This document shows, in pieces, positions 1 through 64,000 of a stretch of 64,000 nucleotides of DNA. Each line of letters begins with the position of its first letter. Within the stretch, counting starts at the first letter, position 1. The stretch is taken from contig LR882958.1 of the NCBI GenBank assembly GCA_904830895.1, forward strand, positions 3,364,001 to 3,428,000, written 5' to 3'. Under the pieces are notes generated by a model, which was not told where the DNA came from, ran no database searches, and was given only the letters and a program-made list of their open reading frames with translations. The position numbers and the translations under genes are program-made. The stretch comes from Planktothrix rubescens CCAP 1459/22. GTDB taxonomy: Bacteria; Cyanobacteriota; Cyanobacteriia; Cyanobacteriales; Microcoleaceae.

Positions 1-1797
1 TTTAATTCTCGCCCGTCCCCACAATTTGGCGATCGCAATATTACCAGATTCGTTATTATTGATCTCAGGAAAATTAACGGGTAAGGTTTGTTCATAGCGA
101 TCGCCTTTGGCGGTTATTCCGGTAATTTTTAATAAGCCATTACGACGATCTAATTTACGTCCAAATAATACTAAAGGTTGATTATCAAATAAATCAGATA
201 AGCTTACCGGATAAATTTCAGGTTTTAATCCTTCCCCTTGCCAAGTGATTTCCAAATCGGTTAGAATGGGGTTATTAATCTGTTTAAAAAATGTTTCCAC
301 GACGGTTTCTGTGGGTTCATCTTGACGAACAATTTGGGTTGTTCCCTGGCCAATTTCTCCTAAACGATTAAGTAAAAAACGATTGACAGAACTTCCCACC
401 CCAAAGGCGTACAATCTATTTCCGGGTTTAAGTTTATTTTGCACTGCTGCAATTATTTCTTGATCATTTCCAATATATCCATCTGTTAATAGAACAATAC
501 TGCGTAAGCGACCCTGGGAGGGAGAGGTAAACCTCATAACCGCCTGGATTCCATTTAATAATTCCGTCCCGCCATCTGCTTGTAATTGATTAATATAATT
601 AATCGCTTTTTGTCGGTTAGCGGGGGTATTTTCTAAGGGAATTTCTGATAAGGTATTGGTGGTATTGGCAAAATCAATAATATTAAAGGTATCTTCGGAA
701 TTTAATCCTTGAATAAATCTTTTCATTAATTCTTGAGATTTTTTCAGGGGTTCTCCTTCTTGGGAACCGGAGGTATCCATCAGAAAAATAACATCTTTCG
801 GAATAATTTGATTAGGATTATAACTAATTGCGGGTAACAAATAGGCGGCAAAATGTCCTCCCTGTTGATCTGCTTCTGTTAATACCGATGCTCTGGTATT
901 TTCTCCTGAAATCTGATATCTTATAATTAGATCTTTATTAGGAATTTGATCGGATTGATCTAAACTAACAAATATCCGATTTCCCTGCTGTTGGGTAATA
1001 ATTTTATGGGAAGTTGATCGGACATTTTCAATCGCAACCCCAGCATCAATTTCAACATCAACTTGAATATTATGGGGAGATTTTGCCTCCTGTTCAATAA
1101 TTGGTGACGTGATCCGATCCGCATCGGGAACTTGATTAGTATTGGGTTGATTTTTATTAATTAATTGACCGGGAATATAACGGGGGCCAACTACCATCGG
1201 AAACACAAATTCATAGTTTCCCCCTTCAAATTTTAATTGATCAATATAGCGAATCGTTACGGATATTTGTTCGCCCGGTTGAATATTAGCTACAGACTGA
1301 GTAAAGATATTATCTCTTTCCTGTTCTAATAATGCGGTGGTGCGACCTTGAGCTTTAGCCCGTTGATAGATTTCTTTGGCGCCTTCTCGGGTTTCAATTT
1401 TGGATTTTATGGTGCGATCGCCTATTTTAATTACCATCTGATCAACGGCGGCTTGATCGGGAAGGGGGAATACATAAATCGCTTCTAAAGGTTCTTGAAA
1501 CGGATTTTCAAAGGTTTGAGAAACTTCAACCTGTGAAACATTTCCCGAAATTTTAGCCTTAACCTGGGTTTGCTTTAGGGGAAAAACTTGGCTTTTAGTT
1601 TCAGATTTAACATATAAACCACCTAATTGTTTATCCATGGTTTGTTGCGGAAGTTGTGCTAATTTTAATACTGAGGATTGAGGATTCAACTGTTGAGGTA
1701 AACTGGCAAAACTTGGGGTAGTATTTCCAATAAAATGTAACCCACTAAAAATCATAATTCCCAAAGAAAGCTTTGTTATATTTGATAAAGGGTTCAT
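1..1797 (-). CDS. VIT and vWA domain protein, cut by the left edge
   Basis: The reading frame is open from an ATG at 1797 to base 1, giving 599 visible residues. The N-terminus has a hydrophobic signal-like stretch (about residues 5-30), so the protein is probably exported. A VIT (inter-alpha-trypsin-type) domain follows at about residues 60-200. A von Willebrand factor A domain starts near residue 325 and has an intact MIDAS (DTSGS) followed by a TDG motif. VIT-vWA proteins are usually surface or periplasmic adhesion or scaffold proteins that bind ligands through a divalent metal. The 3' end lies outside the window, so the C-terminal architecture is unknown. It diverges from lpxB across a 290-bp gap in which I recognise no other gene. 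Confidence 0.85.
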   Translation of the reverse strand, partial: MNPLSNITKLSLGIMIFSGLHFIGNTTPSFASLPQQLNPQSSVLKLAQLPQQTMDKQLGGLYVKSETKSQVFPLKQTQVKAKISGNVSQVEVSQTFENPFQEPLEAIYVFPLPDQAAVDQMVIKIGDRTIKSKIETREGAKEIYQRAKAQGRTTALLEQERDNIFTQSVANIQPGEQISVTIRYIDQLKFEGGNYEFVFPMVVGPRYIPGQLINKNQPNTNQVPDADRITSPIIEQEAKSPHNIQVDVEIDAGVAIENVRSTSHKIITQQQGNRIFVSLDQSDQIPNKDLIIRYQISGENTRASVLTEADQQGGHFAAYLLPAISYNPNQIIPKDVIFLMDTSGSQEGEPLKKSQELMKRFIQGLNSEDTFNIIDFANTTNTLSEIPLENTPANRQKAINYINQLQADGGTELLNGIQAVMRFTSPSQGRLRSIVLLTDGYIGNDQEIIAAVQNKLKPGNRLYAFGVGSSVNRFLLNRLGEIGQGTTQIVRQDEPTETVVETFFKQINNPILTDLEITWQGEGLKPEIYPVSLSDLFDNQPLVLFGRKLDRRNGLLKITGITAKGDRYEQTLPVNFPEINNNESGNIAIAKLWGRARIK

Positions 1798-2087
1798 AAA
1801 TAAAATTGTCATTATTTGAGTTAGACTATTAATTGGAGATACTCACTAAGACCCGATTCTGATTATAAACGTTCCTGAGTCAGATCACTTTTTTACATTC
1901 CCAAAACGACCGCAGGAAAAGCTACAATTTTCGTCTGTAAGTAGTGATTGTATCGTTTTTTACTCCGTCTGAATCATCAGATTTTCAGGAAAATTCAGCA
2001 GGGACTCAATAAACGGCTATAATCTGAGGTTGGGTTATGAATAAAACCGATCTAATCCGTTCCCAAATTATTTACTATTGAGTTCTA

Positions 2088-3308
2088 ATGCTTCCAAATC
2101 AAACCCTAATTCGGATTTTTATAAGTACGGGAGAAGTCTCTGGCGATTTACAAGGGTCAATGTTAATTGAAGCCTTATTCAGACAAGCCAAAAATCAGAA
2201 TATCCCTATAGAAATTATAGCATTAGGTGGGGAAAAAATGGCCGCAGCCGGAGCAATATTATTAGGAAATACTACAGGAATTGGTTCCGTTGGGCTTTTA
2301 GAATCTTTACCATATATTATTCCGACTTATTTAATTCAGCAAAAAACTAAACAATATTTAAAAAATCATCCCCCCGATATTGTAATTTTAATTGATTATA
2401 TGGGGCCGAATATTGGTATCGGAAATTTTATTAAAAATCACTTCCCCAAATTGCCGATTTTCTATTATATTGCACCGCAAGAATGGGTCTGGTCATTAGG
2501 TTCAAAAAGTACGGAACAAATTATTAAGTTAACCGACCAAATTTTAGCGATTTTTCCAGAAGAAGCTCGTTATTTTAAATCAAAAGGTGCGAAGGTTACT
2601 TGGGTGGGTCATCCTTTATTAGACCGGATGAAAACGGCTCCCAGTAGAGAAGAATCTCGGATAAAATTAGGGATGAAACCCGATGAAATTGCGATCGCCT
2701 TACTTCCGGCTTCCCGATGGCAAGAAATTAAATATTTAATGCCAATATTATTGGAAGCTGCTAAACAAATTCAATCCAAAATTCCTGGGGTTAAATTTTG
2801 GATTCCGGTATCTTTACCCGAATATTATAAAACCATAGAAACCGCCATTAAAAACTATCAATTAAATGCGGTTTTAGTTTCAACAAAATCAGGAAATTGT
2901 CAAACCTTAGAAGTAATATCCGCCGCCGATTTAGCCATTACCAAATCAGGAACAGTTAATTTAGAAATTGCCTTATTAAATGTTCCCCAAGTTGTGGTTT
3001 ATCGAGTCAGTAATTTAACCGCTTGGCTGGTTCGTCGTTTCTTAAATTTTTCAGTTCCGTTTATATCCTCAACTAATTTAGTGCAAATGCAAGCCATCGT
3101 GCCTGAACTTGTTCAAGAAGAAGTGACTCCTGAAAATATTGTGCGAGAGGCGATAGAATTGCTAACTAATCAACCCAAACGACAGGAAATATTAAATCGC
3201 TATCAACAGATGAAACAAGCATTAGGAGAGGAAGGAGTGTGCGATCGGGCAGCTTTAGAAATTCTCAGTAGTATAGCAGGGAACACCGGAACAGAAAAGA
3301 CATCATAG
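2088..3308 (+). CDS. lpxB: Lipid-A-disaccharide synthase LpxB
   Basis: This is a 406-residue glycosyltransferase family 19 protein that condenses UDP-2,3-diacylglucosamine with lipid X to form lipid A disaccharide. The N-terminal motif [12 protein letters not shown] is diagnostic, and the conserved PQEWVWS and VGHPLLD segments follow. Length is normal for the family. The gene stands alone here; in most cyanobacteria lpxB follows lpxC-fabZ-lpxA, none of which is in view. Its last codons abut the broken end of an avd gene on the other strand, so a rearrangement breakpoint lies at or just after its stop codon. The C-terminal tail after LEILSSI may have been altered by that junction. Confidence 0.95.
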
Positions 3309-3481
3309 GAAAGTTTTTCGGCTGAATATCTTGCCAAAATTAGGGTTTCTAAGATATCATAGAGACGGGCAATCATTCTATCGCCTAACATGAATTTGTG
3401 ATCCTTGGGCAAACGATTTAAAATGGGGACATACCATTTAATTAAATCGTAGGTTTTTTGGATAATCGGCAGTTCTTCCAT
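3308..3481 (-). pseudogene. avd: Truncated DGR accessory protein Avd
   Basis: From an ATG at 3481, 58 codons read as the N-terminal half of Avd, the four-helix-bundle accessory factor of diversity-generating retroelements. The segment starts [17 protein letters not shown] and includes PILNRLP, and I recognise it from memory of cyanobacterial Avd. Similarity ends near 3310. After that the frame runs antisense through the end of lpxB to a stop at 3203, with no Avd-like sequence. Full-length Avd is about 110-125 residues, so roughly half is missing. It lies 106 bp downstream of the variable target gene on the same strand, the usual target-avd order. The template repeat and reverse transcriptase expected next are absent. 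Confidence 0.8.
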
Positions 3482-3586
3482 TAACAAAACTTAATATTTT
3501 AGAAAAAATAAAAACGCTCGCTTCGCTCGGACACAAGGGAAAAGAAAAAAGAAGGGTAGAGGGCAAAAGAGCTAAAGAAAATAGGG

Positions 3587-5338
3587 CTAAGAATCCCGCA
3601 CACTAACCAGGGACGCACCTACAACCCAACAAACCCGAAAGCCGACGCTGACGCTGAAGTAGACGGGGTGACCGGTGATACGATTAGCAGAACGGCAGTA
3701 ATCAGGATCGCTGATCCACGAACCGCCCCGCACACAATGAGATCTTTCATCACTTAATAAGTTGACTAAATTTTCAACACTATAGATTTGATAACGATTA
3801 TCATTCTTATTCTGCTCATCCCAAACTTCCCCTTGTGTTGGTGCTCCTTGATAGTTTTCATGCCAAGGGTCGGCGCACCATTCCCAGAAATTACCATGTA
3901 GATCATACAACCCAAAGGCGTTGGGAGGGAATTGACCAACAGGGGTGGTTTCCTGTCGATATATTCCCTTGGGTTCCTCTGCATAGGTTTCAGTTCCATC
4001 ATAATTGGCTAAATCACTGGTTAGGGTTTCTCCAAAGTAAAATGGGGTGGTAGTTCCCGCACGACAAGCATATTCCCATTGGGCTTCTGAGGGTAAACGG
4101 TAGGGGCGTCCGGTGCGTTGCAGCAGTCGGGCACAAAATTCTACCGCATCGTACCAGGAAACGTTTTCTACGGGTCGGTGAGAACCCCCCCTAGCCCCCC
4201 CTTGGTAAGGGGGGGAACTGGAGGTTTCTGAAGCCCCTGTTTCTAAAGGGGGTCGGTTAGAACCCCCCCTAGCCCCCCCTTGGTAAGGGGGGGAACCGGA
4301 GGTTTCTGAAGCCCCCCCTTTGTAAGGGGGGGTTGGGGGGGGTTTGCTTGTTAAAGGGGGTTGGGGGGAAACTCCTAAAGCCCCCCCTTGGTAAGGGGGG
4401 GTTGGGGGGGTATCTTTGAAGCGAGAACAGTCAGGATCAAGATCCCGTTGAATTTTAGGCCCCTTAGCCACGGCTTTCCACTGGGCTTGGGTGATGGGAT
4501 ATTTGGCCATGAAAAAAGGAGGGACTGTAACTTGATGTTGAGGATATTCGTCTTTGTCTCCTTTCCCCTCCAGTGAACCCATGAGGAATGTCCCCCCAGG
4601 AATATAAACCATGTCTAAGGTGACTCCATCCCCCAAGTCTTCGGTGAAGTATTGGGCCTGTTTGGTTTCCTGGTTGATAATTTTCCCCCAGTTATTAACA
4701 GTAACGGTTTCAAAGGAAAACACCGATAGGGGCAGTTCTTCAGAGGGTTCGGCTTCTAACTGTTGTGCTAGGGTGAGGATAGGGGCAAAGCCAGCTTCTT
4801 GGAGTAAATCCCCATAACTTTCGACTAAAGAGGCTAAACGCACCCGTTCTTGAGCATCGGCTTTTTTTAAAGCTTGTTGTATCGCTATTTTAATTTGTTC
4901 AAGGGCTTCCCCTGGTCGAGTATAGGCTAGGGCTGTCCAGTGGGGTTCGGGGCCTAATTGCCAAGCAATGCGGCTATTATTAGGTAGGGAAATTTGTTGT
5001 TGGATGTAACCTGTCATATAGTCCGCCAGACGGTTGAGGCGACGTTCTCCAAAGTTGGCTTTGAGGCGACGGAGTAACAAGTCTCGGACTTTGCCATCAA
5101 TAGCATAGAGTTCCCGTCCGACTGAAACACAGAGGGAAGATAACAAGATATCCGCAACAGCAATAAAATCACAGTCAGGAACGAAATTTTCCCGCAAACA
5201 ATATAATAAATGAGGCGTGAGGGCGAGGGGAAAAGCCGCATGACATAATAAGTCCATCGTCTTGGGCTTGGGTTTAAAGCGTTCTGCAAAGGCTTCAAAC
5301 CGATGGTCAGCGAGTTGTTGTCGGATATCATTAACCAT
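3587..5338 (-). CDS. FGE-like (C-lectin fold) protein with DGR variable region
   Basis: This 583-residue protein has an N-terminal alpha-helical domain (about 1-190) of a type I associate with cyanobacterial proteins encoded beside MoxR and vWA genes. A formylglycine-generating-enzyme/SUMF1-like domain follows (about 200-575). Family hallmarks are MVYIPGGTFLMGS, YPITQAQW, ENVSWYDAVEFC, RLPSEAQWEYACRAG, LYDLHGNFWEWCAD and VRGGSW. The domain is interrupted at about residues 306-384 by proline/glycine-rich repeats encoded by a palindromic DNA element. The last 50 residues carry a DGR variable-region signature. In DGR targets this fold works as a binding scaffold rather than an oxidase. It is the last gene of the operon starting at 8513, so it is probably the recognition or effector component of that system. 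Confidence 0.85.
   Translation of the reverse strand: MVNDIRQQLADHRFEAFAERFKPKPKTMDLLCHAAFPLALTPHLLYCLRENFVPDCDFIAVADILLSSLCVSVGRELYAIDGKVRDLLLRRLKANFGERRLNRLADYMTGYIQQQISLPNNSRIAWQLGPEPHWTALAYTRPGEALEQIKIAIQQALKKADAQERVRLASLVESYGDLLQEAGFAPILTLAQQLEAEPSEELPLSVFSFETVTVNNWGKIINQETKQAQYFTEDLGDGVTLDMVYIPGGTFLMGSLEGKGDKDEYPQHQVTVPPFFMAKYPITQAQWKAVAKGPKIQRDLDPDCSRFKDTPPTPPYQGGALGVSPQPPLTSKPPPTPPYKGGASETSGSPPYQGGARGGSNRPPLETGASETSSSPPYQGGARGGSHRPVENVSWYDAVEFCARLLQRTGRPYRLPSEAQWEYACRAGTTTPFYFGETLTSDLANYDGTETYAEEPKGIYRQETTPVGQFPPNAFGLYDLHGNFWEWCADPWHENYQGAPTQGEVWDEQNKNDNRYQIYSVENLVNLLSDERSHCVRGGSWISDPDYCRSANRITGHPVYFSVSVGFRVCWVVGASLVSVRDS
3641..3715 (-). other. DGR variable region (VR) core
   Basis: These are the 25 codons between the Trp of RGGSW and the Phe of GFRV. 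All 25 end in C or T, and 16 end in C, although the window is AT-rich. About 13 read as single or double A-substitutions of AAC (ATC, AGC, TAC, ACC, CAC, GTC, TTC). That is the footprint of adenine-specific mutagenic retrohoming on a template rich in AAC codons. The invariant frame (RGGSW, CRSANR, GFRV) matches variable regions of other FGE-type targets. Downstream bases 3587-3640 are conserved-looking and would be the mutagenic-homology anchor. No template repeat was found in the window. Confidence 0.8.
4184..4411. repeat. In-frame array of C/G-rich palindromic elements
   Basis: Several copies of a palindromic unit (C-run, TTGGTAA or TTTGTAA, G-run) are spaced by short linkers. Three contain TTGGTAA and one TTTGTAA, with degenerate copies around 4240 and 4350. 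They lie inside the FGE-like gene without breaking its frame and are translated as PPTPPYQGG and SPPYQGGARGG segments. Such units are common intergenic palindromes in cyanobacteria. Here they form a roughly 79-residue insertion in a lectin-fold domain. Confidence 0.85.
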
Positions 5339-5344
5339 TAGAAA

Positions 5345-5450
5345 TCGGGTTTTTTTCCTTGTTCCCTGGTTCTACCAGGGAATATTAACGGGAGGCTCTG
5401 CCTCCGAATCATAGCAGGCGGAGCCTGCAATAAGCATTGCTAGGTAGAAC
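5345..5450. repeat. Mosaic of small palindromes between operon genes
   Basis: The spacer between the FGE-like gene and the vWA gene holds three nested short inverted repeats: TTCCCTGG with CCAGGGAA, a GGAGGCTCTGCCTCC palindrome, and GCTAGGTAGAACCTAGC. They resemble the mobile palindromes common in Planktothrix and Microcystis intergenic DNA. They could fold in the mRNA and alter expression of the last gene in the operon. Confidence 0.65.
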
Positions 5451-6530
5451 CTAGCAACGAGAAATTACACGAACCATGGCATTGAGTCCAGAACAGTTAA
5501 ACTCAAACATGGGAAGATGGAGAGTTTCTATTATTCCTGATGCTGTTGTATTTTGCCAACGATCTTCGGGTAAAGGATTAAACCAAATTATAGACCGTAC
5601 TAAGGGTTCTATTTGATCAAAAAAGACTTGAGTTAATTCAATTCGTTCTGGATTATAATTTCCCCGTCCTGCTCCCCCATCACTAAAAATTACCACAATA
5701 GTTCGATTTTTGTGCAGGGTTGGAAGAATTTCATCCAGGGGTTTTGCTTGGGGTTGGTTGGGAAATAAATAAAGATAATTATGGGGACAATTTCTAAAGT
5801 AATAAATTTGGGTTTTCCCAAAGGTGTGTTTTTTGAGACTGGTGATTAATTGTTGGGCTAGAATATGAAACGGAATCATGGAACCATCCCAGTCTATTAA
5901 CAATAATAATTCTAGGGAATTAACCCGACGAGGACGGAAAACGGGTTCAAAGATTTGACCTTGACGGTAAATTTGAGCTAAGGTTGCGGGGATATCGAGT
6001 TCAGTTGCATGACCTTCTGGAATGGGATATCGTAAAAAACGCCAACTTTGCAGGATTTGTCGTTCTGTAACGGGTAAATTTTGAACGTTAAAACTAAAGT
6101 CTTTGGAGGGTTTTTTTTCGTTTTGGGGTCGAAATCCTTCGCCGCGTAAAGCAATGGGAATTTGCACGGAATTGGATGGTTTTGGGGTGGGTATTTTGTC
6201 AGGAGTTGAGGGGTTTGGGTTGGGGGTGATTTCGGGAGTGGGGGGAGTTTTAATTGTCTCAGATTTTAATGGGGTTTCCGGTAATTTTTGTGACTGAAAA
6301 CGGGCAAAATAACGATCAAATTCCGTATCAAAAATACCAGAATTAAAAGATTCTTTGGGTTTAAACCACAGCAAACGACAGAGTTGTTTCAGGTCGGCTA
6401 AATTGCTTTGACCAAACCCTAAAGTTAACGCTTGTTGAAATAACAGATATTGTTCAACGGTCAGCGACATTCCTGCGTCTCGTAGGTGCAGAAATAAACC
6501 TAAATAATTAGGGTAATTTGGGTTATTCAT
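5451..6530 (-). CDS. vWA domain protein of a MoxR/vWA system
   Basis: This 359-residue protein has an N-terminal helical region (1-80), a Pro/Thr-rich linker (90-130) and a C-terminal vWA domain (about 195-355). The metal-site motif is D213-W-D-G-S217, so the first serine of the usual DxSxS is replaced by Asp. The IFSDGG motif near residue 280 supplies the later aspartate. Such vWA proteins pair with MoxR ATPases as substrate adaptors. Its start overlaps the end of the MoxR gene by 8 bp, consistent with translational coupling. The spacer to the downstream FGE-like gene is 112 bp and filled with small palindromes. Confidence 0.85.
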   Translation of the reverse strand: MNNPNYPNYLGLFLHLRDAGMSLTVEQYLLFQQALTLGFGQSNLADLKQLCRLLWFKPKESFNSGIFDTEFDRYFARFQSQKLPETPLKSETIKTPPTPEITPNPNPSTPDKIPTPKPSNSVQIPIALRGEGFRPQNEKKPSKDFSFNVQNLPVTERQILQSWRFLRYPIPEGHATELDIPATLAQIYRQGQIFEPVFRPRRVNSLELLLLIDWDGSMIPFHILAQQLITSLKKHTFGKTQIYYFRNCPHNYLYLFPNQPQAKPLDEILPTLHKNRTIVVIFSDGGAGRGNYNPERIELTQVFFDQIEPLVRSIIWFNPLPEDRWQNTTASGIIETLHLPMFEFNCSGLNAMVRVISRC

Positions 6531-7521
6531 CGCATTTCCGTTGATAGGAGTCTTGACTTTCTTTGGTTTTTAGTAAAGTTCCCAATAGAGGGAGATTACT
6601 CGCTAAATCTTTAATATCTTCAAATGCTTCAGATACAGGTTTCTTAAGGAGAATTTTCATCAAGTCCAACAGTTCGCTAGTTCCGGCTTTTTTAGCATTT
6701 GGGCGGTTACTTCCCATTTCTCGTACACCTAAAAACTGATCAACTGCTTCATCAACTAATTCGAGTTGGTCTGAGTTGAGATTAGGAAAATGCAGGTTAA
6801 CAATTTTAATTAATTCTTCTTCATCAGGAAAATTCAAGTAATAATATAAACACCGACGGAGAAACGCATCAGGAAGTTCTCGTTCTCGGTTACTGGTAAT
6901 AATCACAAGGGGAGATTGTTCCGCTTTGATGGCATTATCTCCCGTGGCTCCAATTTCAGGTATTTCAAACTCTAATTTATCTAATTCTAACAATAAATCA
7001 TTGGGAAAGTCAATATCGGCTTTATCAATTTCATCAATTAATACAATCGGTCTAACTTCTTTGACTGCAAAAGATTTTCCTAATTCTCCTCTTTTTAAAT
7101 AGGCTTTTTGATTGTTTAATCGTTTAATAACGGCTTTAATTTCATTTTCTTCTAAATAGTTTTTTGAGTTATTCATCCCTAAAAATTGAGCATCTCTTAA
7201 GCGGGCGATCGCATCATAGGTGTATAATCCATCCTGGGCGCGAGTGGTGGATTTAATATTCCAAGGAAAATAGGGCCATTTTTGATTATTTTCCTTGAGA
7301 TAACGTTGACTAAATTCATAGGCGATCGCAGGTGCGAGTTGTGTTTTCCCACAACCGGGTTCCCCTTCTAAAAGTAAGGGACGTTCTAAAGCGATCGCTA
7401 AATTAACTGCTTGAATTAATCCCTTTTCAGGACGATAGGGACACAGTTTCTTTCCCCGTTGATTCGGTTCCGGTTGCGGTTGACATTGTTTATCACCTGT
7501 GTATTCTAAAGGTTGATTCAT
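6523..7521 (-). CDS. MoxR-family AAA+ ATPase
   Basis: This 332-residue AAA+ ATPase has a Walker A motif (GEPGCGKT, residues 53-60), a Walker B motif (VLIDEIDKAD), a sensor-1-like ITSNRERELPDAFLRRC segment and the arginine-finger region. The chosen ATG at 7521 overlaps the stop of the upstream gene as ATGA. A start at 7566 is possible, but it lies inside that gene and would add 15 non-conserved residues. MoxR proteins couple ATP hydrolysis to remodelling of partners recruited by vWA proteins. Here the vWA partner is the next gene. Overlaps on both sides make the three genes one transcriptional and translational unit. Confidence 0.92.
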   Translation of the reverse strand: MNQPLEYTGDKQCQPQPEPNQRGKKLCPYRPEKGLIQAVNLAIALERPLLLEGEPGCGKTQLAPAIAYEFSQRYLKENNQKWPYFPWNIKSTTRAQDGLYTYDAIARLRDAQFLGMNNSKNYLEENEIKAVIKRLNNQKAYLKRGELGKSFAVKEVRPIVLIDEIDKADIDFPNDLLLELDKLEFEIPEIGATGDNAIKAEQSPLVIITSNRERELPDAFLRRCLYYYLNFPDEEELIKIVNLHFPNLNSDQLELVDEAVDQFLGVREMGSNRPNAKKAGTSELLDLMKILLKKPVSEAFEDIKDLASNLPLLGTLLKTKESQDSYQRKCDE

Positions 7522-8513
7522 AACGTAAAACTCCGTTCTATATCTGAATAATAGTTTATACTGCAAGACTCACAAATTTGCTCTAAAGTGAAAATTGGTA
7601 GACTGTTTTGTTCTATAATATCTTCAATACAACCTTCGATCTGTTCTGTGGAGTAGTTGTATAATAAATTAGGGAGTTGAGCACCTCCCCATGTCCGAAT
7701 TACTCCCTCTTTAAAATCCTGTATGGGGGTTAAGTCAATGAGTAAGTTAGAAGGTGAGTTAAAAGTTTTATTTCCTACAATAAATAAGATCATTTTAAAA
7801 GGGTTTTTAGAAGAATTATGGTTATTAATTTTATCAATAACTCTTAACCAGACTCGTTCTAAAAATGACTCTAAACCTTGATCAACTTTATGAATATCTG
7901 TAATGGATAAAATAACAGTTCGAGTAGTCCACTGTTGATAAAGTTGTTCAGCGATCGCTTCAGGATTAGGGTAACATTTGATTGATTCTCCCATATCTTC
8001 CCAAAAATCTAGGAGAGGTTTTTTATGGGGAATATTAAGAGGTTTTTGGTAAGCGGTGGAATTATAAGGAATTAAACCTGCTAAACGGTTCACTAACCAT
8101 CGTTGTCCATAGCCTTTTTCCCCATGAATTAAAAAGGCTCCAACAGATTCCATTTGTCCCAAGGATCTGCGAAAATGATATTCTTGATCAATATAATTCA
8201 GATCGAATAACGCTTCCTTTAGTTTTTGGCTAGGAGTATTTGAGTTATTAAATATATTTGATTGTGATAGATCAACAACATCGGAGAACTCCAAACCCAA
8301 TGTTTTAACAATTTCTTTAGCATAATCTGTATTAACGTTTTTACCAGCAAAGAAGCGTTTAACTGTATCTACTGAACAACCAACTTTAACAACTATTTGC
8401 TCATAAGTCCATTCTTTTTTTGTTTCCTGGGTTTTAGATTTCTGCGCGTTTCGGAGTAAGTTTTGTCCCTCCTCACTAGCTTTAACTCTACGCGGTTCTC
8501 TTTTTTTAATCAT
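7518..8513 (-). CDS. HTH protein with degenerate STAND-like P-loop domain
   Basis: This 331-residue protein is the first gene of the MoxR/vWA operon. Residues 1-80 form a Cro/C1-like helix-turn-helix (YEQIVVKVGCSVDTVKRFFAGK). The rest resembles a P-loop NTPase, but the Walker A site reads GEKGYGQRW (residues 131-139), with Gln replacing the catalytic Lys. This matches the 'inactive STAND' proteins predicted in conflict systems, including the FLIHGE...GQRWLVNRL context. A Walker B-like VILSITDIH lies near residue 200. It is probably a DNA-binding sensor or regulator that no longer hydrolyses ATP. A 9-bp iteron array lies just upstream of its start. Confidence 0.75.
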   Translation of the reverse strand: MIKKREPRRVKASEEGQNLLRNAQKSKTQETKKEWTYEQIVVKVGCSVDTVKRFFAGKNVNTDYAKEIVKTLGLEFSDVVDLSQSNIFNNSNTPSQKLKEALFDLNYIDQEYHFRRSLGQMESVGAFLIHGEKGYGQRWLVNRLAGLIPYNSTAYQKPLNIPHKKPLLDFWEDMGESIKCYPNPEAIAEQLYQQWTTRTVILSITDIHKVDQGLESFLERVWLRVIDKINNHNSSKNPFKMILFIVGNKTFNSPSNLLIDLTPIQDFKEGVIRTWGGAQLPNLLYNYSTEQIEGCIEDIIEQNSLPIFTLEQICESCSINYYSDIERSFTL

Positions 8514-8554
8514 AGATAACAGTCATCACAGTGACACTAAACCTAATCCATTTT

Positions 8555-8612
8555 AGGGCAAATAGGGCAAATAGGGCAGATAGGGCAGATCAAATAGGGC
8601 AGTAGGGCAGAT
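8555..8612. repeat. Direct 9-bp iterons upstream of the HTH gene
   Basis: Six imperfect tandem copies of AGGGCARAT lie 42-99 bp upstream of the HTH gene start on the minus strand. They are in the divergent spacer shared with the cysteine-dioxygenase-like gene. Their position just before a gene encoding a DNA-binding protein makes them a candidate autoregulatory operator. A neutral short tandem repeat is equally possible from sequence alone. Confidence 0.6.
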
Positions 8613-8795
8613 CATTTAAGTAACACGATCTGCTCTTGAACACAACAAATCATCTTGATAGGGTATTTACAGAAGCAAGAAACAAACGTTTTGCGCTGGG
8701 CCTGAACCTTGACAACTGCATAGCAACCTTTCGGTTGACATGAAAGGCCATCGATTCAGTTATCTGTTCAGACAAGTAAATCAACGGCAAAACTA

Positions 8796-9305
8796 ATGAT
8801 TAGTCAGATTGTACAACAGAACAACGGTGTTTCCTCACGAAAAAGGGTTAGTCAGCCCCTGACTATCGAGAAATTCCTGATCCCACTCAAGGAAATTCCC
8901 TCTCACCTGTTAACCCTGGACACATTCAAAGACCTGGTGACTCGCTTAGATTTACCGAAGGAATTTTGGGAGGCATTTGTAATGTTTCACCCTGATCGCT
9001 ATGGCCATCAAATCCTGTTTCGGAATGATTCTGTTGAGGTGCTGGTGATGTGTTGGGGGCCAGGTCAACTCTCTGGCGTTCACCCTCATAAACAGGCAGC
9101 CTTAAATGTTACGAAAGTGCTGCAAGGGACTATTACGCAACAGCGATATATTACTGACGAAAAACGGAAGTTATTCTGTTGGAAAGAAGAAACCGTAAGT
9201 GCGGGAGAAATTACCTGGACTGACCGTTATGAATACCACCAGTTAGTTAATAACAGTGATGAAGATTGCGTAAGTTTAAACCTGTACGCACCCGTTCGCA
9301 ACTAG
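8796..9305 (+). CDS. Cysteine dioxygenase-family cupin protein
   Basis: This 169-residue cupin matches the type I cysteine dioxygenase family, non-heme iron enzymes that oxidise cysteine to cysteine sulfinate in the cytoplasm. The facial triad is visible as H96 and H98 (GVHPHKQAALNVTKVLQG) and H148 (YEYHQLVN). Tyr164 in LNLYAPV fits the conserved active-site tyrosine. It is shorter than the roughly 200-residue animal enzymes but normal for bacterial versions. Substrate specificity (cysteine or 3-mercaptopropionate) cannot be settled from sequence. It is followed by a clear hairpin and appears monocistronic. Confidence 0.85.
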   Translation: MISQIVQQNNGVSSRKRVSQPLTIEKFLIPLKEIPSHLLTLDTFKDLVTRLDLPKEFWEAFVMFHPDRYGHQILFRNDSVEVLVMCWGPGQLSGVHPHKQAALNVTKVLQGTITQQRYITDEKRKLFCWKEETVSAGEITWTDRYEYHQLVNNSDEDCVSLNLYAPVRN

Positions 9306-9317
9306 GAATTAAATCAC

Positions 9318-9345
9318 AGGAAAAGGTAATATTTTGCCTTTTCCT
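9318..9345 (+). terminator. Hairpin after the cysteine dioxygenase gene
   Basis: Nine-base perfect arms (AGGAAAAGG and CCTTTTCCT) flank a 10-base loop 13 bp after the stop codon. The descending arm is T-rich, so it could act as an intrinsic terminator. Confidence 0.6.
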
Positions 9346-9375
9346 TTCTGAAGATTTCTGTTAGGAGGAAATATT

Positions 9376-10133
9376 ATGGACTGTCTCAGAAATACCAAAG
9401 GCAAGAGAATGTGCGAGTTAGTTCAAATCCCCAATACAACCAAAGAGTTCATGTGTACTGAATGCAAAAATCAGTTTATCAAAAAAGGCGAGGGTAGCGA
9501 TTTTGATGGGGTTTGGATACTGTTGATATTGTCTCTGCTATTCTTTGTTTTTCTGTTAAGTGGGTGTAGCAAACAATCAACCAAGTTACTGTTAATCAGA
9601 ATTGCGGATAGTAGTGCTTCAGCCCTCAATGATCCGAAGCAAGCAAAAGGATCTAAAGATACTTGTTTTGGTCTGGCAGATGGGGCAAAACCAGGGGATC
9701 AACAGGCCTTAATTCAAGTGAGTCAAGACATTATTGCCACCGACCCAGCGATGATCAAAGACTCCAATGATGGCTATGCTGTCTGCCATCAAAAAACCGA
9801 ATCTAAAGGCCAAGGAACCTATGTCTGTCCGGCTTTAGATTTGGCTGTTGAAATGAGCGATCGCCACCCTGAAACCCCAATTATTGTACTACAAATTCAG
9901 GCCAACGAAGGAGAAGAATTTTGTCCAGACACCTTAAAAACCTCGCCAATAAAGTCTCATCCCGACAAGGAAAACTCTTGATTATTGGCAGTACCAACGA
10001 TGGCAATACGGGGTTTAATACTAATCTTTGGAATAGCCTCAAAGATTTACCTAACACCCAGTTTTGCAATCAGAATATCCGAAGCTGTGTCAAAGATTCA
10101 ATCAAAAATATTCGTTCTAATCAGGAGAAGTAA
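9376..10133 (+). pseudogene. Frameshifted membrane-anchored protein of unknown function
   Basis: The gene starts at 9376 after a strong AGGAGG site. It encodes a short cytoplasmic segment with Cys pairs (MCTEC), a transmembrane stretch near residues 47-63 ending in a lipobox-like LSGC, and an extracytoplasmic domain whose start (LLLIRIADSSAS) resembles the first strand of a vWA-like fold. The zero frame stops at 9981. From about 9936 the -1 frame continues plausibly (KLLIIGSTNDGNTGFNTNLW...) to a stop at 10133, 4 bp before the next gene. Adding one A to the A5 run at 9936-9940 restores a single 253-codon frame. This could be a mutation, a sequencing error or frameshifting. I do not recognise the family. 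Confidence 0.6.
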
Positions 10134-10137
10134 ACCT

Positions 10138-10311
10138 ATGATTTCCAAATTTGATGAAGACGTGATTTTACAGGAATTTATTGCTGAGAAGTTGTTACCT
10201 GAACAACTCCCCAATATCTTCGTGCTTTACCCTCGCTTAAGCCAAAATTTGACGATTTTAGCGCCGTTAAAATATGCCTTAGAAATGAAGCGACGGTATC
10301 AAGTTAGTTAA
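10138..10311 (+). CDS. Small protein of unknown function
   Basis: This 57-residue ORF starts at ATG 10138, preceded by an AGGAG site about 9 bases upstream that overlaps the end of the preceding gene. It is probably translated from the same mRNA. The sequence (MISKFDEDVILQEFIAEKLLP...) is amphipathic, predicted soluble, and has no signal peptide or transmembrane segment. I recognise no family. An upstream in-frame start at 9985 would overlap the preceding gene and is less likely. Confidence 0.6.
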   Translation: MISKFDEDVILQEFIAEKLLPEQLPNIFVLYPRLSQNLTILAPLKYALEMKRRYQVS

Positions 10312-10342
10312 TTATCCTTCCCACTCGAACAATTAAACTTTG

Positions 10343-10395
10343 TTAGGAAAGTGTTGTTATTTTATATTCAATGCTACTAAAGTACACTTTCCTAA
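10343..10395. promoter_or_regulatory. Long-loop inverted repeat TTAGGAAAGTGT
   Basis: Twelve-base perfect arms (TTAGGAAAGTGT and ACACTTTCCTAA) are separated by 29 AT-rich bases, between the small gene ending at 10311 and the membrane gene at 10434. It could be a paired operator or an mRNA stem upstream of that gene. Confidence 0.5.
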
Positions 10396-10433
10396 ATCTT
10401 TAATCCATCTTACTCTGTGAGGAAAATTATCCT

Positions 10434-11417
10434 ATGAACTTACACAAATTTATCGTTCTTTTCTGTATCACAATTGCTGCATTAATCAATAGTCGTGGAC
10501 CCTTTGCGGCTTTAGGTGGATTTCCTGGCGAATGGCGCTGGGTTATTGCGATCGCAGTTAGTTTTCCTCTTGTTTATTTCACAGAATGGGCTATTGCTTA
10601 TGATGTGGCAATTTCCAGTATTAAACGAGATATTCACCATGATCAGGAGCAAATAGAAGCCAAAAAAAGAAACACCAAAAATCAACTAATTGCAGTGCGC
10701 GCAGAAGCAGAACAAATGGTCTTTAATGCAGTTTTGAAAGACTATTTACATCAAAAAACAAAAGTCTTTGTTGTTTTTGCCACTGGGCTTTTAATTGTGG
10801 AGTATGCAGCCACTCTATTTTATGTGCGTTTTCAAGGGGAAGATACCGATTGGATTATCTATATTGTCCCCTTACTCGGAATCATTTTAACAATAATGAC
10901 AGGATTTTATACCGGAAAAATTATTCGTTATCCTGAATATAAACGGCAAATTTCCCAAAAGTTTGATGCTTATTATCAACAACGTTATCAAGAAAACCCC
11001 GATGGAATTAAACACGCCAGTCGTGAGTTTTGGGTCTTAGAAGAACTAACTAAGTATGTGTTAGATCATCCTCAATCTACCCCTGAACAACGCAATCAAA
11101 AAGAAAATCAAGTTTGGATTGAACTGCTAATTCATCAACATAATCAAGTCTTGAAACAAGGACAAAAAGCAATTCAGGAGAAAAGACGCCAGTTAAATCA
11201 AAGTCCAGTGGGGTTAATTAGTCGAGAAGCTTGGGAAACTGCCATTAATGAGGAGATCAAAGCCATCACTGAGGAGTTCCAATTAGAACTTTACCAGATT
11301 CAAAGTGAATTAAAACGACGGGGCTATTCTATGGAATCTAATCAGGTCTTATCGACTGAAAAAATGAATTCTATTAAGCCTCCTAAATGGCAACTTAAAC
11401 CTGATTCTCATTCCTAA
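10434..11417 (+). CDS. Multi-pass membrane protein with coiled-coil tail
   Basis: This 327-residue protein has predicted transmembrane segments at about residues 5-20, 35-55, 105-125 and 140-160. A charged, coiled-coil-prone loop lies between the second and third (residues 60-100). The C-terminal half (170-327) is long, soluble, helix-rich and rich in Gln, Lys and Glu. The topology suggests a membrane anchor with a cytoplasmic coiled-coil arm. The N-terminus weakly recalls DUF4407-type membrane proteins, but I cannot assign it. It probably works with the two upstream genes, which share orientation and close spacing. Confidence 0.65.
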   Translation: MNLHKFIVLFCITIAALINSRGPFAALGGFPGEWRWVIAIAVSFPLVYFTEWAIAYDVAISSIKRDIHHDQEQIEAKKRNTKNQLIAVRAEAEQMVFNAVLKDYLHQKTKVFVVFATGLLIVEYAATLFYVRFQGEDTDWIIYIVPLLGIILTIMTGFYTGKIIRYPEYKRQISQKFDAYYQQRYQENPDGIKHASREFWVLEELTKYVLDHPQSTPEQRNQKENQVWIELLIHQHNQVLKQGQKAIQEKRRQLNQSPVGLISREAWETAINEEIKAITEEFQLELYQIQSELKRRGYSMESNQVLSTEKMNSIKPPKWQLKPDSHS

Positions 11418-11423
11418 TTATTC

Positions 11424-11457
11424 AAGGAAGTCTCACTGATGCTAGGTGGACTTCCTT
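11424..11457. terminator. Hairpin between convergent genes
   Basis: Nine-base perfect arms (AAGGAAGTC and GACTTCCTT) with a 16-base loop lie between the membrane protein gene and the convergent Ycf66 gene. It is a likely bidirectional terminator. Confidence 0.6.
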
Positions 11458-11471
11458 AAATTTAAGGGAAA

Positions 11472-12332
11472 TTAAGAAGAACTATCAACCTCATCATCCG
11501 AATAGTCTACGGATCGATATTCAACATAATCTGTTGAATTATCATTCGGACGGCGATCTTCAGAATAGCGATATTCTGAAGAAGCAGAGGGACGACGGCG
11601 AGATCGGGGTGCATCAGAAGCCGAAGTTGTCCAATCTTCTCGATCTACCGCAGGCGTTGCGGGAGGGCGGTTAGAGCGACTTCTGGGAGGTCTTTGTTGC
11701 CGTTCTCTAGGGGGTTCTCCCCAATCCGAGGTCGGTTCTGGACGAGATTCTGGACGAGATTCTGGACGAGATTCTGAACGAGATTCTGGACGAGATTCTG
11801 GACTGGGACGACGTTTGCGAGGACGTTCCGCCGAGGTCGGATAGTCAACGGCACTACTTTTGCGACTAGAGGGACGCCGACGAACCGTATCATCCTCATA
11901 AGCATCGGCTCGGCTCAAACGAGTATCACGACTCCCGCGAATTTGACGGGCCATCGGCATATATTCGTCCGTCGGTTCGAGTTCATCTAATTCTGCATCC
12001 ACCCGATAAACGTCACTGACATAGCGTTCATCGTCCACAATGGGCCCTCGTTCCTTAGCTTGGACAACGGCAATTCCTCTGAGGCGAACACTTTCCACCG
12101 CAAAGAAAACCGCACTTCCAGTTAATAAAAATTGACCAAAGGCTAGAATTGGATCAAGTCGCCATCCTTGAAACAACAGAATCCCGCCACAGAGTAACGC
12201 AATGGCAGCAAAGAAAATATCATGATCCCGTGCTAGTTTTGGCCGCCAAGAACGCAGGAAATATAATCCAGCACCAGAAACCGCGAGGGCAATGCCCACT
12301 AAGCTGCTGAAATTTAAACCTAAATTAACCAT
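11472..12332 (-). CDS. Ycf66 family protein
   Basis: This 286-residue protein begins with the membrane domain typical of the cyanobacterial and plastid Ycf66 family (residues 1-95, about three hydrophobic helices, with SGAGLYFLRSWRP and a segment ending VESVRLRGIAVVQAKERGP). The rest is a hydrophilic, disordered Arg/Ser/Pro-rich tail with a short RPES/RSES repeat run near residues 173-200. The exact role of Ycf66 is not established. It lies next to psbX on the same strand, consistent with a thylakoid context. The tail is probably fast-evolving. Confidence 0.9.
   Translation of the reverse strand: MVNLGLNFSSLVGIALAVSGAGLYFLRSWRPKLARDHDIFFAAIALLCGGILLFQGWRLDPILAFGQFLLTGSAVFFAVESVRLRGIAVVQAKERGPIVDDERYVSDVYRVDAELDELEPTDEYMPMARQIRGSRDTRLSRADAYEDDTVRRRPSSRKSSAVDYPTSAERPRKRRPSPESRPESRSESRPESRPESRPEPTSDWGEPPRERQQRPPRSRSNRPPATPAVDREDWTTSASDAPRSRRRPSASSEYRYSEDRRPNDNSTDYVEYRSVDYSDDEVDSSS
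11734..11812. repeat. 12-bp tandem repeats encoding RPES
   Basis: About six tandem copies of a 12-bp unit (GATTCTGGACGA on the plus strand) lie in the 3' half of the Ycf66 gene. Because the unit is a multiple of three, copy-number change keeps the frame and only alters the length of the disordered tail. Confidence 0.8.
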
Positions 12333-12428
12333 TATTTTTTCTCCTATGCCAGTCCTATCTTAGCGATTTCTTTTGAAAATCTCTAATCACCGGAGCTTGG
12401 GGCTGGGTATTTTGGCAACAATACAACA

Positions 12429-12473
12429 TTAGGGGCTATCGATTCAGACAAAATTCTGATTCTTAGCCCCTAA
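12429..12473 (-). terminator. Hairpin downstream of psbX
   Basis: Ten-base perfect arms (TTAGGGGCTA and TAGCCCCTAA) enclose 25 bases, about 60 bp past the psbX stop on its strand. It is a plausible transcript end or 3'-stabilising stem for psbX. Confidence 0.55.
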
Positions 12474-12533
12474 GTTTATGGGTTTAACCAGGATTTTGGC
12501 AAGTCTGCCTAGACCTGTTCCCAGATAACCAGT

Positions 12534-12653
12534 CTAGGAACGAATTACTTTATCTTTTTTGCTGATAAAGAGCAGACCGACAGTTGCAGGAATCACCACA
12601 ATCAGGATTCCAGCCAGCAAACTATAGAAAAAGTTCATTAATGAAGGTGTCAT
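12534..12653 (-). CDS. psbX: Photosystem II protein PsbX
   Basis: This 39-residue ORF encodes a single transmembrane protein with the PsbX pattern: an N-terminal MTPSL, a hydrophobic helix containing IVVIPATVGLLFIS, and a basic end KKDKVIRS. PsbX is a peripheral low-molecular-weight photosystem II subunit near cytochrome b559 that helps quinone turnover at the QB site. The start is the ATG at 12653. It lies 201 bp upstream of the Ycf66 gene on the same strand. Confidence 0.92.
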   Translation of the reverse strand: MTPSLMNFFYSLLAGILIVVIPATVGLLFISKKDKVIRS

Positions 12654-12814
12654 AACAAATGCGATCCTTGTCTTAGATTGATTTCTTGGTTTAACAGTTT
12701 AACAAAATTTCACAATCTTGAGAAGGTATTTGTCTGTTTATGAGAAAACTTCCCAAAACCGCTAGAATTGATCCGATAAACAGTAACAAAACTTAAAATA
12801 TTTTTTCCGATCCT

Positions 12815-13096
12815 ATGGACACAATAACAATTTTAACTTGGGGTTTAGGTTTAATTCTGGGTTTGATGACCTTTTTGTTTATTTTCAGAATCGTCCTCAC
12901 CTGGTATCCCCAAGTTAACCAGCAGCGTTTTCCATTTAACCTAATTGTTTGGCCCACCGAACCCTTTTTAGTCATTACCCGCAAAATTGTTCCCCCCGTG
13001 GGAGGGGTAGATATTACCCCGATTATTTGGGTGGGACTATTTAGTTTGTTACGAGAAATGCTCCTCGGTCAACAGGGATTATTAAGAATGATGTAG
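12815..13096 (+). CDS. YggT family (Ycf19-like) membrane protein
   Basis: This 93-residue membrane protein has two hydrophobic segments (about 5-28 and 65-82). It carries the YggT family signature between them: a TWYPQVNQ-like segment, then PTEPFLVITRKIVPPVGGVDITPIIW. Cyanobacterial and plastid members (Ycf19/YlmG) have been linked to thylakoid or nucleoid organisation, but the molecular role is unclear. It is divergent from psbX, sharing a 160-bp spacer that probably contains both promoters. Confidence 0.9.
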   Translation: MDTITILTWGLGLILGLMTFLFIFRIVLTWYPQVNQQRFPFNLIVWPTEPFLVITRKIVPPVGGVDITPIIWVGLFSLLREMLLGQQGLLRMM

Positions 13097-13208
13097 GTTA
13101 ATCTTTGAATATTAGTGGATCAGGATTTAGATCAAAACAGTGTATTATGTCCGATACTGGCGGTTTTGTCCAGAATTTCAATAACAACTATATTGTCTAA
13201 GTCTATTT

Positions 13209-14792
13209 ATGTTAAACCGAATTATTCAATTTTTCAAACGACTGATTCAACGCCTGTTTGGGAAGCAACCTAGTCCTCCATCGCCATCGGTTGAAGCAAC
13301 TCCAACTCGCACGGATACGGAATATGAAGCCCTATTTCTGCAACTGTTGGACACCTTACAACCTAATAGCAGTCGAGGACAAATTAAGGGATGGTTAATT
13401 GGTAACAGAGTTCAAGAAGCGCAGTTAGTGGCTTGGTTGGAACGGTTTGGAACTCGTTTACAGGAAATACCCAGCCAACACGAAGAACTCGCACGACGTC
13501 TGGTATTTTTAGCGAGTCTGGATATTGGTGATTTAGGAGATGTGGCGGGAAGTATTGGCAGAAGCATTTTGGCCCAATTAACTCCACAAACCGAGGTTAT
13601 AAATTCCGATATTAATGAGATTAAACCAATCATTGATGCAGAATTTATCGAGGATGGGGTTGCGACTCCAGCAAATCCTTCTGAGAATATTGAGGTTTCT
13701 CCAATTATTAATGCAGAATTTATTGGGGATGGTGTTGCAATTTCAAGGGAAGAAGAAACCCCAATAGTTGAAGAAACTCCCGTTATTTCCCAACAGGAAA
13801 TTACTCCTGAAGTTACTCCAATAGTTGAAGAAACTCCCGTTAGTTATCAGCAGGAAATTGTTCCTGAAGTTACTCCAATAGTTGAAGAAACTCCCGTTAT
13901 TTCCCAACAAGATATAATTCCTGAAGAAACCCCAATATTTGAGGAAACTCCCGTTATTTCCCAACAGGATATAATTCCTGAAGAAACCCCAATAATTTCC
14001 CAACAGGAAATTATTCCTGAAGAAACCCCAATATTTGAAGAAACTCCCATTATTTCCCAACAGGATATAATTCCCGAAGTTACTCCAATAGTTGAAGAAA
14101 CTCCCGCTAGTTACCCACAAGATATAATTCCCGAAGAAACTCCAATAGTTGAAGAAACTTCACCAGAAGTTAAACAATGGTTTGAGCAAGGAATAAAACA
14201 AGATGAAGCTGGAGACTTTTATGGTGCTTTAGACTCATTTGATCAATTGCTTCAACTACAACCGAATCATATTCGTGTTTGGTTTTATCGAGGTAATACC
14301 CTCAGAAATTTAGGCAGAATTGAAGAAGCTCTATCCTCCTTTGAACAAGCGATTATCCTGAAACCAGAATATGCAGATGCCTGGAATAATCGAGGTAGTG
14401 TTTTAGAGGTTTTAGGGAATATGGAAGAAGCCTTAAAATCCTATCAACTTGCAGTTGATTTAGAACCCAATGATCCTTATATTTGGAATAATCGCGGAAA
14501 CGCCCTATCGGATTTAGGAAGATTAGAAGAAGCCTTAGAATCCTATCAACAGGCGATTCAATTAGAGCCTAATTATTTTAACGCCTTATATAACCAAGGC
14601 ATTTCACAACTCAATTTAGGACAATTAGAAGCAGCCTTAATTTCCTTTAACCGTGCGCTAGAATTGCAACCGGATGATGCCGATGTTTGGTATAATAAAG
14701 GTCTGACATTACAGGATTTAGGACAAACAGAAGCAGCCGTTGCCGCCTTTGAAAAAGTCAGGGAATTGCAACCGGATGAAATCGAAGGTTAA
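13209..14792 (+). CDS. TPR protein with Glu/Pro-rich tandem-repeat linker
   Basis: This 527-residue protein has a basic, amphipathic N-terminus (1-25) and a helical domain (about 35-125). A low-complexity linker (about 180-315) is made of repeated EETPIV/EETPVISQQ/IIPE units. Five tetratricopeptide repeats follow (about 320-525), recognisable by WYNKGLTLQDLGQTEAAVAAF-type helices. TPR arrays bind partner proteins, so this is probably a scaffold. No catalytic domain is visible. The repeated linker looks acidic and extended, and its copy number may vary between strains. Confidence 0.85.
   Translation: MLNRIIQFFKRLIQRLFGKQPSPPSPSVEATPTRTDTEYEALFLQLLDTLQPNSSRGQIKGWLIGNRVQEAQLVAWLERFGTRLQEIPSQHEELARRLVFLASLDIGDLGDVAGSIGRSILAQLTPQTEVINSDINEIKPIIDAEFIEDGVATPANPSENIEVSPIINAEFIGDGVAISREEETPIVEETPVISQQEITPEVTPIVEETPVSYQQEIVPEVTPIVEETPVISQQDIIPEETPIFEETPVISQQDIIPEETPIISQQEIIPEETPIFEETPIISQQDIIPEVTPIVEETPASYPQDIIPEETPIVEETSPEVKQWFEQGIKQDEAGDFYGALDSFDQLLQLQPNHIRVWFYRGNTLRNLGRIEEALSSFEQAIILKPEYADAWNNRGSVLEVLGNMEEALKSYQLAVDLEPNDPYIWNNRGNALSDLGRLEEALESYQQAIQLEPNYFNALYNQGISQLNLGQLEAALISFNRALELQPDDADVWYNKGLTLQDLGQTEAAVAAFEKVRELQPDEIEG
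13748..14162. repeat. Tandem repeats encoding the EETP linker
   Basis: Imperfect tandem units of about 30-60 bp (core GAAGAAACTCCCGTTATTTC, with a GAAGTTACTCCAATAGTT variant) fill this stretch of the TPR gene and keep its frame. Copies differ mainly at third positions and in a few Val/Ile and Glu/Asp changes, consistent with repeated duplication and slow drift. Confidence 0.8.
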
Positions 14793-14804
14793 ACCCATTA
14801 AAGT

Positions 14805-14834
14805 AGGGTGCGTGTATTGGAATACCCGCACCAT
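14805..14834. repeat. GTAGGGTGCG-type intergenic palindrome
   Basis: A short imperfect inverted repeat (GGGTGCGTGTATT with AATACCCGCACC) lies just after the TPR gene. A related copy occurs at 15341-15370 after the next gene, so the two copies bracket the lipoprotein gene. Confidence 0.6.
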
Positions 14835-14858
14835 TGCACTAAAATTAATATAATATTT

Positions 14859-15335
14859 ATGCGTTTTAACCCCTATTTATTAAAGACCGTAACGGTTGTT
14901 GCGATCGCATTTTCCCTAAACAGTTGTAGCAGTAAACCCGCAGACTGCATCAAACTTATCGGTATCATCAATGAAGGTCAAACCCTAGTAGTTAACCTCA
15001 GTCCTAAATTAGATGGGAAAACCACACAACAACTGTCTCAAGAATTAAACAGTATTGCCAAGGAGATAGAAACCCTAACGATTAAAGATGAATCCTTACA
15101 AACCTTTCAAAAAAACTCAACCCAACAGTTTAAAGACCTCTCCAATAGTCTCAAACAAATCGCTGAAGCTCTAACCATTGCGGAGAAAGCTCCCGTTACT
15201 CCAGAAGGGAAAAAACAACTATTAGAAGCCCAGAAAACTGTCCAAGAAGCCGGAGAAAAAGCCAAACAAATTGTTTCCAACAATGAAGTATTATTCAAAG
15301 AATTAGTAAATTATTGCCCCCAGAAAAAACCGTAA
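14859..15335 (+). CDS. Putative lipoprotein, cyanobacterial hypothetical
   Basis: The chosen start is the ATG at 14859, giving 158 residues. An upstream start at 14808 would run through an intergenic palindrome and bury the signal peptide. The N-terminus has basic residues, a hydrophobic core and a lipobox-like LNSC, predicting lipid attachment near Cys22. The mature part is almost wholly alpha-helical with coiled-coil character (residues 60-150). Further cysteines occur at residue 29 and near the end (NYCPQKK). I recognise no functional family. It is probably a periplasm-facing anchored helical protein. Confidence 0.7.
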   Translation: MRFNPYLLKTVTVVAIAFSLNSCSSKPADCIKLIGIINEGQTLVVNLSPKLDGKTTQQLSQELNSIAKEIETLTIKDESLQTFQKNSTQQFKDLSNSLKQIAEALTIAEKAPVTPEGKKQLLEAQKTVQEAGEKAKQIVSNNEVLFKELVNYCPQKKP

Positions 15336-15657
15336 GAACTTGTAGGGTGCGGGTATCGTGGCGCACGCATCATCTAAGTGAAATTAACAATTAGGAAAAA
15401 TGCGATCGTAGCGATCGCCATTCTTGTCATATCTTTTTTAGATGCAACAATTCTTATAAAGAGATGGCATTGCTATCTTCCTAGAGTATTTGAGTGCTAA
15501 TTTTCCCATAGCATTGTTTTTATTGTAATTTTTATCGAGTTGTAGTATAGTAGAGTTAGGAATGGGGAAAACTTATATTAGTACCAGTTTCAGGTACAGC
15601 AACAACAGATAAGTAACCGATTCTCTGCCAGAAAACAAGCCAATCAAGGTAAAGTAT
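15336..15657. other. Spacer before the dynamin-like gene
   Basis: This 322-bp stretch holds a GTAGGGTGCGGG...GCGCACGC palindrome at 15341-15370, a doubled GCGATCG motif near 15402-15419, and AT-rich DNA that probably contains the promoter of the dynamin-like gene. I see no ORF or RNA gene. Confidence 0.5.
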
Positions 15658-17976
15658 ATGGAAACTCAACCTCTCACAGCGTCTATACAAGATTTACAGA
15701 AAAAGGTAGTAGAAACACTGCAAGAAACAGGCAAGTTAATGGGACGTGCCAGCAATCTATTTACGATAGAGAGTGAAAAGAAAAAATATATTCAATTTCA
15801 GAATCAAATAAATGAGGCACTTCCAAGTATACAAAATTTTGAACTGAGAGTTGTGATTGTTGCACCAACCAGTGCTGGTAAATCTACCCTGGTCAATGCC
15901 ATGATTGGGAGAGAGTTACTCCCTAGTCGTACTCTTGATATGACAGCTTATCCTACAGAAATAGTGTTTAAAGCAGAATTAACAGAACCAGTTTTAACCA
16001 TTAGTGAAGCTACTTTATCTTTATTTAATGAAGCAATGGAAACATTGCGAATTAAAATAGTAGAATATTTAGGATGGGATGATACGTTAAAGAAAATTGC
16101 TGATTATCCACTCCTAAAAAATTTAGCTGAGAAAGTTAAAGAAAGAAAACTAATTTTTCCACCGCAGATTACAGGATATGAGAAGATTAAAGAAGCTCTA
16201 ACAGAAATCAATGATTTTGTTAGGCTTTGTAGAAAGTTAGATCCTAGCATTAATCAGACTTGGAGTGAAATTAAGGATCTACCTCGTATCGAAACACCTT
16301 TTATACAAGATGAAAAAATTAACATAACAAAAAGGCTCGGTAATTTAGTCATTATTGATACACCTGGGCCAAATTCCAGAGAAAACAATACAGAAAAAAC
16401 ACCAGAAGATATTAGAAAGCAACTTATTAGAAAACAACTCAATCAAAGTTCAGTTGTTTTAGTTGTCTTAGATTATACAGTTTTTAATACTGAAGTCGAT
16501 AACCAGATCAGAACTGAGATTAAAGAGATTGTAGAGGTTATTGGTGAAGACAACTTATACATTTTAGTGAATAAAATCGATCAACGTAAACCTGGTGACA
16601 CAATAACTTCTAAAGAATTGCGAGAGTCAATTATAGCCAGCTTTAATCTAAATTCTTCTAACAACAGAAATAATAAAATTTTTGAAGTTTCAGGAAGAAG
16701 GGCTTTTTGCGCTACTAATTTTATTCAAGAAATTAAACAATATTCTCCTGAAGCAATATCTGAACTAAAAATATCTGAACTAAAAACGGCTGAACCTTTA
16801 GCGGCAGAAGTTTTTGGGATGGACTGGAAAGAAGAACTAGAGGATACAACAATTGATACACTTCAAAAAAAAGCTAGAAAGCTCTTGGAGAAATCAAAGT
16901 TCAGTGATTTTTTGGAAAATACCATTAATGTACTTTTAGTTAAGAGCGCTCCTCTTTCTCTTAAAAGTTCACTTAAGAAGAGTGAAAATCGTTTAAAGAA
17001 TCTTAATAATGCTCTGATATGTTGGCAGAGTGGTTTCAATAGAGATTTTAACCAAATTCAAGACGATATTAAATTTGTTGAAGAGGAAAAGAAACAGATT
17101 GAAACTAATGAAAATCTTTTAGAATACAACCTAAATCAAGAGTTGAATTCTTTAAATAATGACTTGGATTATGCACTAAAGAATTGGACTGATAATATTC
17201 GCTCTAGCGATTTAGATAAAAAGATATCTGCTATTGGTATTAACACCAAATTTTTAGAGTGTACAAGTGATAAGGATGCTAATAATAATTCTGAAAAAAT
17301 AAAAGCGTGTACAGAACAATATTTTAAAGGGCTTCTATCAGAAAAAGGGATACCAATTAAGAATTGTATTTCAGCTACTGAGGATAATTTATCTAAACTG
17401 ATTAACCAATATTTACCAGGAATACAAGATTCTGCAATACGGGTTCGGACAAGAATACAAACTAATTTTTCAATTAATTTAGAACTAACTAATAAGTGGA
17501 AATTGCCAGATTTTTCTGCCAATAAAATCCCTGATAAAATGTCTAATATAAACATGGGTATTGAATCCAAAATTTCTATTTGGGGTCAATTGCATAATAA
17601 TTTTGTTGCACCTCTAAATTTATTGAGATTGAACATTCCGATTGTTCAAGAAAAATATTCCATTGATGTGCAACAGTATATTCAAGAAGCTACTGAGTTA
17701 ATGAAAGATAAATTTGAAGAGAGAAAATCTGAAATGAAAAAGTATATTACCAACCAATTATCTAAAGAATATATTACGAATGAAAATAATGTTTCTTACA
17801 GTGATTATATCGATCAAATATCAACCATTTTGCAGCAAATCCTTGAATCCAAAAAATTATCAGAAGAACCTTTGAAAGAACTCAAAGTTAAACTTGAATT
17901 TGCAATCAAAGAAAGCCAAGAATTATTGAGCCAAGTTGAAGATCAGTTAATAGATGTAGAAAAATTAATAGACTAA
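15658..17976 (+). CDS. Dynamin-like GTPase
   Basis: This 772-residue protein has an N-terminal dynamin-type GTPase domain. G1 is APTSAGKST (residues 69-77), G3 is the IIDTPGP motif near 232-238, and G4 is LVNKID near 302-307. A Thr-containing switch region (TAYPTEI) matches G2. The C-terminal half (about 440-772) is long, helical and coiled-coil rich, as in bacterial dynamin-like proteins that form membrane stalks. I see no clear transmembrane paddle. Bacterial dynamins act in membrane remodelling and some in phage defence or toxin export. The gene stands alone with its own spacer, so the role here is unknown. Its AT-rich, Lys/Asn-rich composition differs from neighbouring housekeeping genes. 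Confidence 0.85.
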   Translation: METQPLTASIQDLQKKVVETLQETGKLMGRASNLFTIESEKKKYIQFQNQINEALPSIQNFELRVVIVAPTSAGKSTLVNAMIGRELLPSRTLDMTAYPTEIVFKAELTEPVLTISEATLSLFNEAMETLRIKIVEYLGWDDTLKKIADYPLLKNLAEKVKERKLIFPPQITGYEKIKEALTEINDFVRLCRKLDPSINQTWSEIKDLPRIETPFIQDEKINITKRLGNLVIIDTPGPNSRENNTEKTPEDIRKQLIRKQLNQSSVVLVVLDYTVFNTEVDNQIRTEIKEIVEVIGEDNLYILVNKIDQRKPGDTITSKELRESIIASFNLNSSNNRNNKIFEVSGRRAFCATNFIQEIKQYSPEAISELKISELKTAEPLAAEVFGMDWKEELEDTTIDTLQKKARKLLEKSKFSDFLENTINVLLVKSAPLSLKSSLKKSENRLKNLNNALICWQSGFNRDFNQIQDDIKFVEEEKKQIETNENLLEYNLNQELNSLNNDLDYALKNWTDNIRSSDLDKKISAIGINTKFLECTSDKDANNNSEKIKACTEQYFKGLLSEKGIPIKNCISATEDNLSKLINQYLPGIQDSAIRVRTRIQTNFSINLELTNKWKLPDFSANKIPDKMSNINMGIESKISIWGQLHNNFVAPLNLLRLNIPIVQEKYSIDVQQYIQEATELMKDKFEERKSEMKKYITNQLSKEYITNENNVSYSDYIDQISTILQQILESKKLSEEPLKELKVKLEFAIKESQELLSQVEDQLIDVEKLID

Positions 17977-18059
17977 CAAAAATCAATGATTTCAATTGAA
18001 AACGGGGGAGAAGATTGACACCCCGTAATCTTTTCCCTGCACCCAAAACCTGACACCCG

Positions 18060-18545
18060 TTAATGATGAATTTCCAAACTTAAAACATAACGACCCATTT
18101 GTAGATTTTCTGACCAGAGTTCGTATTCTAAACGCACATATTCAGGTAGAGGATGTCCGACTAACTCCAACTTCCGAGTAAAATTACGCAGACGCAATTG
18201 ACTGGCCATGGCCTGTAAATCCGTTTGTAAATAATAGCGACTCAAGCCATACATTCCCTGTTGCCATAAATGACGATAACTATATTTCCCCTGTCCCTGC
18301 ATCGTCATCACCGCCCGATAGGGAGACACCTCTAACCACAATAGACGGGGTTTTTGGGGCGGGGGGGCTGTTTCTTGGGGCAAAATATCGGGCTCCCATT
18401 CCACTAACGCAGGTTCATGTAACAATAAATGGAACTGATCTCGCTCCTTCTGATAGAGGGTTGCCGACCCCTCAATTAAAGAGCGTAGGGGTAAGTCTAT
18501 AGCAACTAAAGACAGACTCACAGGGACGCGATAGTGTGTTAACAT
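18060..18545 (-). CDS. Conserved cyanobacterial hypothetical protein
   Basis: This 161-residue soluble protein has no signal peptide or membrane segment. It is rich in aromatic and basic residues (RLLWLEVSPYRAVMTMQGQGKYSYRHLWQQGMYGLSRYYLQTD), with a proline-rich loop (ETAPPPQKP) near residue 80. I believe similar proteins occur widely in cyanobacteria but cannot name a domain. It diverges from aroA across a 107-bp spacer. Confidence 0.65.
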   Translation of the reverse strand: MLTHYRVPVSLSLVAIDLPLRSLIEGSATLYQKERDQFHLLLHEPALVEWEPDILPQETAPPPQKPRLLWLEVSPYRAVMTMQGQGKYSYRHLWQQGMYGLSRYYLQTDLQAMASQLRLRNFTRKLELVGHPLPEYVRLEYELWSENLQMGRYVLSLEIHH

Positions 18546-18652
18546 AACTCATCTCAATATTAGGTAAAATTCTCGATGTTTCCAATTTGCTTAAAGTCGA
18601 GAAAGCGGTAGGATCACCTTTAGCCATCGGTGACCTAATCTAAAATCATAAA

Positions 18653-20002
18653 ATGCAAGAGACCATCATAACAACAGAAAATAGAGAAACTGAGCAAATA
18701 TTAACAATACACCCCCCCAAATTGGGATTATCCTTACAAGGTCGCATTCGCATTCCTGGGGATAAATCAATTTCCCATCGGGCTTTAATGTTAGGAGCCT
18801 TAGCCCAGGGTGTGACCACCATCGAAGGGTTATTGTTAGGGGCAGACCCCCGCAGCACTGCCCAATGTTTTTCTCGGATGGGGGCAGAAATTTCCCAGTT
18901 AAATTCCGAACGGGTAGAAGTTAAAGGCATTGGACTGGGTAATCTTCAAGAACCCCTGGAGGTTTTAGACGCCGGAAATTCCGGTACAACCCTACGGTTA
19001 ATGTTAGGAATACTCGCCTCCCACCCCGGACGATTTTTTACTGTCACCGGGGATAGTTCCCTGGTACGTCGCCCCATGTCCCGCGTTACGCAACCTTTAC
19101 AACAGATGGGGGCAACTATTTGGGGCCGTCAAGGGGGGTCTTACGCGCCCCTAGCGGTTCAGGGTCAAGCCCTACGCCCCATTCATTATATTTCCCCCAT
19201 TGCTTCAGCCCAGGTGAAATCCTGTATTCTGTTAGCCGCGTTGATGACGGAAGGGGAAACCACCGTTACCGAACCCGCCCTATCACGGGATCACAGTGAA
19301 CGAATGTTAAGGGCATTTGGGGCCAATTTAACCGTTGAACCGGATACCTTTAGTGTAACCGTTAAAGGGCCAGCAGAACTGAACGGTCAGCACGTTGTAG
19401 TTCCGGGGGATATTAGTTCGGCGGCTTTTTGGTTAGTGGCGGCGGCCATTGTTCCCGGGTCGGAATTAGTCGTGGAAAATGTGGGGGTTAACCCGACTCG
19501 CACGGGGATTTTAGAAGCTTTGGAAAAAATGGGGGCGAATTTACAATTAGAGAATGAACGCACTGTGGCGGGGGAACCTGTGGCGGATATTCGAGTTAAA
19601 TATAGTCTGTTAAAAGCCTGTGAAATTGGGGGGGATATTATTCCTAGATTAATTGATGAAATTCCGATTTTGGCGGTGGCTGCGGCTTTTGCTGAGGGGA
19701 CAACTATTATTAAAGATGCGGAAGAATTAAGGGTGAAAGAAAGCGATCGGATTACGGTAATGGCGACTCAAATGAGTCAATTGGGAGCTAAAATTAGTGA
19801 ACGTCCCGACGGTTTAGAAATTACCGGGGGTTTTCCTTTAAATGGGACAGAAGTTGATAGCGATACGGATCATAGAATTGCCATGAGTTTAGCGATCGTG
19901 GCTTTGAATTGTCAAGGAAAAACTACTATTCACCGCGCTGAAGCCGCCGGAATTTCTTACCCGAATTTTGTTGCCACGTTAACCGAAATTTGTACGGTTT
20001 AA
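18653..20002 (+). CDS. aroA: 3-Phosphoshikimate 1-carboxyvinyltransferase (EPSP synthase)
   Basis: This 449-residue enzyme joins phosphoenolpyruvate to shikimate-3-phosphate in the aromatic amino acid pathway. Diagnostic segments are the [18 protein letters not shown] binding loop, [20 protein letters not shown], and RVKESDRI in the C-terminal domain. Two inside-out alpha/beta domains of normal length are present. The start at ATG 18653 gives a roughly 20-residue N-terminal extension before the core. The gene is monocistronic and followed by a GAAACCGGGTTTC-type hairpin repeat. Confidence 0.97.
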
Positions 20003-20019
20003 AATTGTCGCAGAAACTC

Positions 20020-20058
20020 AAGAAACCGGGTTTCTAATTATTTGAGAAACCTGGTTTT
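20020..20058. repeat. GAAACCGGGTTTC-family hairpin repeat, copy 1
   Basis: AGAAACCGGGTTTCT is followed, after 9 bases, by GAGAAACCTGGTTTT, just after the aroA stop. Each half is itself palindromic. It could serve as a terminator for aroA. Confidence 0.7.
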
Positions 20059-20095
20059 AATAATAGCGATCGCATCTTTAAAATATACTTTTATA

Positions 20096-20398
20096 TTATT
20101 TTTGTTCAGCAAAATCTTCACTACTGGTGGAAGCATGAGCATATTTTCCTTGTAGGTTACTAATCAAAACTTTTTGCTTTTTGAGTTTATCAACAGAAAT
20201 TAATCGCTCTTCTAAAACATCTTCCTTGCCTTTTTCAAAAGATTCTTTAAACCCAGGAATTTTAAGTAATTCTTCTGTTGCTTCTTGACTTTCTCGTTCT
20301 GCTAAATATGATAAAAAATCCGCAGCTACCATGAGTTTTTCAGGAGATAGCTGATCAACATACTGTTTAACTTGATTGCGAATATCGGTAATATTCAT
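20096..20398 (-). CDS. Antitoxin-like small protein
   Basis: From the ATG at 20398 the protein has 100 residues. It begins MNITDIRNQVKQYVDQLSPE and continues VAADFLSYLAERES, a helical pattern seen in cyanobacterial antitoxin-like or DUF2281-like small proteins. The C-terminus (LQGKYAHASTSSEDFAEQK) reads like the end of a different small-protein family, so the gene may be a fusion of two antitoxin-like pieces. The same 3' end occurs as a broken copy at 22225-22339. No toxin gene lies next to it. The longer ORF start at 20482 passes through a hairpin repeat and is unlikely. Confidence 0.6.
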   Translation of the reverse strand: MNITDIRNQVKQYVDQLSPEKLMVAADFLSYLAERESQEATEELLKIPGFKESFEKGKEDVLEERLISVDKLKKQKVLISNLQGKYAHASTSSEDFAEQK

Positions 20399-20463
20399 AA
20401 AGTGCTTTTGAATTGGGTTATTGTTTATTATATATTTTTTTTTAAGAATGCGATCGCAAAAAC

Positions 20464-20480
20464 TCAAGAAACCCGGTTTC
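20464..20480. repeat. GAAACCGGGTTTC-family repeat, copy 2 (solo half)
   Basis: A single half-unit (TCAAGAAACCCGGTTTC) flanked by HIP1 octamers lies upstream of the antitoxin-like gene. Confidence 0.6.
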
Positions 20481-20637
20481 AACAGAAGCGATCGCAGTTA
20501 ACTCAACCTGAGTATTATAGCGGTATGAGATTGCATAAGGTATTGTAGGTAAACATCCTTTGCCTGGACAAAAGTTTTTGTTTTACAAAGTGTTTAATGT
20601 TGCTATATAATAAATAAATCTGCTTACTCTAAAAGAG

Positions 20638-21771
20638 ATGTTATCTAAACTACGAGTTCAGCACTATAAAAGCCTCTTTGATACAGAAGTTAATTTAGAA
20701 CCCTTAACTGTCTTTATTGGGCCGAATGGTTCGGGAAAATCAAATATTTGTGAATCTTTAGCTGTATTATCTGATTTTATCCAAAGGTTGATAGCTACTA
20801 CGAGTAAGACAGAGGTAATACCTTTGTTTGCCAATTCTTTAACAATTGTCAGTAAGAATCAACAGAGTTTGGAATCTAAATTCTGGCATGGGAAACTAGA
20901 TTCACTGTTGTTTAAAGTGATTACCCATCCTCCAACAGAAAGCAATTCTTCTGAAGAAACTACAATATTTTCAGATTTATTAGTTCATCTTGATTATCCT
21001 CAGCAAAAAGTTTCTATAGGAAATCTTAAACAAACTCGTAATCAAATCAGTCAGTTTGCTGTTCAACTCGGAAAATTTTTGGTTTCTAATCAATACCCCG
21101 ATTCTTTTGTTGCCAATGCCTTAAGAAAGGTGAGTATTTACGATTTTTCCCCAGTTTACTTATCCAATAATGGCTCATCAAATGGTGACATGGAAAGGAC
21201 AGGACAAGGGATTGTTTATGCTCTAGTTGATATTTTGCACGCTAATCGTAAAAAGTTTGATGAATTAGAGGAACGTTTAACACAACTTGTTCCGAATATA
21301 CAAAGAATTACATTACCTCGTATAAATAATCAAACTTTTTTGCTGGAATTAGTGGATAGATATTCAGAACATCATATCCCAACTTCTGACATATCCGATG
21401 GAACATTGAGAATCCTGGCTTTTCTAACTGCACTTTATCAAGAAGACACTCCGAGTATTCTTTGTTTTGAAGAAATAGAGAACGGAGTTCATCCCTGGTT
21501 ACTGCATAAAATGATGGAATTATTGAAAATAGTATCAACAGAAGGAATAGCGGGTAAACCTGTTCAAGTTTTAATTACAACCCATTCTCCTGTCCTGTTA
21601 AATTATGTTGAACCTTATCAAGTTCGTGCTGTTGAACTAGATAACGAAGGTAAAACTCAAGTTCATAGTTTACCCATAGATTCTGTGCGTTTTCAAAAAG
21701 CACTGGAAGCTTATGATGGCGCTTTAGGTGAACTTTGGTTTACCAATGTATTTGGAGGAAATCCTGCATGA
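20638..21771 (+). CDS. AAA ATPase, OLD/AAA15-like
   Basis: This 377-residue ABC-type ATPase of the RecF/OLD-like group starts MLSKLRVQHYKSLFDTEVNL. Walker A is GPNGSGKSN (about residues 30-38), the signature region is ISDGTLRILAFLTALYQ, Walker B is ILCFEEIENGVHP, and the switch His is in ITTHSPVLLNY. No nuclease domain is fused. Such ATPases are often encoded with a TOPRIM-like partner in anti-phage modules. Here the next gene overlaps its stop as ATGA, but that partner is broken. The whole pair is bracketed by two copies of an antitoxin-like 3' end. Confidence 0.88.
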   Translation: MLSKLRVQHYKSLFDTEVNLEPLTVFIGPNGSGKSNICESLAVLSDFIQRLIATTSKTEVIPLFANSLTIVSKNQQSLESKFWHGKLDSLLFKVITHPPTESNSSEETTIFSDLLVHLDYPQQKVSIGNLKQTRNQISQFAVQLGKFLVSNQYPDSFVANALRKVSIYDFSPVYLSNNGSSNGDMERTGQGIVYALVDILHANRKKFDELEERLTQLVPNIQRITLPRINNQTFLLELVDRYSEHHIPTSDISDGTLRILAFLTALYQEDTPSILCFEEIENGVHPWLLHKMMELLKIVSTEGIAGKPVQVLITTHSPVLLNYVEPYQVRAVELDNEGKTQVHSLPIDSVRFQKALEAYDGALGELWFTNVFGGNPA

Positions 21772-22188
21772 GTCGTCCGATTCGGATTGGATTAATTGCT
21801 GAAGGGGAAGCAGAATTAGGCGCAAGTATTCCTTATATTAAACCCGAAGACGGTGGAAAAATTATTGACAAGGATAAAGAAGGAGCGCTTCATACTTTAA
21901 TTAGACGAGAACTCAAAAGTGCGAGATTATCTGATTGTGATTTTGTACATTGAACAACTGGAGAATATAGAAACCTTAGATGAGATCAAAAATGTTTTAG
22001 AAACTGCGATCGCAAAATCAACTTATCTCTCAGAAGTTAGTAGCAATCAACGACCACTTCAAATCCGATGGAAACTAGGGTTTGAGATTGATTTAGACAT
22101 TATTAAAACTTGTTGTTCAACTGGATATGCTCCTTTCACCAAAGGTTTAACGGAGGCTGCAAAAGTTGTGATGGATGTACTAGACTAA
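21768..22188 (+). pseudogene. Broken partner of the AAA ATPase (DUF4276/TOPRIM-like)
   Basis: The gene starts at ATG 21768, overlapping the ATPase stop. It reads 61 codons (RIGLIAEGEAELGASIPYIK...SDCDFVH) to a TGA at 21951-21953. From just before that stop the +1 frame continues as IEQLENIETLDEIKNVLETAIAKS...GYAPFTKGL to a stop at 22188. The two parts look like the N- and C-termini of one protein from which the middle, with any acidic catalytic residues, has been deleted at about 21945-21955. The N-terminal GLIAEGEAE recalls the first TOPRIM or DUF4276 motif; that assignment is my inference. Confidence 0.7.
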
Positions 22189-22224
22189 AATAATATTCAT
22201 CCGTTGCATTCCTCCCAGTCAATG

Positions 22225-22339
22225 TTATGATTGTTTTTGTTGAGCAAAATCTTCACTACTGGTGGGAGAATGAGCATATTTCCCTTGTAGGGTATTAATC
22301 AAAACTTTTCGTTAGTTGTTTTAAGGTTTCCATTTCCAT
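22225..22339 (-). pseudogene. Second copy of the antitoxin-like 3' end, frameshifted
   Basis: An ATG at 22339 opens MEMETLKQLTKSFD and stops. In the next frame the sequence continues VLINTLQGKYAHSPTSSEDFAQQKQ to a TAA at 22225. The final roughly 70 bases match 20098-20172 closely, with only a handful of differences. A one-base indel near 22306 would join the two frames into a 37-residue protein. It is best read as a decayed small antitoxin-type gene. Confidence 0.65.
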
Positions 22340-22537
22340 AAATTTAGAAAATAGATGAGTAAAATAAGCCTAATTTTATTTTACAGTGTGATCGCTGATT
22401 CTGAAAAGAATCAACAAGTACCATAAAAACCCCTATTAATTCTGTTAACTTTTATAATATTTTTTGAAAATAATCTTGTGAGTTTTTAAAGACTCAAGTA
22501 AAGTATATAAAATATTGTTAACTGGAGATCAACATTG

Positions 22538-23140
22538 ATGTTAGTTCCTAATCGAGACCAATACCGCCCTTCGGAAGAAGAAATTGAGCAAATGTGGCAA
22601 GAATTACAAGTCGTATATACCCCCCTAGAAGATCCATCTGTTAATAAACTCCTCCAAGAATTAAGAAAAATTTTGGTTAATGGGGGTGCGGAGTTCGCCC
22701 GATTTAAGGTTTCTCCCCATGCGGTGTTAAATTGGTTTGGCTCCAGGGACTTACTGAATGAAATTAATTTTTTTGAACAGTTTGTTACCTTACCCCCAGT
22801 GATGGATGGTTTATCAGCTTTAGAAATTGAAACCCCTTTAACCACAGACCTAGACCTAACGGAAGATACCAGTGCTTTCACCTTAGATGGAGAATTAGCA
22901 GAGGCTTTATTTTTAGGTGGCGCAGATGAAGAATTTGAAGGAACTGCGAAACAAGCCAAGGATATCGGGATGAAATTTTGTGAGACTTTGTTTGGAAGTC
23001 GCTATGATGAAATTCAGATGTATATTTCTCAAGAACCTTGGACAGAGTGGTTCGCGGGCGTTTCTTGGGATGTGACTTGGTTTGGAATTGATAAGCGAAA
23101 CTATCAAGTTTGGGTATTGTGTATTACGGATACCGATTAA
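22538..23140 (+). CDS. Conserved cyanobacterial hypothetical protein
   Basis: This 200-residue acidic, soluble protein has no recognised domain. I chose ATG 22538, 11 bases after a GGAG site; an adjacent TTG at 22535 is possible. The N-terminus (RPSEEEIEQMWQELQVVY) is helical, the middle is very acidic, and the C-terminus is rich in Trp (PWTEWFAGVSWDVTWFGIDK). The 350-bp region upstream holds the broken antitoxin copy and otherwise only AT-rich DNA. Confidence 0.65.
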   Translation: MLVPNRDQYRPSEEEIEQMWQELQVVYTPLEDPSVNKLLQELRKILVNGGAEFARFKVSPHAVLNWFGSRDLLNEINFFEQFVTLPPVMDGLSALEIETPLTTDLDLTEDTSAFTLDGELAEALFLGGADEEFEGTAKQAKDIGMKFCETLFGSRYDEIQMYISQEPWTEWFAGVSWDVTWFGIDKRNYQVWVLCITDTD

Positions 23141-23398
23141 TTAGAGAGCGATTCCTAGTCAATAAGTTGGGATTACACTTTTTGGTTTTCCCCGCTATAA
23201 TTGGCTTTAGGGTGAAATTCAAGCCATCGTCATCGAGAATTAACACCTAAATTAAAAAAAAGATTGCTTTTTCAAAGTTTATGCTATACTCATGATCGAG
23301 GAAGTTGCTTTGAGTGGCATCAGCCCTGTATGCAAAGAAAAATCGTTCAGGTTGGAAAGCGTTAACCCTTTAGAAATTAGAACAACTTAAGAGGTATT

Positions 23399-23623
23399 AT
23401 GAGCCAAAAGGTTATACACCCGATGGATAAATTACAGCGTCAGGTGGATTCCCTGGTCAAGTCTGACATTATCAAACCTTCCGATAGTCTATGGAAAATT
23501 GCCCTTCTCTATGGCGATGAATGGAAATATTGGAAACAGGAATTGTTAGAATTTGGTTTCTCCATGCAAGATCCACTCAGCGAGTTATTAGCCGTTGAAG
23601 CTTGGGATGAAGACGAAGATTAG
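23399..23623 (+). CDS. DUF4327 family protein
   Basis: This 74-residue protein matches the small cyanobacterial DUF4327 family, with HPMDKLQRQVDSLVKS, IIKPSDSLWKIALLYGDEW and WKQELLEFGFSMQDP. It has a conserved acidic end (WDEDED). No function is known. ATG 23399 follows an AGAGG site. The 258-bp upstream spacer has no other gene. Confidence 0.85.
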   Translation: MSQKVIHPMDKLQRQVDSLVKSDIIKPSDSLWKIALLYGDEWKYWKQELLEFGFSMQDPLSELLAVEAWDEDED

Positions 23624-23783
23624 AAACCTATTTCTCAAACTCTCCTTGATTTCAGTCGGTCTATAATCAATCAAAAATTCATCCTTTCAAATTCCACTGT
23701 CTAAAGTTTTGTATTTCTCTATCCGTGGCTTTTAGTCCTTTGCTCTTTCCTCCTGCTTTGCATAAATCTTCCTCACGATTTGA

Positions 23784-24992
23784 TCAATTTAGGCACTGGG
23801 CTAAAGCTTGAGATAGAGATTGAGCCGTTGGATAGCGATCCTTGGGTCGGTATTCCGTGGCTTGTTCAATCACTTTTCGCAGTTGAGGCGTAATCGTGGG
23901 AACGTTATCGAGTTCAAAACCATAACTATTCCCTCGTTTACCATAGAATTTGAGGGGTGTTTCGGCGGTCAGTAAAAAAATTAAGGTTGTACCGATCGCA
24001 TATAAATCCGATTGAGTCAGGGGTTGTCCTCGATCCTGTTCAGGAGCGCTATATCCTTCAGCCCCGATGCGGGTTCCGGGCGGCGTTCCGATCTCCTTCA
24101 CGGCTCCAAAGTCCAAAACTACAATGCGGTGATCCCGTCTCCGCAACAGCAAATTGGCAGGCTTGATATCTCGGTGGATTAGAGGCGGATCGAGGGAGTG
24201 AATATAGTCCAATATCTCGCAGGTTTGAATCATCCACTGAATCGCCTGTTGGGGAATTACTGGCCCCCGTTGATGGATATACTGTTCCAGATCGGTGCCA
24301 TGGATCATTTCCATGACTAAATATTTTTTGCCATCTTCCACGAAAAAGTCATAAAACTGGGGAATTCCCTCATGGTTTAAGGCTTTTAGGGTACGGGCTT
24401 CCCGTTCAAATAATTCTTGGGCCTTGGCAATTTGTGCCATATCCGCATTCATTTCTTTGAGAACAACGACAACAGGCACAGCCGATTTAGCCGTGGTAGA
24501 ATCCCAGGCTAGGGTGGTTGTTCCCATTCCTCCCTGTCCGATGGTTCTCAATACTTGATATTGTCGGATTGTGCGTTCAACCAGAATGGGAAGCCCACAA
24601 TGAATACAGAATAAATTCCCCGGCGTATTCCCCTGATGCTTACAGGAGGGAGGAGTGGCCGGAATAGCAATGACACTGGCCTGAAGTTGAATTTGCAATA
24701 AGGGGCCATCTTTTGCTAATTCAATTAAAGCACCATCCCCGACTAAACCCTGATTCATGAGAACCCCATTCACAAAGGTTCCATTTGTTCCCTTACTCAC
24801 GAGTAACCAAAGGGAATTCAGGGTTTCATCCGTTGGACGGTGTAACTCCAGATGATAACGGGAAACCAAGGAATCAACGATTACAACTTGATTATCCGCC
24901 GCCCGTCCAACTCGAATTACCGCCTCCTGTGCAAATGTCCACTGTCGCAGGGGGGTTTTTTGTTGGGGGTCTAACAACGTTAGAATTAACAT
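23784..24992 (-). CDS. FHA domain Ser/Thr protein kinase
   Basis: This 402-residue protein has an FHA phosphothreonine-binding domain at residues 1-95 (IRVGRAADNQVVI, SRYHLEL, GTNGTFVNG). A small zinc-ribbon-like Cx15C segment lies near 117-135 (FCIHCGLP), followed by a Hanks-type kinase (about 145-400). Kinase motifs are IGQGGMG, VVLKEMN (catalytic Lys), HRDIKPANLL, VLDFGAVKE (a DFG with catalytic Asp) and EGYSAPEQ. It is predicted active and cytoplasmic. A PP2C phosphatase gene lies upstream on the same strand, separated by an IS607-type insertion. That suggests the two were once adjacent or form a kinase-phosphatase pair. Confidence 0.93.
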   Translation of the reverse strand: MLILTLLDPQQKTPLRQWTFAQEAVIRVGRAADNQVVIVDSLVSRYHLELHRPTDETLNSLWLLVSKGTNGTFVNGVLMNQGLVGDGALIELAKDGPLLQIQLQASVIAIPATPPSCKHQGNTPGNLFCIHCGLPILVERTIRQYQVLRTIGQGGMGTTTLAWDSTTAKSAVPVVVVLKEMNADMAQIAKAQELFEREARTLKALNHEGIPQFYDFFVEDGKKYLVMEMIHGTDLEQYIHQRGPVIPQQAIQWMIQTCEILDYIHSLDPPLIHRDIKPANLLLRRRDHRIVVLDFGAVKEIGTPPGTRIGAEGYSAPEQDRGQPLTQSDLYAIGTTLIFLLTAETPLKFYGKRGNSYGFELDNVPTITPQLRKVIEQATEYRPKDRYPTAQSLSQALAQCLN

Positions 24993-25076
24993 AAATTCAG
25001 TTATCAGTTAAGAGAATTACGAATAGGTAATGATTAATGGGTAATGAGTTTACCGATACTTTTTTGCTAACGTTTG

Positions 25077-25848
25077 TTAACAAATACATAAGTCAAGATG
25101 TTTTCTCAACCAAGGCGTATCAACCAATGCACGAAGGAAAATCCCTCGCGCACCATTTAGATCCCTATCCATATTTAATTGGGTAGATGTCGATCTTGAA
25201 ACATAATTTCTGAACGTGCAAGTTAGAATCTTTACCTAGCCAACCAAAAGATGTTTCAGAAAAAAATGTCATGAATGTGCGAACACCAGGATCTAAGGCA
25301 ACAACTCTCCCTTGATTCTCGGAATTTAGTTGCTGCACTTCTGTAGCAATGGTCAAGTAATACTCACCATAAATTAGTGTTAATCGACCATCACTAAAAT
25401 TATCAGGAAGTGCTTCTTTGAATTTACACCCTCCTAATATACTGTGGTAAATTCCACAATCTTTAATTGCGGATTTAGGGATGTAAATTGATTGCTTTAC
25501 ATCCTTGCGACTCCGAAATTTACATCGACGAATCTTACCATCTACCTTAAACCCTTTTTTTGCAGCTTTAACTGAAGCACAAGCATCTTTGATGGCTATT
25601 GATTTAATTTGATAAGGGACGGGTTTAGCCCATTCAGGTAATCCGTTTAAGATTCCTGTTTTAATCGCCATCCAGTTGGCTTTTGTATCAGGTTGCTGCA
25701 AATATTTAATGGTTTCGTTGTAGACAAATCTACTAACTCCGAACCATTGTTTGAGCAATTTTTTTTGTTCAGGGTTTAGGTAGATTCGGATCTTCTTTGA
25801 TTTTTTTGCTGTAGCTTCTGAGTCCGTGCATCCGACAAGAAAAGACAC
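25077..25848 (-). pseudogene. tnpB: Decayed IS607-type TnpB
   Basis: From a GTG near 25848, overlapping the tnpA end, the frame encodes the TnpB N-terminal region: IRIYLNPEQKKLLKQWFGVSRFVYN, then the RuvC-I strand VALDPGVRTFMTFF with its catalytic Asp. The frame stops at 25165. In another frame the RuvC-III end survives (MDRDLNGARGIFLRALVD) and runs to a stop at 25077. The segment between, which should hold the RuvC-II Glu and the zinc finger, is deleted. The protein cannot be an active RNA-guided nuclease. Confidence 0.85.
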
Positions 25849-26344
25849 CAAGGATGGAGAGAAGATCGGCTGTGAGTTCGGTTTCTGGGCAGTATATAGG
25901 ATTTTCGAGAACCACGATGTTTCCACCGTTTTGTTCTGCCATAAACTCGAATAATTGAAATCCGAATCGACATAATCTGTCTCTACAGGCAACAATAATT
26001 GTGAGCTTATCTCCTCGCATAAGTCTGACCAGTAACCCTTGCAATCCTTTCCTTTTGAAGTTAAGTCCTGAACCGATATCTCGGACAATTTCTGCATCTG
26101 GGTAGACTGATTGCATATAGACAACTTGTCTATCGAGGTCATCCCGTTGTTTTGTTGAACTAACTCGGCAGTAGCAAACAGTGGTAGCGACCACTGTATC
26201 TCTGATGTAGGATTCGACATCGTACAGTCTTTGTCCTGCTGGGTTTTTGATGCTTTTGATCTTCCCTTCATCGGCGTATTTTCTCAACGTATTTGGATGC
26301 AGATCCAGAAATTCGACCGCTTTTCTGAGTGGTATGTATGCCAT
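25769..26344 (-). CDS. tnpA: IS607-type serine recombinase TnpA
   Basis: This 191-residue protein has an N-terminal MerR-like helix-turn-helix (PLRKAVEFLDLHPNTLRKYADEG) and a serine-recombinase catalytic domain (VCYCRVSSTKQRDDLDRQ with the nucleophilic Ser, then a CRDRLCRFGF segment). Length is normal for IS607 TnpA, so the protein looks intact. I chose ATG 26344, which sits immediately next to the 92-bp repeat; a TTG at 26353 is possible but overlaps the repeat. It overlaps the start of tnpB, as usual for IS607. Confidence 0.9.
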   Translation of the reverse strand: MAYIPLRKAVEFLDLHPNTLRKYADEGKIKSIKNPAGQRLYDVESYIRDTVVATTVCYCRVSSTKQRDDLDRQVVYMQSVYPDAEIVRDIGSGLNFKRKGLQGLLVRLMRGDKLTIIVACRDRLCRFGFQLFEFMAEQNGGNIVVLENPIYCPETELTADLLSILGVFSCRMHGLRSYSKKIKEDPNLPKP

Positions 26345-26345
26345 G

Positions 26346-26437
26346 TATAGCAATCCTATTTGAGTTGTGGAGATAAATGAGCCTACAACCCAGGCACAGC
26401 AAGGAGCAAGTGTTACAACTTATTTAGGATTGCTATA
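26346..26437. repeat. 92-bp inverted-repeat element, copy 1
   Basis: The element is bounded by TATAGCAATCCTA and TAGGATTGCTATA (13-bp perfect inverted ends). Internal sequence includes GATAAATGAGCCT and ACCCAGGCACAGCAAGGAGC. A near-identical 92-bp copy is at 53285-53376 without any transposase. It is MITE-like, or the end of the IS607-type element. Confidence 0.85.
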
Positions 26438-26551
26438 TTAAACTATAACATACGTTAGCATTTGTTAATAAAACTTACGCTGTTAAACAACCTCCCTATG
26501 CTCCCTCTAAGAGAGTCCTAAAGGACTCACTACGTTGAGACACCCCTTCCC

Positions 26552-28579
26552 CTAAACCCAAGCTCGAACTACAATAGCCGTAATATTATCGTGACCATTA
26601 TGTTGATTCGCCAGAGCAATTAAACTGTCTACTGCTGTGGATAAAGGGGTTTCGGGCTTGAGTAAGGGATCAAGTTGAGTTTCGCAGAATATTTCTAAGA
26701 GGTTATTATCCGTTAAGCCGTCGGATGCTATAATTAGAACCGTATCTTCCTCAATTTCCAAAAACTGAACCTCTGGATGAACAAACTGCTCCTCCCTCGG
26801 CCCTAAGGCTTGAGTTAATTGATAGGCGTCGGGACGAGAGTAAGCCAGTTCGGGATCAATTCCTTTTTGAATTTCCCGTTGTCCGACTTCATGATCAACG
26901 GTAACTTGCTGTAACCCATGGGTGCGAGTTAAACGATATAATCGACTATCTCCCACATGAGCCACCGCCACTTGGTGACCAACCACTAAGGCCATCACTA
27001 AGGTTGTACCCATGCGACCCACACCGGAACGGACTCCCTGTTGATTTTCAGTATAAATCGCTTCATTTGCCTGAAGAATTGCATCCTGTAGGATTTCTGT
27101 CGTGGGGAGTCCATCGGGATATTGGTTTTGGAAATAGTCTTTCAGGGTGTCAACCGCCATTTGACTCGCCACTTCCCCTCCGGCGTGTCCCCCCATCCCA
27201 TCACAGAGAATATATAAACCCCGGACGGAGCTTGTTTGTCCCAGGGGTGTTTCTTGAATCTTGATTTGGGTTTCCATCCCAAAACAGTCCTCATTGTGAT
27301 CCCGTTGACGTCCGATATCGGTACGTCCCACCGCTTCTAGGGATTTGAGTTTCTGAGCCGGAATTACCGTTGGAGCTTGATTTAAGCTCGATGGCGGGGT
27401 TTCTGTTCGATCTATCGGTTGGGGAGTTGAGGTTGAGGGAAAATTAATTTCATCTAAAACTACCATTAAATCTTTTTGCAATTGTTCAACGGTTTGAATT
27501 TTTCCTTCAATTAAATCGCGTAATTTTTCTTTTAAGGAACCTACATAAGTCCGTTGGGATTGTTGAAATAATTCCTGCCATAATAATCCTAAATCCGATA
27601 AACTCAGTTCATAATTAGGCGATTCAAAATACAATTGTTTTAAACATAACTGTTGAGAATCTTCAGAAAAAACCCTTAAATTCTGAATTTCTAATAAACT
27701 TTGACGACAGTTCCAAGGTTCCAACAATACCCAGAGTTTTACTAAGTCCTCTAACCAATAAACAATTTGTTTGGCTGTGTTTTTCTTGTTACTCCACTGG
27801 TCAGATAATAGGGGGAAATTAGTAAAATCTTCTAAAATAATCACACTATAGAAAGGCTGTTCCCAGGCATCTTGTAAGCGAGGGAAATAGTTAGAATGCT
27901 CGGAAGCTAAGGAAAAATAGGGTTGTGCCGCCGTAATAATAAAGGTCTGTAATTGCTTGTCTGAGGGGGTAGAATCTTGTTTTTCTAGGGCTTTTAGGGG
28001 AGACACCTGCAAGGGCTGGGTATCCAAAACCTTCACCGTGATGGTTTCCCCTGACTGTAGCGGAGGTAAGGGTTCGAGGAGTTGATAACGCTGTTGGGGG
28101 TCTAAATAGGCTCCAATAGGGAGTTCGAGCGATTCCATATCCTGCGATGACGGTTCACCGGAGGGACTCAGGGCATCCTGGGGGGCGATGGTGATGGCTT
28201 CGATATCTGCTTGGGAGAAAATTTCTTCTTCGGGTTCAATAGCCGCAGGTGTTGGGTCTGACTCTTGAGGGGTTTCAGGAGTAAGGGGTTCAGTCTCAAT
28301 TCGATCTGAAATCGCTTCCTCGACGGTATTGGCCCCCTCTAAATGGTCATTATTTAAAGATTCTAATTGATCAGGTTGAGCAGCGACTAAGGACGAAGGG
28401 CTAACCACGGCTAGATAAACTGTTCCAGTTACTGTCCCGCAGTTGTGACATTCCAGGGTATTTAGGGGAACGGTAGCCGCACATTCAGGACAATATTTCT
28501 GGGTAAGGGAAGTACCGCAGCTTTGGCAAAACTTATTTAGATTAGGGTTTTCAAATTGACACTGGGGACAAACGACCAT
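26552..28579 (-). CDS. Zinc-ribbon PP2C protein phosphatase
   Basis: From ATG 28579 the protein has 675 residues. Two zinc ribbons begin the protein (CPQCQFENPNLNKFCQSC and CPECAATVPLNTLECHNC). A Glu/Pro-rich linker and a kinase-like or partner-binding middle (about 165-410) follow, then a C-terminal PP2C phosphatase domain (about 425-675). Metal-binding motifs RDHNEDCFG, LCDGMGGHAGGE, VAHVGDSRLYR and ASDGLTDN are all present, so activity is expected. It probably reverses phosphorylation by Ser/Thr kinases such as the FHA kinase encoded next on the strand. A GTG at 28609 is an alternative start. Confidence 0.9.
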   Translation of the reverse strand: MVVCPQCQFENPNLNKFCQSCGTSLTQKYCPECAATVPLNTLECHNCGTVTGTVYLAVVSPSSLVAAQPDQLESLNNDHLEGANTVEEAISDRIETEPLTPETPQESDPTPAAIEPEEEIFSQADIEAITIAPQDALSPSGEPSSQDMESLELPIGAYLDPQQRYQLLEPLPPLQSGETITVKVLDTQPLQVSPLKALEKQDSTPSDKQLQTFIITAAQPYFSLASEHSNYFPRLQDAWEQPFYSVIILEDFTNFPLLSDQWSNKKNTAKQIVYWLEDLVKLWVLLEPWNCRQSLLEIQNLRVFSEDSQQLCLKQLYFESPNYELSLSDLGLLWQELFQQSQRTYVGSLKEKLRDLIEGKIQTVEQLQKDLMVVLDEINFPSTSTPQPIDRTETPPSSLNQAPTVIPAQKLKSLEAVGRTDIGRQRDHNEDCFGMETQIKIQETPLGQTSSVRGLYILCDGMGGHAGGEVASQMAVDTLKDYFQNQYPDGLPTTEILQDAILQANEAIYTENQQGVRSGVGRMGTTLVMALVVGHQVAVAHVGDSRLYRLTRTHGLQQVTVDHEVGQREIQKGIDPELAYSRPDAYQLTQALGPREEQFVHPEVQFLEIEEDTVLIIASDGLTDNNLLEIFCETQLDPLLKPETPLSTAVDSLIALANQHNGHDNITAIVVRAWV

Positions 28580-28715
28580 AGTTAGATTCCCTGCCTTTTT
28601 AGAAATCACACAGGGATATTTTAAGGGTACGATTTTTTATTATACAACAGGATTAGGAAAAATGGATCATTCCCGATTCATGAATCTTAACTTCCATTAT
28701 TTTAAATTTTTAAGT

Positions 28716-31088
28716 TCAGTTTTTGTTACCTTCCTTGATGATGGTTTGAATCGCGATTGATTCGAGGGTTGACAAGGGAATTTTACAGAAATATCGACGG
28801 CGAAACTGTTCTTCTTGGATGGTATCTAGGAAGTTTTGGATTAATTGATTCAGGGTTTCAGAAGCATAAAAACTGGATAATTTTTCCCAGCTAATATCTA
28901 ACTTTTGATCCTGATATTCAATATCAAATCCTAATTGTTGCAAGATTTTAAAACCAATTTTTAAGGGAATTACTCCTAAGTTTAATTGATTTCGGAGTTG
29001 TTGAATAGTCACGGGTTGATGGGTGCGACTGAGATATTTGGCAATACCGATCAGTTGTTCCCAAATTTTTTCAGGCGGTAATAATTCGGGTAGGGTATAA
29101 GCGATCGCTAAAGGTCTTTTTTCAGTATGGGCGCGGCGAAACCAAGATTGTAAATCTTCCCAACAGGTGGGACAGTCATTGAGAATTAATAAGTGATCAG
29201 ATAAAGGTTGATTAAAGTTTTGATTACGATAATCTAAAATAGGATGGTTAGCAAGATTAATAGAGGCTGGAGGATTCTGATCTTGAGCAAAACGTAATTC
29301 TAAGATTCTAATTTCATATTGTTCTTTAAAGGTATTAAAATCGAGTTCTACAATCACATCTAATATTCCTTCGGGTAGCTCATCTTTATAATGTCCCCAC
29401 CATACCCCAGGAAATCCAGTTGATATAGACTGATCCCATAGTTCAAAGGTGGTTTTAATATATTGAACTTTTTTCCCTCTTAAATCCTTTTCTGAAATAT
29501 TCCAAGCATTAGTAAACCAACAATTTTTAATTAATATTTTAGGAACTGGGTTTCCCATACCACAGGGTTCTAATAGTTTTAATTCCTGAAATAAATCAAA
29601 CCCTAATTCGGCAACGGTACAAACTAAATCAACTTGAATATTTCGTTGTCCAATGTCCGACAAATCAGATTCTAATTTTTCTCGCATTTGGCGATTAATT
29701 GCATCTATAAATATCGGAATATTTTTTATTGGCAAACTCAACCCGGCGGCGAAGGGATGACCCCCAAAACGATGCAAAAGATGGGCTTGACTTTTGACTA
29801 ATTCATATAAGTCAATTTGATTCACTGAACGAGCAGAACCCCTGGCTAATTTTACTTCTGAATTATCGCTAATTTCCTGCTGATAATTGCTTAAATCTAT
29901 GCTTCCTTCTGTACTTAATAAAATGGTCGGTCGTCCATACTCTTGAGCTATTTGACCCGCCACTAAACCCAAAACTCCTCCTTGCCATTGCGGATCAGAT
30001 AACACAATAACTTGAGTTGTAGATAGGTCAATTTTTTTTAATTTTTTCATCACATCGTGACTAACTTCTTTTTGTAATCCTTTGCGCCGGGTATTAGCTA
30101 ATTCGGTTTCTATCGCTAATTCTTGACAGCGTTTTTTATCCTTGCTGGTTAGAAGTTCAACACAGAATTTAGCATCCCCATAAATGCGACTCACGGCATT
30201 AATTCGAGGGCCAAGACCAAAGGAAATATCGGTAGGACGATCGCCCGTTCGTTTGCATAAATCTAACAGTTTGGCAACCCCTGGACGGGTAGGATTTTTT
30301 AATTGTTGTTGTAATTTTTTTATTCCTAATTGAGCTAAATAGCGACAATCTCCTTTAAGTTGAACTAAATCAGCAATTAAACCAATGGCGACTAAATCCA
30401 ATAAATCTTCTAAGGGACGTTGGGGAATATCGGGCAAAGTTTCATATAATGCTTCAATTAATTTATAAGCAACCGCCACCCCCGATAGATGATATAAAGG
30501 ATGATCTAAAGATAAATAACGGGGATTAATAATAGCAACTACTGGAGGTCTTTCTTCAAGTAAAGTATGATGATCGGTAACAATAATATCAATGCCTAAT
30601 TGATTCGCATATTCAATTTCTTTTAAGTTGGTACTTCCGGTATCGCAAGTAACTATTAACTGACATCCCTGTTGATATAATTGATCAATTCCGGCACAAT
30701 TTAATCCATGGGATTCGGTTAAACGATTGGGTATATAATAGGATAATTGTTGATTTTCTCGACTAAAAAATTGTCCTAAACCATCCCATAATACGGAAGT
30801 TGCGGTAATTCCATCGGCATCAAAGTCCCCCCAAATTGTGATAATTTTTTGTTGATTTCGGGCTAAAATTAATCGCTCAATTGCCCTTTCCATCTCTATT
30901 CCAAATTCAAATGGACTGGATGGTTGATAACAATTATAGTTTAAAAACCCTAGCAATTGTTGAGGGGTTTGTATACCTCTATGTAATAATAATTGAGCCA
31001 CATATTTCCCTGAAATTTGAGGAGCGTACTCTTGAATAATTGGGATAATCCAATCAGGAGTATCTAAATTTGGTTGAATTTGCCACAT
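28716..31088 (-). CDS. recJ: Single-stranded-DNA-specific exonuclease RecJ
   Basis: This 790-residue protein has the DHH phosphoesterase core of RecJ, a 5'-3' single-strand exonuclease in recombination and mismatch repair. GDFDADGITATS (residues 87-98), VTDHHTL (about 170-176) and FGLGPRINAVSRI are present. The DHHA1 segment has RFGGHPFAAGLSL. It is longer than E. coli RecJ; the extra C-terminal roughly 200 residues are typical of cyanobacterial versions. It is 16 bp downstream of a PD-(D/E)XK nuclease gene, probably one repair operon. Confidence 0.95.
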   Translation of the reverse strand: MWQIQPNLDTPDWIIPIIQEYAPQISGKYVAQLLLHRGIQTPQQLLGFLNYNCYQPSSPFEFGIEMERAIERLILARNQQKIITIWGDFDADGITATSVLWDGLGQFFSRENQQLSYYIPNRLTESHGLNCAGIDQLYQQGCQLIVTCDTGSTNLKEIEYANQLGIDIIVTDHHTLLEERPPVVAIINPRYLSLDHPLYHLSGVAVAYKLIEALYETLPDIPQRPLEDLLDLVAIGLIADLVQLKGDCRYLAQLGIKKLQQQLKNPTRPGVAKLLDLCKRTGDRPTDISFGLGPRINAVSRIYGDAKFCVELLTSKDKKRCQELAIETELANTRRKGLQKEVSHDVMKKLKKIDLSTTQVIVLSDPQWQGGVLGLVAGQIAQEYGRPTILLSTEGSIDLSNYQQEISDNSEVKLARGSARSVNQIDLYELVKSQAHLLHRFGGHPFAAGLSLPIKNIPIFIDAINRQMREKLESDLSDIGQRNIQVDLVCTVAELGFDLFQELKLLEPCGMGNPVPKILIKNCWFTNAWNISEKDLRGKKVQYIKTTFELWDQSISTGFPGVWWGHYKDELPEGILDVIVELDFNTFKEQYEIRILELRFAQDQNPPASINLANHPILDYRNQNFNQPLSDHLLILNDCPTCWEDLQSWFRRAHTEKRPLAIAYTLPELLPPEKIWEQLIGIAKYLSRTHQPVTIQQLRNQLNLGVIPLKIGFKILQQLGFDIEYQDQKLDISWEKLSSFYASETLNQLIQNFLDTIQEEQFRRRYFCKIPLSTLESIAIQTIIKEGNKN

Positions 31089-31104
31089 AGGAATGATGAT
31101 TTCT

Positions 31105-31914
31105 TTAAATTATAACTTCTTGGACTTGATCAATATTATATAGATTCAGAGAATTTAAAGGTTGATCCAGGGATAATTCTTCGGAAACCCGTTGACAACG
31201 GATAGCAAATTGACAGGATTTACAATGTCCTTGACTTTGATCAACTTGGGGGAAAGATTCACCCTGTTGATAACGGTCTAAATAGTTATGAAATTGATCA
31301 ATTAGTTGGTTTAAATCCTGTTGATTTTTCTGATGTTGTTGTTGAGTATAGGGAAAGTTTAAAAATTCAGGTGGTTGTTTTTGAGGAGACTTAACAAACC
31401 AATAGGTCATTGAAACTTGTTCGGGTAAATATTGACTGGTTTCGACTAAAAGATAGGGATATAAACGAGTTTGCCAATTATTTTCTAAAAGTTGGCGATT
31501 TTGAGGACGAGGATAGGTTTTCCAATCAAAGATTTGGGCCTGTTTTTCTTCGGCTTTAATTAAATCATAAATAACTACTAATAAATCATTCCTAAAATTT
31601 AAACTACGGTAATGTTCTGCTTCTCTAAAAAAGAAGGTTGCGGGATCGGAATTTAACCTAAAAATATCCGATGCTACACTTAAAAATTCATCATAACAGC
31701 GTTTTAATTCCTGATCTTGGATCAGTAACAAATCCACAGGTAATCCTAACTCATGTTGCTGCATTAACAAGTGAAACTGATTTCCCCAGGCGATGCGTTC
31801 TTCCTGTTCTGGGGAAGTGGGTGAAACTAATTGATCTAAATAGGTATATTGAAATTTTCGAGGACACAGAGACAACAAATTTAAGTGTTGTTGAGATAGT
31901 CTAAATTGAGTCAT
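31105..31914 (-). CDS. PD-(D/E)XK family nuclease
   Basis: This 269-residue protein of the RecB/Cas4-like nuclease superfamily begins FRLSQQHLNLLSLCPRKFQYTYL. It has the catalytic IFDWKTY motif (Asp-x-Lys) and a C-terminal CKSCQFAIRCQRV that could complete an iron-sulfur cluster together with the N-terminal Cys. ATG 31914 is preferred over a TTG at 31935. Co-transcription with recJ suggests DNA end processing. Confidence 0.85.
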   Translation of the reverse strand: MTQFRLSQQHLNLLSLCPRKFQYTYLDQLVSPTSPEQEERIAWGNQFHLLMQQHELGLPVDLLLIQDQELKRCYDEFLSVASDIFRLNSDPATFFFREAEHYRSLNFRNDLLVVIYDLIKAEEKQAQIFDWKTYPRPQNRQLLENNWQTRLYPYLLVETSQYLPEQVSMTYWFVKSPQKQPPEFLNFPYTQQQHQKNQQDLNQLIDQFHNYLDRYQQGESFPQVDQSQGHCKSCQFAIRCQRVSEELSLDQPLNSLNLYNIDQVQEVII

Positions 31915-32015
31915 GGCGATTGGATTAACAAACAATTATAATCTGAATTATAGCAACCGTCAAGGCATTAAAATAGTTGTAGTTATTGTTCCTAATAAGG
32001 ATCAAAAAAAATGAT

Positions 32016-32438
32016 TTATTTTAAAGAACAGCTATCAAAACTGCATCGTGTTAAGCGTTTTCTCCGGGAAGCCACAAAGCTATAAATTTTCGGCCCTAAG
32101 AGGGAAGCACCCGGAAAATAAAGGATGAATAATAACGGCCAGAGAAGGGGTAGATAGTGAATCATTTCGCGCAATGCAAAGAAACCTGTTTTCACAGAAC
32201 CATTAGGAAAAATGAGATGAATTTCAGCTAAACAGGCTTCTAAAGAAAGCTGAGGATAGGTCTTTTGAAGGGTCGTCCATTGTTCTTCAACGGGAATATA
32301 ATTGAATTGTTGAAACCAGTCACAATAACATAAAAGGGTCATGGAACGAATACACAGAGGACAGAAACCATCATAAAGAATTTCCGGTTTTGGTTGACCC
32401 GAAAAATTGAGTTGATAACAGGAAAACATTTTAACCAT
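32016..32438 (-). CDS. DCC (DUF393) thiol-disulfide oxidoreductase family protein
   Basis: This 140-residue protein has the YDGFCPLC motif of the DCC/DUF393 family (CxxC at residues 26-29) and a hydrophobic segment (about 95-115). Members are thought to be thioredoxin-like redox proteins; the substrate is unknown. The C-terminus also has CSFDSC. It starts 5 bp after the glycosyltransferase stop and is probably the last gene of the mraY operon. Confidence 0.85.
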   Translation of the reverse strand: MVKMFSCYQLNFSGQPKPEILYDGFCPLCIRSMTLLCYCDWFQQFNYIPVEEQWTTLQKTYPQLSLEACLAEIHLIFPNGSVKTGFFALREMIHYLPLLWPLLFILYFPGASLLGPKIYSFVASRRKRLTRCSFDSCSLK

Positions 32439-32443
32439 CCTAT

Positions 32444-33370
32444 TTAAAGTTGTTCAATTACTTTGGCTTGGTCTGATAATTTAGCCTGTTGTTGTCCTTG
32501 GAAACGAGCATTTCCATTAAATAAGGAGATGGGGGTACTAATTAAATCCACGATTTCGGCTTTTCCGGTTAAGAGTTTGACCGTACCCAGGGGTAATTCT
32601 TTTAAAAACCAACGTCCTAACCGATATAAATATTCTGAAGTTGTTAACTCTTTCATTAAATTAATCCCATGGAGTTCATGCAAATACCGATTTGATTCTC
32701 CATAGCGTCGCCACTGACTTTTTAATGCTTTTAAAGTTGACCGATGACGGTGTTTAACTATTGCTTGGGATGCTAATTCTAATTGATAATTGGTTTGTTG
32801 TTGAATCCGCCAACACATATCCGCATCTCCCCCAGTGGTGAGGTAGGGACGGAACAAACCCACCTGTTCAAAAATAACGCGACGTATGGCTAAATTAGCG
32901 GTTTGACCGTAGGGTAAAAAACTATTATTTAAGGTATGTTTTTGGGATAAAGTTTCTTGTTTATCTGCATATTTTTCTAATAGATTTTGACTGGGTAAGG
33001 CGATGATTTCACCTGCTACTAGACCAATATTGGGGTTAGAAAAGGGCTGAATTAATTGCTCTAACCATTGGGGTTCCGGTCGGCAATCCATATCGGTAAA
33101 GGCAATAATATCACTGGTTGCGACTTTAATTCCGGCATTGCGAGCGGCATAGGAACTTTGGATATTATTTTCTGATAATGAACGAATATTAATTGAAGAA
33201 GATGCGGCTAATTCCTGAACAATAGAAACAGAATTATCCTGACTATTGTTATCAACTAATAAATATTCTACTTGATCTGCCGGATAGGTTTGCGATCGCA
33301 AACATTCAATTAAATCCGGCAAATCAGTCTCGCCATTATAAACCGGAATGACAACAGAAAGGTTAATCAT
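32444..33370 (-). CDS. Family 2 glycosyltransferase
   Basis: This 308-residue GT-A glycosyltransferase has SVVIPVYNGETDLPDLIECL at the N-terminus, an AFTDMDCRPEPQWLEQL acceptor/metal motif (DxD-like) and a C-terminal helical part without strong membrane segments. It transfers a sugar from an NDP donor; the acceptor is unknown. Being 15 bp after mraY on the same strand, it probably acts on a cell-envelope lipid or polysaccharide. Confidence 0.9.
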   Translation of the reverse strand: MINLSVVIPVYNGETDLPDLIECLRSQTYPADQVEYLLVDNNSQDNSVSIVQELAASSSINIRSLSENNIQSSYAARNAGIKVATSDIIAFTDMDCRPEPQWLEQLIQPFSNPNIGLVAGEIIALPSQNLLEKYADKQETLSQKHTLNNSFLPYGQTANLAIRRVIFEQVGLFRPYLTTGGDADMCWRIQQQTNYQLELASQAIVKHRHRSTLKALKSQWRRYGESNRYLHELHGINLMKELTTSEYLYRLGRWFLKELPLGTVKLLTGKAEIVDLISTPISLFNGNARFQGQQQAKLSDQAKVIEQL

Positions 33371-33385
33371 GATTCGGCCAAAAAC

Positions 33386-34492
33386 CTAAAAAGGATTGTA
33401 TCCTATAAGCAGGGTAATTAACACTAAGATAGCATTAATTAAATAGAAACTCCCTACTACTTGGGTTTCATGCCATCCTGATAATTCTAAATGGTGATGT
33501 ATAGGAGCCATTTTGAACAGACGTTTACCCACACCCTCGGCGTTTTTTGTAGCTTTATAATAGCTAACTTGAGCAATTACAGAGAGGGTTTCCACGAAGA
33601 AAATTCCGCTAATTATTAATAACACCCATAAACTATTAGTTAATAGGGCAACCGTGGCTAAACTTCCTCCCAATGCTAAGGCTCCCGTATCTCCCATAAA
33701 TACTTTTGCGGGGTTGCGGTTATGGGTAACAAATCCTAAACAACTGCCACTCATACAGGCACAAAAGGTGGTTAATTCCGGTGCGCTGGGCGCAACATAG
33801 GCTCCTAAACCCAAAAATGCGATCGCACCTAAACCGCCCATTAACCCATCCACACCATCGGTTAAATTGGTGGCATTACTTTCAGCAACTTGGACAAAAA
33901 TTGCTAAGGGCCAGAATAATAATCCCAGGGGAATTGCTAATCCTAAAGGTAAAGTAACGCTGGTTAAAGTGGAAGATTGAGTTAATGCTAACCACACACA
34001 AAATAGCGTTGCAAAACCTACCTGCAACGCCAATTTCATTCGAGGAGAAATCCCTTTATTTGATTTACGTCTTAAAATCTGCCAATCATCTAACCAACCA
34101 ATAAATCCATAGGCTAAGGTTAGGGTAGAAACGGCGATCACATTGGGATTAAATTGAGTTAAAATTAAAGCGATCGCCACTCCCACAGGAACAAAAAATA
34201 TCCCTCCCATGGTTGGAGTTCCGGCTTTTTGTAAGTGGGCTTGGGGGCCATCTTCTCGAATAAATTGTCCGGCTTTAATCTTGACTAAAAGCGGAATTGC
34301 CCAATATCCTAAGATAGAAACGGCGATCGCACAAATCAAAGCGGGTAAAAATAACGAGCCTTGAACTTGAAATAAATTATCGTTCACCCAATCTAAACTA
34401 AAAGCGAATACACTCAACCCTAAACTCAGTAGAAACAATAGGGTTTGTCCAGACCAGTTGGATGATTTAACCGAATAAAGTTTGCTATCCAC
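33386..34492 (-). CDS. mraY: Phospho-N-acetylmuramoyl-pentapeptide-transferase MraY
   Basis: This 368-residue integral membrane enzyme makes lipid I from UDP-MurNAc-pentapeptide and undecaprenyl phosphate. About ten hydrophobic helices are visible. Diagnostic motifs are QAHLQKAGTPTMGG, LTDGVDGLMGG (catalytic Asp region), FMGDTGALALGG and MAPIHHHLELSGW. Length and motifs are normal. It heads a likely three-gene operon with a glycosyltransferase and a DCC protein. Confidence 0.97.
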   Translation of the reverse strand: MDSKLYSVKSSNWSGQTLLFLLSLGLSVFAFSLDWVNDNLFQVQGSLFLPALICAIAVSILGYWAIPLLVKIKAGQFIREDGPQAHLQKAGTPTMGGIFFVPVGVAIALILTQFNPNVIAVSTLTLAYGFIGWLDDWQILRRKSNKGISPRMKLALQVGFATLFCVWLALTQSSTLTSVTLPLGLAIPLGLLFWPLAIFVQVAESNATNLTDGVDGLMGGLGAIAFLGLGAYVAPSAPELTTFCACMSGSCLGFVTHNRNPAKVFMGDTGALALGGSLATVALLTNSLWVLLIISGIFFVETLSVIAQVSYYKATKNAEGVGKRLFKMAPIHHHLELSGWHETQVVGSFYLINAILVLITLLIGYNPF

Positions 34493-34560
34493 AAAAATTT
34501 TTAATCCTCAACACCACAAAATCACCATCCCAGAAATCGCTAGTTTCCTAGCGTCTATTT

Positions 34561-34812
34561 CTAGCTTTCTGATATATCATCATCATCATCATCATCATCA
34601 TCGTCATAGGCAGAGTCATCAACGGAAATCAGATCGGTGATTTCTTCTTCCTCCTCCAAATAGTCAACGGTTGTGGTAGTACTGACGGTGGTATCTCGTT
34701 CGATTAGACGTCCGGTGGACTCTAACCAAGCTATCAGTGAAATTTCTTGTTTGGAAGGAATCACATCAGCCGGTTCATGGGCTGGGATTTCTCGCAAGGA
34801 TGGGTTAAGCAT
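34561..34812 (-). CDS. DUF3134 family acidic protein
   Basis: This 83-residue protein starts MLNPSLREIPAHEPADVIP and has the SLIAWLESTGRLIERD segment of the cyanobacterial DUF3134 family. The C-terminal half is strongly acidic and ends in a run of ten aspartates encoded by a GAT repeat (34575-34604), which may vary in length. Function is unknown. Confidence 0.85.
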   Translation of the reverse strand: MLNPSLREIPAHEPADVIPSKQEISLIAWLESTGRLIERDTTVSTTTTVDYLEEEEEITDLISVDDSAYDDDDDDDDDDISES

Positions 34813-34941
34813 TTTTAGTTTTCGGTGTCAAATATAATTGAGTTAGACTTAATCTAATTTTACAACAACCTCGCACAAATATTTTGAGTCTTATAGATTT
34901 AAAAAAGCTAACCAACAATCATTTAAACATAAGATAAAACT

Positions 34942-35535
34942 ATGATTGACTCCAAAAAAGCCCTTTTATTAGAAATGATTGCGGGGAAAAATCGCGGTCT
35001 ACTCGCCACCCCAGGGGATAAAGCCGCTATTTTATCCGCCCTGACTCAATTGGAAGAATTTAATCCCAACCCCCGCCCCCTAGAAGTTCCTCAACTGTTA
35101 GAGGGAAATTGGCGACTATTGTATACCAGTAGTGATGAATTACTGGGAATTGGTCGATTTCCTTTACTGCAATTGGGACAAATTTATCAATGTATTCGGG
35201 TTGGGGATCGGAAAGTTTATAATATTGCAGAAGTTCAAAGTTTACCACTATTAGAAGGATTAGTTAGTGTAGCCGCAGAATTTGAACCCGTTTCAGAAAA
35301 ACGAGTTAATGTTAAATTTAATCGCTTTATTATTGGTTCTCAAAGGTTTATTGGGTATCAATCTCCTAATAGTTTAATTTCGGATATTGAAAAGGGGAAA
35401 AAATTCATTGCGATTGATTTTAGTTTACAAGCGCGGGATCAAAAAGGCTGGTTAGATATTACCTATTTAGATGAAGATTTAAGAATCGGACGGGGAAATG
35501 TAGGGAGTGTGTTTGTATTAACAAAAGTCATTTAA
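34942..35535 (+). CDS. PAP/fibrillin family protein
   Basis: This 197-residue member of the plastid-lipid-associated protein/fibrillin family (lipocalin-like) has the conserved LLEGNWRLLYTSSDELLGIG and a C-terminal GWLDITYLDEDLRIGRGNVGSVFVL. Cyanobacterial members associate with thylakoids and photosynthetic pigments or lipids. No signal peptide is visible. The spacer to the next gene contains three tandem CGTAATT units. Confidence 0.92.
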   Translation: MIDSKKALLLEMIAGKNRGLLATPGDKAAILSALTQLEEFNPNPRPLEVPQLLEGNWRLLYTSSDELLGIGRFPLLQLGQIYQCIRVGDRKVYNIAEVQSLPLLEGLVSVAAEFEPVSEKRVNVKFNRFIIGSQRFIGYQSPNSLISDIEKGKKFIAIDFSLQARDQKGWLDITYLDEDLRIGRGNVGSVFVLTKVI

Positions 35536-35579
35536 TTTCTCACTATTCATTCGTAATTCGTAATTCGTAATTAACTATT

Positions 35580-36260
35580 ATGTTATTAAAATACAATCCC
35601 GGTCTTTGTTTACCTTCTGCGGAAGATTTACCCGATTCTGATGATACGCCTGTGGATAACGAACTGCAAGATTTAATCCCGGGACTCCTGAAAATTCTCC
35701 TAGCTTCTATTTGGTCTGAACGTATGGATTGGTTTTTTGGGGTTGATATGGGAATTTATTATGATCCTGAACAACCTGCTATTGTTCCCGATGGTTTTTT
35801 AAGTGTGGGAGTTCCTCGAATTATTGATGAAGATTTACGCTTGAGTTATGTACTTTGGGAAGAACACGAAGTCCCTATTCTCATTATTGAGGTGGTGTCT
35901 CACAAACGCCGGGGAGAATATACGAAAAAGAAACAGTTTTATGCAGAAATGGGGGCATTATATTATGTGGTTTATAATCCCCTACGCAAACGAAAACCGC
36001 CTTTAGAAATTTATAAACTGGAAAATGGTACATACCAATTGCAAGCGGGTGAACGAGTTTGGTTAACGGAATTACAATTAGGTATTGGTCGAGAACGGGG
36101 AACCCATGTAGGAATTACGAGAGATTGGTTATATTGGTATAATCAACAGGGAAACCGTTATTTAACCGCCGAAGAACGTCTGCAACAATCTCAACAAAAA
36201 ATACAACAACTGGAAGAACAATTACGACGTTTAGGAATTAATCCTAATCAACTAGATTAA
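35580..36260 (+). CDS. Uma2 family PD-(D/E)XK protein
   Basis: This 226-residue member of the Uma2/DUF820 family is a restriction-endonuclease-like fold greatly expanded in cyanobacteria. Conserved elements are DMGIYYDPEQPAIVPDGFLSVG (catalytic Asp), PILIIEVVSHKRRGE (Glu-x-x-Ser), a KKKQFYAEMGALYYVVYNP stretch and a C-terminal coiled coil. The biological role is unknown. Confidence 0.9.
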   Translation: MLLKYNPGLCLPSAEDLPDSDDTPVDNELQDLIPGLLKILLASIWSERMDWFFGVDMGIYYDPEQPAIVPDGFLSVGVPRIIDEDLRLSYVLWEEHEVPILIIEVVSHKRRGEYTKKKQFYAEMGALYYVVYNPLRKRKPPLEIYKLENGTYQLQAGERVWLTELQLGIGRERGTHVGITRDWLYWYNQQGNRYLTAEERLQQSQQKIQQLEEQLRRLGINPNQLD

Positions 36261-36303
36261 TATTAATTTGGAGAATTGTTGCCAATAAAATTAATTTCCT
36301 AAC

Positions 36304-36331
36304 GTAGAGACGTACCATGGTACGTCTCTAC
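36304..36331. repeat. 28-bp perfect palindrome
   Basis: GTAGAGACGTACCA is followed immediately by its exact reverse complement, with no loop, 43 bp after the Uma2 gene and 200 bp before purB. The GTAGAGACG end is common in dispersed cyanobacterial repeats. It may act as a bidirectional stem or be a mobile palindrome. Confidence 0.85.
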
Positions 36332-36530
36332 AATAATTTGGAAACTTTTTAAGGGTTGCGATCGCTAATCCACATCAAAAGTTAAAATAGGACAGTTGTG
36401 CTAAATGGGATGTTAGTGACGTCGCTCGGATGCAGTAGATAAGAAATTGGGCTACAACTGTTTCACCAGTCTACTGTTGAACGATTAACGTCTGTTTTAA
36501 CATCAAAGCGATAAAATCCAAACCTCAAAT

Positions 36531-37826
36531 ATGATAGAACGGTATACTTTGCCCGAAATGGGCAATTTGTGGACAGAGACTTACAAGCTACAAACTTGGT
36601 TACAAGTAGAAATAGCCGTCTGTGAGGCCCAGGCGGAGTTAGGATATATTCCATCGGCAGCCGTTGAGGAAATTAAGGCTAAGGCGAATTTTGATATCAA
36701 GCGGGTACTGGAAATTGAAGCAGAAGTCCGCCATGACATGATTGCCTTTTTAACCAATGTTAACGAATATGTTGGGGATGCCGGACGCTACATTCATTTA
36801 GGCTTAACCAGTTCCGATGTCTTGGATACGGCCTTAGCGTTGCAATTAGTGGCCAGTGTGGATTTGTTGTTAGAACGCACCGAAGCCTTAAGTCAGGCCA
36901 TTCGTTACCAAGCGCAACAACATCGAGATACAGTAATGATCGGGAGATCCCATGGTATCCACGCTGAACCTATCACCTTTGGGTTTAAATTAGCCGGATG
37001 GTTAGCGGAAGTTTTTCGTAACCGGGAACGTTTGGTGCGTCTGCGTCAAACCGTGGCAGTGGGCAAAATTTCTGGGGCGGTGGGAACCTATGCTAACGTT
37101 GATCCGAGGGTAGAAGCGATCGCTTGTCGGAATTTAGGACTCGAACCCGATACCGCTTCCACCCAAGTTATTTCCCGGGATATTCATGCGGAATATGTGC
37201 AAACTTTAGCCTTATTAGCTGCTAGTATTGAACGGTTTGCGGTAGAAATTCGTAACCTGCAACGCACCGATGTTTTAGAAGTAGAAGAATTTTTTGCTAA
37301 AGGTCAAAAAGGTTCCTCTGCGATGCCCCATAAACGCAACCCTATTCGCAGTGAACGCTTAACCGGAATGGCGCGAATTATTCGGGGAAATGCGGTGGCT
37401 GCATTAGAAAATGTTGCCCTCTGGCATGAACGGGATATTTCCCATAGTTGCGTTGAACGAATGATCTTACCTGATTCTTCAACTGTGGCTCATTTTATGT
37501 TAGTGGAACTCACGGATTTAGTCAAGAATCTGTTAGTTTATCCCGAAAATATGCAGCGCAATATGAACCTTTATGGCGGTGTTGTCTTTAGTCAACGGGT
37601 ATTATTAACCTTGGTTGAAAAAGGAATTAACCGCGAAGAAGCCTACAAAATTGTTCAATCCTGCGCCCATATTGCCTGGAATCAAACCGATGGAGATTTC
37701 CAATCTTTAATTAGAGAAAATGAACAAGTTAAAGCAACATTATCTCCCACAGAAATTGATACTTGTTTTGATCCTAAACATCACTTGAAAAACCTCGATC
37801 AAATCTATCAACGTTTAGACATATAA
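36531..37826 (+). CDS. purB: Adenylosuccinate lyase
   Basis: This 431-residue enzyme of the fumarase/aspartase superfamily cleaves SAICAR and adenylosuccinate in purine synthesis. Key segments are MIERYTLPEMGNLW, HLGLTSSDVLDTA, GRSHGIHAEPITFG and the signature loop GSSAMPHKRNPIRSE with the catalytic Ser. Length is normal. It probably has its own promoter in the 270-bp upstream spacer and is followed by a GAAACCGGGTTTC-type hairpin. Confidence 0.97.
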   Translation: MIERYTLPEMGNLWTETYKLQTWLQVEIAVCEAQAELGYIPSAAVEEIKAKANFDIKRVLEIEAEVRHDMIAFLTNVNEYVGDAGRYIHLGLTSSDVLDTALALQLVASVDLLLERTEALSQAIRYQAQQHRDTVMIGRSHGIHAEPITFGFKLAGWLAEVFRNRERLVRLRQTVAVGKISGAVGTYANVDPRVEAIACRNLGLEPDTASTQVISRDIHAEYVQTLALLAASIERFAVEIRNLQRTDVLEVEEFFAKGQKGSSAMPHKRNPIRSERLTGMARIIRGNAVAALENVALWHERDISHSCVERMILPDSSTVAHFMLVELTDLVKNLLVYPENMQRNMNLYGGVVFSQRVLLTLVEKGINREEAYKIVQSCAHIAWNQTDGDFQSLIRENEQVKATLSPTEIDTCFDPKHHLKNLDQIYQRLDI

Positions 37827-37828
37827 AA

Positions 37829-37896
37829 AGAAACCGGGTTTCTTCTCCTAACTTCTGGGATAAAATCAATATATTTCTTTCGGAAACCCGGTTTCT
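37829..37896. repeat. GAAACCGGGTTTC-family hairpin repeat, copy 3
   Basis: AGAAACCGGGTTTCT and GGAAACCCGGTTTCT bracket about 38 bases immediately after the purB stop. The arms can pair with each other or internally, so it could act as the purB terminator. Confidence 0.75.
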
Positions 37897-37926
37897 AACT
37901 AATTACATCACCATCATTTTAACCCT

Positions 37927-38636
37927 ATGCTTTCTAAACTCTTGATGCGATTATTCTTATTTTTACTCCTAATTTTGGGTATTAACTGTAATTCCGTTCA
38001 TGCTCAAAATTTAAACGCCCCTCCTGCTTCTCCTCCTGCTTCCCCTCCTCCCCTAGTAATTCAAGATTATAACCAAGTGCCAGAAACAGACAAATTAGTT
38101 GATATTAAAAGCGTTAACCTGAATATTCGTCACGATATTCGCTACGCCACAACCAACAATTTTTTAAAGAAAAAAATCTATTCTGTTCCCCGATGTTTAT
38201 TACGTTCTGATGTTGCCCAACGGTTATCAAGAGTTCAACAGGATTTAGAACAAATGGGGTTAGGATTAAAAGTCTATGACTGTTATCGTCCCCTATCTGT
38301 GACTCGTCAAATGTGGGCAATTTTACCCGATACTCGTTATGTTGCTAACCCCGCCAAAGGGTCTCGCCATAACCGAGGGGCTGCGGTTGATTTAACCTTA
38401 GTTGATTTACACACCGGGGCTGAATTAGAAATGCCAACCGCCTTTGATGATTTTACCGATAAAGCCGCCAGGGCTTACCCCGGAAATTCTCCCAAGTTCG
38501 TCGGAATAGTGACTTACTTGCTGTTAAAATGAAGAAACAAGGATTTATTCCATTAATTACAGAATGGTGGCATTTTGATGCCCCCGGATGGGATAAATAC
38601 GGCCTTTTGGATATTCCTTTAGAAAATATTCGTTAA
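37927..38636 (+). pseudogene. Frameshifted VanX-like D-Ala-D-Ala dipeptidase
   Basis: The N-terminus has a signal peptide (about 1-27) and then a peptidase M15D (VanX-type) domain with VDIKSVNLNIRHDIRYATTNNF, KVYDCYRP and the zinc-binding SRHNRGAAVDLTLVD. The open frame ends at 38532. The catalytic end (EWWHFDAPGWDKYGLLDIPLE) lies in another frame running to a stop at 38636. One missing base near 38500 (GTCGG for GTCCGG or similar) explains the break. As sequenced, the general-base Glu and last zinc His are lost, so the product would be inactive. The enzyme would otherwise cleave D-alanyl-D-alanine outside the cytoplasm. Confidence 0.85.
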
Positions 38637-38791
38637 AATAAATAATGCTCAAACCTTGATAGAGAACTCTTTTCTTTCCTATTCCCTGTTCTCTACTATA
38701 CAATAGTGAGGTGCAAGACCTTATGGGAGTTGGGGGTTGTAAAGCCCCCCTCGACCCCTAATTTACCCCCTAAATTGAAAATAATAGAAGT

Positions 38792-40888
38792 ATGAGTTCC
38801 ACAATCACAGAAAACCCGCTATTAATTGGTCAGGGATTACCCCCTTTTGAACAGATTACACCCGATCAGGTTGTCCCTGGAATCACGCAACTGTTAACAG
38901 AATTAGAACAGGATCTTATTCAGTTAGAAACTGATGTAAAACCAACTTGGAAGGATTTAGTTGAACCTTTAGAAAAACTACAGGAACGGTTAACCTGGAG
39001 TTGGGGAATTGTGGGTCATTTAATGGGTGTTAAAAATAGCCCTGAACTCAGAACAGCCCATGCAACGGTTCAGCCTAATATTGTTCAATTTATCAATAAA
39101 CTAAATCAAAGTAAAGCAATTTATCAGGCTTTTAAACAGTTAAGAAATAGCGATGAATGGGATAATTTAGATTCGGCTCAACAACGAATTGTGAATACGG
39201 CTTTACGAGATGCTGAATTATCTGGAGTTGGATTAGAAGGAGAAGATCGCGATCGCTTTAATACCATTCAGTTAGAATTAGCCGAGCTTTCCACTAAGTT
39301 TTCTAATCACGTTTTAGACGCAACAAAAGCCTTTAGTTTAACCTTAACAACACCGGAAGAAATCGCCGGATTACCCCCAAGTTTACTCAGTTTAGCTGCT
39401 CAAGCTGCCCGTTCATCGGGGTCAGAAAATGCCACCGCCGAAAACGGCCCCTGGCGAATTACTTTAGATTTACCTAGTTTTAGTCCCTTCTTAAAATATA
39501 GTCAGAGAAGAGATTTACGGGAACAAGTTTATCGCGGTTATATTAGTCGGGCGTCGAGTGGAGAATGGAATAATTTTCCCTTAATTGAAAGAATTTTAGA
39601 ACTCAAAAAACAGAAAGCCAATATTCTCGGTTTCAATAGTTTTGCCGAACTGAGTTTAAAGAGTAAAATGGCTCCCAATGTGGAAGCAGTAGAAGCATTA
39701 TTAGAAGAATTACGTCTTGTTAGTTATCAAGCAACTCAACAGGAATTTCAAGATTTAAAAGCCTTTGCTCTTGCAAAAGGAGCAGAAGAAGCCGAGAATT
39801 TACAACATTGGGATATTAGCTTTTGGTCAGAGCGACAACGGGAAGAAAAATTTGCCTTTACCGATGAAGAATTACGGCCTTATTTTTCCTTACCTCAAGT
39901 GTTAGATGGGTTATTTGGATTAGTTCAACGTATCTTTGAAATTACGATTATTCCCGCCGATGGTCAAGCCCCGATTTGGCATCCAGAAGTCCGTTATTTT
40001 CAAGTAGCTAATTCAAGCGGAAATCCGATCGCATTTTTCTATTTAGATGCCTATAGTCGCCCCGCAGAAAAGCGGGGAGGGGCATGGATGGATGATTGTA
40101 TTAACCGAGCTAAATTCGTCGAAAATGGCGAAACTAAAATCCGATTACCTGTTGCTTATTTACAATGTAATCAAACGCCCCCGGTGGATGATAAACCTAG
40201 TTTAATGACCTTTGGAGAGGTAGAAACCTTATTTCATGAATTTGGTCATGGCCTGCAACATATGTTAACTATTGTTGACTATCCTGGGGCGGCGGGAATT
40301 AATAATGTGGAATGGGATGCGGTGGAATTGCCTAGCCAATTTATGGAAAATTGGTGTTATGATCAAGCCACATTATTTGGTATGGCAAAACATTATCAAA
40401 CCGGAGAAACTTTACCCGAACATTATTATCAAAAGTTATTAGCGGCTAAAACCTACATGAGTGGGACAGCCATGTTAAGACAGTTACATTTTGCCTTGCT
40501 GGATATCGAATTACATCACCGTTATCAACCCGGAGGGAATGAAACTATTAACGATGTTCGTAACCTGATTGCCGAGAATACTATGGTTTTAAAACCTATA
40601 GTTGAAGATGCGTTTTTATGCGCCTTTGGTCATATTTTTGCCGGGGGTTATGCGGCCGGATATTATAGTTATAAATGGGCAGAAGTATTAAGTGCTGATG
40701 CCTTTGCCGCCTTTGAAGAAGCAGGATTAGATAATGAAAATGCGGTATCTGAAACCGGGAAACGCTTCCGAAATACGGTATTAGCTCTGGGGGGAAGTTT
40801 GCATCCCATGGAAGTATTTAAAGCCTTCCGAGGACGGGAACCAAGTACAAAACCTTTATTAATTCATAATGGTTTAGTTGCGGCTTAG
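38792..40888 (+). CDS. prlC: Oligopeptidase A, M3 family metallopeptidase
   Basis: This 698-residue thimet-type zinc endopeptidase degrades short cytoplasmic peptides. The active site FHEFGHGLQHML carries HExxH, and the downstream ELPSQFMENW helix supplies the third zinc ligand. Length is typical for the family. There is no signal peptide. It is followed by an inverted repeat (40893-40996) shared with the convergent neighbour. Confidence 0.95.
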   Translation: MSSTITENPLLIGQGLPPFEQITPDQVVPGITQLLTELEQDLIQLETDVKPTWKDLVEPLEKLQERLTWSWGIVGHLMGVKNSPELRTAHATVQPNIVQFINKLNQSKAIYQAFKQLRNSDEWDNLDSAQQRIVNTALRDAELSGVGLEGEDRDRFNTIQLELAELSTKFSNHVLDATKAFSLTLTTPEEIAGLPPSLLSLAAQAARSSGSENATAENGPWRITLDLPSFSPFLKYSQRRDLREQVYRGYISRASSGEWNNFPLIERILELKKQKANILGFNSFAELSLKSKMAPNVEAVEALLEELRLVSYQATQQEFQDLKAFALAKGAEEAENLQHWDISFWSERQREEKFAFTDEELRPYFSLPQVLDGLFGLVQRIFEITIIPADGQAPIWHPEVRYFQVANSSGNPIAFFYLDAYSRPAEKRGGAWMDDCINRAKFVENGETKIRLPVAYLQCNQTPPVDDKPSLMTFGEVETLFHEFGHGLQHMLTIVDYPGAAGINNVEWDAVELPSQFMENWCYDQATLFGMAKHYQTGETLPEHYYQKLLAAKTYMSGTAMLRQLHFALLDIELHHRYQPGGNETINDVRNLIAENTMVLKPIVEDAFLCAFGHIFAGGYAAGYYSYKWAEVLSADAFAAFEEAGLDNENAVSETGKRFRNTVLALGGSLHPMEVFKAFRGREPSTKPLLIHNGLVAA

Positions 40889-40892
40889 TAAT

Positions 40893-40996
40893 CAGTCATC
40901 AGTGATCAGTTAACAGTCATCAGTTTAAGAGTTATCAGTTAAGAAGTTAATAAATCAACTATCAACTATTAATAGTTAACTGATGACTGATGACTG
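40893..40996. terminator. CAGTCATCAGT inverted-repeat cluster
   Basis: A 22-bp sequence (CAGTCATCAGTGATCAGTTA...) at 40893-40914 recurs inverted at 40975-40996 with one mismatch. Further TCAGTTA units lie between. It lies between convergent genes and is a plausible two-way terminator built from common cyanobacterial ATCAGT repeats. Confidence 0.65.
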
Positions 40997-41004
40997 ACCA
41001 CAGC

Positions 41005-43227
41005 TTATTCCAAGAATAAATTAGGATCTGGTGCATTATTTCCACCACTGGGGGCAGGTTCCGGTGCAGGTTCCGGTGCAGGTTCCGGTGCGGGTGCAAT
41101 CTCCTGGGCTGGAGGTGCTGCGGGTTCGGAATAACTAGGTTGTGAATAACTAGGTTGTGAATAACTAGGTTGTTCGGAATAGCTAGGTTCGGAATAGCTA
41201 GGTTCGGAATAACTAGGTTCGGAATAACTAGGTTCGGAATAACTAGGTTCGGAATAACTAGGTTCGGAATTGTTATAATAACCCGAATCATTTGAATAGC
41301 TGGGTTCTGAATAGCTAGGTTGTGAATAGCTAGGTTCGGAATTGTTAGAATAGCCCGAATCATTGGAGTAGGAATCTTGATATACCGGACGGGCGGGTTC
41401 TGTGGGGGCTTGTTGGATCGCAAGCGACGCATCTCTTTCGGCCGCCCAACCTGCCACCGCCCCTTGAGCTTCAGAATATAATGCCCGACCATAGCGAATT
41501 TGAGCAGCTTCGGCGATCGCCTCACTCAGATTTCCCTTTTTCGCTAAATTATAAGCTCGATCCAAAATCGGTCGATCTTCGGCGGTTTGAACCGTGGCCA
41601 CCCAACCGGAAACTTTATCCTGTGCCTGCTTATACAACGCTCGACGGTTGCCAATTTTGGAGGCTTTGTCAATTGCAGCACTCAGATTGCCTGCCTTGGC
41701 CAAGGCTAAAGCTTCATTAAGGACAGGCTGATCTTCAATAATCTCAATCCGTTTGTTCCATTCGGCAATTAAACTTTGAGCCTCCACCCGCAAGGGACGC
41801 CCCAAAGCCACCTGACGGGCTTGTTGTACCGCCAGGGAATATCCTTCCGGGGTTTCCGTCTGGGCTAACCGTTGCGCTAAAGCCAGATAGGGTCGATCCT
41901 CAAGACGTTGAATTTCCTTACGCCAATGGGCGACTAAGGTTTGAGCATGAACCCGCCGAGGCTGTTGGGGGGTAATCATCTGAGCTTGATCAATCGCCAG
42001 TTGTAAGGCAAAAGGGTGTTCAATATTTGCCACCGCCGTTGCCAATTGTAAACTGATTAGATCTTGGATTTGTCCTGAGACTTCTGTGGAGGTTACTTTA
42101 GCTTCCTCATAGGGCAGGGGTTGATTGCCCATTTTATCGAGGGTTGCTTGTCCTTCCGACAGAATCGCCATTTGTTGCCAAATAGATTTGCTACTGCCTT
42201 GATTCCAACTGAGGGCTTTCACTTCCGCCATTAAAATTAAATTTTGCGCTTCTGAATATAAAGGAGAATAGTTAGGAACTAAACCCGCAATTTTTGTTAA
42301 ACCCTCTATATTTTTTTCCTTTAATTGTTTAGCAGCTAAATCAAGTAAAGATCGACTCCAATTTTTAATTTCTTTAATTGCCCCCGCTTGAATATAAAGT
42401 TTTTGATCAATTTGATTAGCTAAGGCGATCGCTTCGGCTAATTTTTCCGGGGTATTTTCCTTCGCCAACTCCCTAGCTTCATTCAGACGTTGATTCCCTT
42501 GACGTTCTAAGCTCAAACGATCCATGACTTCATTAAACCGTTTTTGACTCCAATGACTATTATTTAATTTGGATAAAGCCTGGGCATATTCAAAGGCTTT
42601 ACTCCAATCTAATGCCTTCATTGCTTCTTGGGCTTTGTCATAAATTTTTTGCCCCTGACCCCAATTATTTTTCCATCCCTCAATAGCGACGGCCACCGAT
42701 TCATAAGCGGGGGTATTTTTCGGGACAATATTAACAATGGCTAAGGCATCCTCTAAATTTCCGGTTTCAATCTTCTTCTCTGCAATTGTAATTAAAGTCT
42801 GTGACCACTCTTTCATTTTTTTCTGCGCTAGTCCCTGGAGGGGATGGTCAGCCGGCCAACTAGCAACCAGGGCAAAGGCTTGACGTAAGGGTTCAATTTT
42901 GCCCGACTTTGTAGCCATATCGGCACAATACAAATGTTCACTATCGGGAGATAGGGACGAAATATCCTCACAGTTTGGCACGGGTGGCATTGTCAATAAC
43001 CACAACAACGCCCCCGTCCCCATCGTCCCAAACCCCAGCAAGACAATCAGCCAGAGAAATGGCCAACCCCAAAACCAAGCCGGAAGTTTCAACGGGATTT
43101 TTTTCTCGGTCTTGGCGGTTTCCTCTACCGGGGTTTCTAAAGCATTTTCCGATAGGATAGGACTCGAAACTTCCTGATTGGGTTCTGATGGAGAGACATG
43201 GGTTTTGTCAAACTGTGGCATTGTCAT
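41005..43227 (-). CDS. Membrane-anchored helical repeat protein with SYSEP tail
   Basis: This 740-residue protein has one transmembrane segment (about 52-80) after a short cytoplasmic region. A long helical domain (100-600) is made of recurring units with a W...I...EDRPxLxxAxxLA pattern, most regular at about 430-590. The C-terminal tail (about 620-740) is built from SYSEP/SYSQP tandem repeats and a PAPEPAPEP run. It looks like an anchored scaffold with an exposed disordered tail. Related cyanobacterial proteins exist, but I know of no function. The tail repeats may vary between strains. Confidence 0.7.
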   Translation of the reverse strand: MTMPQFDKTHVSPSEPNQEVSSPILSENALETPVEETAKTEKKIPLKLPAWFWGWPFLWLIVLLGFGTMGTGALLWLLTMPPVPNCEDISSLSPDSEHLYCADMATKSGKIEPLRQAFALVASWPADHPLQGLAQKKMKEWSQTLITIAEKKIETGNLEDALAIVNIVPKNTPAYESVAVAIEGWKNNWGQGQKIYDKAQEAMKALDWSKAFEYAQALSKLNNSHWSQKRFNEVMDRLSLERQGNQRLNEARELAKENTPEKLAEAIALANQIDQKLYIQAGAIKEIKNWSRSLLDLAAKQLKEKNIEGLTKIAGLVPNYSPLYSEAQNLILMAEVKALSWNQGSSKSIWQQMAILSEGQATLDKMGNQPLPYEEAKVTSTEVSGQIQDLISLQLATAVANIEHPFALQLAIDQAQMITPQQPRRVHAQTLVAHWRKEIQRLEDRPYLALAQRLAQTETPEGYSLAVQQARQVALGRPLRVEAQSLIAEWNKRIEIIEDQPVLNEALALAKAGNLSAAIDKASKIGNRRALYKQAQDKVSGWVATVQTAEDRPILDRAYNLAKKGNLSEAIAEAAQIRYGRALYSEAQGAVAGWAAERDASLAIQQAPTEPARPVYQDSYSNDSGYSNNSEPSYSQPSYSEPSYSNDSGYYNNSEPSYSEPSYSEPSYSEPSYSEPSYSEPSYSEQPSYSQPSYSQPSYSEPAAPPAQEIAPAPEPAPEPAPEPAPSGGNNAPDPNLFLE
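41120..41370. repeat. Tandem repeats encoding SYSEP tail
   Basis: About a dozen imperfect 15-bp units (GAATAACTAGGTTCG type) are interrupted by two NSGYSNN/NDSGYYNN spacers. All are multiples of three, so the frame is kept. Confidence 0.8.
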
Positions 43228-43259
43228 GACTGCGCCTTATTCGGTACGATCTTTCAAAG

Positions 43260-43330
43260 TTGCCTTATTGACATCCTCACCGCCCTAAAAGCGCGACGAT
43301 TCCTAAATCTCACGATTTAGGTTTGGTGCT
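43260..43330. mobile_element. Remnant of an IS605/IS607-type element end
   Basis: The stretch TTGACATCCTCACCGCCC, with a following AAATC...GATTTAG hairpin at 43303-43322, resembles the structured ends often found beside tnpB genes in cyanobacteria. No transposase coding sequence is attached. I recognise it by pattern only. Confidence 0.45.
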
Positions 43331-43489
43331 TTTTTGCAACTGCCTCCACATTCTAATACAAAGCCTAACTACGAAGTTAAAGATTTTAGACCTAATTTTT
43401 CGATAATGGTGGGAGGCTTTGACATATCCCTGAGTAGTTGTGGTGCTGGTGTTCAAAACTCTGTTTGTCCAGTAGCTTAGACTAAAGCG

Positions 43490-43627
43490 ATTATCAAACA
43501 GTTAGTGACATTACGGCAAGGAACGGTTAAAGCTGAAAATGAAGGTTAGGGAAAAGGATCTATTTTTACTATTAATTTTCCCTTGCAAAAATCTTCCTAT
43601 TTAACCTCTTTTAATTCAATTAATTAG
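43490..43627 (+). pseudogene. Histidine kinase C-terminal fragment
   Basis: One frame reads IIKQLVTLRQGTVKAENEG, a stop, then GKGSIFTINFPL and a final stop at 43627. This is the end of a sensor histidine kinase ATPase domain (G2 box and last strands) with an in-frame TAG. The rest of the kinase is not upstream, where only transposon-like and noncoding DNA is seen. Confidence 0.8.
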
Positions 43628-43638
43628 GAATTTTAATC

Positions 43639-43923
43639 ATGAAACGCTTAGAACAATATACCACTAAACGCCCTCAAGAAGTTTTAATTGTTAAAATTGA
43701 AATTGATGGCGAATTTGATGAAATTGCGATTTTTAAAGGATTTTCTAGTTCGTTAATGCGTCCCACCGCTTTTGATCCTGATATTCCTATTATTCCTAAC
43801 ACAGCTAAAATCCTTGAAATTGATCGTCTATCTAGTCCTTATAATCCCACCGAACCCCATTATATTCAACAGGGATTAACCTGGGAAATGATGCAGGAAT
43901 TATTAACAGAATTGGGGCTATAA
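43639..43923 (+). CDS. Conserved cyanobacterial protein, possibly DUF7734
   Basis: This 94-residue soluble protein (MKRLEQYTTKRPQEVLIVKI, then IFKGFSSSLMRPTAFDPD and EPHYIQQGLTWEMM) resembles a small conserved family of cyanobacteria and plastids, which I believe is DUF7734. Function is unknown. It lies just downstream of the kinase fragment and upstream of a hairpin repeat. Confidence 0.7.
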   Translation: MKRLEQYTTKRPQEVLIVKIEIDGEFDEIAIFKGFSSSLMRPTAFDPDIPIIPNTAKILEIDRLSSPYNPTEPHYIQQGLTWEMMQELLTELGL

Positions 43924-43932
43924 TTGTTGATT

Positions 43933-44002
43933 CAGAAACCGTGTTTCTCAATTGATCTTTCTGTTAATAGCAAAAGTTATGGCAGAAACCAGGTTTCTTG
44001 GT
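43933..44002. repeat. GAAACCGGGTTTC-family hairpin repeat, copy 4
   Basis: CAGAAACCGTGTTTCTC and GCAGAAACCAGGTTTCTTG are separated by about 36 bases, just after the 94-residue gene. This is a more diverged copy of the family. Confidence 0.65.
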
Positions 44003-44060
44003 ATTCATTTCAAGATGCGATCGCTTACAATAATATAGATTGATTCACCTCTAAACTTCT

Positions 44061-45428
44061 ATGTCATGGACACCGGGCTACCAGTTGCGTCAGCGTCCCT
44101 ATGTTATTGAAACAATTCTGGGACAAGGGGGTTTTGGGATCACCTACAAAGCCAAACATTTACAATTAGATCATCAAGTTGTTCTGAAAACTCCTAATGC
44201 GGGTCTACAAAATGACCCCGAATATCCTAAATATGTTCAACGCTTTATTCAAGAAGGTAAAACTTTAGCGAAACTTTGCCAAAATTCCCATCCCCATATT
44301 GTCCGAGTTAGTGATTTATTTGAAGAAAATGGGCTTCACTGCTTAGTCATGGAATTAATTGTGGGGCAGAGTTTATGGGAATTTGTGCAAACAAAAGGTC
44401 GGTTATCGGAAGCAGAAGCAGTTAATATTATTCGTCAAATTGCTGATGCTTTGGTTATGGTTCATAACGCTGGAATTATTCACCGAGACGCTCATCCGGC
44501 GAATATTATGTTAAGAAATAATACCTCGGCGGTGTTAATTGATTTTGGACTAGCTGCGGAAATTATGCCCAGGGTGATGAGTTCAAAACATCCGGCTAAT
44601 TTAAACTTTGCCCCCTATGAACAATTCCTAGAAGGCAGTGGGAAACCGACGGTTGATGTTTATTGTTTAGCGGCTTCTTTATATTATGCCATTACCGGAC
44701 AATTACCAACCCAGGCTTTAACTCGCAAGTTGAAAAATCAAGCCTTAATCCCACCTAATAGAATTGTTAAAATTAGTGATAAAATTAATGATGCTATTGT
44801 GAAAGGCTTGGGGTTAGAACCGGAACAACGTCCTCAAACGATGGCGGAGTTTTTGAGATTATTAGATATTCAACCCCAACCTGTTCAGATTCCCCAACCG
44901 GATATAGAATTAAAGTCAGCTAAAGGGGTTAATTATCATCAATTAGAACAACTTTTGAAAGCCGGAAGTTGGAAAAAAGCTGACGAAGAAACGGCTAACA
45001 AAATGTGTGAAGTCGCCGGAAGAACAAAGGAGGGATATTTAAGGGTTGAAGATATTAATAAATTTCCCTGTGAGGATTTACGCACCATTGACCAACTTTG
45101 GGTAAAATACAGCAATGGTCGCTTTGGATTCAGTGTCCAGAAGAAGATTTGGCTGGAAGTCACTTGTGAGCCGGAAGTTGGCGATATTGATGAATATGAG
45201 ATAGAATTTAATCTGGGTGATCGCGTTGGATGGAGAAAGAACGACAGTTGGATGGATGGTTGGATGAACTACGATGATCTGACCTTTTCCATATTAGCTC
45301 CTGTAGGCCACCTCCCTGTTCGTTGTGTGTGGGTTTTGCAGTTTTGGAGTTTGGGGGCGGGTTCGTGGAGTCCGGTGTTGGGTGCAGTTTCTTCTCTCGC
45401 GTCGAGACTAGCAAACTGTAACATATAA
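44061..45428 (+). CDS. Ser/Thr kinase fused to GUN4 domain
   Basis: This 455-residue protein has a Hanks-type kinase at about 10-270 (ILGQGGFGITY, VVLKTPN, IIHRDAHPANIM, VLIDFGLA) and a GUN4 tetrapyrrole-binding domain at about 290-430 (YHQLEQLLKAGSWKKADEET, LRTIDQLWVKYSNGRFGFSVQ). Such fusions are common in filamentous cyanobacteria. The GUN4 part would bind porphyrin or act as a sensor. The stretch after VGHLPV (about 420-445) is unusually Trp/Gly-rich and shares GGGGCGGGTTCG with the repeat downstream, suggesting a repeat inserted near the end. The final SSLASRLANCNI looks family-typical. Confidence 0.9.
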   Translation: MSWTPGYQLRQRPYVIETILGQGGFGITYKAKHLQLDHQVVLKTPNAGLQNDPEYPKYVQRFIQEGKTLAKLCQNSHPHIVRVSDLFEENGLHCLVMELIVGQSLWEFVQTKGRLSEAEAVNIIRQIADALVMVHNAGIIHRDAHPANIMLRNNTSAVLIDFGLAAEIMPRVMSSKHPANLNFAPYEQFLEGSGKPTVDVYCLAASLYYAITGQLPTQALTRKLKNQALIPPNRIVKISDKINDAIVKGLGLEPEQRPQTMAEFLRLLDIQPQPVQIPQPDIELKSAKGVNYHQLEQLLKAGSWKKADEETANKMCEVAGRTKEGYLRVEDINKFPCEDLRTIDQLWVKYSNGRFGFSVQKKIWLEVTCEPEVGDIDEYEIEFNLGDRVGWRKNDSWMDGWMNYDDLTFSILAPVGHLPVRCVWVLQFWSLGAGSWSPVLGAVSSLASRLANCNI

Positions 45429-45468
45429 GGCTTACATATTTTCGTAAACATTTATGACATTGATTGAA

Positions 45469-45650
45469 TGTAGGGGCGGGTTCGCCGGGATTTTTGTTAA
45501 TAATAATTAACCTAAATAAACTCGCCCAACCCCATAATAGGAATCAATATCAACCCGGTTTTATTAACGTTAAATTTTGGTGAGGTGGGGCAGGTTTATC
45601 AAGATTATTTGTCAGATTTGAAAGATTTTGTCGAACTCGCCCCTACGGGT
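45469..45650. repeat. Inverted pair of GTAGGGGCGGGTTCG repeats
   Basis: TGTAGGGGCGGGTTCG at 45469 and GAACTCGCCCCTAC at 45634 face each other across AT-rich DNA after the kinase-GUN4 gene. A related 12-mer lies inside the end of that gene (about 45353). No ORF is seen in this 266-bp spacer. Confidence 0.6.
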
Positions 45651-45694
45651 TTTAAAGTTGTTCGCAAATTATTAAGTGATCGGAGGTTTGATAA

Positions 45695-46012
45695 ATGAAA
45701 AACGATATTTTTGATCAGTTTCTTGGTTTCTTACAAAATTTAGATCAACAAGAAATTAGCTATTCTCTAGCTCATCATCGGGATGAGGCGATTATGGTGA
45801 GTGTTGCGCTTCCTGGGGAGCGTTGGGAAGTTGAATTTTTGAATGATGGATCTGTCGAGATTGAAAGATTTATTAGTCAAGGCGAAATATCGGGAGAAGA
45901 ATCTTTAAACGAATTATTTTCTCGATATTCAGATCCAGAGGATGTTTCTATTAAGACTAATTCAAATCCTAACTTGGTATCTATGTTCTTAATTCCCAAT
46001 AATGTCCAATAA
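45695..46012 (+). CDS. Small acidic hypothetical protein
   Basis: This 105-residue soluble acidic protein starts after a CGGAGG site. The centre (DEAIMVSVALPGERWEVEFLNDGSVEIERF) looks like a beta-sheet hairpin domain seen in small immunity-like proteins, but I cannot name it. It is 14 bp upstream of another small gene on the same strand, so the two are probably co-expressed. Confidence 0.6.
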   Translation: MKNDIFDQFLGFLQNLDQQEISYSLAHHRDEAIMVSVALPGERWEVEFLNDGSVEIERFISQGEISGEESLNELFSRYSDPEDVSIKTNSNPNLVSMFLIPNNVQ

Positions 46013-46026
46013 TTCCCAATTTACCG

Positions 46027-46386
46027 ATGAACAAATCTATCAACAACCTCTACGACTTACTCGAAAAAATTAAACAAAAACCAGGAATGTATATTGGGAG
46101 TCCTAATATTAATAATTTATTGATGTTTTTGTGTGGTTATCAATACGCCTGTGAAGCGATGGAACTTCCTGAAAGCGAACAAGAAATGGAATTTACACAA
46201 TTTCAGCCTTGGTTACAAGCTAAATTTGGGGTCAATACTTCCGCATCTTGGGCTAGAATTATTTTATTGTATTCTAGTGATGAAGCCGACGCTTTTAAAA
46301 ATTTCTTTGATTTATTAGCCGAGTTTAGAAATCAGCAACATGATTCAGAAACAATTAAAAAAGAGTCGTTATCTTTAAAGGTTTAA
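46027..46386 (+). CDS. Small hypothetical protein with KPGMYIGSP motif
   Basis: This 119-residue soluble helical protein (INNLYDLLEKIKQKPGMYIG, then LCGYQYACEAM) belongs to a type of small protein I associate with polymorphic-toxin immunity gene clusters; this is a weak inference. No toxin gene is adjacent. It forms a two-gene unit with the preceding ORF and ends at a hairpin repeat shared with convergent atpC. Confidence 0.6.
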   Translation: MNKSINNLYDLLEKIKQKPGMYIGSPNINNLLMFLCGYQYACEAMELPESEQEMEFTQFQPWLQAKFGVNTSASWARIILLYSSDEADAFKNFFDLLAEFRNQQHDSETIKKESLSLKV

Positions 46387-46405
46387 ATTGCTGGTGAGTG
46401 AGGGT

Positions 46406-46441
46406 TAGAAACCGGGTTTATTAAGAGAAACCCGGTTTCTT
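46406..46441. terminator. GAAACCGGGTTTC-family hairpin, copy 5, between convergent genes
   Basis: AGAAACCGGGTTT and AAACCCGGTTTCT lie either side of a short spacer, between the small hypothetical gene and atpC. The arms pair perfectly, making it a good bidirectional terminator. Confidence 0.75.
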
Positions 46442-46446
46442 GTTTG

Positions 46447-46860
46447 TTATTCGATAACACCACCAGCCGCTTGTAACCGCGCTCTGGCTCTTTTAATAGC
46501 TTTTGTCGCTTTAATTTTGGCTTTTTTAGAATCACCAGTTTCAGCCGCTTCTAAATCAGCTTGAGCCTTGGTATAGGCGGTACGGGCAGCTTCTAAATTA
46601 ATAGTATCACCCCGTTCAGCACCATTCACCAAGATGGTGACTTCATTGGCTTCCACTTCAGCAAACCCACCCATTAAGGCGATAGGAGTCCATTTATTTT
46701 TAGACCGAACCCGCAGCACCCCGGTATCTAAGGCTGTCAATAGGGGAGCGTGACCCGTCAGAATACCCACTTGGCCGGTTGTACTCGGAAGAATCACCTC
46801 ATCAGCATTTTCATCCCAGACCGTCCGATCTGGAGCGATTACACGCACAGTTAATGTCAT
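46447..46860 (-). CDS. atpC: ATP synthase F1 epsilon subunit
   Basis: This 137-residue epsilon subunit of the F1 ATPase regulates rotation and inhibits ATP hydrolysis. The N-terminal beta-sandwich ([29 protein letters not shown]) and [21 protein letters not shown] are conserved. The C-terminal helical hairpin is rich in Ala and Lys. It follows atpD in the usual cyanobacterial atpBE (beta-epsilon) order with a 105-bp spacer containing a hairpin. Confidence 0.97.
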
Positions 46861-46914
46861 TTGTCAAGAGTTAATAAAATATTATCGAGATCAAAAAATA
46901 AGGGTTGTTGGGCC

Positions 46915-46953
46915 GTTGTTGGGCTTTAGCCCTCCCAATCCTAGCCCAACAAC
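46915..46953 (-). promoter_or_regulatory. Stem-loop between atpD and atpC
   Basis: Eleven-base perfect arms (GTTGTTGGGCT and AGCCCAACAAC) enclose 17 bases. An additional GTTGTTGGGC copy at 46904-46913 could compete for the same arm. It may reduce read-through into atpC or stabilise the atpD message, lowering epsilon relative to beta. Confidence 0.55.
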
Positions 46954-46965
46954 AGTCGGTCAACC

Positions 46966-48429
<1,464 letters not shown>

Positions 48430-48535
48430 TTAATACAAGTTGATTCCGAAATCGTCTCGGAAACGTTTAGAAGAATTTAATATTGCCATCTTTTAGGTTA
48501 TCACTGATCAGTGATCACGTTTGAGCGATTTGATT

Positions 48536-49921
48536 CTATTGAAAATCCGATCCCAATAATTCTACAACCCGATTTAGTTGCACCGAATGGGAGGCTTTAA
48601 ATAAAATCCGATCCCCGGGCTGGATCAAGGCTTTTAACTGTTGTACCATTTGAGCATGAGCATCGGAGGTCTGTACATCAACTATTGACACTAACGGAAC
48701 ACCGCCAGCCCCCTTTGCTAAGGCATTGGCGGCCTCAAACTCTGCCAAAATCAATAATCCGTCCAAATTCAGTTCCCGCACGGTGCGCCCCACTTGTTCA
48801 TGGAATTCTAGCGATCGCTCTCCTAACTCTTTCATCGTCCCTAATACGGCAATATGGCGTTTCCCTGGGGTTTGGGCCAATAACCGCAAGGCTGCTAACA
48901 TTGATTCCAACCCGGCATTATAGGTTTCATCGAGGATCACTAAATCTTCCCCCCACTGATAGCGTTTTGCCCGGCCATCGGGTAACTGTACCGCTATTGG
49001 TTGCTGAAAAGGCTTGTATGAGGTTTGCGCCCCATAAATTCCCCTAAATACGGCTAATGCGGCTAGGAAATTAGAGGCGTTATGCTCCCCAGGTAAGGGT
49101 AAGGGTAAATCTATTCCTTCGACTCGCAAGGTTTGGGCGTCGATTAATTCTCCTCGCAGATCTCCCTCTTTTAACCCATAGGTAATTGTATTACCTGACC
49201 AAACTTTAGCGGCGGTATTGATTAAACGATCCTGATCTTGATTTAATACTGCTAAACTGGTTTTTGGCATTTCTGCTAATAGTTCACATTTGGCTTGGGC
49301 GATCGCATCTTCCGACCCCAACAGTCCAATATGAGCCGTCCCCACATTAGTAATTACCCCAATTGTCGGTAGAACAATTTGGGTTAATTCGGCAATTTGT
49401 CCGACTCCGCGCATAGCCATTTCTATTACGGCAAAATCATGATCGGATGTTAGTTGTAATAGGGTTTTAGGAACTCCAATTTCATTGTTATAATTGGCTT
49501 GAGTTTTTAACACTTTGCCTTGAGTTCCTAATATGGCCGCAATTAATTCCTTAGTTGTAGTTTTCCCCACCGAACCTGTGACCCCGATAATCGGAATCTG
49601 AAATTGATCCCGCCACCATCGGGCAATCTGTTGATAGGCTGTTAAGGGGTTGGGAACCGGGAAAAGGGGCAAATTCGGGTGATTTTGGGCAAAATCCTTA
49701 GTGACAATCGCAGCAATGGCTCCCTGGTTAATCGCCTGTTCCACAAAATTATGGCCATCAAAGTGTTCCCCCTGTAGTGCTAAAAATACCTCTCCAGGTT
49801 TAATACTGCGGGTATCGGTTGTGATCCCGATTACGGTTGTAGAATCCGTGGAATTACGGTAAAATGGGGAATTAATCGCTAAAATCTGAGCAATCTGACC
49901 GAGAGTGATGAGATTAGACAT
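48536..49921 (-). CDS. murF: UDP-MurNAc-tripeptide--D-Ala-D-Ala ligase MurF
   Basis: This 461-residue Mur ligase adds D-Ala-D-Ala to UDP-MurNAc-tripeptide in the cytoplasm. The ATP-binding GVTGSVGKTTTKE, the FLALQGEHFDGHNF N-terminal domain and LDETYNAGLESMLAALRLL are present. Length is normal. It lies 121 bp upstream of atpD on the same strand, probably transcribed separately. Confidence 0.95.
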   Translation of the reverse strand: MSNLITLGQIAQILAINSPFYRNSTDSTTVIGITTDTRSIKPGEVFLALQGEHFDGHNFVEQAINQGAIAAIVTKDFAQNHPNLPLFPVPNPLTAYQQIARWWRDQFQIPIIGVTGSVGKTTTKELIAAILGTQGKVLKTQANYNNEIGVPKTLLQLTSDHDFAVIEMAMRGVGQIAELTQIVLPTIGVITNVGTAHIGLLGSEDAIAQAKCELLAEMPKTSLAVLNQDQDRLINTAAKVWSGNTITYGLKEGDLRGELIDAQTLRVEGIDLPLPLPGEHNASNFLAALAVFRGIYGAQTSYKPFQQPIAVQLPDGRAKRYQWGEDLVILDETYNAGLESMLAALRLLAQTPGKRHIAVLGTMKELGERSLEFHEQVGRTVRELNLDGLLILAEFEAANALAKGAGGVPLVSIVDVQTSDAHAQMVQQLKALIQPGDRILFKASHSVQLNRVVELLGSDFQ

Positions 49922-50399
49922 TCTCTGAACTCTTGAAAATTGATTATTATTGATTACTCAGATATGATATTCTAAAACATCGCGGGTTTTGTAGCGATTT
50001 TTATTGAGATTGATTGCGATTTCAGCCCTAGTTGTTGAAAATAGCATAACAAGCTGGAAAATATATTATTAATCGGAACTATTTCCCCTAATAGTTCTTT
50101 TATAGAAATCTATTCAACTGAATGGTGGTGCGAGTATTCGATATCGGGTCAGGATGACCGAAGCATTCTTGAATAGATTTGCCCAGGATGTCAAGGGTTG
50201 AACTTCTTTTAAATCACTTTTTTTTAAAGAGTTTTTGATCTAAGTTCTATCATCTGTAATCTTACAAAATCTTCCCGTCTCCATACCGCTATTTTATTGT
50301 AGATTTTAAAACTTAATTAGGGTCAAAATCATAAATTTATTGTTATCATAAAACTTAACTATAAAATTACACTCAAATTGAGTAGATGGGTAATCAAAA
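49922..50399. other. Gene-free spacer
   Basis: This 478-bp AT-rich stretch between divergent murF and a hypothetical gene contains no ORF, RNA gene or clear repeat that I can support. It must hold the promoters of both genes. Confidence 0.6.
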
Positions 50400-51692
50400 A
50401 TGAACAACAATTTAGCAAATCCTTTTAATCGAGCTACTGTTAAAGAAGAACAAATTCTCTATAATCACTTACTCGAAAAGGTAGAAATAGAGGAGCCTCC
50501 TCAAATGATAGAAAGGCTGAATCTATTATTTATTCAAGGGTCAGGATATCCAGATTTGGAAGTCTCTAAAGCCTTGAATAAATTAGTCATCTCTAAATTA
50601 GAGACTCAGGATTTTAATTATATCCTGAATCGTTGTTGTTATATTTTAATTAATCGCTGGCATACTTCTCCCGAAAGGAAAACAGCTATTAATAAATTAA
50701 TTCAACTTTTTGATGAATCTATTCTCAAAGTTAGAAAAGTTTATTCTTATTCCCGAAATGTTCGGGAATTGGGGGATTTGGTTTGTGAATTTACTAAAAG
50801 TGAGCAGTATTTGGCATTAAAACGCTTTGCAGAAGTGATTAATCAACCAGCAGAATTAGATTATAAAACCCAATCTTCCGAACCCCTAAGAATATTAATT
50901 CCTCGCTATCCCTATCTTTATAAACATTGTTTACTCAGTGAAGATAGTTCCTATGAACATCGACAGATGATTCAACTCATTCAAGTTCAAAAACAACGGA
51001 AATATGAACTGGATTTATCTCAGTATGCAGCCCATCAAATGCGACTCGCCAACATCGCCCGACGGACATCCATAGAAGAAGCCAGAAAAATTGTTTCTCC
51101 GGTTCCCAATCCTACCTTTTTAAATAATAGAGAACTATTTGCCGCCCTGAAACAATTTGTGGGCAAAATAGAAGGAACACAAACCTATAAAGATTTAGCT
51201 CAAAGTTTTCTATCCCAGACTAAAACTAATCAATCTTTTCGAGAATTTAAAAACAGTTTATATGAATATATCAGCCCAACTTCTATTGATTCATCCTATA
51301 TCCGTAATCAATTTAATGATAAATTATACAAACAGTTACAAAATACTATTCCCCATAGTGATGAAGAAAATTTTAGTGAATTTCTCCTCCTGAGAACTTG
51401 TAACCAAATATTAAACTTTCTGGTGGTTGAAAGTCCCCAAAAACCCAATCATTTTGTGTTTATCGACTTAATTGCTAATGTGGGCCCCACCATGACCGTA
51501 GGTTTATTACTCAAAATCGTTTTAATTTGTCGAAAAGTCAAACCCTACCTAGAAAAACGATTTGCTATTTTATTTAATCATTACGAGTCCTGTTCTCAAG
51601 ATGGAGTTCTCTGGTTAGTAAAAGTATTGGAAAACTTAAATATTGCTTTAAGTACCAACTTTGGTGGCGTTGATTTGTCTTTCATCAGATAA
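50400..51692 (+). CDS. Conserved cyanobacterial hypothetical protein
   Basis: This 430-residue soluble, helix-rich protein has no signal peptide or membrane segment. The N-terminal half (IERLNLLFIQGSGYPDLEVSKALNKLV... ILNRCCYILINRW) has an alpha-solenoid look. The centre contains YPYLYKHCLLSEDSSYEHRQMI, and the C-terminus FVFIDLIANVGPTMTVGLLLKIVLICRKVKPYLEKRF looks conserved. I believe it is a family restricted to cyanobacteria; no function is known. Confidence 0.7.
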   Translation: MNNNLANPFNRATVKEEQILYNHLLEKVEIEEPPQMIERLNLLFIQGSGYPDLEVSKALNKLVISKLETQDFNYILNRCCYILINRWHTSPERKTAINKLIQLFDESILKVRKVYSYSRNVRELGDLVCEFTKSEQYLALKRFAEVINQPAELDYKTQSSEPLRILIPRYPYLYKHCLLSEDSSYEHRQMIQLIQVQKQRKYELDLSQYAAHQMRLANIARRTSIEEARKIVSPVPNPTFLNNRELFAALKQFVGKIEGTQTYKDLAQSFLSQTKTNQSFREFKNSLYEYISPTSIDSSYIRNQFNDKLYKQLQNTIPHSDEENFSEFLLLRTCNQILNFLVVESPQKPNHFVFIDLIANVGPTMTVGLLLKIVLICRKVKPYLEKRFAILFNHYESCSQDGVLWLVKVLENLNIALSTNFGGVDLSFIR

Positions 51693-51780
51693 ACTTCCTT
51701 AATTAAATATCTGAAAAAAGTGCTTGGAAATTTAGGTTAAGAATATCCAATTAATTTTGTTTAGGTACTTATAGCAAGAG

Positions 51781-51864
51781 GGAATAGGGAATAGGGAATA
51801 GGGAATAGGGAATAGGGAATAGGGAATAGGGAATAGGGAATAGGGAATAGGGAATAGGGAATAG
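51781..51864. repeat. 12-copy heptanucleotide array GGAATAG
   Basis: Twelve perfect tandem copies of GGAATAG lie just inside the left 25-bp inverted repeat. This is the short tandemly repeated repetitive (STRR) type typical of filamentous cyanobacteria. Copy number is probably unstable. Confidence 0.95.
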
Positions 51865-51872
51865 GGAAATAC

Positions 51873-52061
51873 TTACTGTGAGCAGCTTTTAGCTTTCAAG
51901 AATGTCCTAATAGATGCGGCAACTTCTATATTAGATATCTCCGAAAATCCCCAAATGCCATCTATCGCTAATTTTTGAACCTCTAGCACTCCTGTGCCGG
52001 GTTCTCCCAAAGTAACGGATTTATAGGCTTTTTCAGTTACATTAATAATAATTAATGAATT
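51873..52061 (-). pseudogene. C-terminal fragment of an unknown gene
   Basis: A 62-codon frame without a start reads SLIIINVTEKAYKSVTLGEP and continues through VLEVQKLAIDGIWGFSEISN to a stop at 51873. It reads like the end of a soluble alpha/beta protein. A stop lies directly upstream and the transposase gene ends 33 bp away, so the 5' part was probably lost when the element inserted. No family recognised. Confidence 0.5.
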
Positions 52062-52094
52062 TTATCTCTGATATTCAATCATTTTTTACAAGAA

Positions 52095-53006
52095 TTATGG
52101 GCAATTCTTAGATGATAATACAATCGCTCCTATTCGCCATCTTATTAGTCCACATACTGTCAAGATTACTGCTTCATAATTTTCCCTCTTTAACCGAAAT
52201 CTTTCTGAAGCAACTCGATAAATTTTTATCAGTCTTATTAAATGTTCGACTACAATCCTTTGTTTGGCTTTTAACCGATTTTCTTCTCGATGTTCAAGCG
52301 ATATTTCTTGATTTCTCGGTTTCTTATGTGGTGTATTAATTGCTGTTTCCCCTACATAAGCTTTATCCCCTCTGTATTTTTGATTGTTCCCCAATTCCTC
52401 GCTTCTTTCTCTCCACAATTTTAGATCGCTTGTTGCTCCGGTATAACCCACTACTACATCCACTATTTCTTTCCCATTTGGCATGACAATCACTTGATTT
52501 TTAAACGTATGTGTTTTTTTCTTTCCTGAGTAATATTTTTTCTGCTCTTCATTGTCTGTTGGTCTTTGCATGGGCTGTTCATAGCTATCTACTATTAACT
52601 CAAATTCCAGCAGAATTTTTTCTACCCACTCCCAATCACTCTCGTTTTTTTTTACTTGCTCAACTAAACTCGCTGGTAGTAATTCTCTGAAGATTTTTAT
52701 CCAGTTATGGAAAATATCATTCGCTGTTGATTCACTCACTTCAAACTGTAACCCTAACATTTGAAATGTGGGCATCTGATGCAGATAAATTAGAGTTAGT
52801 AATATTTGTTCATCCACAGATAATTTCTGGCGACGACCCCCACCTGCTTTAATCAACCTGATTTTAGTTTTTTCTTGTTCCTGTCGTTTTTCTTGTTCTA
52901 ATAACTCCGCAGCTTGAATGAGTTCTATCAACTGTTCATATTCCATCCCTAATAGCCTTTTTGCTTGCTGGGGATTCTTGTCCAGATACTCTCTTAAGTT
53001 ACTCAT
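52095..53006 (-). CDS. IS5-like DDE transposase
   Basis: This 303-residue transposase has a helix-turn-helix N-terminal part (MSNLREYLDKNPQQAKRLLG; SVDEQILLTLIYLHQMPTFQMLGLQFEVS) and a DDE_Tnp_4-type catalytic domain. Candidate catalytic residues are D in LIVDSYEQP, D in GDKAYVGE and E in VVEHLIRLIKIYRV. It looks full length and possibly active. Its stop overlaps a small hairpin (AAGAATT and AATTCTT, 52089-52111). Element ends are not certain. Confidence 0.88.
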   Translation of the reverse strand: MSNLREYLDKNPQQAKRLLGMEYEQLIELIQAAELLEQEKRQEQEKTKIRLIKAGGGRRQKLSVDEQILLTLIYLHQMPTFQMLGLQFEVSESTANDIFHNWIKIFRELLPASLVEQVKKNESDWEWVEKILLEFELIVDSYEQPMQRPTDNEEQKKYYSGKKKTHTFKNQVIVMPNGKEIVDVVVGYTGATSDLKLWRERSEELGNNQKYRGDKAYVGETAINTPHKKPRNQEISLEHREENRLKAKQRIVVEHLIRLIKIYRVASERFRLKRENYEAVILTVCGLIRWRIGAIVLSSKNCP

Positions 53007-53029
53007 CTCTTATTGGGGTAAAATCCAAT

Positions 53030-53205
53030 TTTACCATCTTGCTATCCTTCCCAATTTATATTTTGGAGATGTCTATTATATCACAATCAAAATCCAGAAT
53101 TGCGATCGCAAACGAACTTGGTTTAATGCTGTTTCTGAAATTCAATGGTTTGATGCCGATAGTTCTAATTTATTAGATCAAGTTTGGAAATTAATTATTT
53201 TATAA
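53030..53205 (+). pseudogene. Possible coding fragment beside the transposase
   Basis: The plus-strand frame ends LYFGDVYYITIKIQNCDRKR and then TWFNAVSEIQWFDADSSNLLDQVWKL with a stop at 53205. The composition looks protein-like, but the frame upstream runs antisense through the transposase, so only this 3' part could be real. It may be the residue of a gene disrupted by insertion. Low certainty. Confidence 0.35.
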
Positions 53206-53284
53206 GTACCTAAACAAAATTAATTACACATCCTCTACCCTGTTCCCTCTCTCAACTAGGTAATTTATTTTGTGCAACTACTTA

Positions 53285-53376
53285 TATAGCAATCCTATTT
53301 GAGTTGTAGGGATAAATGAGCCTGAAACCCAGGCACAGCAAGGAGCCAATATTAGAACCTACTTAGGATTGCTATA
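53285..53376. repeat. 92-bp inverted-repeat element, copy 2
   Basis: Same length, ends and internal GATAAATGAGCCT/AGGCACAGCAAGGAGC blocks as 26346-26437, with differences mainly between the last internal block and the right inverted end. Here it stands alone, 60 bp upstream of the methyltransferase gene, so it may carry or alter that gene's promoter. Confidence 0.85.
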
Positions 53377-53436
53377 GATATAAATTATACTGATAATTAG
53401 TGTATACTTGAGTAAGTTAAAATTTTGAATTCAGTA

Positions 53437-56148
53437 ATGAACTCAATGAAAATAAAACAAACTCCAGAAATTGAACTTCACTATCAACAAAACTTCCAGG
53501 AATTCATAAATTTTCAAGATATTCCCTATAATCAAACTGATTTAGGTACAGCCTATTGGGGAAATAGCTTGGAACTGATGAAAAATATTCCTGATCAAAG
53601 TATTGATCTGATCTGTACTTCTCCTCCCTTTGCATTAATTAGAAAAAAAGAGTATGGTAACAAAGATCAATATGAATATATTAAATGGTTTAGAGAGTTT
53701 GCTCAAGAGTTTTACCGAATTTTGAAACCAAAAGGATCTCTAATTATTGATTTGGGAGGAAGCTGGATTAAAGGTTATCCTGTTCGATCTCTTTATCATT
53801 TTGAACTGGTTATAGATTTATGTAAACCAAAAACAGAAGGAGGTTTAGGATTTTTCTTGGCTCAAGAATTGTATTGGTATAACCCGGCTAAACTTCCGAC
53901 TCCTGCTGAGTGGGTAACAGTGAGAAGGGAACGGGTAAAAGATGCGGTGAATAATATTTGGTGGCTGTCAAAAGATCCTCATCCAAAAGCCAATAATAAA
54001 AGGGTCTTACGACCTTATAGTGAGGCAATGAAAAATTTACTAAAAAATGGTTATGATGCCAAATTGCGTCCATCTGGCCATGATATTTCTACAAAGTTTA
54101 GTAATGATAGAGGAGGAGCTATTCCCCCAAATATTATTGATGGTCAAATTGAAAAAGAATATGGAGAAATTGGCTCTCCTATTCTGGGATTTTTTGATTG
54201 GTTATTCATCAATGATCTGGCACAGCCTGTTAATGTTATTTCTGCTTCTAACACATCTTCTAATGACTATTATCAAAGACGTTGTAAAGAAACAGGAATT
54301 AAACCTCATCCGGCTAGATTTCCTCAATCTTTACCCGAATTTTTTATTAACTTATGTACAGAACCGGGGGATTTAGTATTAGATCCTTTTGCGGGTTCTA
54401 ATATGACAGGTCGGGTTGCAGAAACCCTACAACGAAGATGGTTAGCTTTTGAAATTAATGAAACCTATCTTCAGGCTTCTAAATTTCGTTTTGAAGCTGA
54501 TTCTCCCTTGGTTGTAAAACCACTTTCTCCTGAAAAATCTGTTAAACAGCGAGTGATTGATCAGATTCAGTCTATGTCCCCTATTTATCAATTGTCGGAT
54601 AGTTCTCAAGATGCTATTCAGTTAACCTTACCATTCCTAGAAGAAGAATTAGAAATCATGGAAAAAAAACAACTTAAATTTACCTATGGTCATCAATTTG
54701 AACCAAAAACTTTTAATCTAGTTGAAATCATTCAACTCTGTATTGATTGTGAACAAAATCGCAGAACTTTGCAAGAACAGATCGCTAATCAATATTTTTC
54801 CAACCATTCTAAAAAAAATAGTGATCCAGATCAAGCAATTGCTAATATCTCTAAATTAGCAATGAATACTTACTTATCTTTAAGAGCTTATAAGCTAGTA
54901 GAAACAGTAGATAATGATGCTTGGAGGTATCAAGTTACAGCCGTAGGTCGTGAAGTTTTGAATGCTCAGGATAATCTGCAAGAAGCAGCCAAGATTTTTG
55001 CTCGTCATATCCTGAGCAATCTTACAGGAATGTCTTTATTAAAAGCAATTGAAGCTATTAATTCCAGAGCAGATAAACCCGAATTACAAATTATTGCTTA
55101 TGAGTTACAAGAAATGGGATATCAGTTAGATCCTAAAGCTATTTATATTAGCACGATGCGTCAGTGGTTAGAACTAGCTGGAGTTTTTGAACGACAATAT
55201 GAAATTAATTGGGATATAGTTGCTGAACTTTTAGAATTAGATCAGGATTATATTGATCAGCTTTATACACTAACCCCAGAGCAAAAATATTTTTTGCTGG
55301 CAATGATTCATCTCGATATACAGGAATTAACACCCTCTAATAAAATCGCGGATTATGTAACCAGTGTTTATAAAGTTCGACTACCCGAAAAACTTTTAGT
55401 TAAAGCGATAATTGAACCTTTGGTCAAGTTGAGGTTAATTGAAGCTCAAAAAAGTACCACTGGTCGAGGTGGAGGCAGAGTAGGTACAGCTATTAAATTG
55501 ACTGAAAAGGCAAGAATTGATCTGGTGTCTTGTTTGATTAAAAGTATCGCCGATTTAACAGAATTATCACAAACAGAACTGAATAGAAGTTTTGAAGATG
55601 TTGTTAATGATCTCGATAGTAATGATAAATTTGTTAAAGGTAAAGCTCTGGAATTATTAGCAATTTGGATGATTCGCTTAACTAGCTTAAGGTTCACAAA
55701 ATGGCGGAAGCGAGACTATGAAACCGGACAAGGTGAAGTTGATGTTTTAGCAGCTTCAGATCGTTTTGTTTATCATCGTTGGCAAATTCAGTGTAAGAAT
55801 ACTAAAAAAGTTGATGTAGATATATTAGCTAAAGAAGTTGGGATGACTTTTGTGACAGGTGCAGATGTTGTTATGATTGTAACAACGGGACAATTTACAC
55901 GAGATGCGTTTCAATATGCTTACAGAATGATGGAGGTTTCTCGGTATTATATGATTTTGCTTCAGTCTGAAGATATTGAAGCAATTAAAAAAGATAAAAC
56001 CAGTATTATTTCAATTTTAGATAGAAAAGCTCGCAGGGTTTTTGCCAAGAAAGAATTAGGGATTACGGATGAACAAGTTAATGAAATAGAGGAAGAAGAA
56101 TTGGCTTTAGATAATTTTGATCCAGATGTTAATGATCTATTAACTTAA
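53437..56148 (+). CDS. Single-chain DNA methyltransferase with Mrr-like nuclease domain
   Basis: The ATG at 53437 gives 903 residues. The N-terminal third is a beta-class DNA methyltransferase: motif IV is TSPPF (in SIDLICTSPPFALI), and motif I is VLDPFAGSNMTGRVAE, located after it. TSPP suggests N4-cytosine modification, though adenine is possible. A long helical and winged-helix middle (about 400-720) may recognise the target. The C-terminal domain (about 735-860) looks like an Mrr/PD-(D/E)XK nuclease with GQGEVDVLAA (Asp) and WQIQCKNTK (Gln-x-Lys). One chain could thus both modify and cut. No separate endonuclease or specificity gene is adjacent. Confidence 0.88.
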   Translation: MNSMKIKQTPEIELHYQQNFQEFINFQDIPYNQTDLGTAYWGNSLELMKNIPDQSIDLICTSPPFALIRKKEYGNKDQYEYIKWFREFAQEFYRILKPKGSLIIDLGGSWIKGYPVRSLYHFELVIDLCKPKTEGGLGFFLAQELYWYNPAKLPTPAEWVTVRRERVKDAVNNIWWLSKDPHPKANNKRVLRPYSEAMKNLLKNGYDAKLRPSGHDISTKFSNDRGGAIPPNIIDGQIEKEYGEIGSPILGFFDWLFINDLAQPVNVISASNTSSNDYYQRRCKETGIKPHPARFPQSLPEFFINLCTEPGDLVLDPFAGSNMTGRVAETLQRRWLAFEINETYLQASKFRFEADSPLVVKPLSPEKSVKQRVIDQIQSMSPIYQLSDSSQDAIQLTLPFLEEELEIMEKKQLKFTYGHQFEPKTFNLVEIIQLCIDCEQNRRTLQEQIANQYFSNHSKKNSDPDQAIANISKLAMNTYLSLRAYKLVETVDNDAWRYQVTAVGREVLNAQDNLQEAAKIFARHILSNLTGMSLLKAIEAINSRADKPELQIIAYELQEMGYQLDPKAIYISTMRQWLELAGVFERQYEINWDIVAELLELDQDYIDQLYTLTPEQKYFLLAMIHLDIQELTPSNKIADYVTSVYKVRLPEKLLVKAIIEPLVKLRLIEAQKSTTGRGGGRVGTAIKLTEKARIDLVSCLIKSIADLTELSQTELNRSFEDVVNDLDSNDKFVKGKALELLAIWMIRLTSLRFTKWRKRDYETGQGEVDVLAASDRFVYHRWQIQCKNTKKVDVDILAKEVGMTFVTGADVVMIVTTGQFTRDAFQYAYRMMEVSRYYMILLQSEDIEAIKKDKTSIISILDRKARRVFAKKELGITDEQVNEIEEEELALDNFDPDVNDLLT

Positions 56149-56221
56149 AAAGAAAAATTACCTGAATTAAGGAAGATGAGAAAATGAGTTAAATCCGATA
56201 AATCATTTCCTCACCTTAACA

Positions 56222-57703
56222 TTAACTCCCAGGAATCGTCACATCAATTGTGGTGACTTTTGATTGATTATCTAAACTACTTAAAGCCGGATTAATCAAA
56301 GCTTTATTTCCGACAACTAAGATTACTAACTTGTCGAAATTAAGATATTGTTGAGCGACTCGTTGAACATCTTCGATGGTTGTTGCTTGAACTTGACGTT
56401 GATAATCAAAGATAAAATCCTTGGGATAACCATAATATTCATACTGCATTAAACGGGATAAAGTTTGAGCCGGATCTTCAAACTTAAAGATAAAAGAATT
56501 TAAGGTAGATTCCTTTGCATAGGTTAATTCTTCCGACTTAATGGGTTCTTTTTTTAACCGTTCAATTTCATTTTTTAACCCTTGAATTAATGGAACTGTT
56601 GTTTCAGAACGAGTTTGTCCTCCAGCATTAAAAACCCCTGGATAATCATAACTTGCACCCCAATAGCCATAAACAGAATAGGCTAAACCTTGGCGCGATC
56701 GCAGATTATTAAATAACCGTCCACCGAACCCATTTAACACCCCATTCATAACCGCCAATTTGGGATAATTGGGATCATTTAATAACCCGCCTAAATGACC
56801 CATTTCCACATAACTTTGATTTAGTTGTGGCTGATCAACAAAGAAAATACCGCCCAAATTAGCTTGAGAAACCGCAGGAAGGGGAGGAATAACCGCCTTT
56901 TGACTCGGTTTCCAAGTTCCTAATTTTTCATCAATTAAAGCCTTGATTTTTGCTCGATCAAAATCCCCCACAATTCCCAAAATCATAGTTTCAGGATGAA
57001 AATATTTTTCATAAAAATCAACTAAACTCTCGCGGCTGATATTTTTCAAGGTGGAATATTCTGTGATGCGGGCGTAGGGACTATCTACACCATAAATCAG
57101 CTTAACAAACTCCCGAGAAGCAATGTCTCCGGGGTTATCATTCCGACGCGCAATTCCGCCTTTTGCTTGAGTTTTTGCTAAGTCTAATTGATCTTGAGGA
57201 AACAGAGGATTACGAATGACATCCGTAAACAATCCAAACACTAAGTCTAAATCTTCTGTTAATCCTGAAAATCCAGCACTACCAGAAGTTGTAGAAATCC
57301 CGACTTCAACGGAGGCGGCTTTTTGTTCTAATAATTGATTCAATTCATCGCCAGAATTTTGACGAGTTCCCCCATTCCGCATCACCTCTGCGGTAATACT
57401 TGCTAAACCAACTTTATCCGCAGGTTCAAATCGATCTCCGGTGCGAAATAACGCACTTCCTCCAACTAAGGGAAGTTCATGATCTTCGACTAAATAAACT
57501 ATGATTCCATTGTCTAATTGATAGCGTTCATAATCAGGAAGTTTAAGGGTGGGTAAGGGAGGAAAAGTTAAATCGGTGTAATGTTTGGGCGTGGAAGCGA
57601 TCGCCGGAATATGGCTAAAAGCAGTAAAAAAGAAGGTCGTTAGCAACAATCCAATCCAAAAAAGTATGGATTTTTTCAAGTTTAGGGTTTTCAAAGTCAA
57701 CAT
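56222..57703 (-). CDS. M16 peptidase-like protein, non-catalytic partner
   Basis: This 493-residue M16 family protein has a signal peptide or anchor (about 10-36). The region that should hold HxxEH reads GLASITAEVMRNGG, so the zinc site is absent. The second-domain features (a GILGDFD-like VGDFD, GGRLFNNLRSRQGLAYSVYGYWG) are conserved. M16B enzymes often pair an active and an inactive subunit. It lies 61 bp downstream of the active paralogue, so the two probably form a heterodimer in the periplasm. Confidence 0.9.
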   Translation of the reverse strand: MLTLKTLNLKKSILFWIGLLLTTFFFTAFSHIPAIASTPKHYTDLTFPPLPTLKLPDYERYQLDNGIIVYLVEDHELPLVGGSALFRTGDRFEPADKVGLASITAEVMRNGGTRQNSGDELNQLLEQKAASVEVGISTTSGSAGFSGLTEDLDLVFGLFTDVIRNPLFPQDQLDLAKTQAKGGIARRNDNPGDIASREFVKLIYGVDSPYARITEYSTLKNISRESLVDFYEKYFHPETMILGIVGDFDRAKIKALIDEKLGTWKPSQKAVIPPLPAVSQANLGGIFFVDQPQLNQSYVEMGHLGGLLNDPNYPKLAVMNGVLNGFGGRLFNNLRSRQGLAYSVYGYWGASYDYPGVFNAGGQTRSETTVPLIQGLKNEIERLKKEPIKSEELTYAKESTLNSFIFKFEDPAQTLSRLMQYEYYGYPKDFIFDYQRQVQATTIEDVQRVAQQYLNFDKLVILVVGNKALINPALSSLDNQSKVTTIDVTIPGS

Positions 57704-57764
57704 AGTGAATCGAAAGGTTAATCAGAATAGAATGAGTCAGGATAAAATCAGGTGAATTTAAAGT

Positions 57765-59345
57765 TTATTCGTCGGATAATAGGCGGCCAATGGTGCGTTT
57801 TTGCGGAAGAAATACCTCTTGAGCCACCCGTTGAATATCTTGGGGAGTAATGGCATCAATTTTTTCTAATTCCTCAAATAAGTTTATCCAAGATCCGGTT
57901 TTGACTTCATATCCAACTAAAGCAAATGCCATGCCCATATTAGAATCTAAGGATCTTAACAAACTGGCTTTAGCTTGAGTTTTCACCCGATCTAATTCGG
58001 TTTCAGACACCAATTCTGTTTTCAGTCGTTCAATTTCTTTGCGTAGGGATACCGCCACTTCATCCACGGTATGACCGGGTGCTGGCATAGCATAAAATAA
58101 CATTAAATTGGCGTATTTATTACCAGGATATCCACTTGATCCTTGAGCAGTTAAAGCAATTTGTTGTTCTTCAACTAAGGACTTATACAAACGAGAAGTT
58201 CGACCATCACTCAGAAGACTAGAAATCATATCATAAATCACAGAATCAGGATGATTTGCCGCCGGACTGGGATAACCTTCTAAATACCAAGGTTGAGTTT
58301 TTAAGGTTAAAGTCACTTCCCTGGTTTCGGTTTGAGGCGGTTCAACAATATTTAATTCAGGGGGTTTCGGTCTGGCGGGATAACGACCAAAATAAATTTC
58401 TGCTAAACGTTTGACTTCGGTGGGGTCAACATCCCCGACAATTGCTACGGTTAAATTATTAGGAACATAGTAGGTTTCAAAGAAATTTTGAACATTTTCA
58501 CGAGTCAAATTTTCTAAGTCTTGTACATAACCAATCACCGGACGACGGTAGGGATGTGCTTTGAATGCTGTGGCGGAAAATGCCTCGATCATTTGACCAA
58601 TGGGAGAATTTTCTGTCCGCAAGCGACGCTCTTCTAAAATGACTTGTTTTTCTTTATAAAATTCTCGAAATACGGGTTCTAAAAATCGCTCGGATTCTAA
58701 GGACATCCATAGTTCTAATTTGTTAGCAGGAAGGCTATAAAAATAAGAGGTAGCATCGGCGGAGGTTGTTGCATTCAGTCCCACACCTCCAGCTTGTTCT
58801 AAAATTCTACCAAACTCATTTTGCTTGACATATTGATCAGCTTCGCGACTTACTGTTTCTAAATCAATGATTAATTGTTTTAGTTTTTCCTGATTTCCTT
58901 CAGCTTTAGCTTGTTTAATTTGTTCAAAAATTTGATCTTGCTTTTCTAAAAGAGGTTGTTCAGCTTGATAATTGGTTGTGCCAATATGTTGGGTTCCTTT
59001 AAAGGCTAAATGTTCTAAATAATGGGCGACTCCCGTTTGTCCATCGGGTTCATTAGCTCCTCCAACATCGGCATAAATTAAAAAAGAAATAACCGGAGAT
59101 CGATGTCTTTCTAAAACAATAAATCTCATGCCATTATCGAGGGTAAATTCTGTAATTTCTCGCTTCACTCGTTTTAAATACGGTTGAATTGAAGAATCTG
59201 AAGGGGCAATTTCATCGGCCCAAACAGCTTGAAATCCCATTACCCAGAATAAACATAGACTTAACAGCGCAACGGACAAACGTTTCCCCAGTAAGGATAG
59301 TTTGTGAGTTCTTTGTTTCCCTCGGAAAAAATAATCCCAAAACAT
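57765..59345 (-). CDS. M16 family zinc peptidase, catalytic partner
   Basis: This 526-residue secreted M16 peptidase has a signal peptide (about 20-45). The inverted zinc motif HYLEH lies in GVAHYLEHLAFKGT, and a downstream Glu-rich helix supplies the third ligand. The linker region contains a Gln/Lys-rich coil (about 125-160). It is predicted to be the active subunit that works with the next gene's HxxEH-less product. The 184-bp spacer upstream is shared with a divergent TetR regulator gene. Confidence 0.92.
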   Translation of the reverse strand: MFWDYFFRGKQRTHKLSLLGKRLSVALLSLCLFWVMGFQAVWADEIAPSDSSIQPYLKRVKREITEFTLDNGMRFIVLERHRSPVISFLIYADVGGANEPDGQTGVAHYLEHLAFKGTQHIGTTNYQAEQPLLEKQDQIFEQIKQAKAEGNQEKLKQLIIDLETVSREADQYVKQNEFGRILEQAGGVGLNATTSADATSYFYSLPANKLELWMSLESERFLEPVFREFYKEKQVILEERRLRTENSPIGQMIEAFSATAFKAHPYRRPVIGYVQDLENLTRENVQNFFETYYVPNNLTVAIVGDVDPTEVKRLAEIYFGRYPARPKPPELNIVEPPQTETREVTLTLKTQPWYLEGYPSPAANHPDSVIYDMISSLLSDGRTSRLYKSLVEEQQIALTAQGSSGYPGNKYANLMLFYAMPAPGHTVDEVAVSLRKEIERLKTELVSETELDRVKTQAKASLLRSLDSNMGMAFALVGYEVKTGSWINLFEELEKIDAITPQDIQRVAQEVFLPQKRTIGRLLSDE

Positions 59346-59529
59346 AGGTTTTTAGCGGTATAACTTGACAAAAATTCGAGAAGCAACTAAGGTCTAATCT
59401 ATCTTAAAATATCACAAAATCAGAATTTTAACCGTAAAAATATCAAAGCATTAAGAGTTATATCGTTTCCGCTCGGTCTTCCCCAACGAATGATAGGCTC
59501 AAACCAGAGCCACATAAGATAAAAAGGTT

Positions 59530-60138
59530 ATGTCGCATCTCCATTCCCCTACAGCATTGGAATTAGAAAACCAGATTCTACTGGCAGCCCGGGGGTTATT
59601 TGCCCGCAAAGGCTATGATAGTACCACTACTCGTGATTTAGCGACAGCCGCCGGGGTCGCCGAAGCTACTTTGTTTCGACATTTTGCTAATAAAAAAGCG
59701 ATTTTGATTGCCATTGTGATTCAGGGATGGGCGGAAATTTTAACGGATTTACTAACAGAATTGAGTTCTATTAGTAACTATAAATCCATGGCACAATTGT
59801 TATATCGACGGATGATAAATCTCCATGAAAATGCAGATATGATGAGAATTTGTTTTTTAGAAGCTCAAGTGCATCCTGAATTACGCGATCGCCTTCAATC
59901 AGAAATTATTAATAAAATGATTGATGTAACCGAGGCTTTTTTTGAAACAGCAATCCAAAAAGGAGTATATCGTCCGATGAATCCTAAAATTGTTGCCCAA
60001 GTATTTCTAGGAATGTTTGCAATTGCAGGATTTAGTTATAATACCCTCCTAGAACCCAATGCTTCCCCCCAAGAAATGAAAGAAATGGCGGAAGGATTGG
60101 CTGATATTTTCCTGAATGGAGTATTAGCAAAAGAATAA
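59530..60138 (+). CDS. TetR family transcriptional regulator
   Basis: This 202-residue regulator has an N-terminal TetR helix-turn-helix (ARGLFARKGYDSTTTRDLATAAGVAEATLFRHFANKKAI) and a helical ligand-binding domain. The ligand cannot be predicted. It is divergent from the M16 peptidase operon, a common arrangement for a local regulator, so that operon is a possible target. Confidence 0.93.
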   Translation: MSHLHSPTALELENQILLAARGLFARKGYDSTTTRDLATAAGVAEATLFRHFANKKAILIAIVIQGWAEILTDLLTELSSISNYKSMAQLLYRRMINLHENADMMRICFLEAQVHPELRDRLQSEIINKMIDVTEAFFETAIQKGVYRPMNPKIVAQVFLGMFAIAGFSYNTLLEPNASPQEMKEMAEGLADIFLNGVLAKE

Positions 60139-60145
60139 AAAAACG

Positions 60146-60619
60146 TTATAAAAATCTAGCTTGTTGCACCCATTGTTGAATTTGATCAACGGACGGACAT
60201 AAATCTCGACGCTGTAAATTAACCACATAAAAACGGAGGATTTGTTGATGTAAACGATGGACGGATAACTTAGTTAAATGGTGAACTGAACTCACTCCCG
60301 CATGAAGCAAAAGTCCACAATATTCACAACCAACCCCAGGAATCCTCGCTAAGTCCGCCATGGCAATCCATTTGTTAATATCTCTAATATTAATCTGGAG
60401 CAAATTGGCTAAAATCATTTTTTCGGCGGGAGTTTTGCCTTGTTTTAACAGTTGATTGGTGGTTTTAATGCCATAATTGTTTAATCGGGTTTGATTGTCC
60501 GAATTCAACCCCGGAAGTTGAGAAATCGGCCAATTAACCCCTTGAATAGAGTTATGGGAGTTCGGTTTAAAAGATGTCATGATCTTGTTCTTGTTGGTTT
60601 CAGTTTGAGGCGGTATCAT
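60146..60619 (-). CDS. DUF4332 domain protein
   Basis: This protein of about 157 residues has a helix-hairpin-helix-like DUF4332 domain (about 35-155): LPGLNSDNQTRLNNYGIKTTNQLL, then ARIPGVGCEYCGLLLHAGVSSVHHL. Such domains resemble DNA-binding HhH repeats; the function is unknown. The start is uncertain: ATG 60619 sits directly against an AGGAGG sequence with no spacing, and ATG 60580 has no visible ribosome site. Confidence 0.8.
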   Translation of the reverse strand: MIPPQTETNKNKIMTSFKPNSHNSIQGVNWPISQLPGLNSDNQTRLNNYGIKTTNQLLKQGKTPAEKMILANLLQINIRDINKWIAMADLARIPGVGCEYCGLLLHAGVSSVHHLTKLSVHRLHQQILRFYVVNLQRRDLCPSVDQIQQWVQQARFL

Positions 60620-60766
60620 CCTCCTCAATTTGTGCTGTTTGATTCTAACCTATTTTTTTCTAAAATTCAGGGTGGGCTGTTCAGGATTTACACCCTATAC
60701 TTTAGATAAAGATGATACTAACACTAGCATCACTTAAATTAAAATTACCCAAATTTCGATTAAATT

Positions 60767-62146
60767 ATGTTATTTAATTCTTCCCAATTCCTGATTGATA
60801 CCCTCCGCCAACGGCGCCAAAAACTCGGCTATTTAATTGATTTTCCGGCAATTTTGTGGTCGGGTCGTGAATCTTCCCGCAATTTTCCTGCTAATATTTA
60901 TCCCTTTCGTGCTAGTAGTCATTTTCTTTATTTTGCTGGATTTCCCTTAAAAAATGCAGCGATTCGTTTGTATGAAGGTGGCTTAGAATTATTTATGGAT
61001 GATTCCCCCGAAGGTAGCGCCCTTTGGCATATCGAAATCCCCCCAAGAAATCAGATTGCAGAAATGATCGGTGCGGATTTTTCCTATCCCTTATCAGAAT
61101 TATCTGTTCATCTTGAAGATGCGGCAACTATTCTGGTACAAAATCCGATTACCGCCAACGAACAGCGTCAATTATTGAATTGTCCTTTAAGATCAGCAAA
61201 AGAGCCCGAAGGAATTGATTTAGAATTAACCCAGGCAATTATTTATTTGCGTCTAACCCATGATGGTCAGGCATTACAGGAGTTGCGCCAAGCCGCAGAA
61301 GTTAGTATTCAAGCCCATAAAAGGGGGATGAAAGCAACAAAAACAGCCCAATTAGAAGCAGAAATTCGTGGGGCAATGGAATCGGTAATTATTAGTCATA
61401 ATATGACCTGTTCCTATAATAGTATTGTGACGATACAGGGAGAAGTTTTACATAATCAACACTATCATAATCGCTTACAATCTGGGGATTTACTATTAGC
61501 TGATGTGGGGGCGGAAACGGTGCTAGGATGGGCGGCGGATATTACCCGAACTTGGCCAGTTTCGGGAAGATTTTCCCCGACGCAACGAGATATTTATCAA
61601 GTGGTTTTAAAGGCTCATGATAGCTGTATTAATTCTATCAAACCTGGGATAGAATATCAAGAGATTCATCGAATTGCAGCAATAATAATTGCTGAAGGAT
61701 TAGTCGATTTAGGAATATTAAAAGGAAATCCAGAGGATTTAGTCGAACAGGATGCCCACGCCTTATTTTTCCCCCATGGAATCGGGCATTTATTAGGCTT
61801 AGATGTGCATGACATGGAAGATTTGGGGGATTTAGCTGGATATGAACACGGACGAGTGAGAAGTCAACGGTTTGGCTGGTGTTTTCTGCGGTTAAATCGT
61901 CCCTTAAAACCCAGGATGTTAGTAACAATAGAACCCGGTTTTTATCAAGTTCCGGCTATTTTAAATGATCCTAAAAATCGAGAACAATATCAAAATATTG
62001 TTAATTGGGAACGTTTAGAACAGTTTGCCGATGTTCGAGGCATTAGAATAGAAGATGATGTCTTAGTCACGGAAACGGGAACAGAAATTTTAACCCAAAG
62101 TTTACCCACATCTATTCAGGATATAGAAGATTTAGTCAAAAATTAA
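60767..62146 (+). CDS. pepP: Xaa-Pro aminopeptidase (M24B, aminopeptidase P)
   Basis: This 459-residue two-domain enzyme removes N-terminal residues preceding proline. The N-terminal creatinase-like domain (SSHFLYFAGFPLKNAA) and C-terminal pita-bread domain are complete. Metal ligands are visible in LADVGAETVLGWAADITRTW (two Asp), HGIGHLLGLDVHDM (His), TIEPGFY (Glu) and GIRIEDDVLV (Glu). It is predicted cytoplasmic. Confidence 0.93.
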   Translation: MLFNSSQFLIDTLRQRRQKLGYLIDFPAILWSGRESSRNFPANIYPFRASSHFLYFAGFPLKNAAIRLYEGGLELFMDDSPEGSALWHIEIPPRNQIAEMIGADFSYPLSELSVHLEDAATILVQNPITANEQRQLLNCPLRSAKEPEGIDLELTQAIIYLRLTHDGQALQELRQAAEVSIQAHKRGMKATKTAQLEAEIRGAMESVIISHNMTCSYNSIVTIQGEVLHNQHYHNRLQSGDLLLADVGAETVLGWAADITRTWPVSGRFSPTQRDIYQVVLKAHDSCINSIKPGIEYQEIHRIAAIIIAEGLVDLGILKGNPEDLVEQDAHALFFPHGIGHLLGLDVHDMEDLGDLAGYEHGRVRSQRFGWCFLRLNRPLKPRMLVTIEPGFYQVPAILNDPKNREQYQNIVNWERLEQFADVRGIRIEDDVLVTETGTEILTQSLPTSIQDIEDLVKN

Positions 62147-62158
62147 TAGTGTAAATTT

Positions 62159-63811
62159 ATGCTGAGTCAACAACGAATTAAACGGTTTATTATCTTTTTC
62201 CTGGGAACTCTAATTGTCACGGGTTTAACCGTAGCTGGTTATGCCTTTACAACTCTATTTTTATCCAATACTCCTACAACAGAATCCCCGATTAGTTTGG
62301 CTGACTGTGGGAGTTCTAAGGGCGGAGAAACAGATAATGTAATCTTAACTTTTTATGGTAATAATACCTATCCTTGGGCGAATAAAATCCAGTGGAATTG
62401 TGTTTATAATATTAAAGATTTCTCCGGTTCAAATTTAGTAGAACAGTTCAATGCTGCGCGAGATGCAGCCTTTAATCATGGTGGAGGAGTGGTTTATTTT
62501 CCATCGGGAACCTATATTTTTAATGATAGCATAAAACTAAAATCCGGTGTGGTTATTCGAGGAGAAACTCCTGCTATTAAATCCGCAAAAGCTAATAATT
62601 ATAATCCCCCCTCAAAATTAGTTTTTCCTAAATATGAACCCCAACTTTCAGGAGACGGAACCCCGAATGAAACCGCTTTCAAAAGTATTCAAACCCTGAC
62701 ACCCAACCAAGATAGTAATATTGGGATTATTAACCTAGATATTAATCGGGCTTCAATTAATATAATCGGAGATTTAGATAACAGTAAAAGTAGTAATATT
62801 ATAATTTTTGGAGTTCGTAGTAATAACGTAGCAAAACCCGACCCTCAAGTACCTAAACTGGAATTTCAGAACCCTTGGCAACGCTATAGTCATCGCTTTG
62901 CTTCTAATATTGAACTTACCGGATATGAAAATATTTTAGTGGCGAATAATCGAATTAATGATAATATTACTGATAATTATGAACAACCTGGATATCAGTT
63001 ACAGTCCAAAGATAAAAAGACAATTTTAACCTATCAAGATGGTAGTAAAGTCCCCTTTAATTATAGCAATCATTATGGAATTGTTGTTAATAGAGGTGGG
63101 AAACAAGGCGGGTTTAAATTAGCTGGAAATCCCACTAACGAACCCGGACTATTTAGAAAAGGCATTGTGATTCGAGATAATTGGGTTTACCATACCATGC
63201 GAGTAGGAATTCATGCGGCGGGAGATGGTTTAATTATCCAAAATAATGATATTCAAGACCAAGCAAATAAACAATGGTGGACAGACCCCACGGGTACTAG
63301 AGAAGCAACGGGGGCAGTTACCTTAGAAAATAGAGGAATTGATTTTTCAGGATGGAATGTTTTAATTGAGGGTAATAACTATCAAGTTTATCGACATAAA
63401 ATTGGGGATACAAAATATTTAAGTGTGGATGGAGAAGGGATTTTAATGCAGGAATGTTGTGGGGGAACAACGGTTAAAAATGTTATGATTAAAAATAATC
63501 AAGGAAATGCTTATATTGGACTCTATAAAGTTCAAGAAATTAATCATGCAACTATTGAAAATAATCAAATTTTAGGTTCTGATATTTTTGTTATGGCAGA
63601 TACGAATAATCAACCATATAGAATGAATCAGGTTAAAATTATTAATAATCAAGTTTCTGGGAATATTCTGGCGAAAGCCAGTTTGGGCGGTCAGGGGAAT
63701 GAAATTTCAGGAAATAGAGGAAACCAGGGCGGAAAACTAGAGTATTCCTGTTCCATTGAAGTTAATAATAACTCAGGATTTAATACTCAGCCCTGTTTTC
63801 CATTACGCTAA
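62159..63811 (+). CDS. Secreted right-handed beta-helix (pectate-lyase-like) protein
   Basis: This 550-residue protein has an N-terminal membrane anchor or signal (about 10-38) and a pectate-lyase superfamily domain. The entry motif is QFNAARDAAFNHGGGVVYFPSGTYIF, followed by many beta-helix rungs with repeated Asn-rich NNxI turns (IIQNNDIQD, VLIEGNNYQV, MIKNNQGNAYIG). It probably binds or cleaves polysaccharide at the cell surface; catalytic residues cannot be assigned. It starts 12 bp after pepP, so the two may be co-transcribed. Confidence 0.85.
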   Translation: MLSQQRIKRFIIFFLGTLIVTGLTVAGYAFTTLFLSNTPTTESPISLADCGSSKGGETDNVILTFYGNNTYPWANKIQWNCVYNIKDFSGSNLVEQFNAARDAAFNHGGGVVYFPSGTYIFNDSIKLKSGVVIRGETPAIKSAKANNYNPPSKLVFPKYEPQLSGDGTPNETAFKSIQTLTPNQDSNIGIINLDINRASINIIGDLDNSKSSNIIIFGVRSNNVAKPDPQVPKLEFQNPWQRYSHRFASNIELTGYENILVANNRINDNITDNYEQPGYQLQSKDKKTILTYQDGSKVPFNYSNHYGIVVNRGGKQGGFKLAGNPTNEPGLFRKGIVIRDNWVYHTMRVGIHAAGDGLIIQNNDIQDQANKQWWTDPTGTREATGAVTLENRGIDFSGWNVLIEGNNYQVYRHKIGDTKYLSVDGEGILMQECCGGTTVKNVMIKNNQGNAYIGLYKVQEINHATIENNQILGSDIFVMADTNNQPYRMNQVKIINNQVSGNILAKASLGGQGNEISGNRGNQGGKLEYSCSIEVNNNSGFNTQPCFPLR

Positions 63812-63830
63812 TTTACCATCACGTTTTTTT

Positions 63831-64000
63831 CTATTTTAAATAGGTAAACTTACCATTTTTTCCCGTTTCATCCATTTTAATTTGGGCAACATAAAACTTT
63901 TCTTGCACCACTTCACCTTCGGGTGTAAAAGAAATATTGCCTAAAACCGTTTCATATTTTCCTGATAAAATTGCTTGATTTAATTGTTCTCTTAGCTGTT
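63831..64000 (-). CDS. Branched-chain amino acid ABC transporter binding protein, C-terminal end
   Basis: Only the last 56 codons are in the window, on the minus strand, ending at a TAG at 63831-63833. The sequence YETVLGNISFTPEGEVVQEK followed by FYVAQIKMDETGKNGKF matches the end of type-1 periplasmic binding proteins of branched-chain or neutral amino acid ABC transporters. Assignment rests on a short segment. Confidence 0.65.
   Translation of the reverse strand, partial: QLREQLNQAILSGKYETVLGNISFTPEGEVVQEKFYVAQIKMDETGKNGKFTYLK

Follow-up and report, generated by a model that had tools for sequence, protein, structure and literature searches.

Multicellular bacteria carry more than their share of the predicted ternary conflict systems. 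The iSTAND (inactive STAND) class named by Kaur 2020 (PMC7159879) combines, in the sections of that paper drawn on here, an iSTAND gene, a MoxR gene and a CoxE-type vWA gene in one operon; roughly 22% of the class carry FGS (FGE) domains, and cyanobacteria are among its main holders. According to the corresponding sections of Kaur 2021 (PMC8195603), linker and effector form a separate gene in a minority of systems, and iSTAND/iSTAND2 systems include such an arrangement, with both apart from vWA. An anti-invader function is given as a prediction in these parts of both papers, and the literature searched yielded no experimental test of any iSTAND system. Dore 2024 (PMC10907252), in the passages concerned, puts forward the idea that DGR targets serve MoxR systems, including cyanobacterial ones, as antigen sensors.

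The window analysed here (64,000 nucleotides of Planktothrix rubescens CCAP 1459/22) contains four minus-strand open reading frames at 3587-8513, in the order iSTAND, MoxR, vWA and linker-FGE, which by their content evidently belong to this already described kind, the iSTAND-class MoxR-vWA ternary system. The locus and its flanks comprise:

2088..3308, plus strand: lpxB, conserved flank, protein 98% identical in the second genome of the species (homology)
3203..3487, minus strand: truncated avd, bAvd-like, N-terminal half only (PF22296, 1.4e-7)
3594..3733, minus strand: DGR variable repeat (VR), 3' end conserved (comparison with the template of the second genome)
3587..4716, minus strand: FGE-sulfatase / C-type-lectin-fold putative sensor domain (PF03781, 4.8e-56)
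4172..4332, minus strand: in-frame G/C-rich PPYQGG-type repeat insertion within the FGE domain (sequence)
4717..5338, minus strand: linker domain spanning residues ~1-207 of the FGE gene, identified as vWA-L from its position and homology and travelling with the core (homology to fused relatives)
5339..5450, no strand: vWA-FGE intergenic region, dispersed ~105-bp multi-hairpin repeat (genome repeat matches, z -5.3)
5451..6530, minus strand: vWA co-chaperone, CoxE type, MIDAS-like DWDGS (VWA_CoxE PF05762, 2.4e-8; motif alignment)
6523..7521, minus strand: MoxR-type AAA+ ATPase, Walker A/B present (Pfam AAA, 2.4e-8)
7518..8513, minus strand: first gene, HTH-like N-terminal region (~1-100) and inactive STAND (Pfam PF19995, 7.1e-26)
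8796..11417, plus strand: conserved flank with a cysteine-dioxygenase-like gene, a short Cys-rich protein (9376-9981) and a 327-aa gene (10434-11417)

The ORF coordinates agree with the order and the overlaps given in an earlier note on this DNA: the ATGA at 7518-7521 is the iSTAND stop overlapping the MoxR ATG (7521, within a longer TTG-start ORF that extends to 7566), 8 bp (6523-6530) are common to the MoxR and vWA genes, and 112 bp (5339-5450) lie between vWA and the downstream FGE gene. The same note had proposed a fit to predicted ternary MoxR-vWA systems, which is borne out at the sequence level by an iSTAND domain with a lost P-loop, by MoxR followed by vWA in overlapping genes, and by residues 1-207 of the FGE gene, which match the linker between vWA and FGE in fused relatives (called vWA-L after Kaur 2021, PMC8195603, on grounds of position and homology). 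All 49 aligned MoxR sequences, that of the window among them, have the Walker A Gly/Lys and the Walker B DE (100% conservation), and the vWA protein also matches SAV_2336_NTERM at positions 33-235 (2e-14, under the profile's cut-off). The truncated avd, the linker domain and the vWA-FGE hairpin repeat are features beyond those of the earlier note; the repeat matches 40 times across the genome, at some 33 distinct locations. Rfam at gathering threshold gave zero matches in 3000-12000, and a promoter/terminator scan gave 15 and 8 sites, versus shuffle averages of 10.9 (sd 3.5) and 6.4 (sd 2.5); the FGE gene may thus be transcribed together with the core or apart from it.

A check of gene co-occurrence across genomes, suggested earlier, was positive: among 59 family genomes, 28 have MoxR at a total of 44 places, with a downstream vWA match at 40 and a first gene at 43 of these (ORFs of at least 70 aa; five order-level loci are counted outside the 44). 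Of the 48 first genes, 47 entered a Pfam scan; 31 of these are iSTAND, and among the 47 CHAT is carried by 7 and bDLD1 by 3 (L168, a 178-aa fragment, was omitted; L163, at a contig end, has no first gene). The same four genes occur on a conjugative plasmid. PADLOC named no defence system for the four genes; its profiles gave 11 partial matches to MoxR (best mad8, 1.2e-6), one to iSTAND at E 0.032, and none to vWA or FGE. MoxR has four viral relatives, at 32-33% identity; Acinetobacter 'phage' MoxR matches were rejected as phage carriage, the one inspected being surrounded by recR, aroC and similar genes. The gene at 9376 lies beside a MoxR cassette at 11 of its 12 places in the genus and beside a VR scar at the twelfth, and finds no support as a general system component outside the genus, with only 3 weak places there, in 2/49 non-genus genomes.

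The first gene has the dead P-loop that had been proposed for it: GEKGYGQRW (residues 131-139) stands in the PF19995 domain without GK[ST], which occurs at this column in 0/47 of the alignment rows listed, two of these being gaps and some not iSTAND. The accompanying label of HTH regulator fares less evenly, as the HTH in the window is weak (Pfam E 0.045-0.075), whereas the W-type relative in genome G002 has HTH_26 at the same position (9.9e-6, over the curated cut-off). The two first genes are 22% identical over 67 aa at the N-terminus and 80% over the remaining 231 aa, so the G002 match backs the position of the domain more than the window's own sequence. An HTH-like N-terminus differs from the TIR, DRHyd, peptidase, EAD and bDLD1 modules in the sections of Kaur 2020 (PMC7159879) drawn on, and resembles one locus in the passages of Dore 2024 (PMC10907252), where an HTH gene replaces VMAP; loci there likewise have a VR-bearing lectin with vWA, MoxR upstream and modular N-termini, and some of them RT loss and MITE-like repeats.

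The FGE domain matches PDB 2y3c, a Treponema variable protein (1.1e-14), with the three PDB alignments listed ending before the VR. In G059, the one other genome in the same-species comparison, avd, RT and template are present at the same site, and the target differs from its own template (TR) at 15/30 adenines and 0/110 other bases; against that TR, which is not its own, the window VR has changed at 17/30 A and 7/110 non-A. By these comparisons the FGE gene is evidently a genuine DGR target that underwent adenine-biased diversification. No DGR RT is among the 16 RT matches of the window genome (zero at 1e-20), and a TR search of this genome returned three VRs and two 18-21-base matches (E 0.07-0.9) and no TR. 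The avd homolog scores 32.4 bits, under the cut-off of 40, covers profile positions 3-54 of 107, and is cut at ~3299-3305, abutting lpxB; locus L096 has a 118-aa copy, and the 67-aa remnant of L059 lies outside the avd count of the neighbourhood survey (ORFs of at least 70 aa). An active DGR comprises RT, TR and avd; an operating DGR at this locus was therefore rejected, as RT and TR were not found and avd is truncated. Thus, the earlier description of the FGE protein as diversified stands insofar as the VR is real and a DGR target, with no TR or DGR RT found beside it. The sensor was apparently once hypervariable and has since lost its mutating machinery; the putative sensor of this strain is now fixed, changing only via ordinary mutation, recombination or an incoming DGR. 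Three DGR targets are kept in this genome, in which no DGR was found, unlike the cyanobacterial DGR variable proteins in the relevant part of Vallota-Eastman 2020 (PMC7517822), which are otherwise similar in including kinase- and TPR-linked lectin targets and remote targets. A DGR target as effector or sensor, with the DGR gone, also distinguishes the locus from the systems in the sections of Kaur 2021 (PMC8195603) drawn on.

Between the window genome and G059, nucleotide identity is 89.7-95.6% in the flanks and 99.0% over 410 bp of the FGE scaffold, versus protein identities of 42-48% for MoxR and 31-37% for vWA (BLAST values 42% and 31%; a second comparison gave 46% and 37%, and a third 48% for MoxR). 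Identity steps at residue ~207 of the FGE gene, the linker/FGE boundary, in a binning that omits residues 301-389 (the repeat insertion and its edge). A MoxR tree rejects grouping the window genome with G059 (p-AU 8e-38), and an FGE tree rejects grouping it with G002 (3.6e-10). The same discrete core types are found at both site A and site B and in more than one species, and the W-type MoxR is 86-92% identical across three genomes. The core (linker, vWA, MoxR and iSTAND) has evidently been replaced as a block between the conserved FGE scaffold and the flanks. The W cores of the window genome and G002 are about 90% identical in nucleotides, not far above what different species of the genus show in their site-A flanks (83-88%), so this likeness does not establish recent transfer; either transfer or old shared polymorphism may account for the mosaic. 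Compared with the loci in the passages of Dore 2024 (PMC10907252), the comparison here is allelic, with the same site and species and a different core, and core types are common to sites and species.

The locus probably works, to judge from its domains, as an iSTAND-class ternary conflict system in which FGE senses a ligand and an exchangeable core signals. The variable face of the FGE/C-type-lectin domain would bind the ligand, the linker would relay binding to the vWA protein, and the MoxR ATPase would remodel the complex, releasing or activating the module at the N-terminus of iSTAND. In the window this module is HTH-like, suggesting a possibly DNA-directed output; in relatives, CHAT protease or Death-like modules take its place. 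Ligand binding, the direction of the signal, activation and output are what we infer from these domains. The roles could be reversed, with iSTAND sensing an invader (for example its nucleic acid) and the variable FGE acting as an effector that binds or sequesters it, as proposed by Kaur et al.; parts of Kaur 2021 (PMC8195603) predict that inactive STANDs are receptors for nucleic acid and that the C-terminal modules of vWA proteins are the effectors. The N-terminal ~100 residues of the iSTAND protein are also variable, as seen against G002; but DGR diversification falls on FGE, which is typical of ligand recognition, and the CHAT and bDLD1 first genes counted above are typical of output, which leaves the reversed arrangement doubtful.

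Several cassettes of the genus are broken: FGE is out of frame in G059, cassettes are interrupted in G002, FGE DNA without an FGE ORF of 70 aa is present in G003, and the cassette of G005 is broken or lost. This fits decay as well as conflict, and the truncated avd and the missing RT and TR also agree with a non-functional relic; that the locus is one is nevertheless unlikely, as the four ORFs of the window are open with their motifs kept, and the W-type MoxR is conserved among its three genomes. Still less likely is a role in maturation, with MoxR and vWA as a chaperone pair for a metalloenzyme or membrane complex and FGE as the client: MoxR-vWA pairs such as NorQ/NorD are described as maturation chaperones, and the MoxR motifs are present here, yet one would not expect housekeeping maturation to show several discrete core types at a single site, carriage on a plasmid, a first gene that varies, or a DGR target.

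Selection may maintain the exchange of cores in the ligand-sensing system favoured here. Tentatively, the locus might be a polymorphic recognition locus comparable to MHC, plant R-gene and fungal het loci, in which a near-constant lectin scaffold stays at a fixed site, its contact face is rewritten by a DGR gained or lost per lineage, the core is swapped as discrete alleles that are deeply diverged and common to several species of the genus, and rarity gives a combination an advantage against phages or competitors or makes it a mark of self. Strains of the same species with common flanks and sensor scaffold, a different core, and a DGR in one and none found in the other constitute natural allele pairs, which open a direct way to ask about the target or action of a core and about the contribution of a DGR. 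Replacement extends beyond the operon: a kinase-GUN4 gene of the window (44061-45428) is swapped for a 37% homolog in G059.

The reading frames and sequence bear out the four minus-strand genes at 3587-8513 claimed in the earlier note, in which the iSTAND and MoxR genes share ATGA and the MoxR and vWA genes share 8 bp. The features concerned are:

7518-8513, minus strand: HTH-like/iSTAND gene (Pfam iSTAND, 7.1e-26)
6523-7521, minus strand: MoxR gene (Pfam AAA, 2.4e-8)
5451-6530, minus strand: vWA gene (Pfam VWA_CoxE, 2.4e-8)
3587-5338, minus strand: linker-FGE gene (Pfam FGE-sulfatase, 4.8e-56)
4172-4332: G7-rich PPYQGG repeats inside FGE
9376-9981: Cys-rich protein, nearly genus-restricted

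The end of the vWA gene is separated from the FGE gene by 112 bp. Alignment of first genes confirms the dead P-loop that the earlier note had ascribed to the iSTAND protein, and 49 aligned MoxR sequences conserve the Walker A Gly/Lys and Walker B DE residues at 100%. The vWA gene matches NCBIfam SAV_2336_NTERM (profile 33-235, E 2e-14, below the profile cut-off), as does the start of the FGE gene weakly (profile 387-472, E 0.011, below the profile cut-off), and some relatives encode fused vWA-linker-FGE proteins (e.g. loci L065 and L059).

This kind of operon is already described as the iSTAND ternary system: Kaur 2020 (PMC7159879) defines such systems, with FGS in about 22%, and Kaur 2021 (PMC8195603) describes the linker-effector as a separate gene in a minority. 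DGR targets are proposed as antigen sensors of MoxR systems in Dore 2024 (PMC10907252), and a 2025 Nostoc study describes CHAT, MoxR, vWA and a DGR target with correlated expression. The neighbourhood proves conserved, as the earlier note's reading implied: 28 of 59 family genomes have MoxR relatives (E≤1e-30), at 44 places in all, with a vWA match downstream in 40, a same-strand first gene upstream in 43, and FGE, avd and RT nearby in 18, 3 and 2, respectively (neighbours being ORFs of at least 70 aa). The 47 first genes scanned (49 loci, comprising the 44 places and 5 order-level loci, less two) include iSTAND (31), CHAT (7), VMAP-C (3) and bDLD1 (3). A conjugative Acaryochloris plasmid has the order iSTAND-MoxR-vWA-FGE-FGE (iSTAND and vWA by Pfam, the other genes per annotation), with a recombinase and a Tn3 transposase close by; plasmid records with MoxR relatives number 40, every one below 60% identity. 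The G007:C6 cassette (L142) of a congener combines a Death-like (bDLD1) iSTAND protein with a linker protein of 1284 aa that has no FGE match.

The same-species comparison was made with one other genome, G059, to which the window is similar on both sides of the operon's core (1-3298, 95.6% nucleotide identity; 3305-4292, 91.7%; 4310-4714, 84.2%; 8700-9311, 89.7%; 9371-14159, 93.6%), whereas between 4715 and 8699 the sole aligned piece is 240 bp of MoxR (72%). The encoded proteins are correspondingly diverged (MoxR, 42% identical by BLAST and 46-48% by other aligners; vWA, 31% by BLAST and 37% by another aligner; linker, 31% by BLAST), and the 410 bp of FGE sequence adjoining the variable repeat (VR) reach 99.0% nucleotide identity. 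As a control, 74% of the 64-kb window aligns with G059 at 85% or more; gaps above 1 kb number six, four of presence/absence and two of replacement by a diverged homolog, namely the operon and a Ser/Thr kinase-GUN4 gene (44061-45428). Block replacement is not peculiar to the operon, because G059 likewise has, between similar flanks, a 37% identical homolog of this kinase-GUN4 gene. The FGE reading frame of G059 is lost inside the G-rich repeat, which could be a slippage off/on switch of the sensor or an assembly error. A 6.2-kb stretch missing in G059 (50001-56208) holds a DNA methylase-Mrr protein (53425-56148) and an ORF that we take to be transposase-like (52095-53006).

The 12 cassettes of the genus sort into four core types and one single: type W in the window's own genome (G000, at the operon's site, A), G002 (at a second site, B) and G004; type N in G059, G007 and G003 at A and G001 at B; type X in G001 at A and in G008; and type Z in G007 and G002. 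Identity is 78-96% for MoxR and 76-94% for vWA within types, versus 45-56% and 30-42% between types; at site A by itself, five genomes carry cores of types W, N and X. The window core is found at about 90% nucleotide identity in G002, next to a flank of 71.6%, and at 91-98% in G004. In the MoxR tree a grouping of G000 with G059 is rejected (p-AU 8e-38, with long branches flagged). The flank tree separates site A from site B and hence rejects G000+G002 (9.9e-74), which shows different sites, not species history; support for the G000+G059 fork in it is low (51/9). In the FGE tree G000 groups with G059 (92/97, not starred), and a G000+G002 grouping is rejected (3.6e-10). The core types have thus moved from site to site. 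Either transfer or old shared types would fit their distribution across species: at 90%, the W core does not much exceed site-A flanks compared across species (83-88%).

In five non-W comparisons the FGE gene product is 26-48% identical at residues 1-207, rising to 66-94% at 208-300 and 390-545. A break at this point, the linker/FGE boundary, is consistent with a shared sensor split from an exchangeable signalling core, and we infer that cores were exchanged by recombination via homologous FGE and flank sequence. First genes vary within types: the type W iSTAND N-terminus (G000 versus G002) is 22% identical over 67 aa, versus 80% over 231 aa of the remainder, and in type N those of G059 and G007 are 33% identical. 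The G002 cassettes are interrupted, G003 retains FGE DNA but lacks any FGE ORF of 70 aa, and G005 has a 97-bp FGE 3' scar at the place of the G007 cassette. The 9376-9981 protein, full-length or as N-terminal fragments, is encoded beside a MoxR cassette at 11 of its 12 places in the genus and next to a VR scar at the remaining one; it matches Pfam VWA_2 only at E 0.16, and its DSSAS stretch is presumably like a MIDAS motif.

The window FGE gene is a DGR target, but no DGR was found in its own genome. Three of the four FGE genes of the own genome (the window gene, a kinase-FGE gene at C1:4026k and a TPR-FGE gene at C1:1165k) have one VR and 3' end in common. Their VRs vary at 30 of 112 columns, 28 of them in the first or second codon position and 24 on adenines of the G059 template repeat (TR); a VR search of the own genome gave besides these no more than two matches, 18 and 21 bases long (E 0.07 and 0.86). 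The window FGE gene is followed by a truncated avd, and about 1.6 kb is missing relative to G059 between 3298 and 3305; at the same site G059 has avd, RT and TR. Among 16 RT matches in the own genome no DGR RT was recognised, 13 having QGGVISP, which we take as the motif of intron-type RTs, and 3 giving no motif call; a DGR RT query found nothing at 1e-20 (16 candidates scored). A DGR RT is present in three of ten genus genomes (G001 and G003 among nine searched, plus G059). Between the TR and VR of G059, 15 of 30 adenines are changed and none of the 110 other bases, and a search of G059 with its own TR gave the TR, one VR and nothing further. The lost template of the own genome was probably somewhat unlike that of G059, because the window VR differs from the latter at 7 of 110 other bases, in addition to 17 of 30 adenines.

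In G001 and G003, avd and RT separate the target at the TPR-FGE site from a downstream gene; the own genome has instead a copy of a dispersed hairpin repeat of ~105 bp, 104 bp past the TPR-FGE gene. Another copy lies about 80 bp beyond the kinase-FGE gene, and the vWA-FGE gap of the window is also filled by one. The best 40 of 68 candidate matches in the own genome represent about 33 separate places, seven being opposite-strand hits to places already counted; the expectation within 150 bp of a given point, computed with 40 matches, is about 0.002. Dore 2024 (PMC10907252) describes RT genes replaced by MITE-like arrays.

A ligand would likely meet the FGE face, and the signal would then likely run through the linker and vWA to MoxR remodelling and iSTAND output, possibly DNA-directed via the HTH in the window operon; we infer every step beyond the presence of the domains. 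The operon may serve phage defence or kin recognition, or may be in decay. Elsewhere in the window, a perfect AGGGAAT heptamer array of 12.9 copies is located at 51779-51868.
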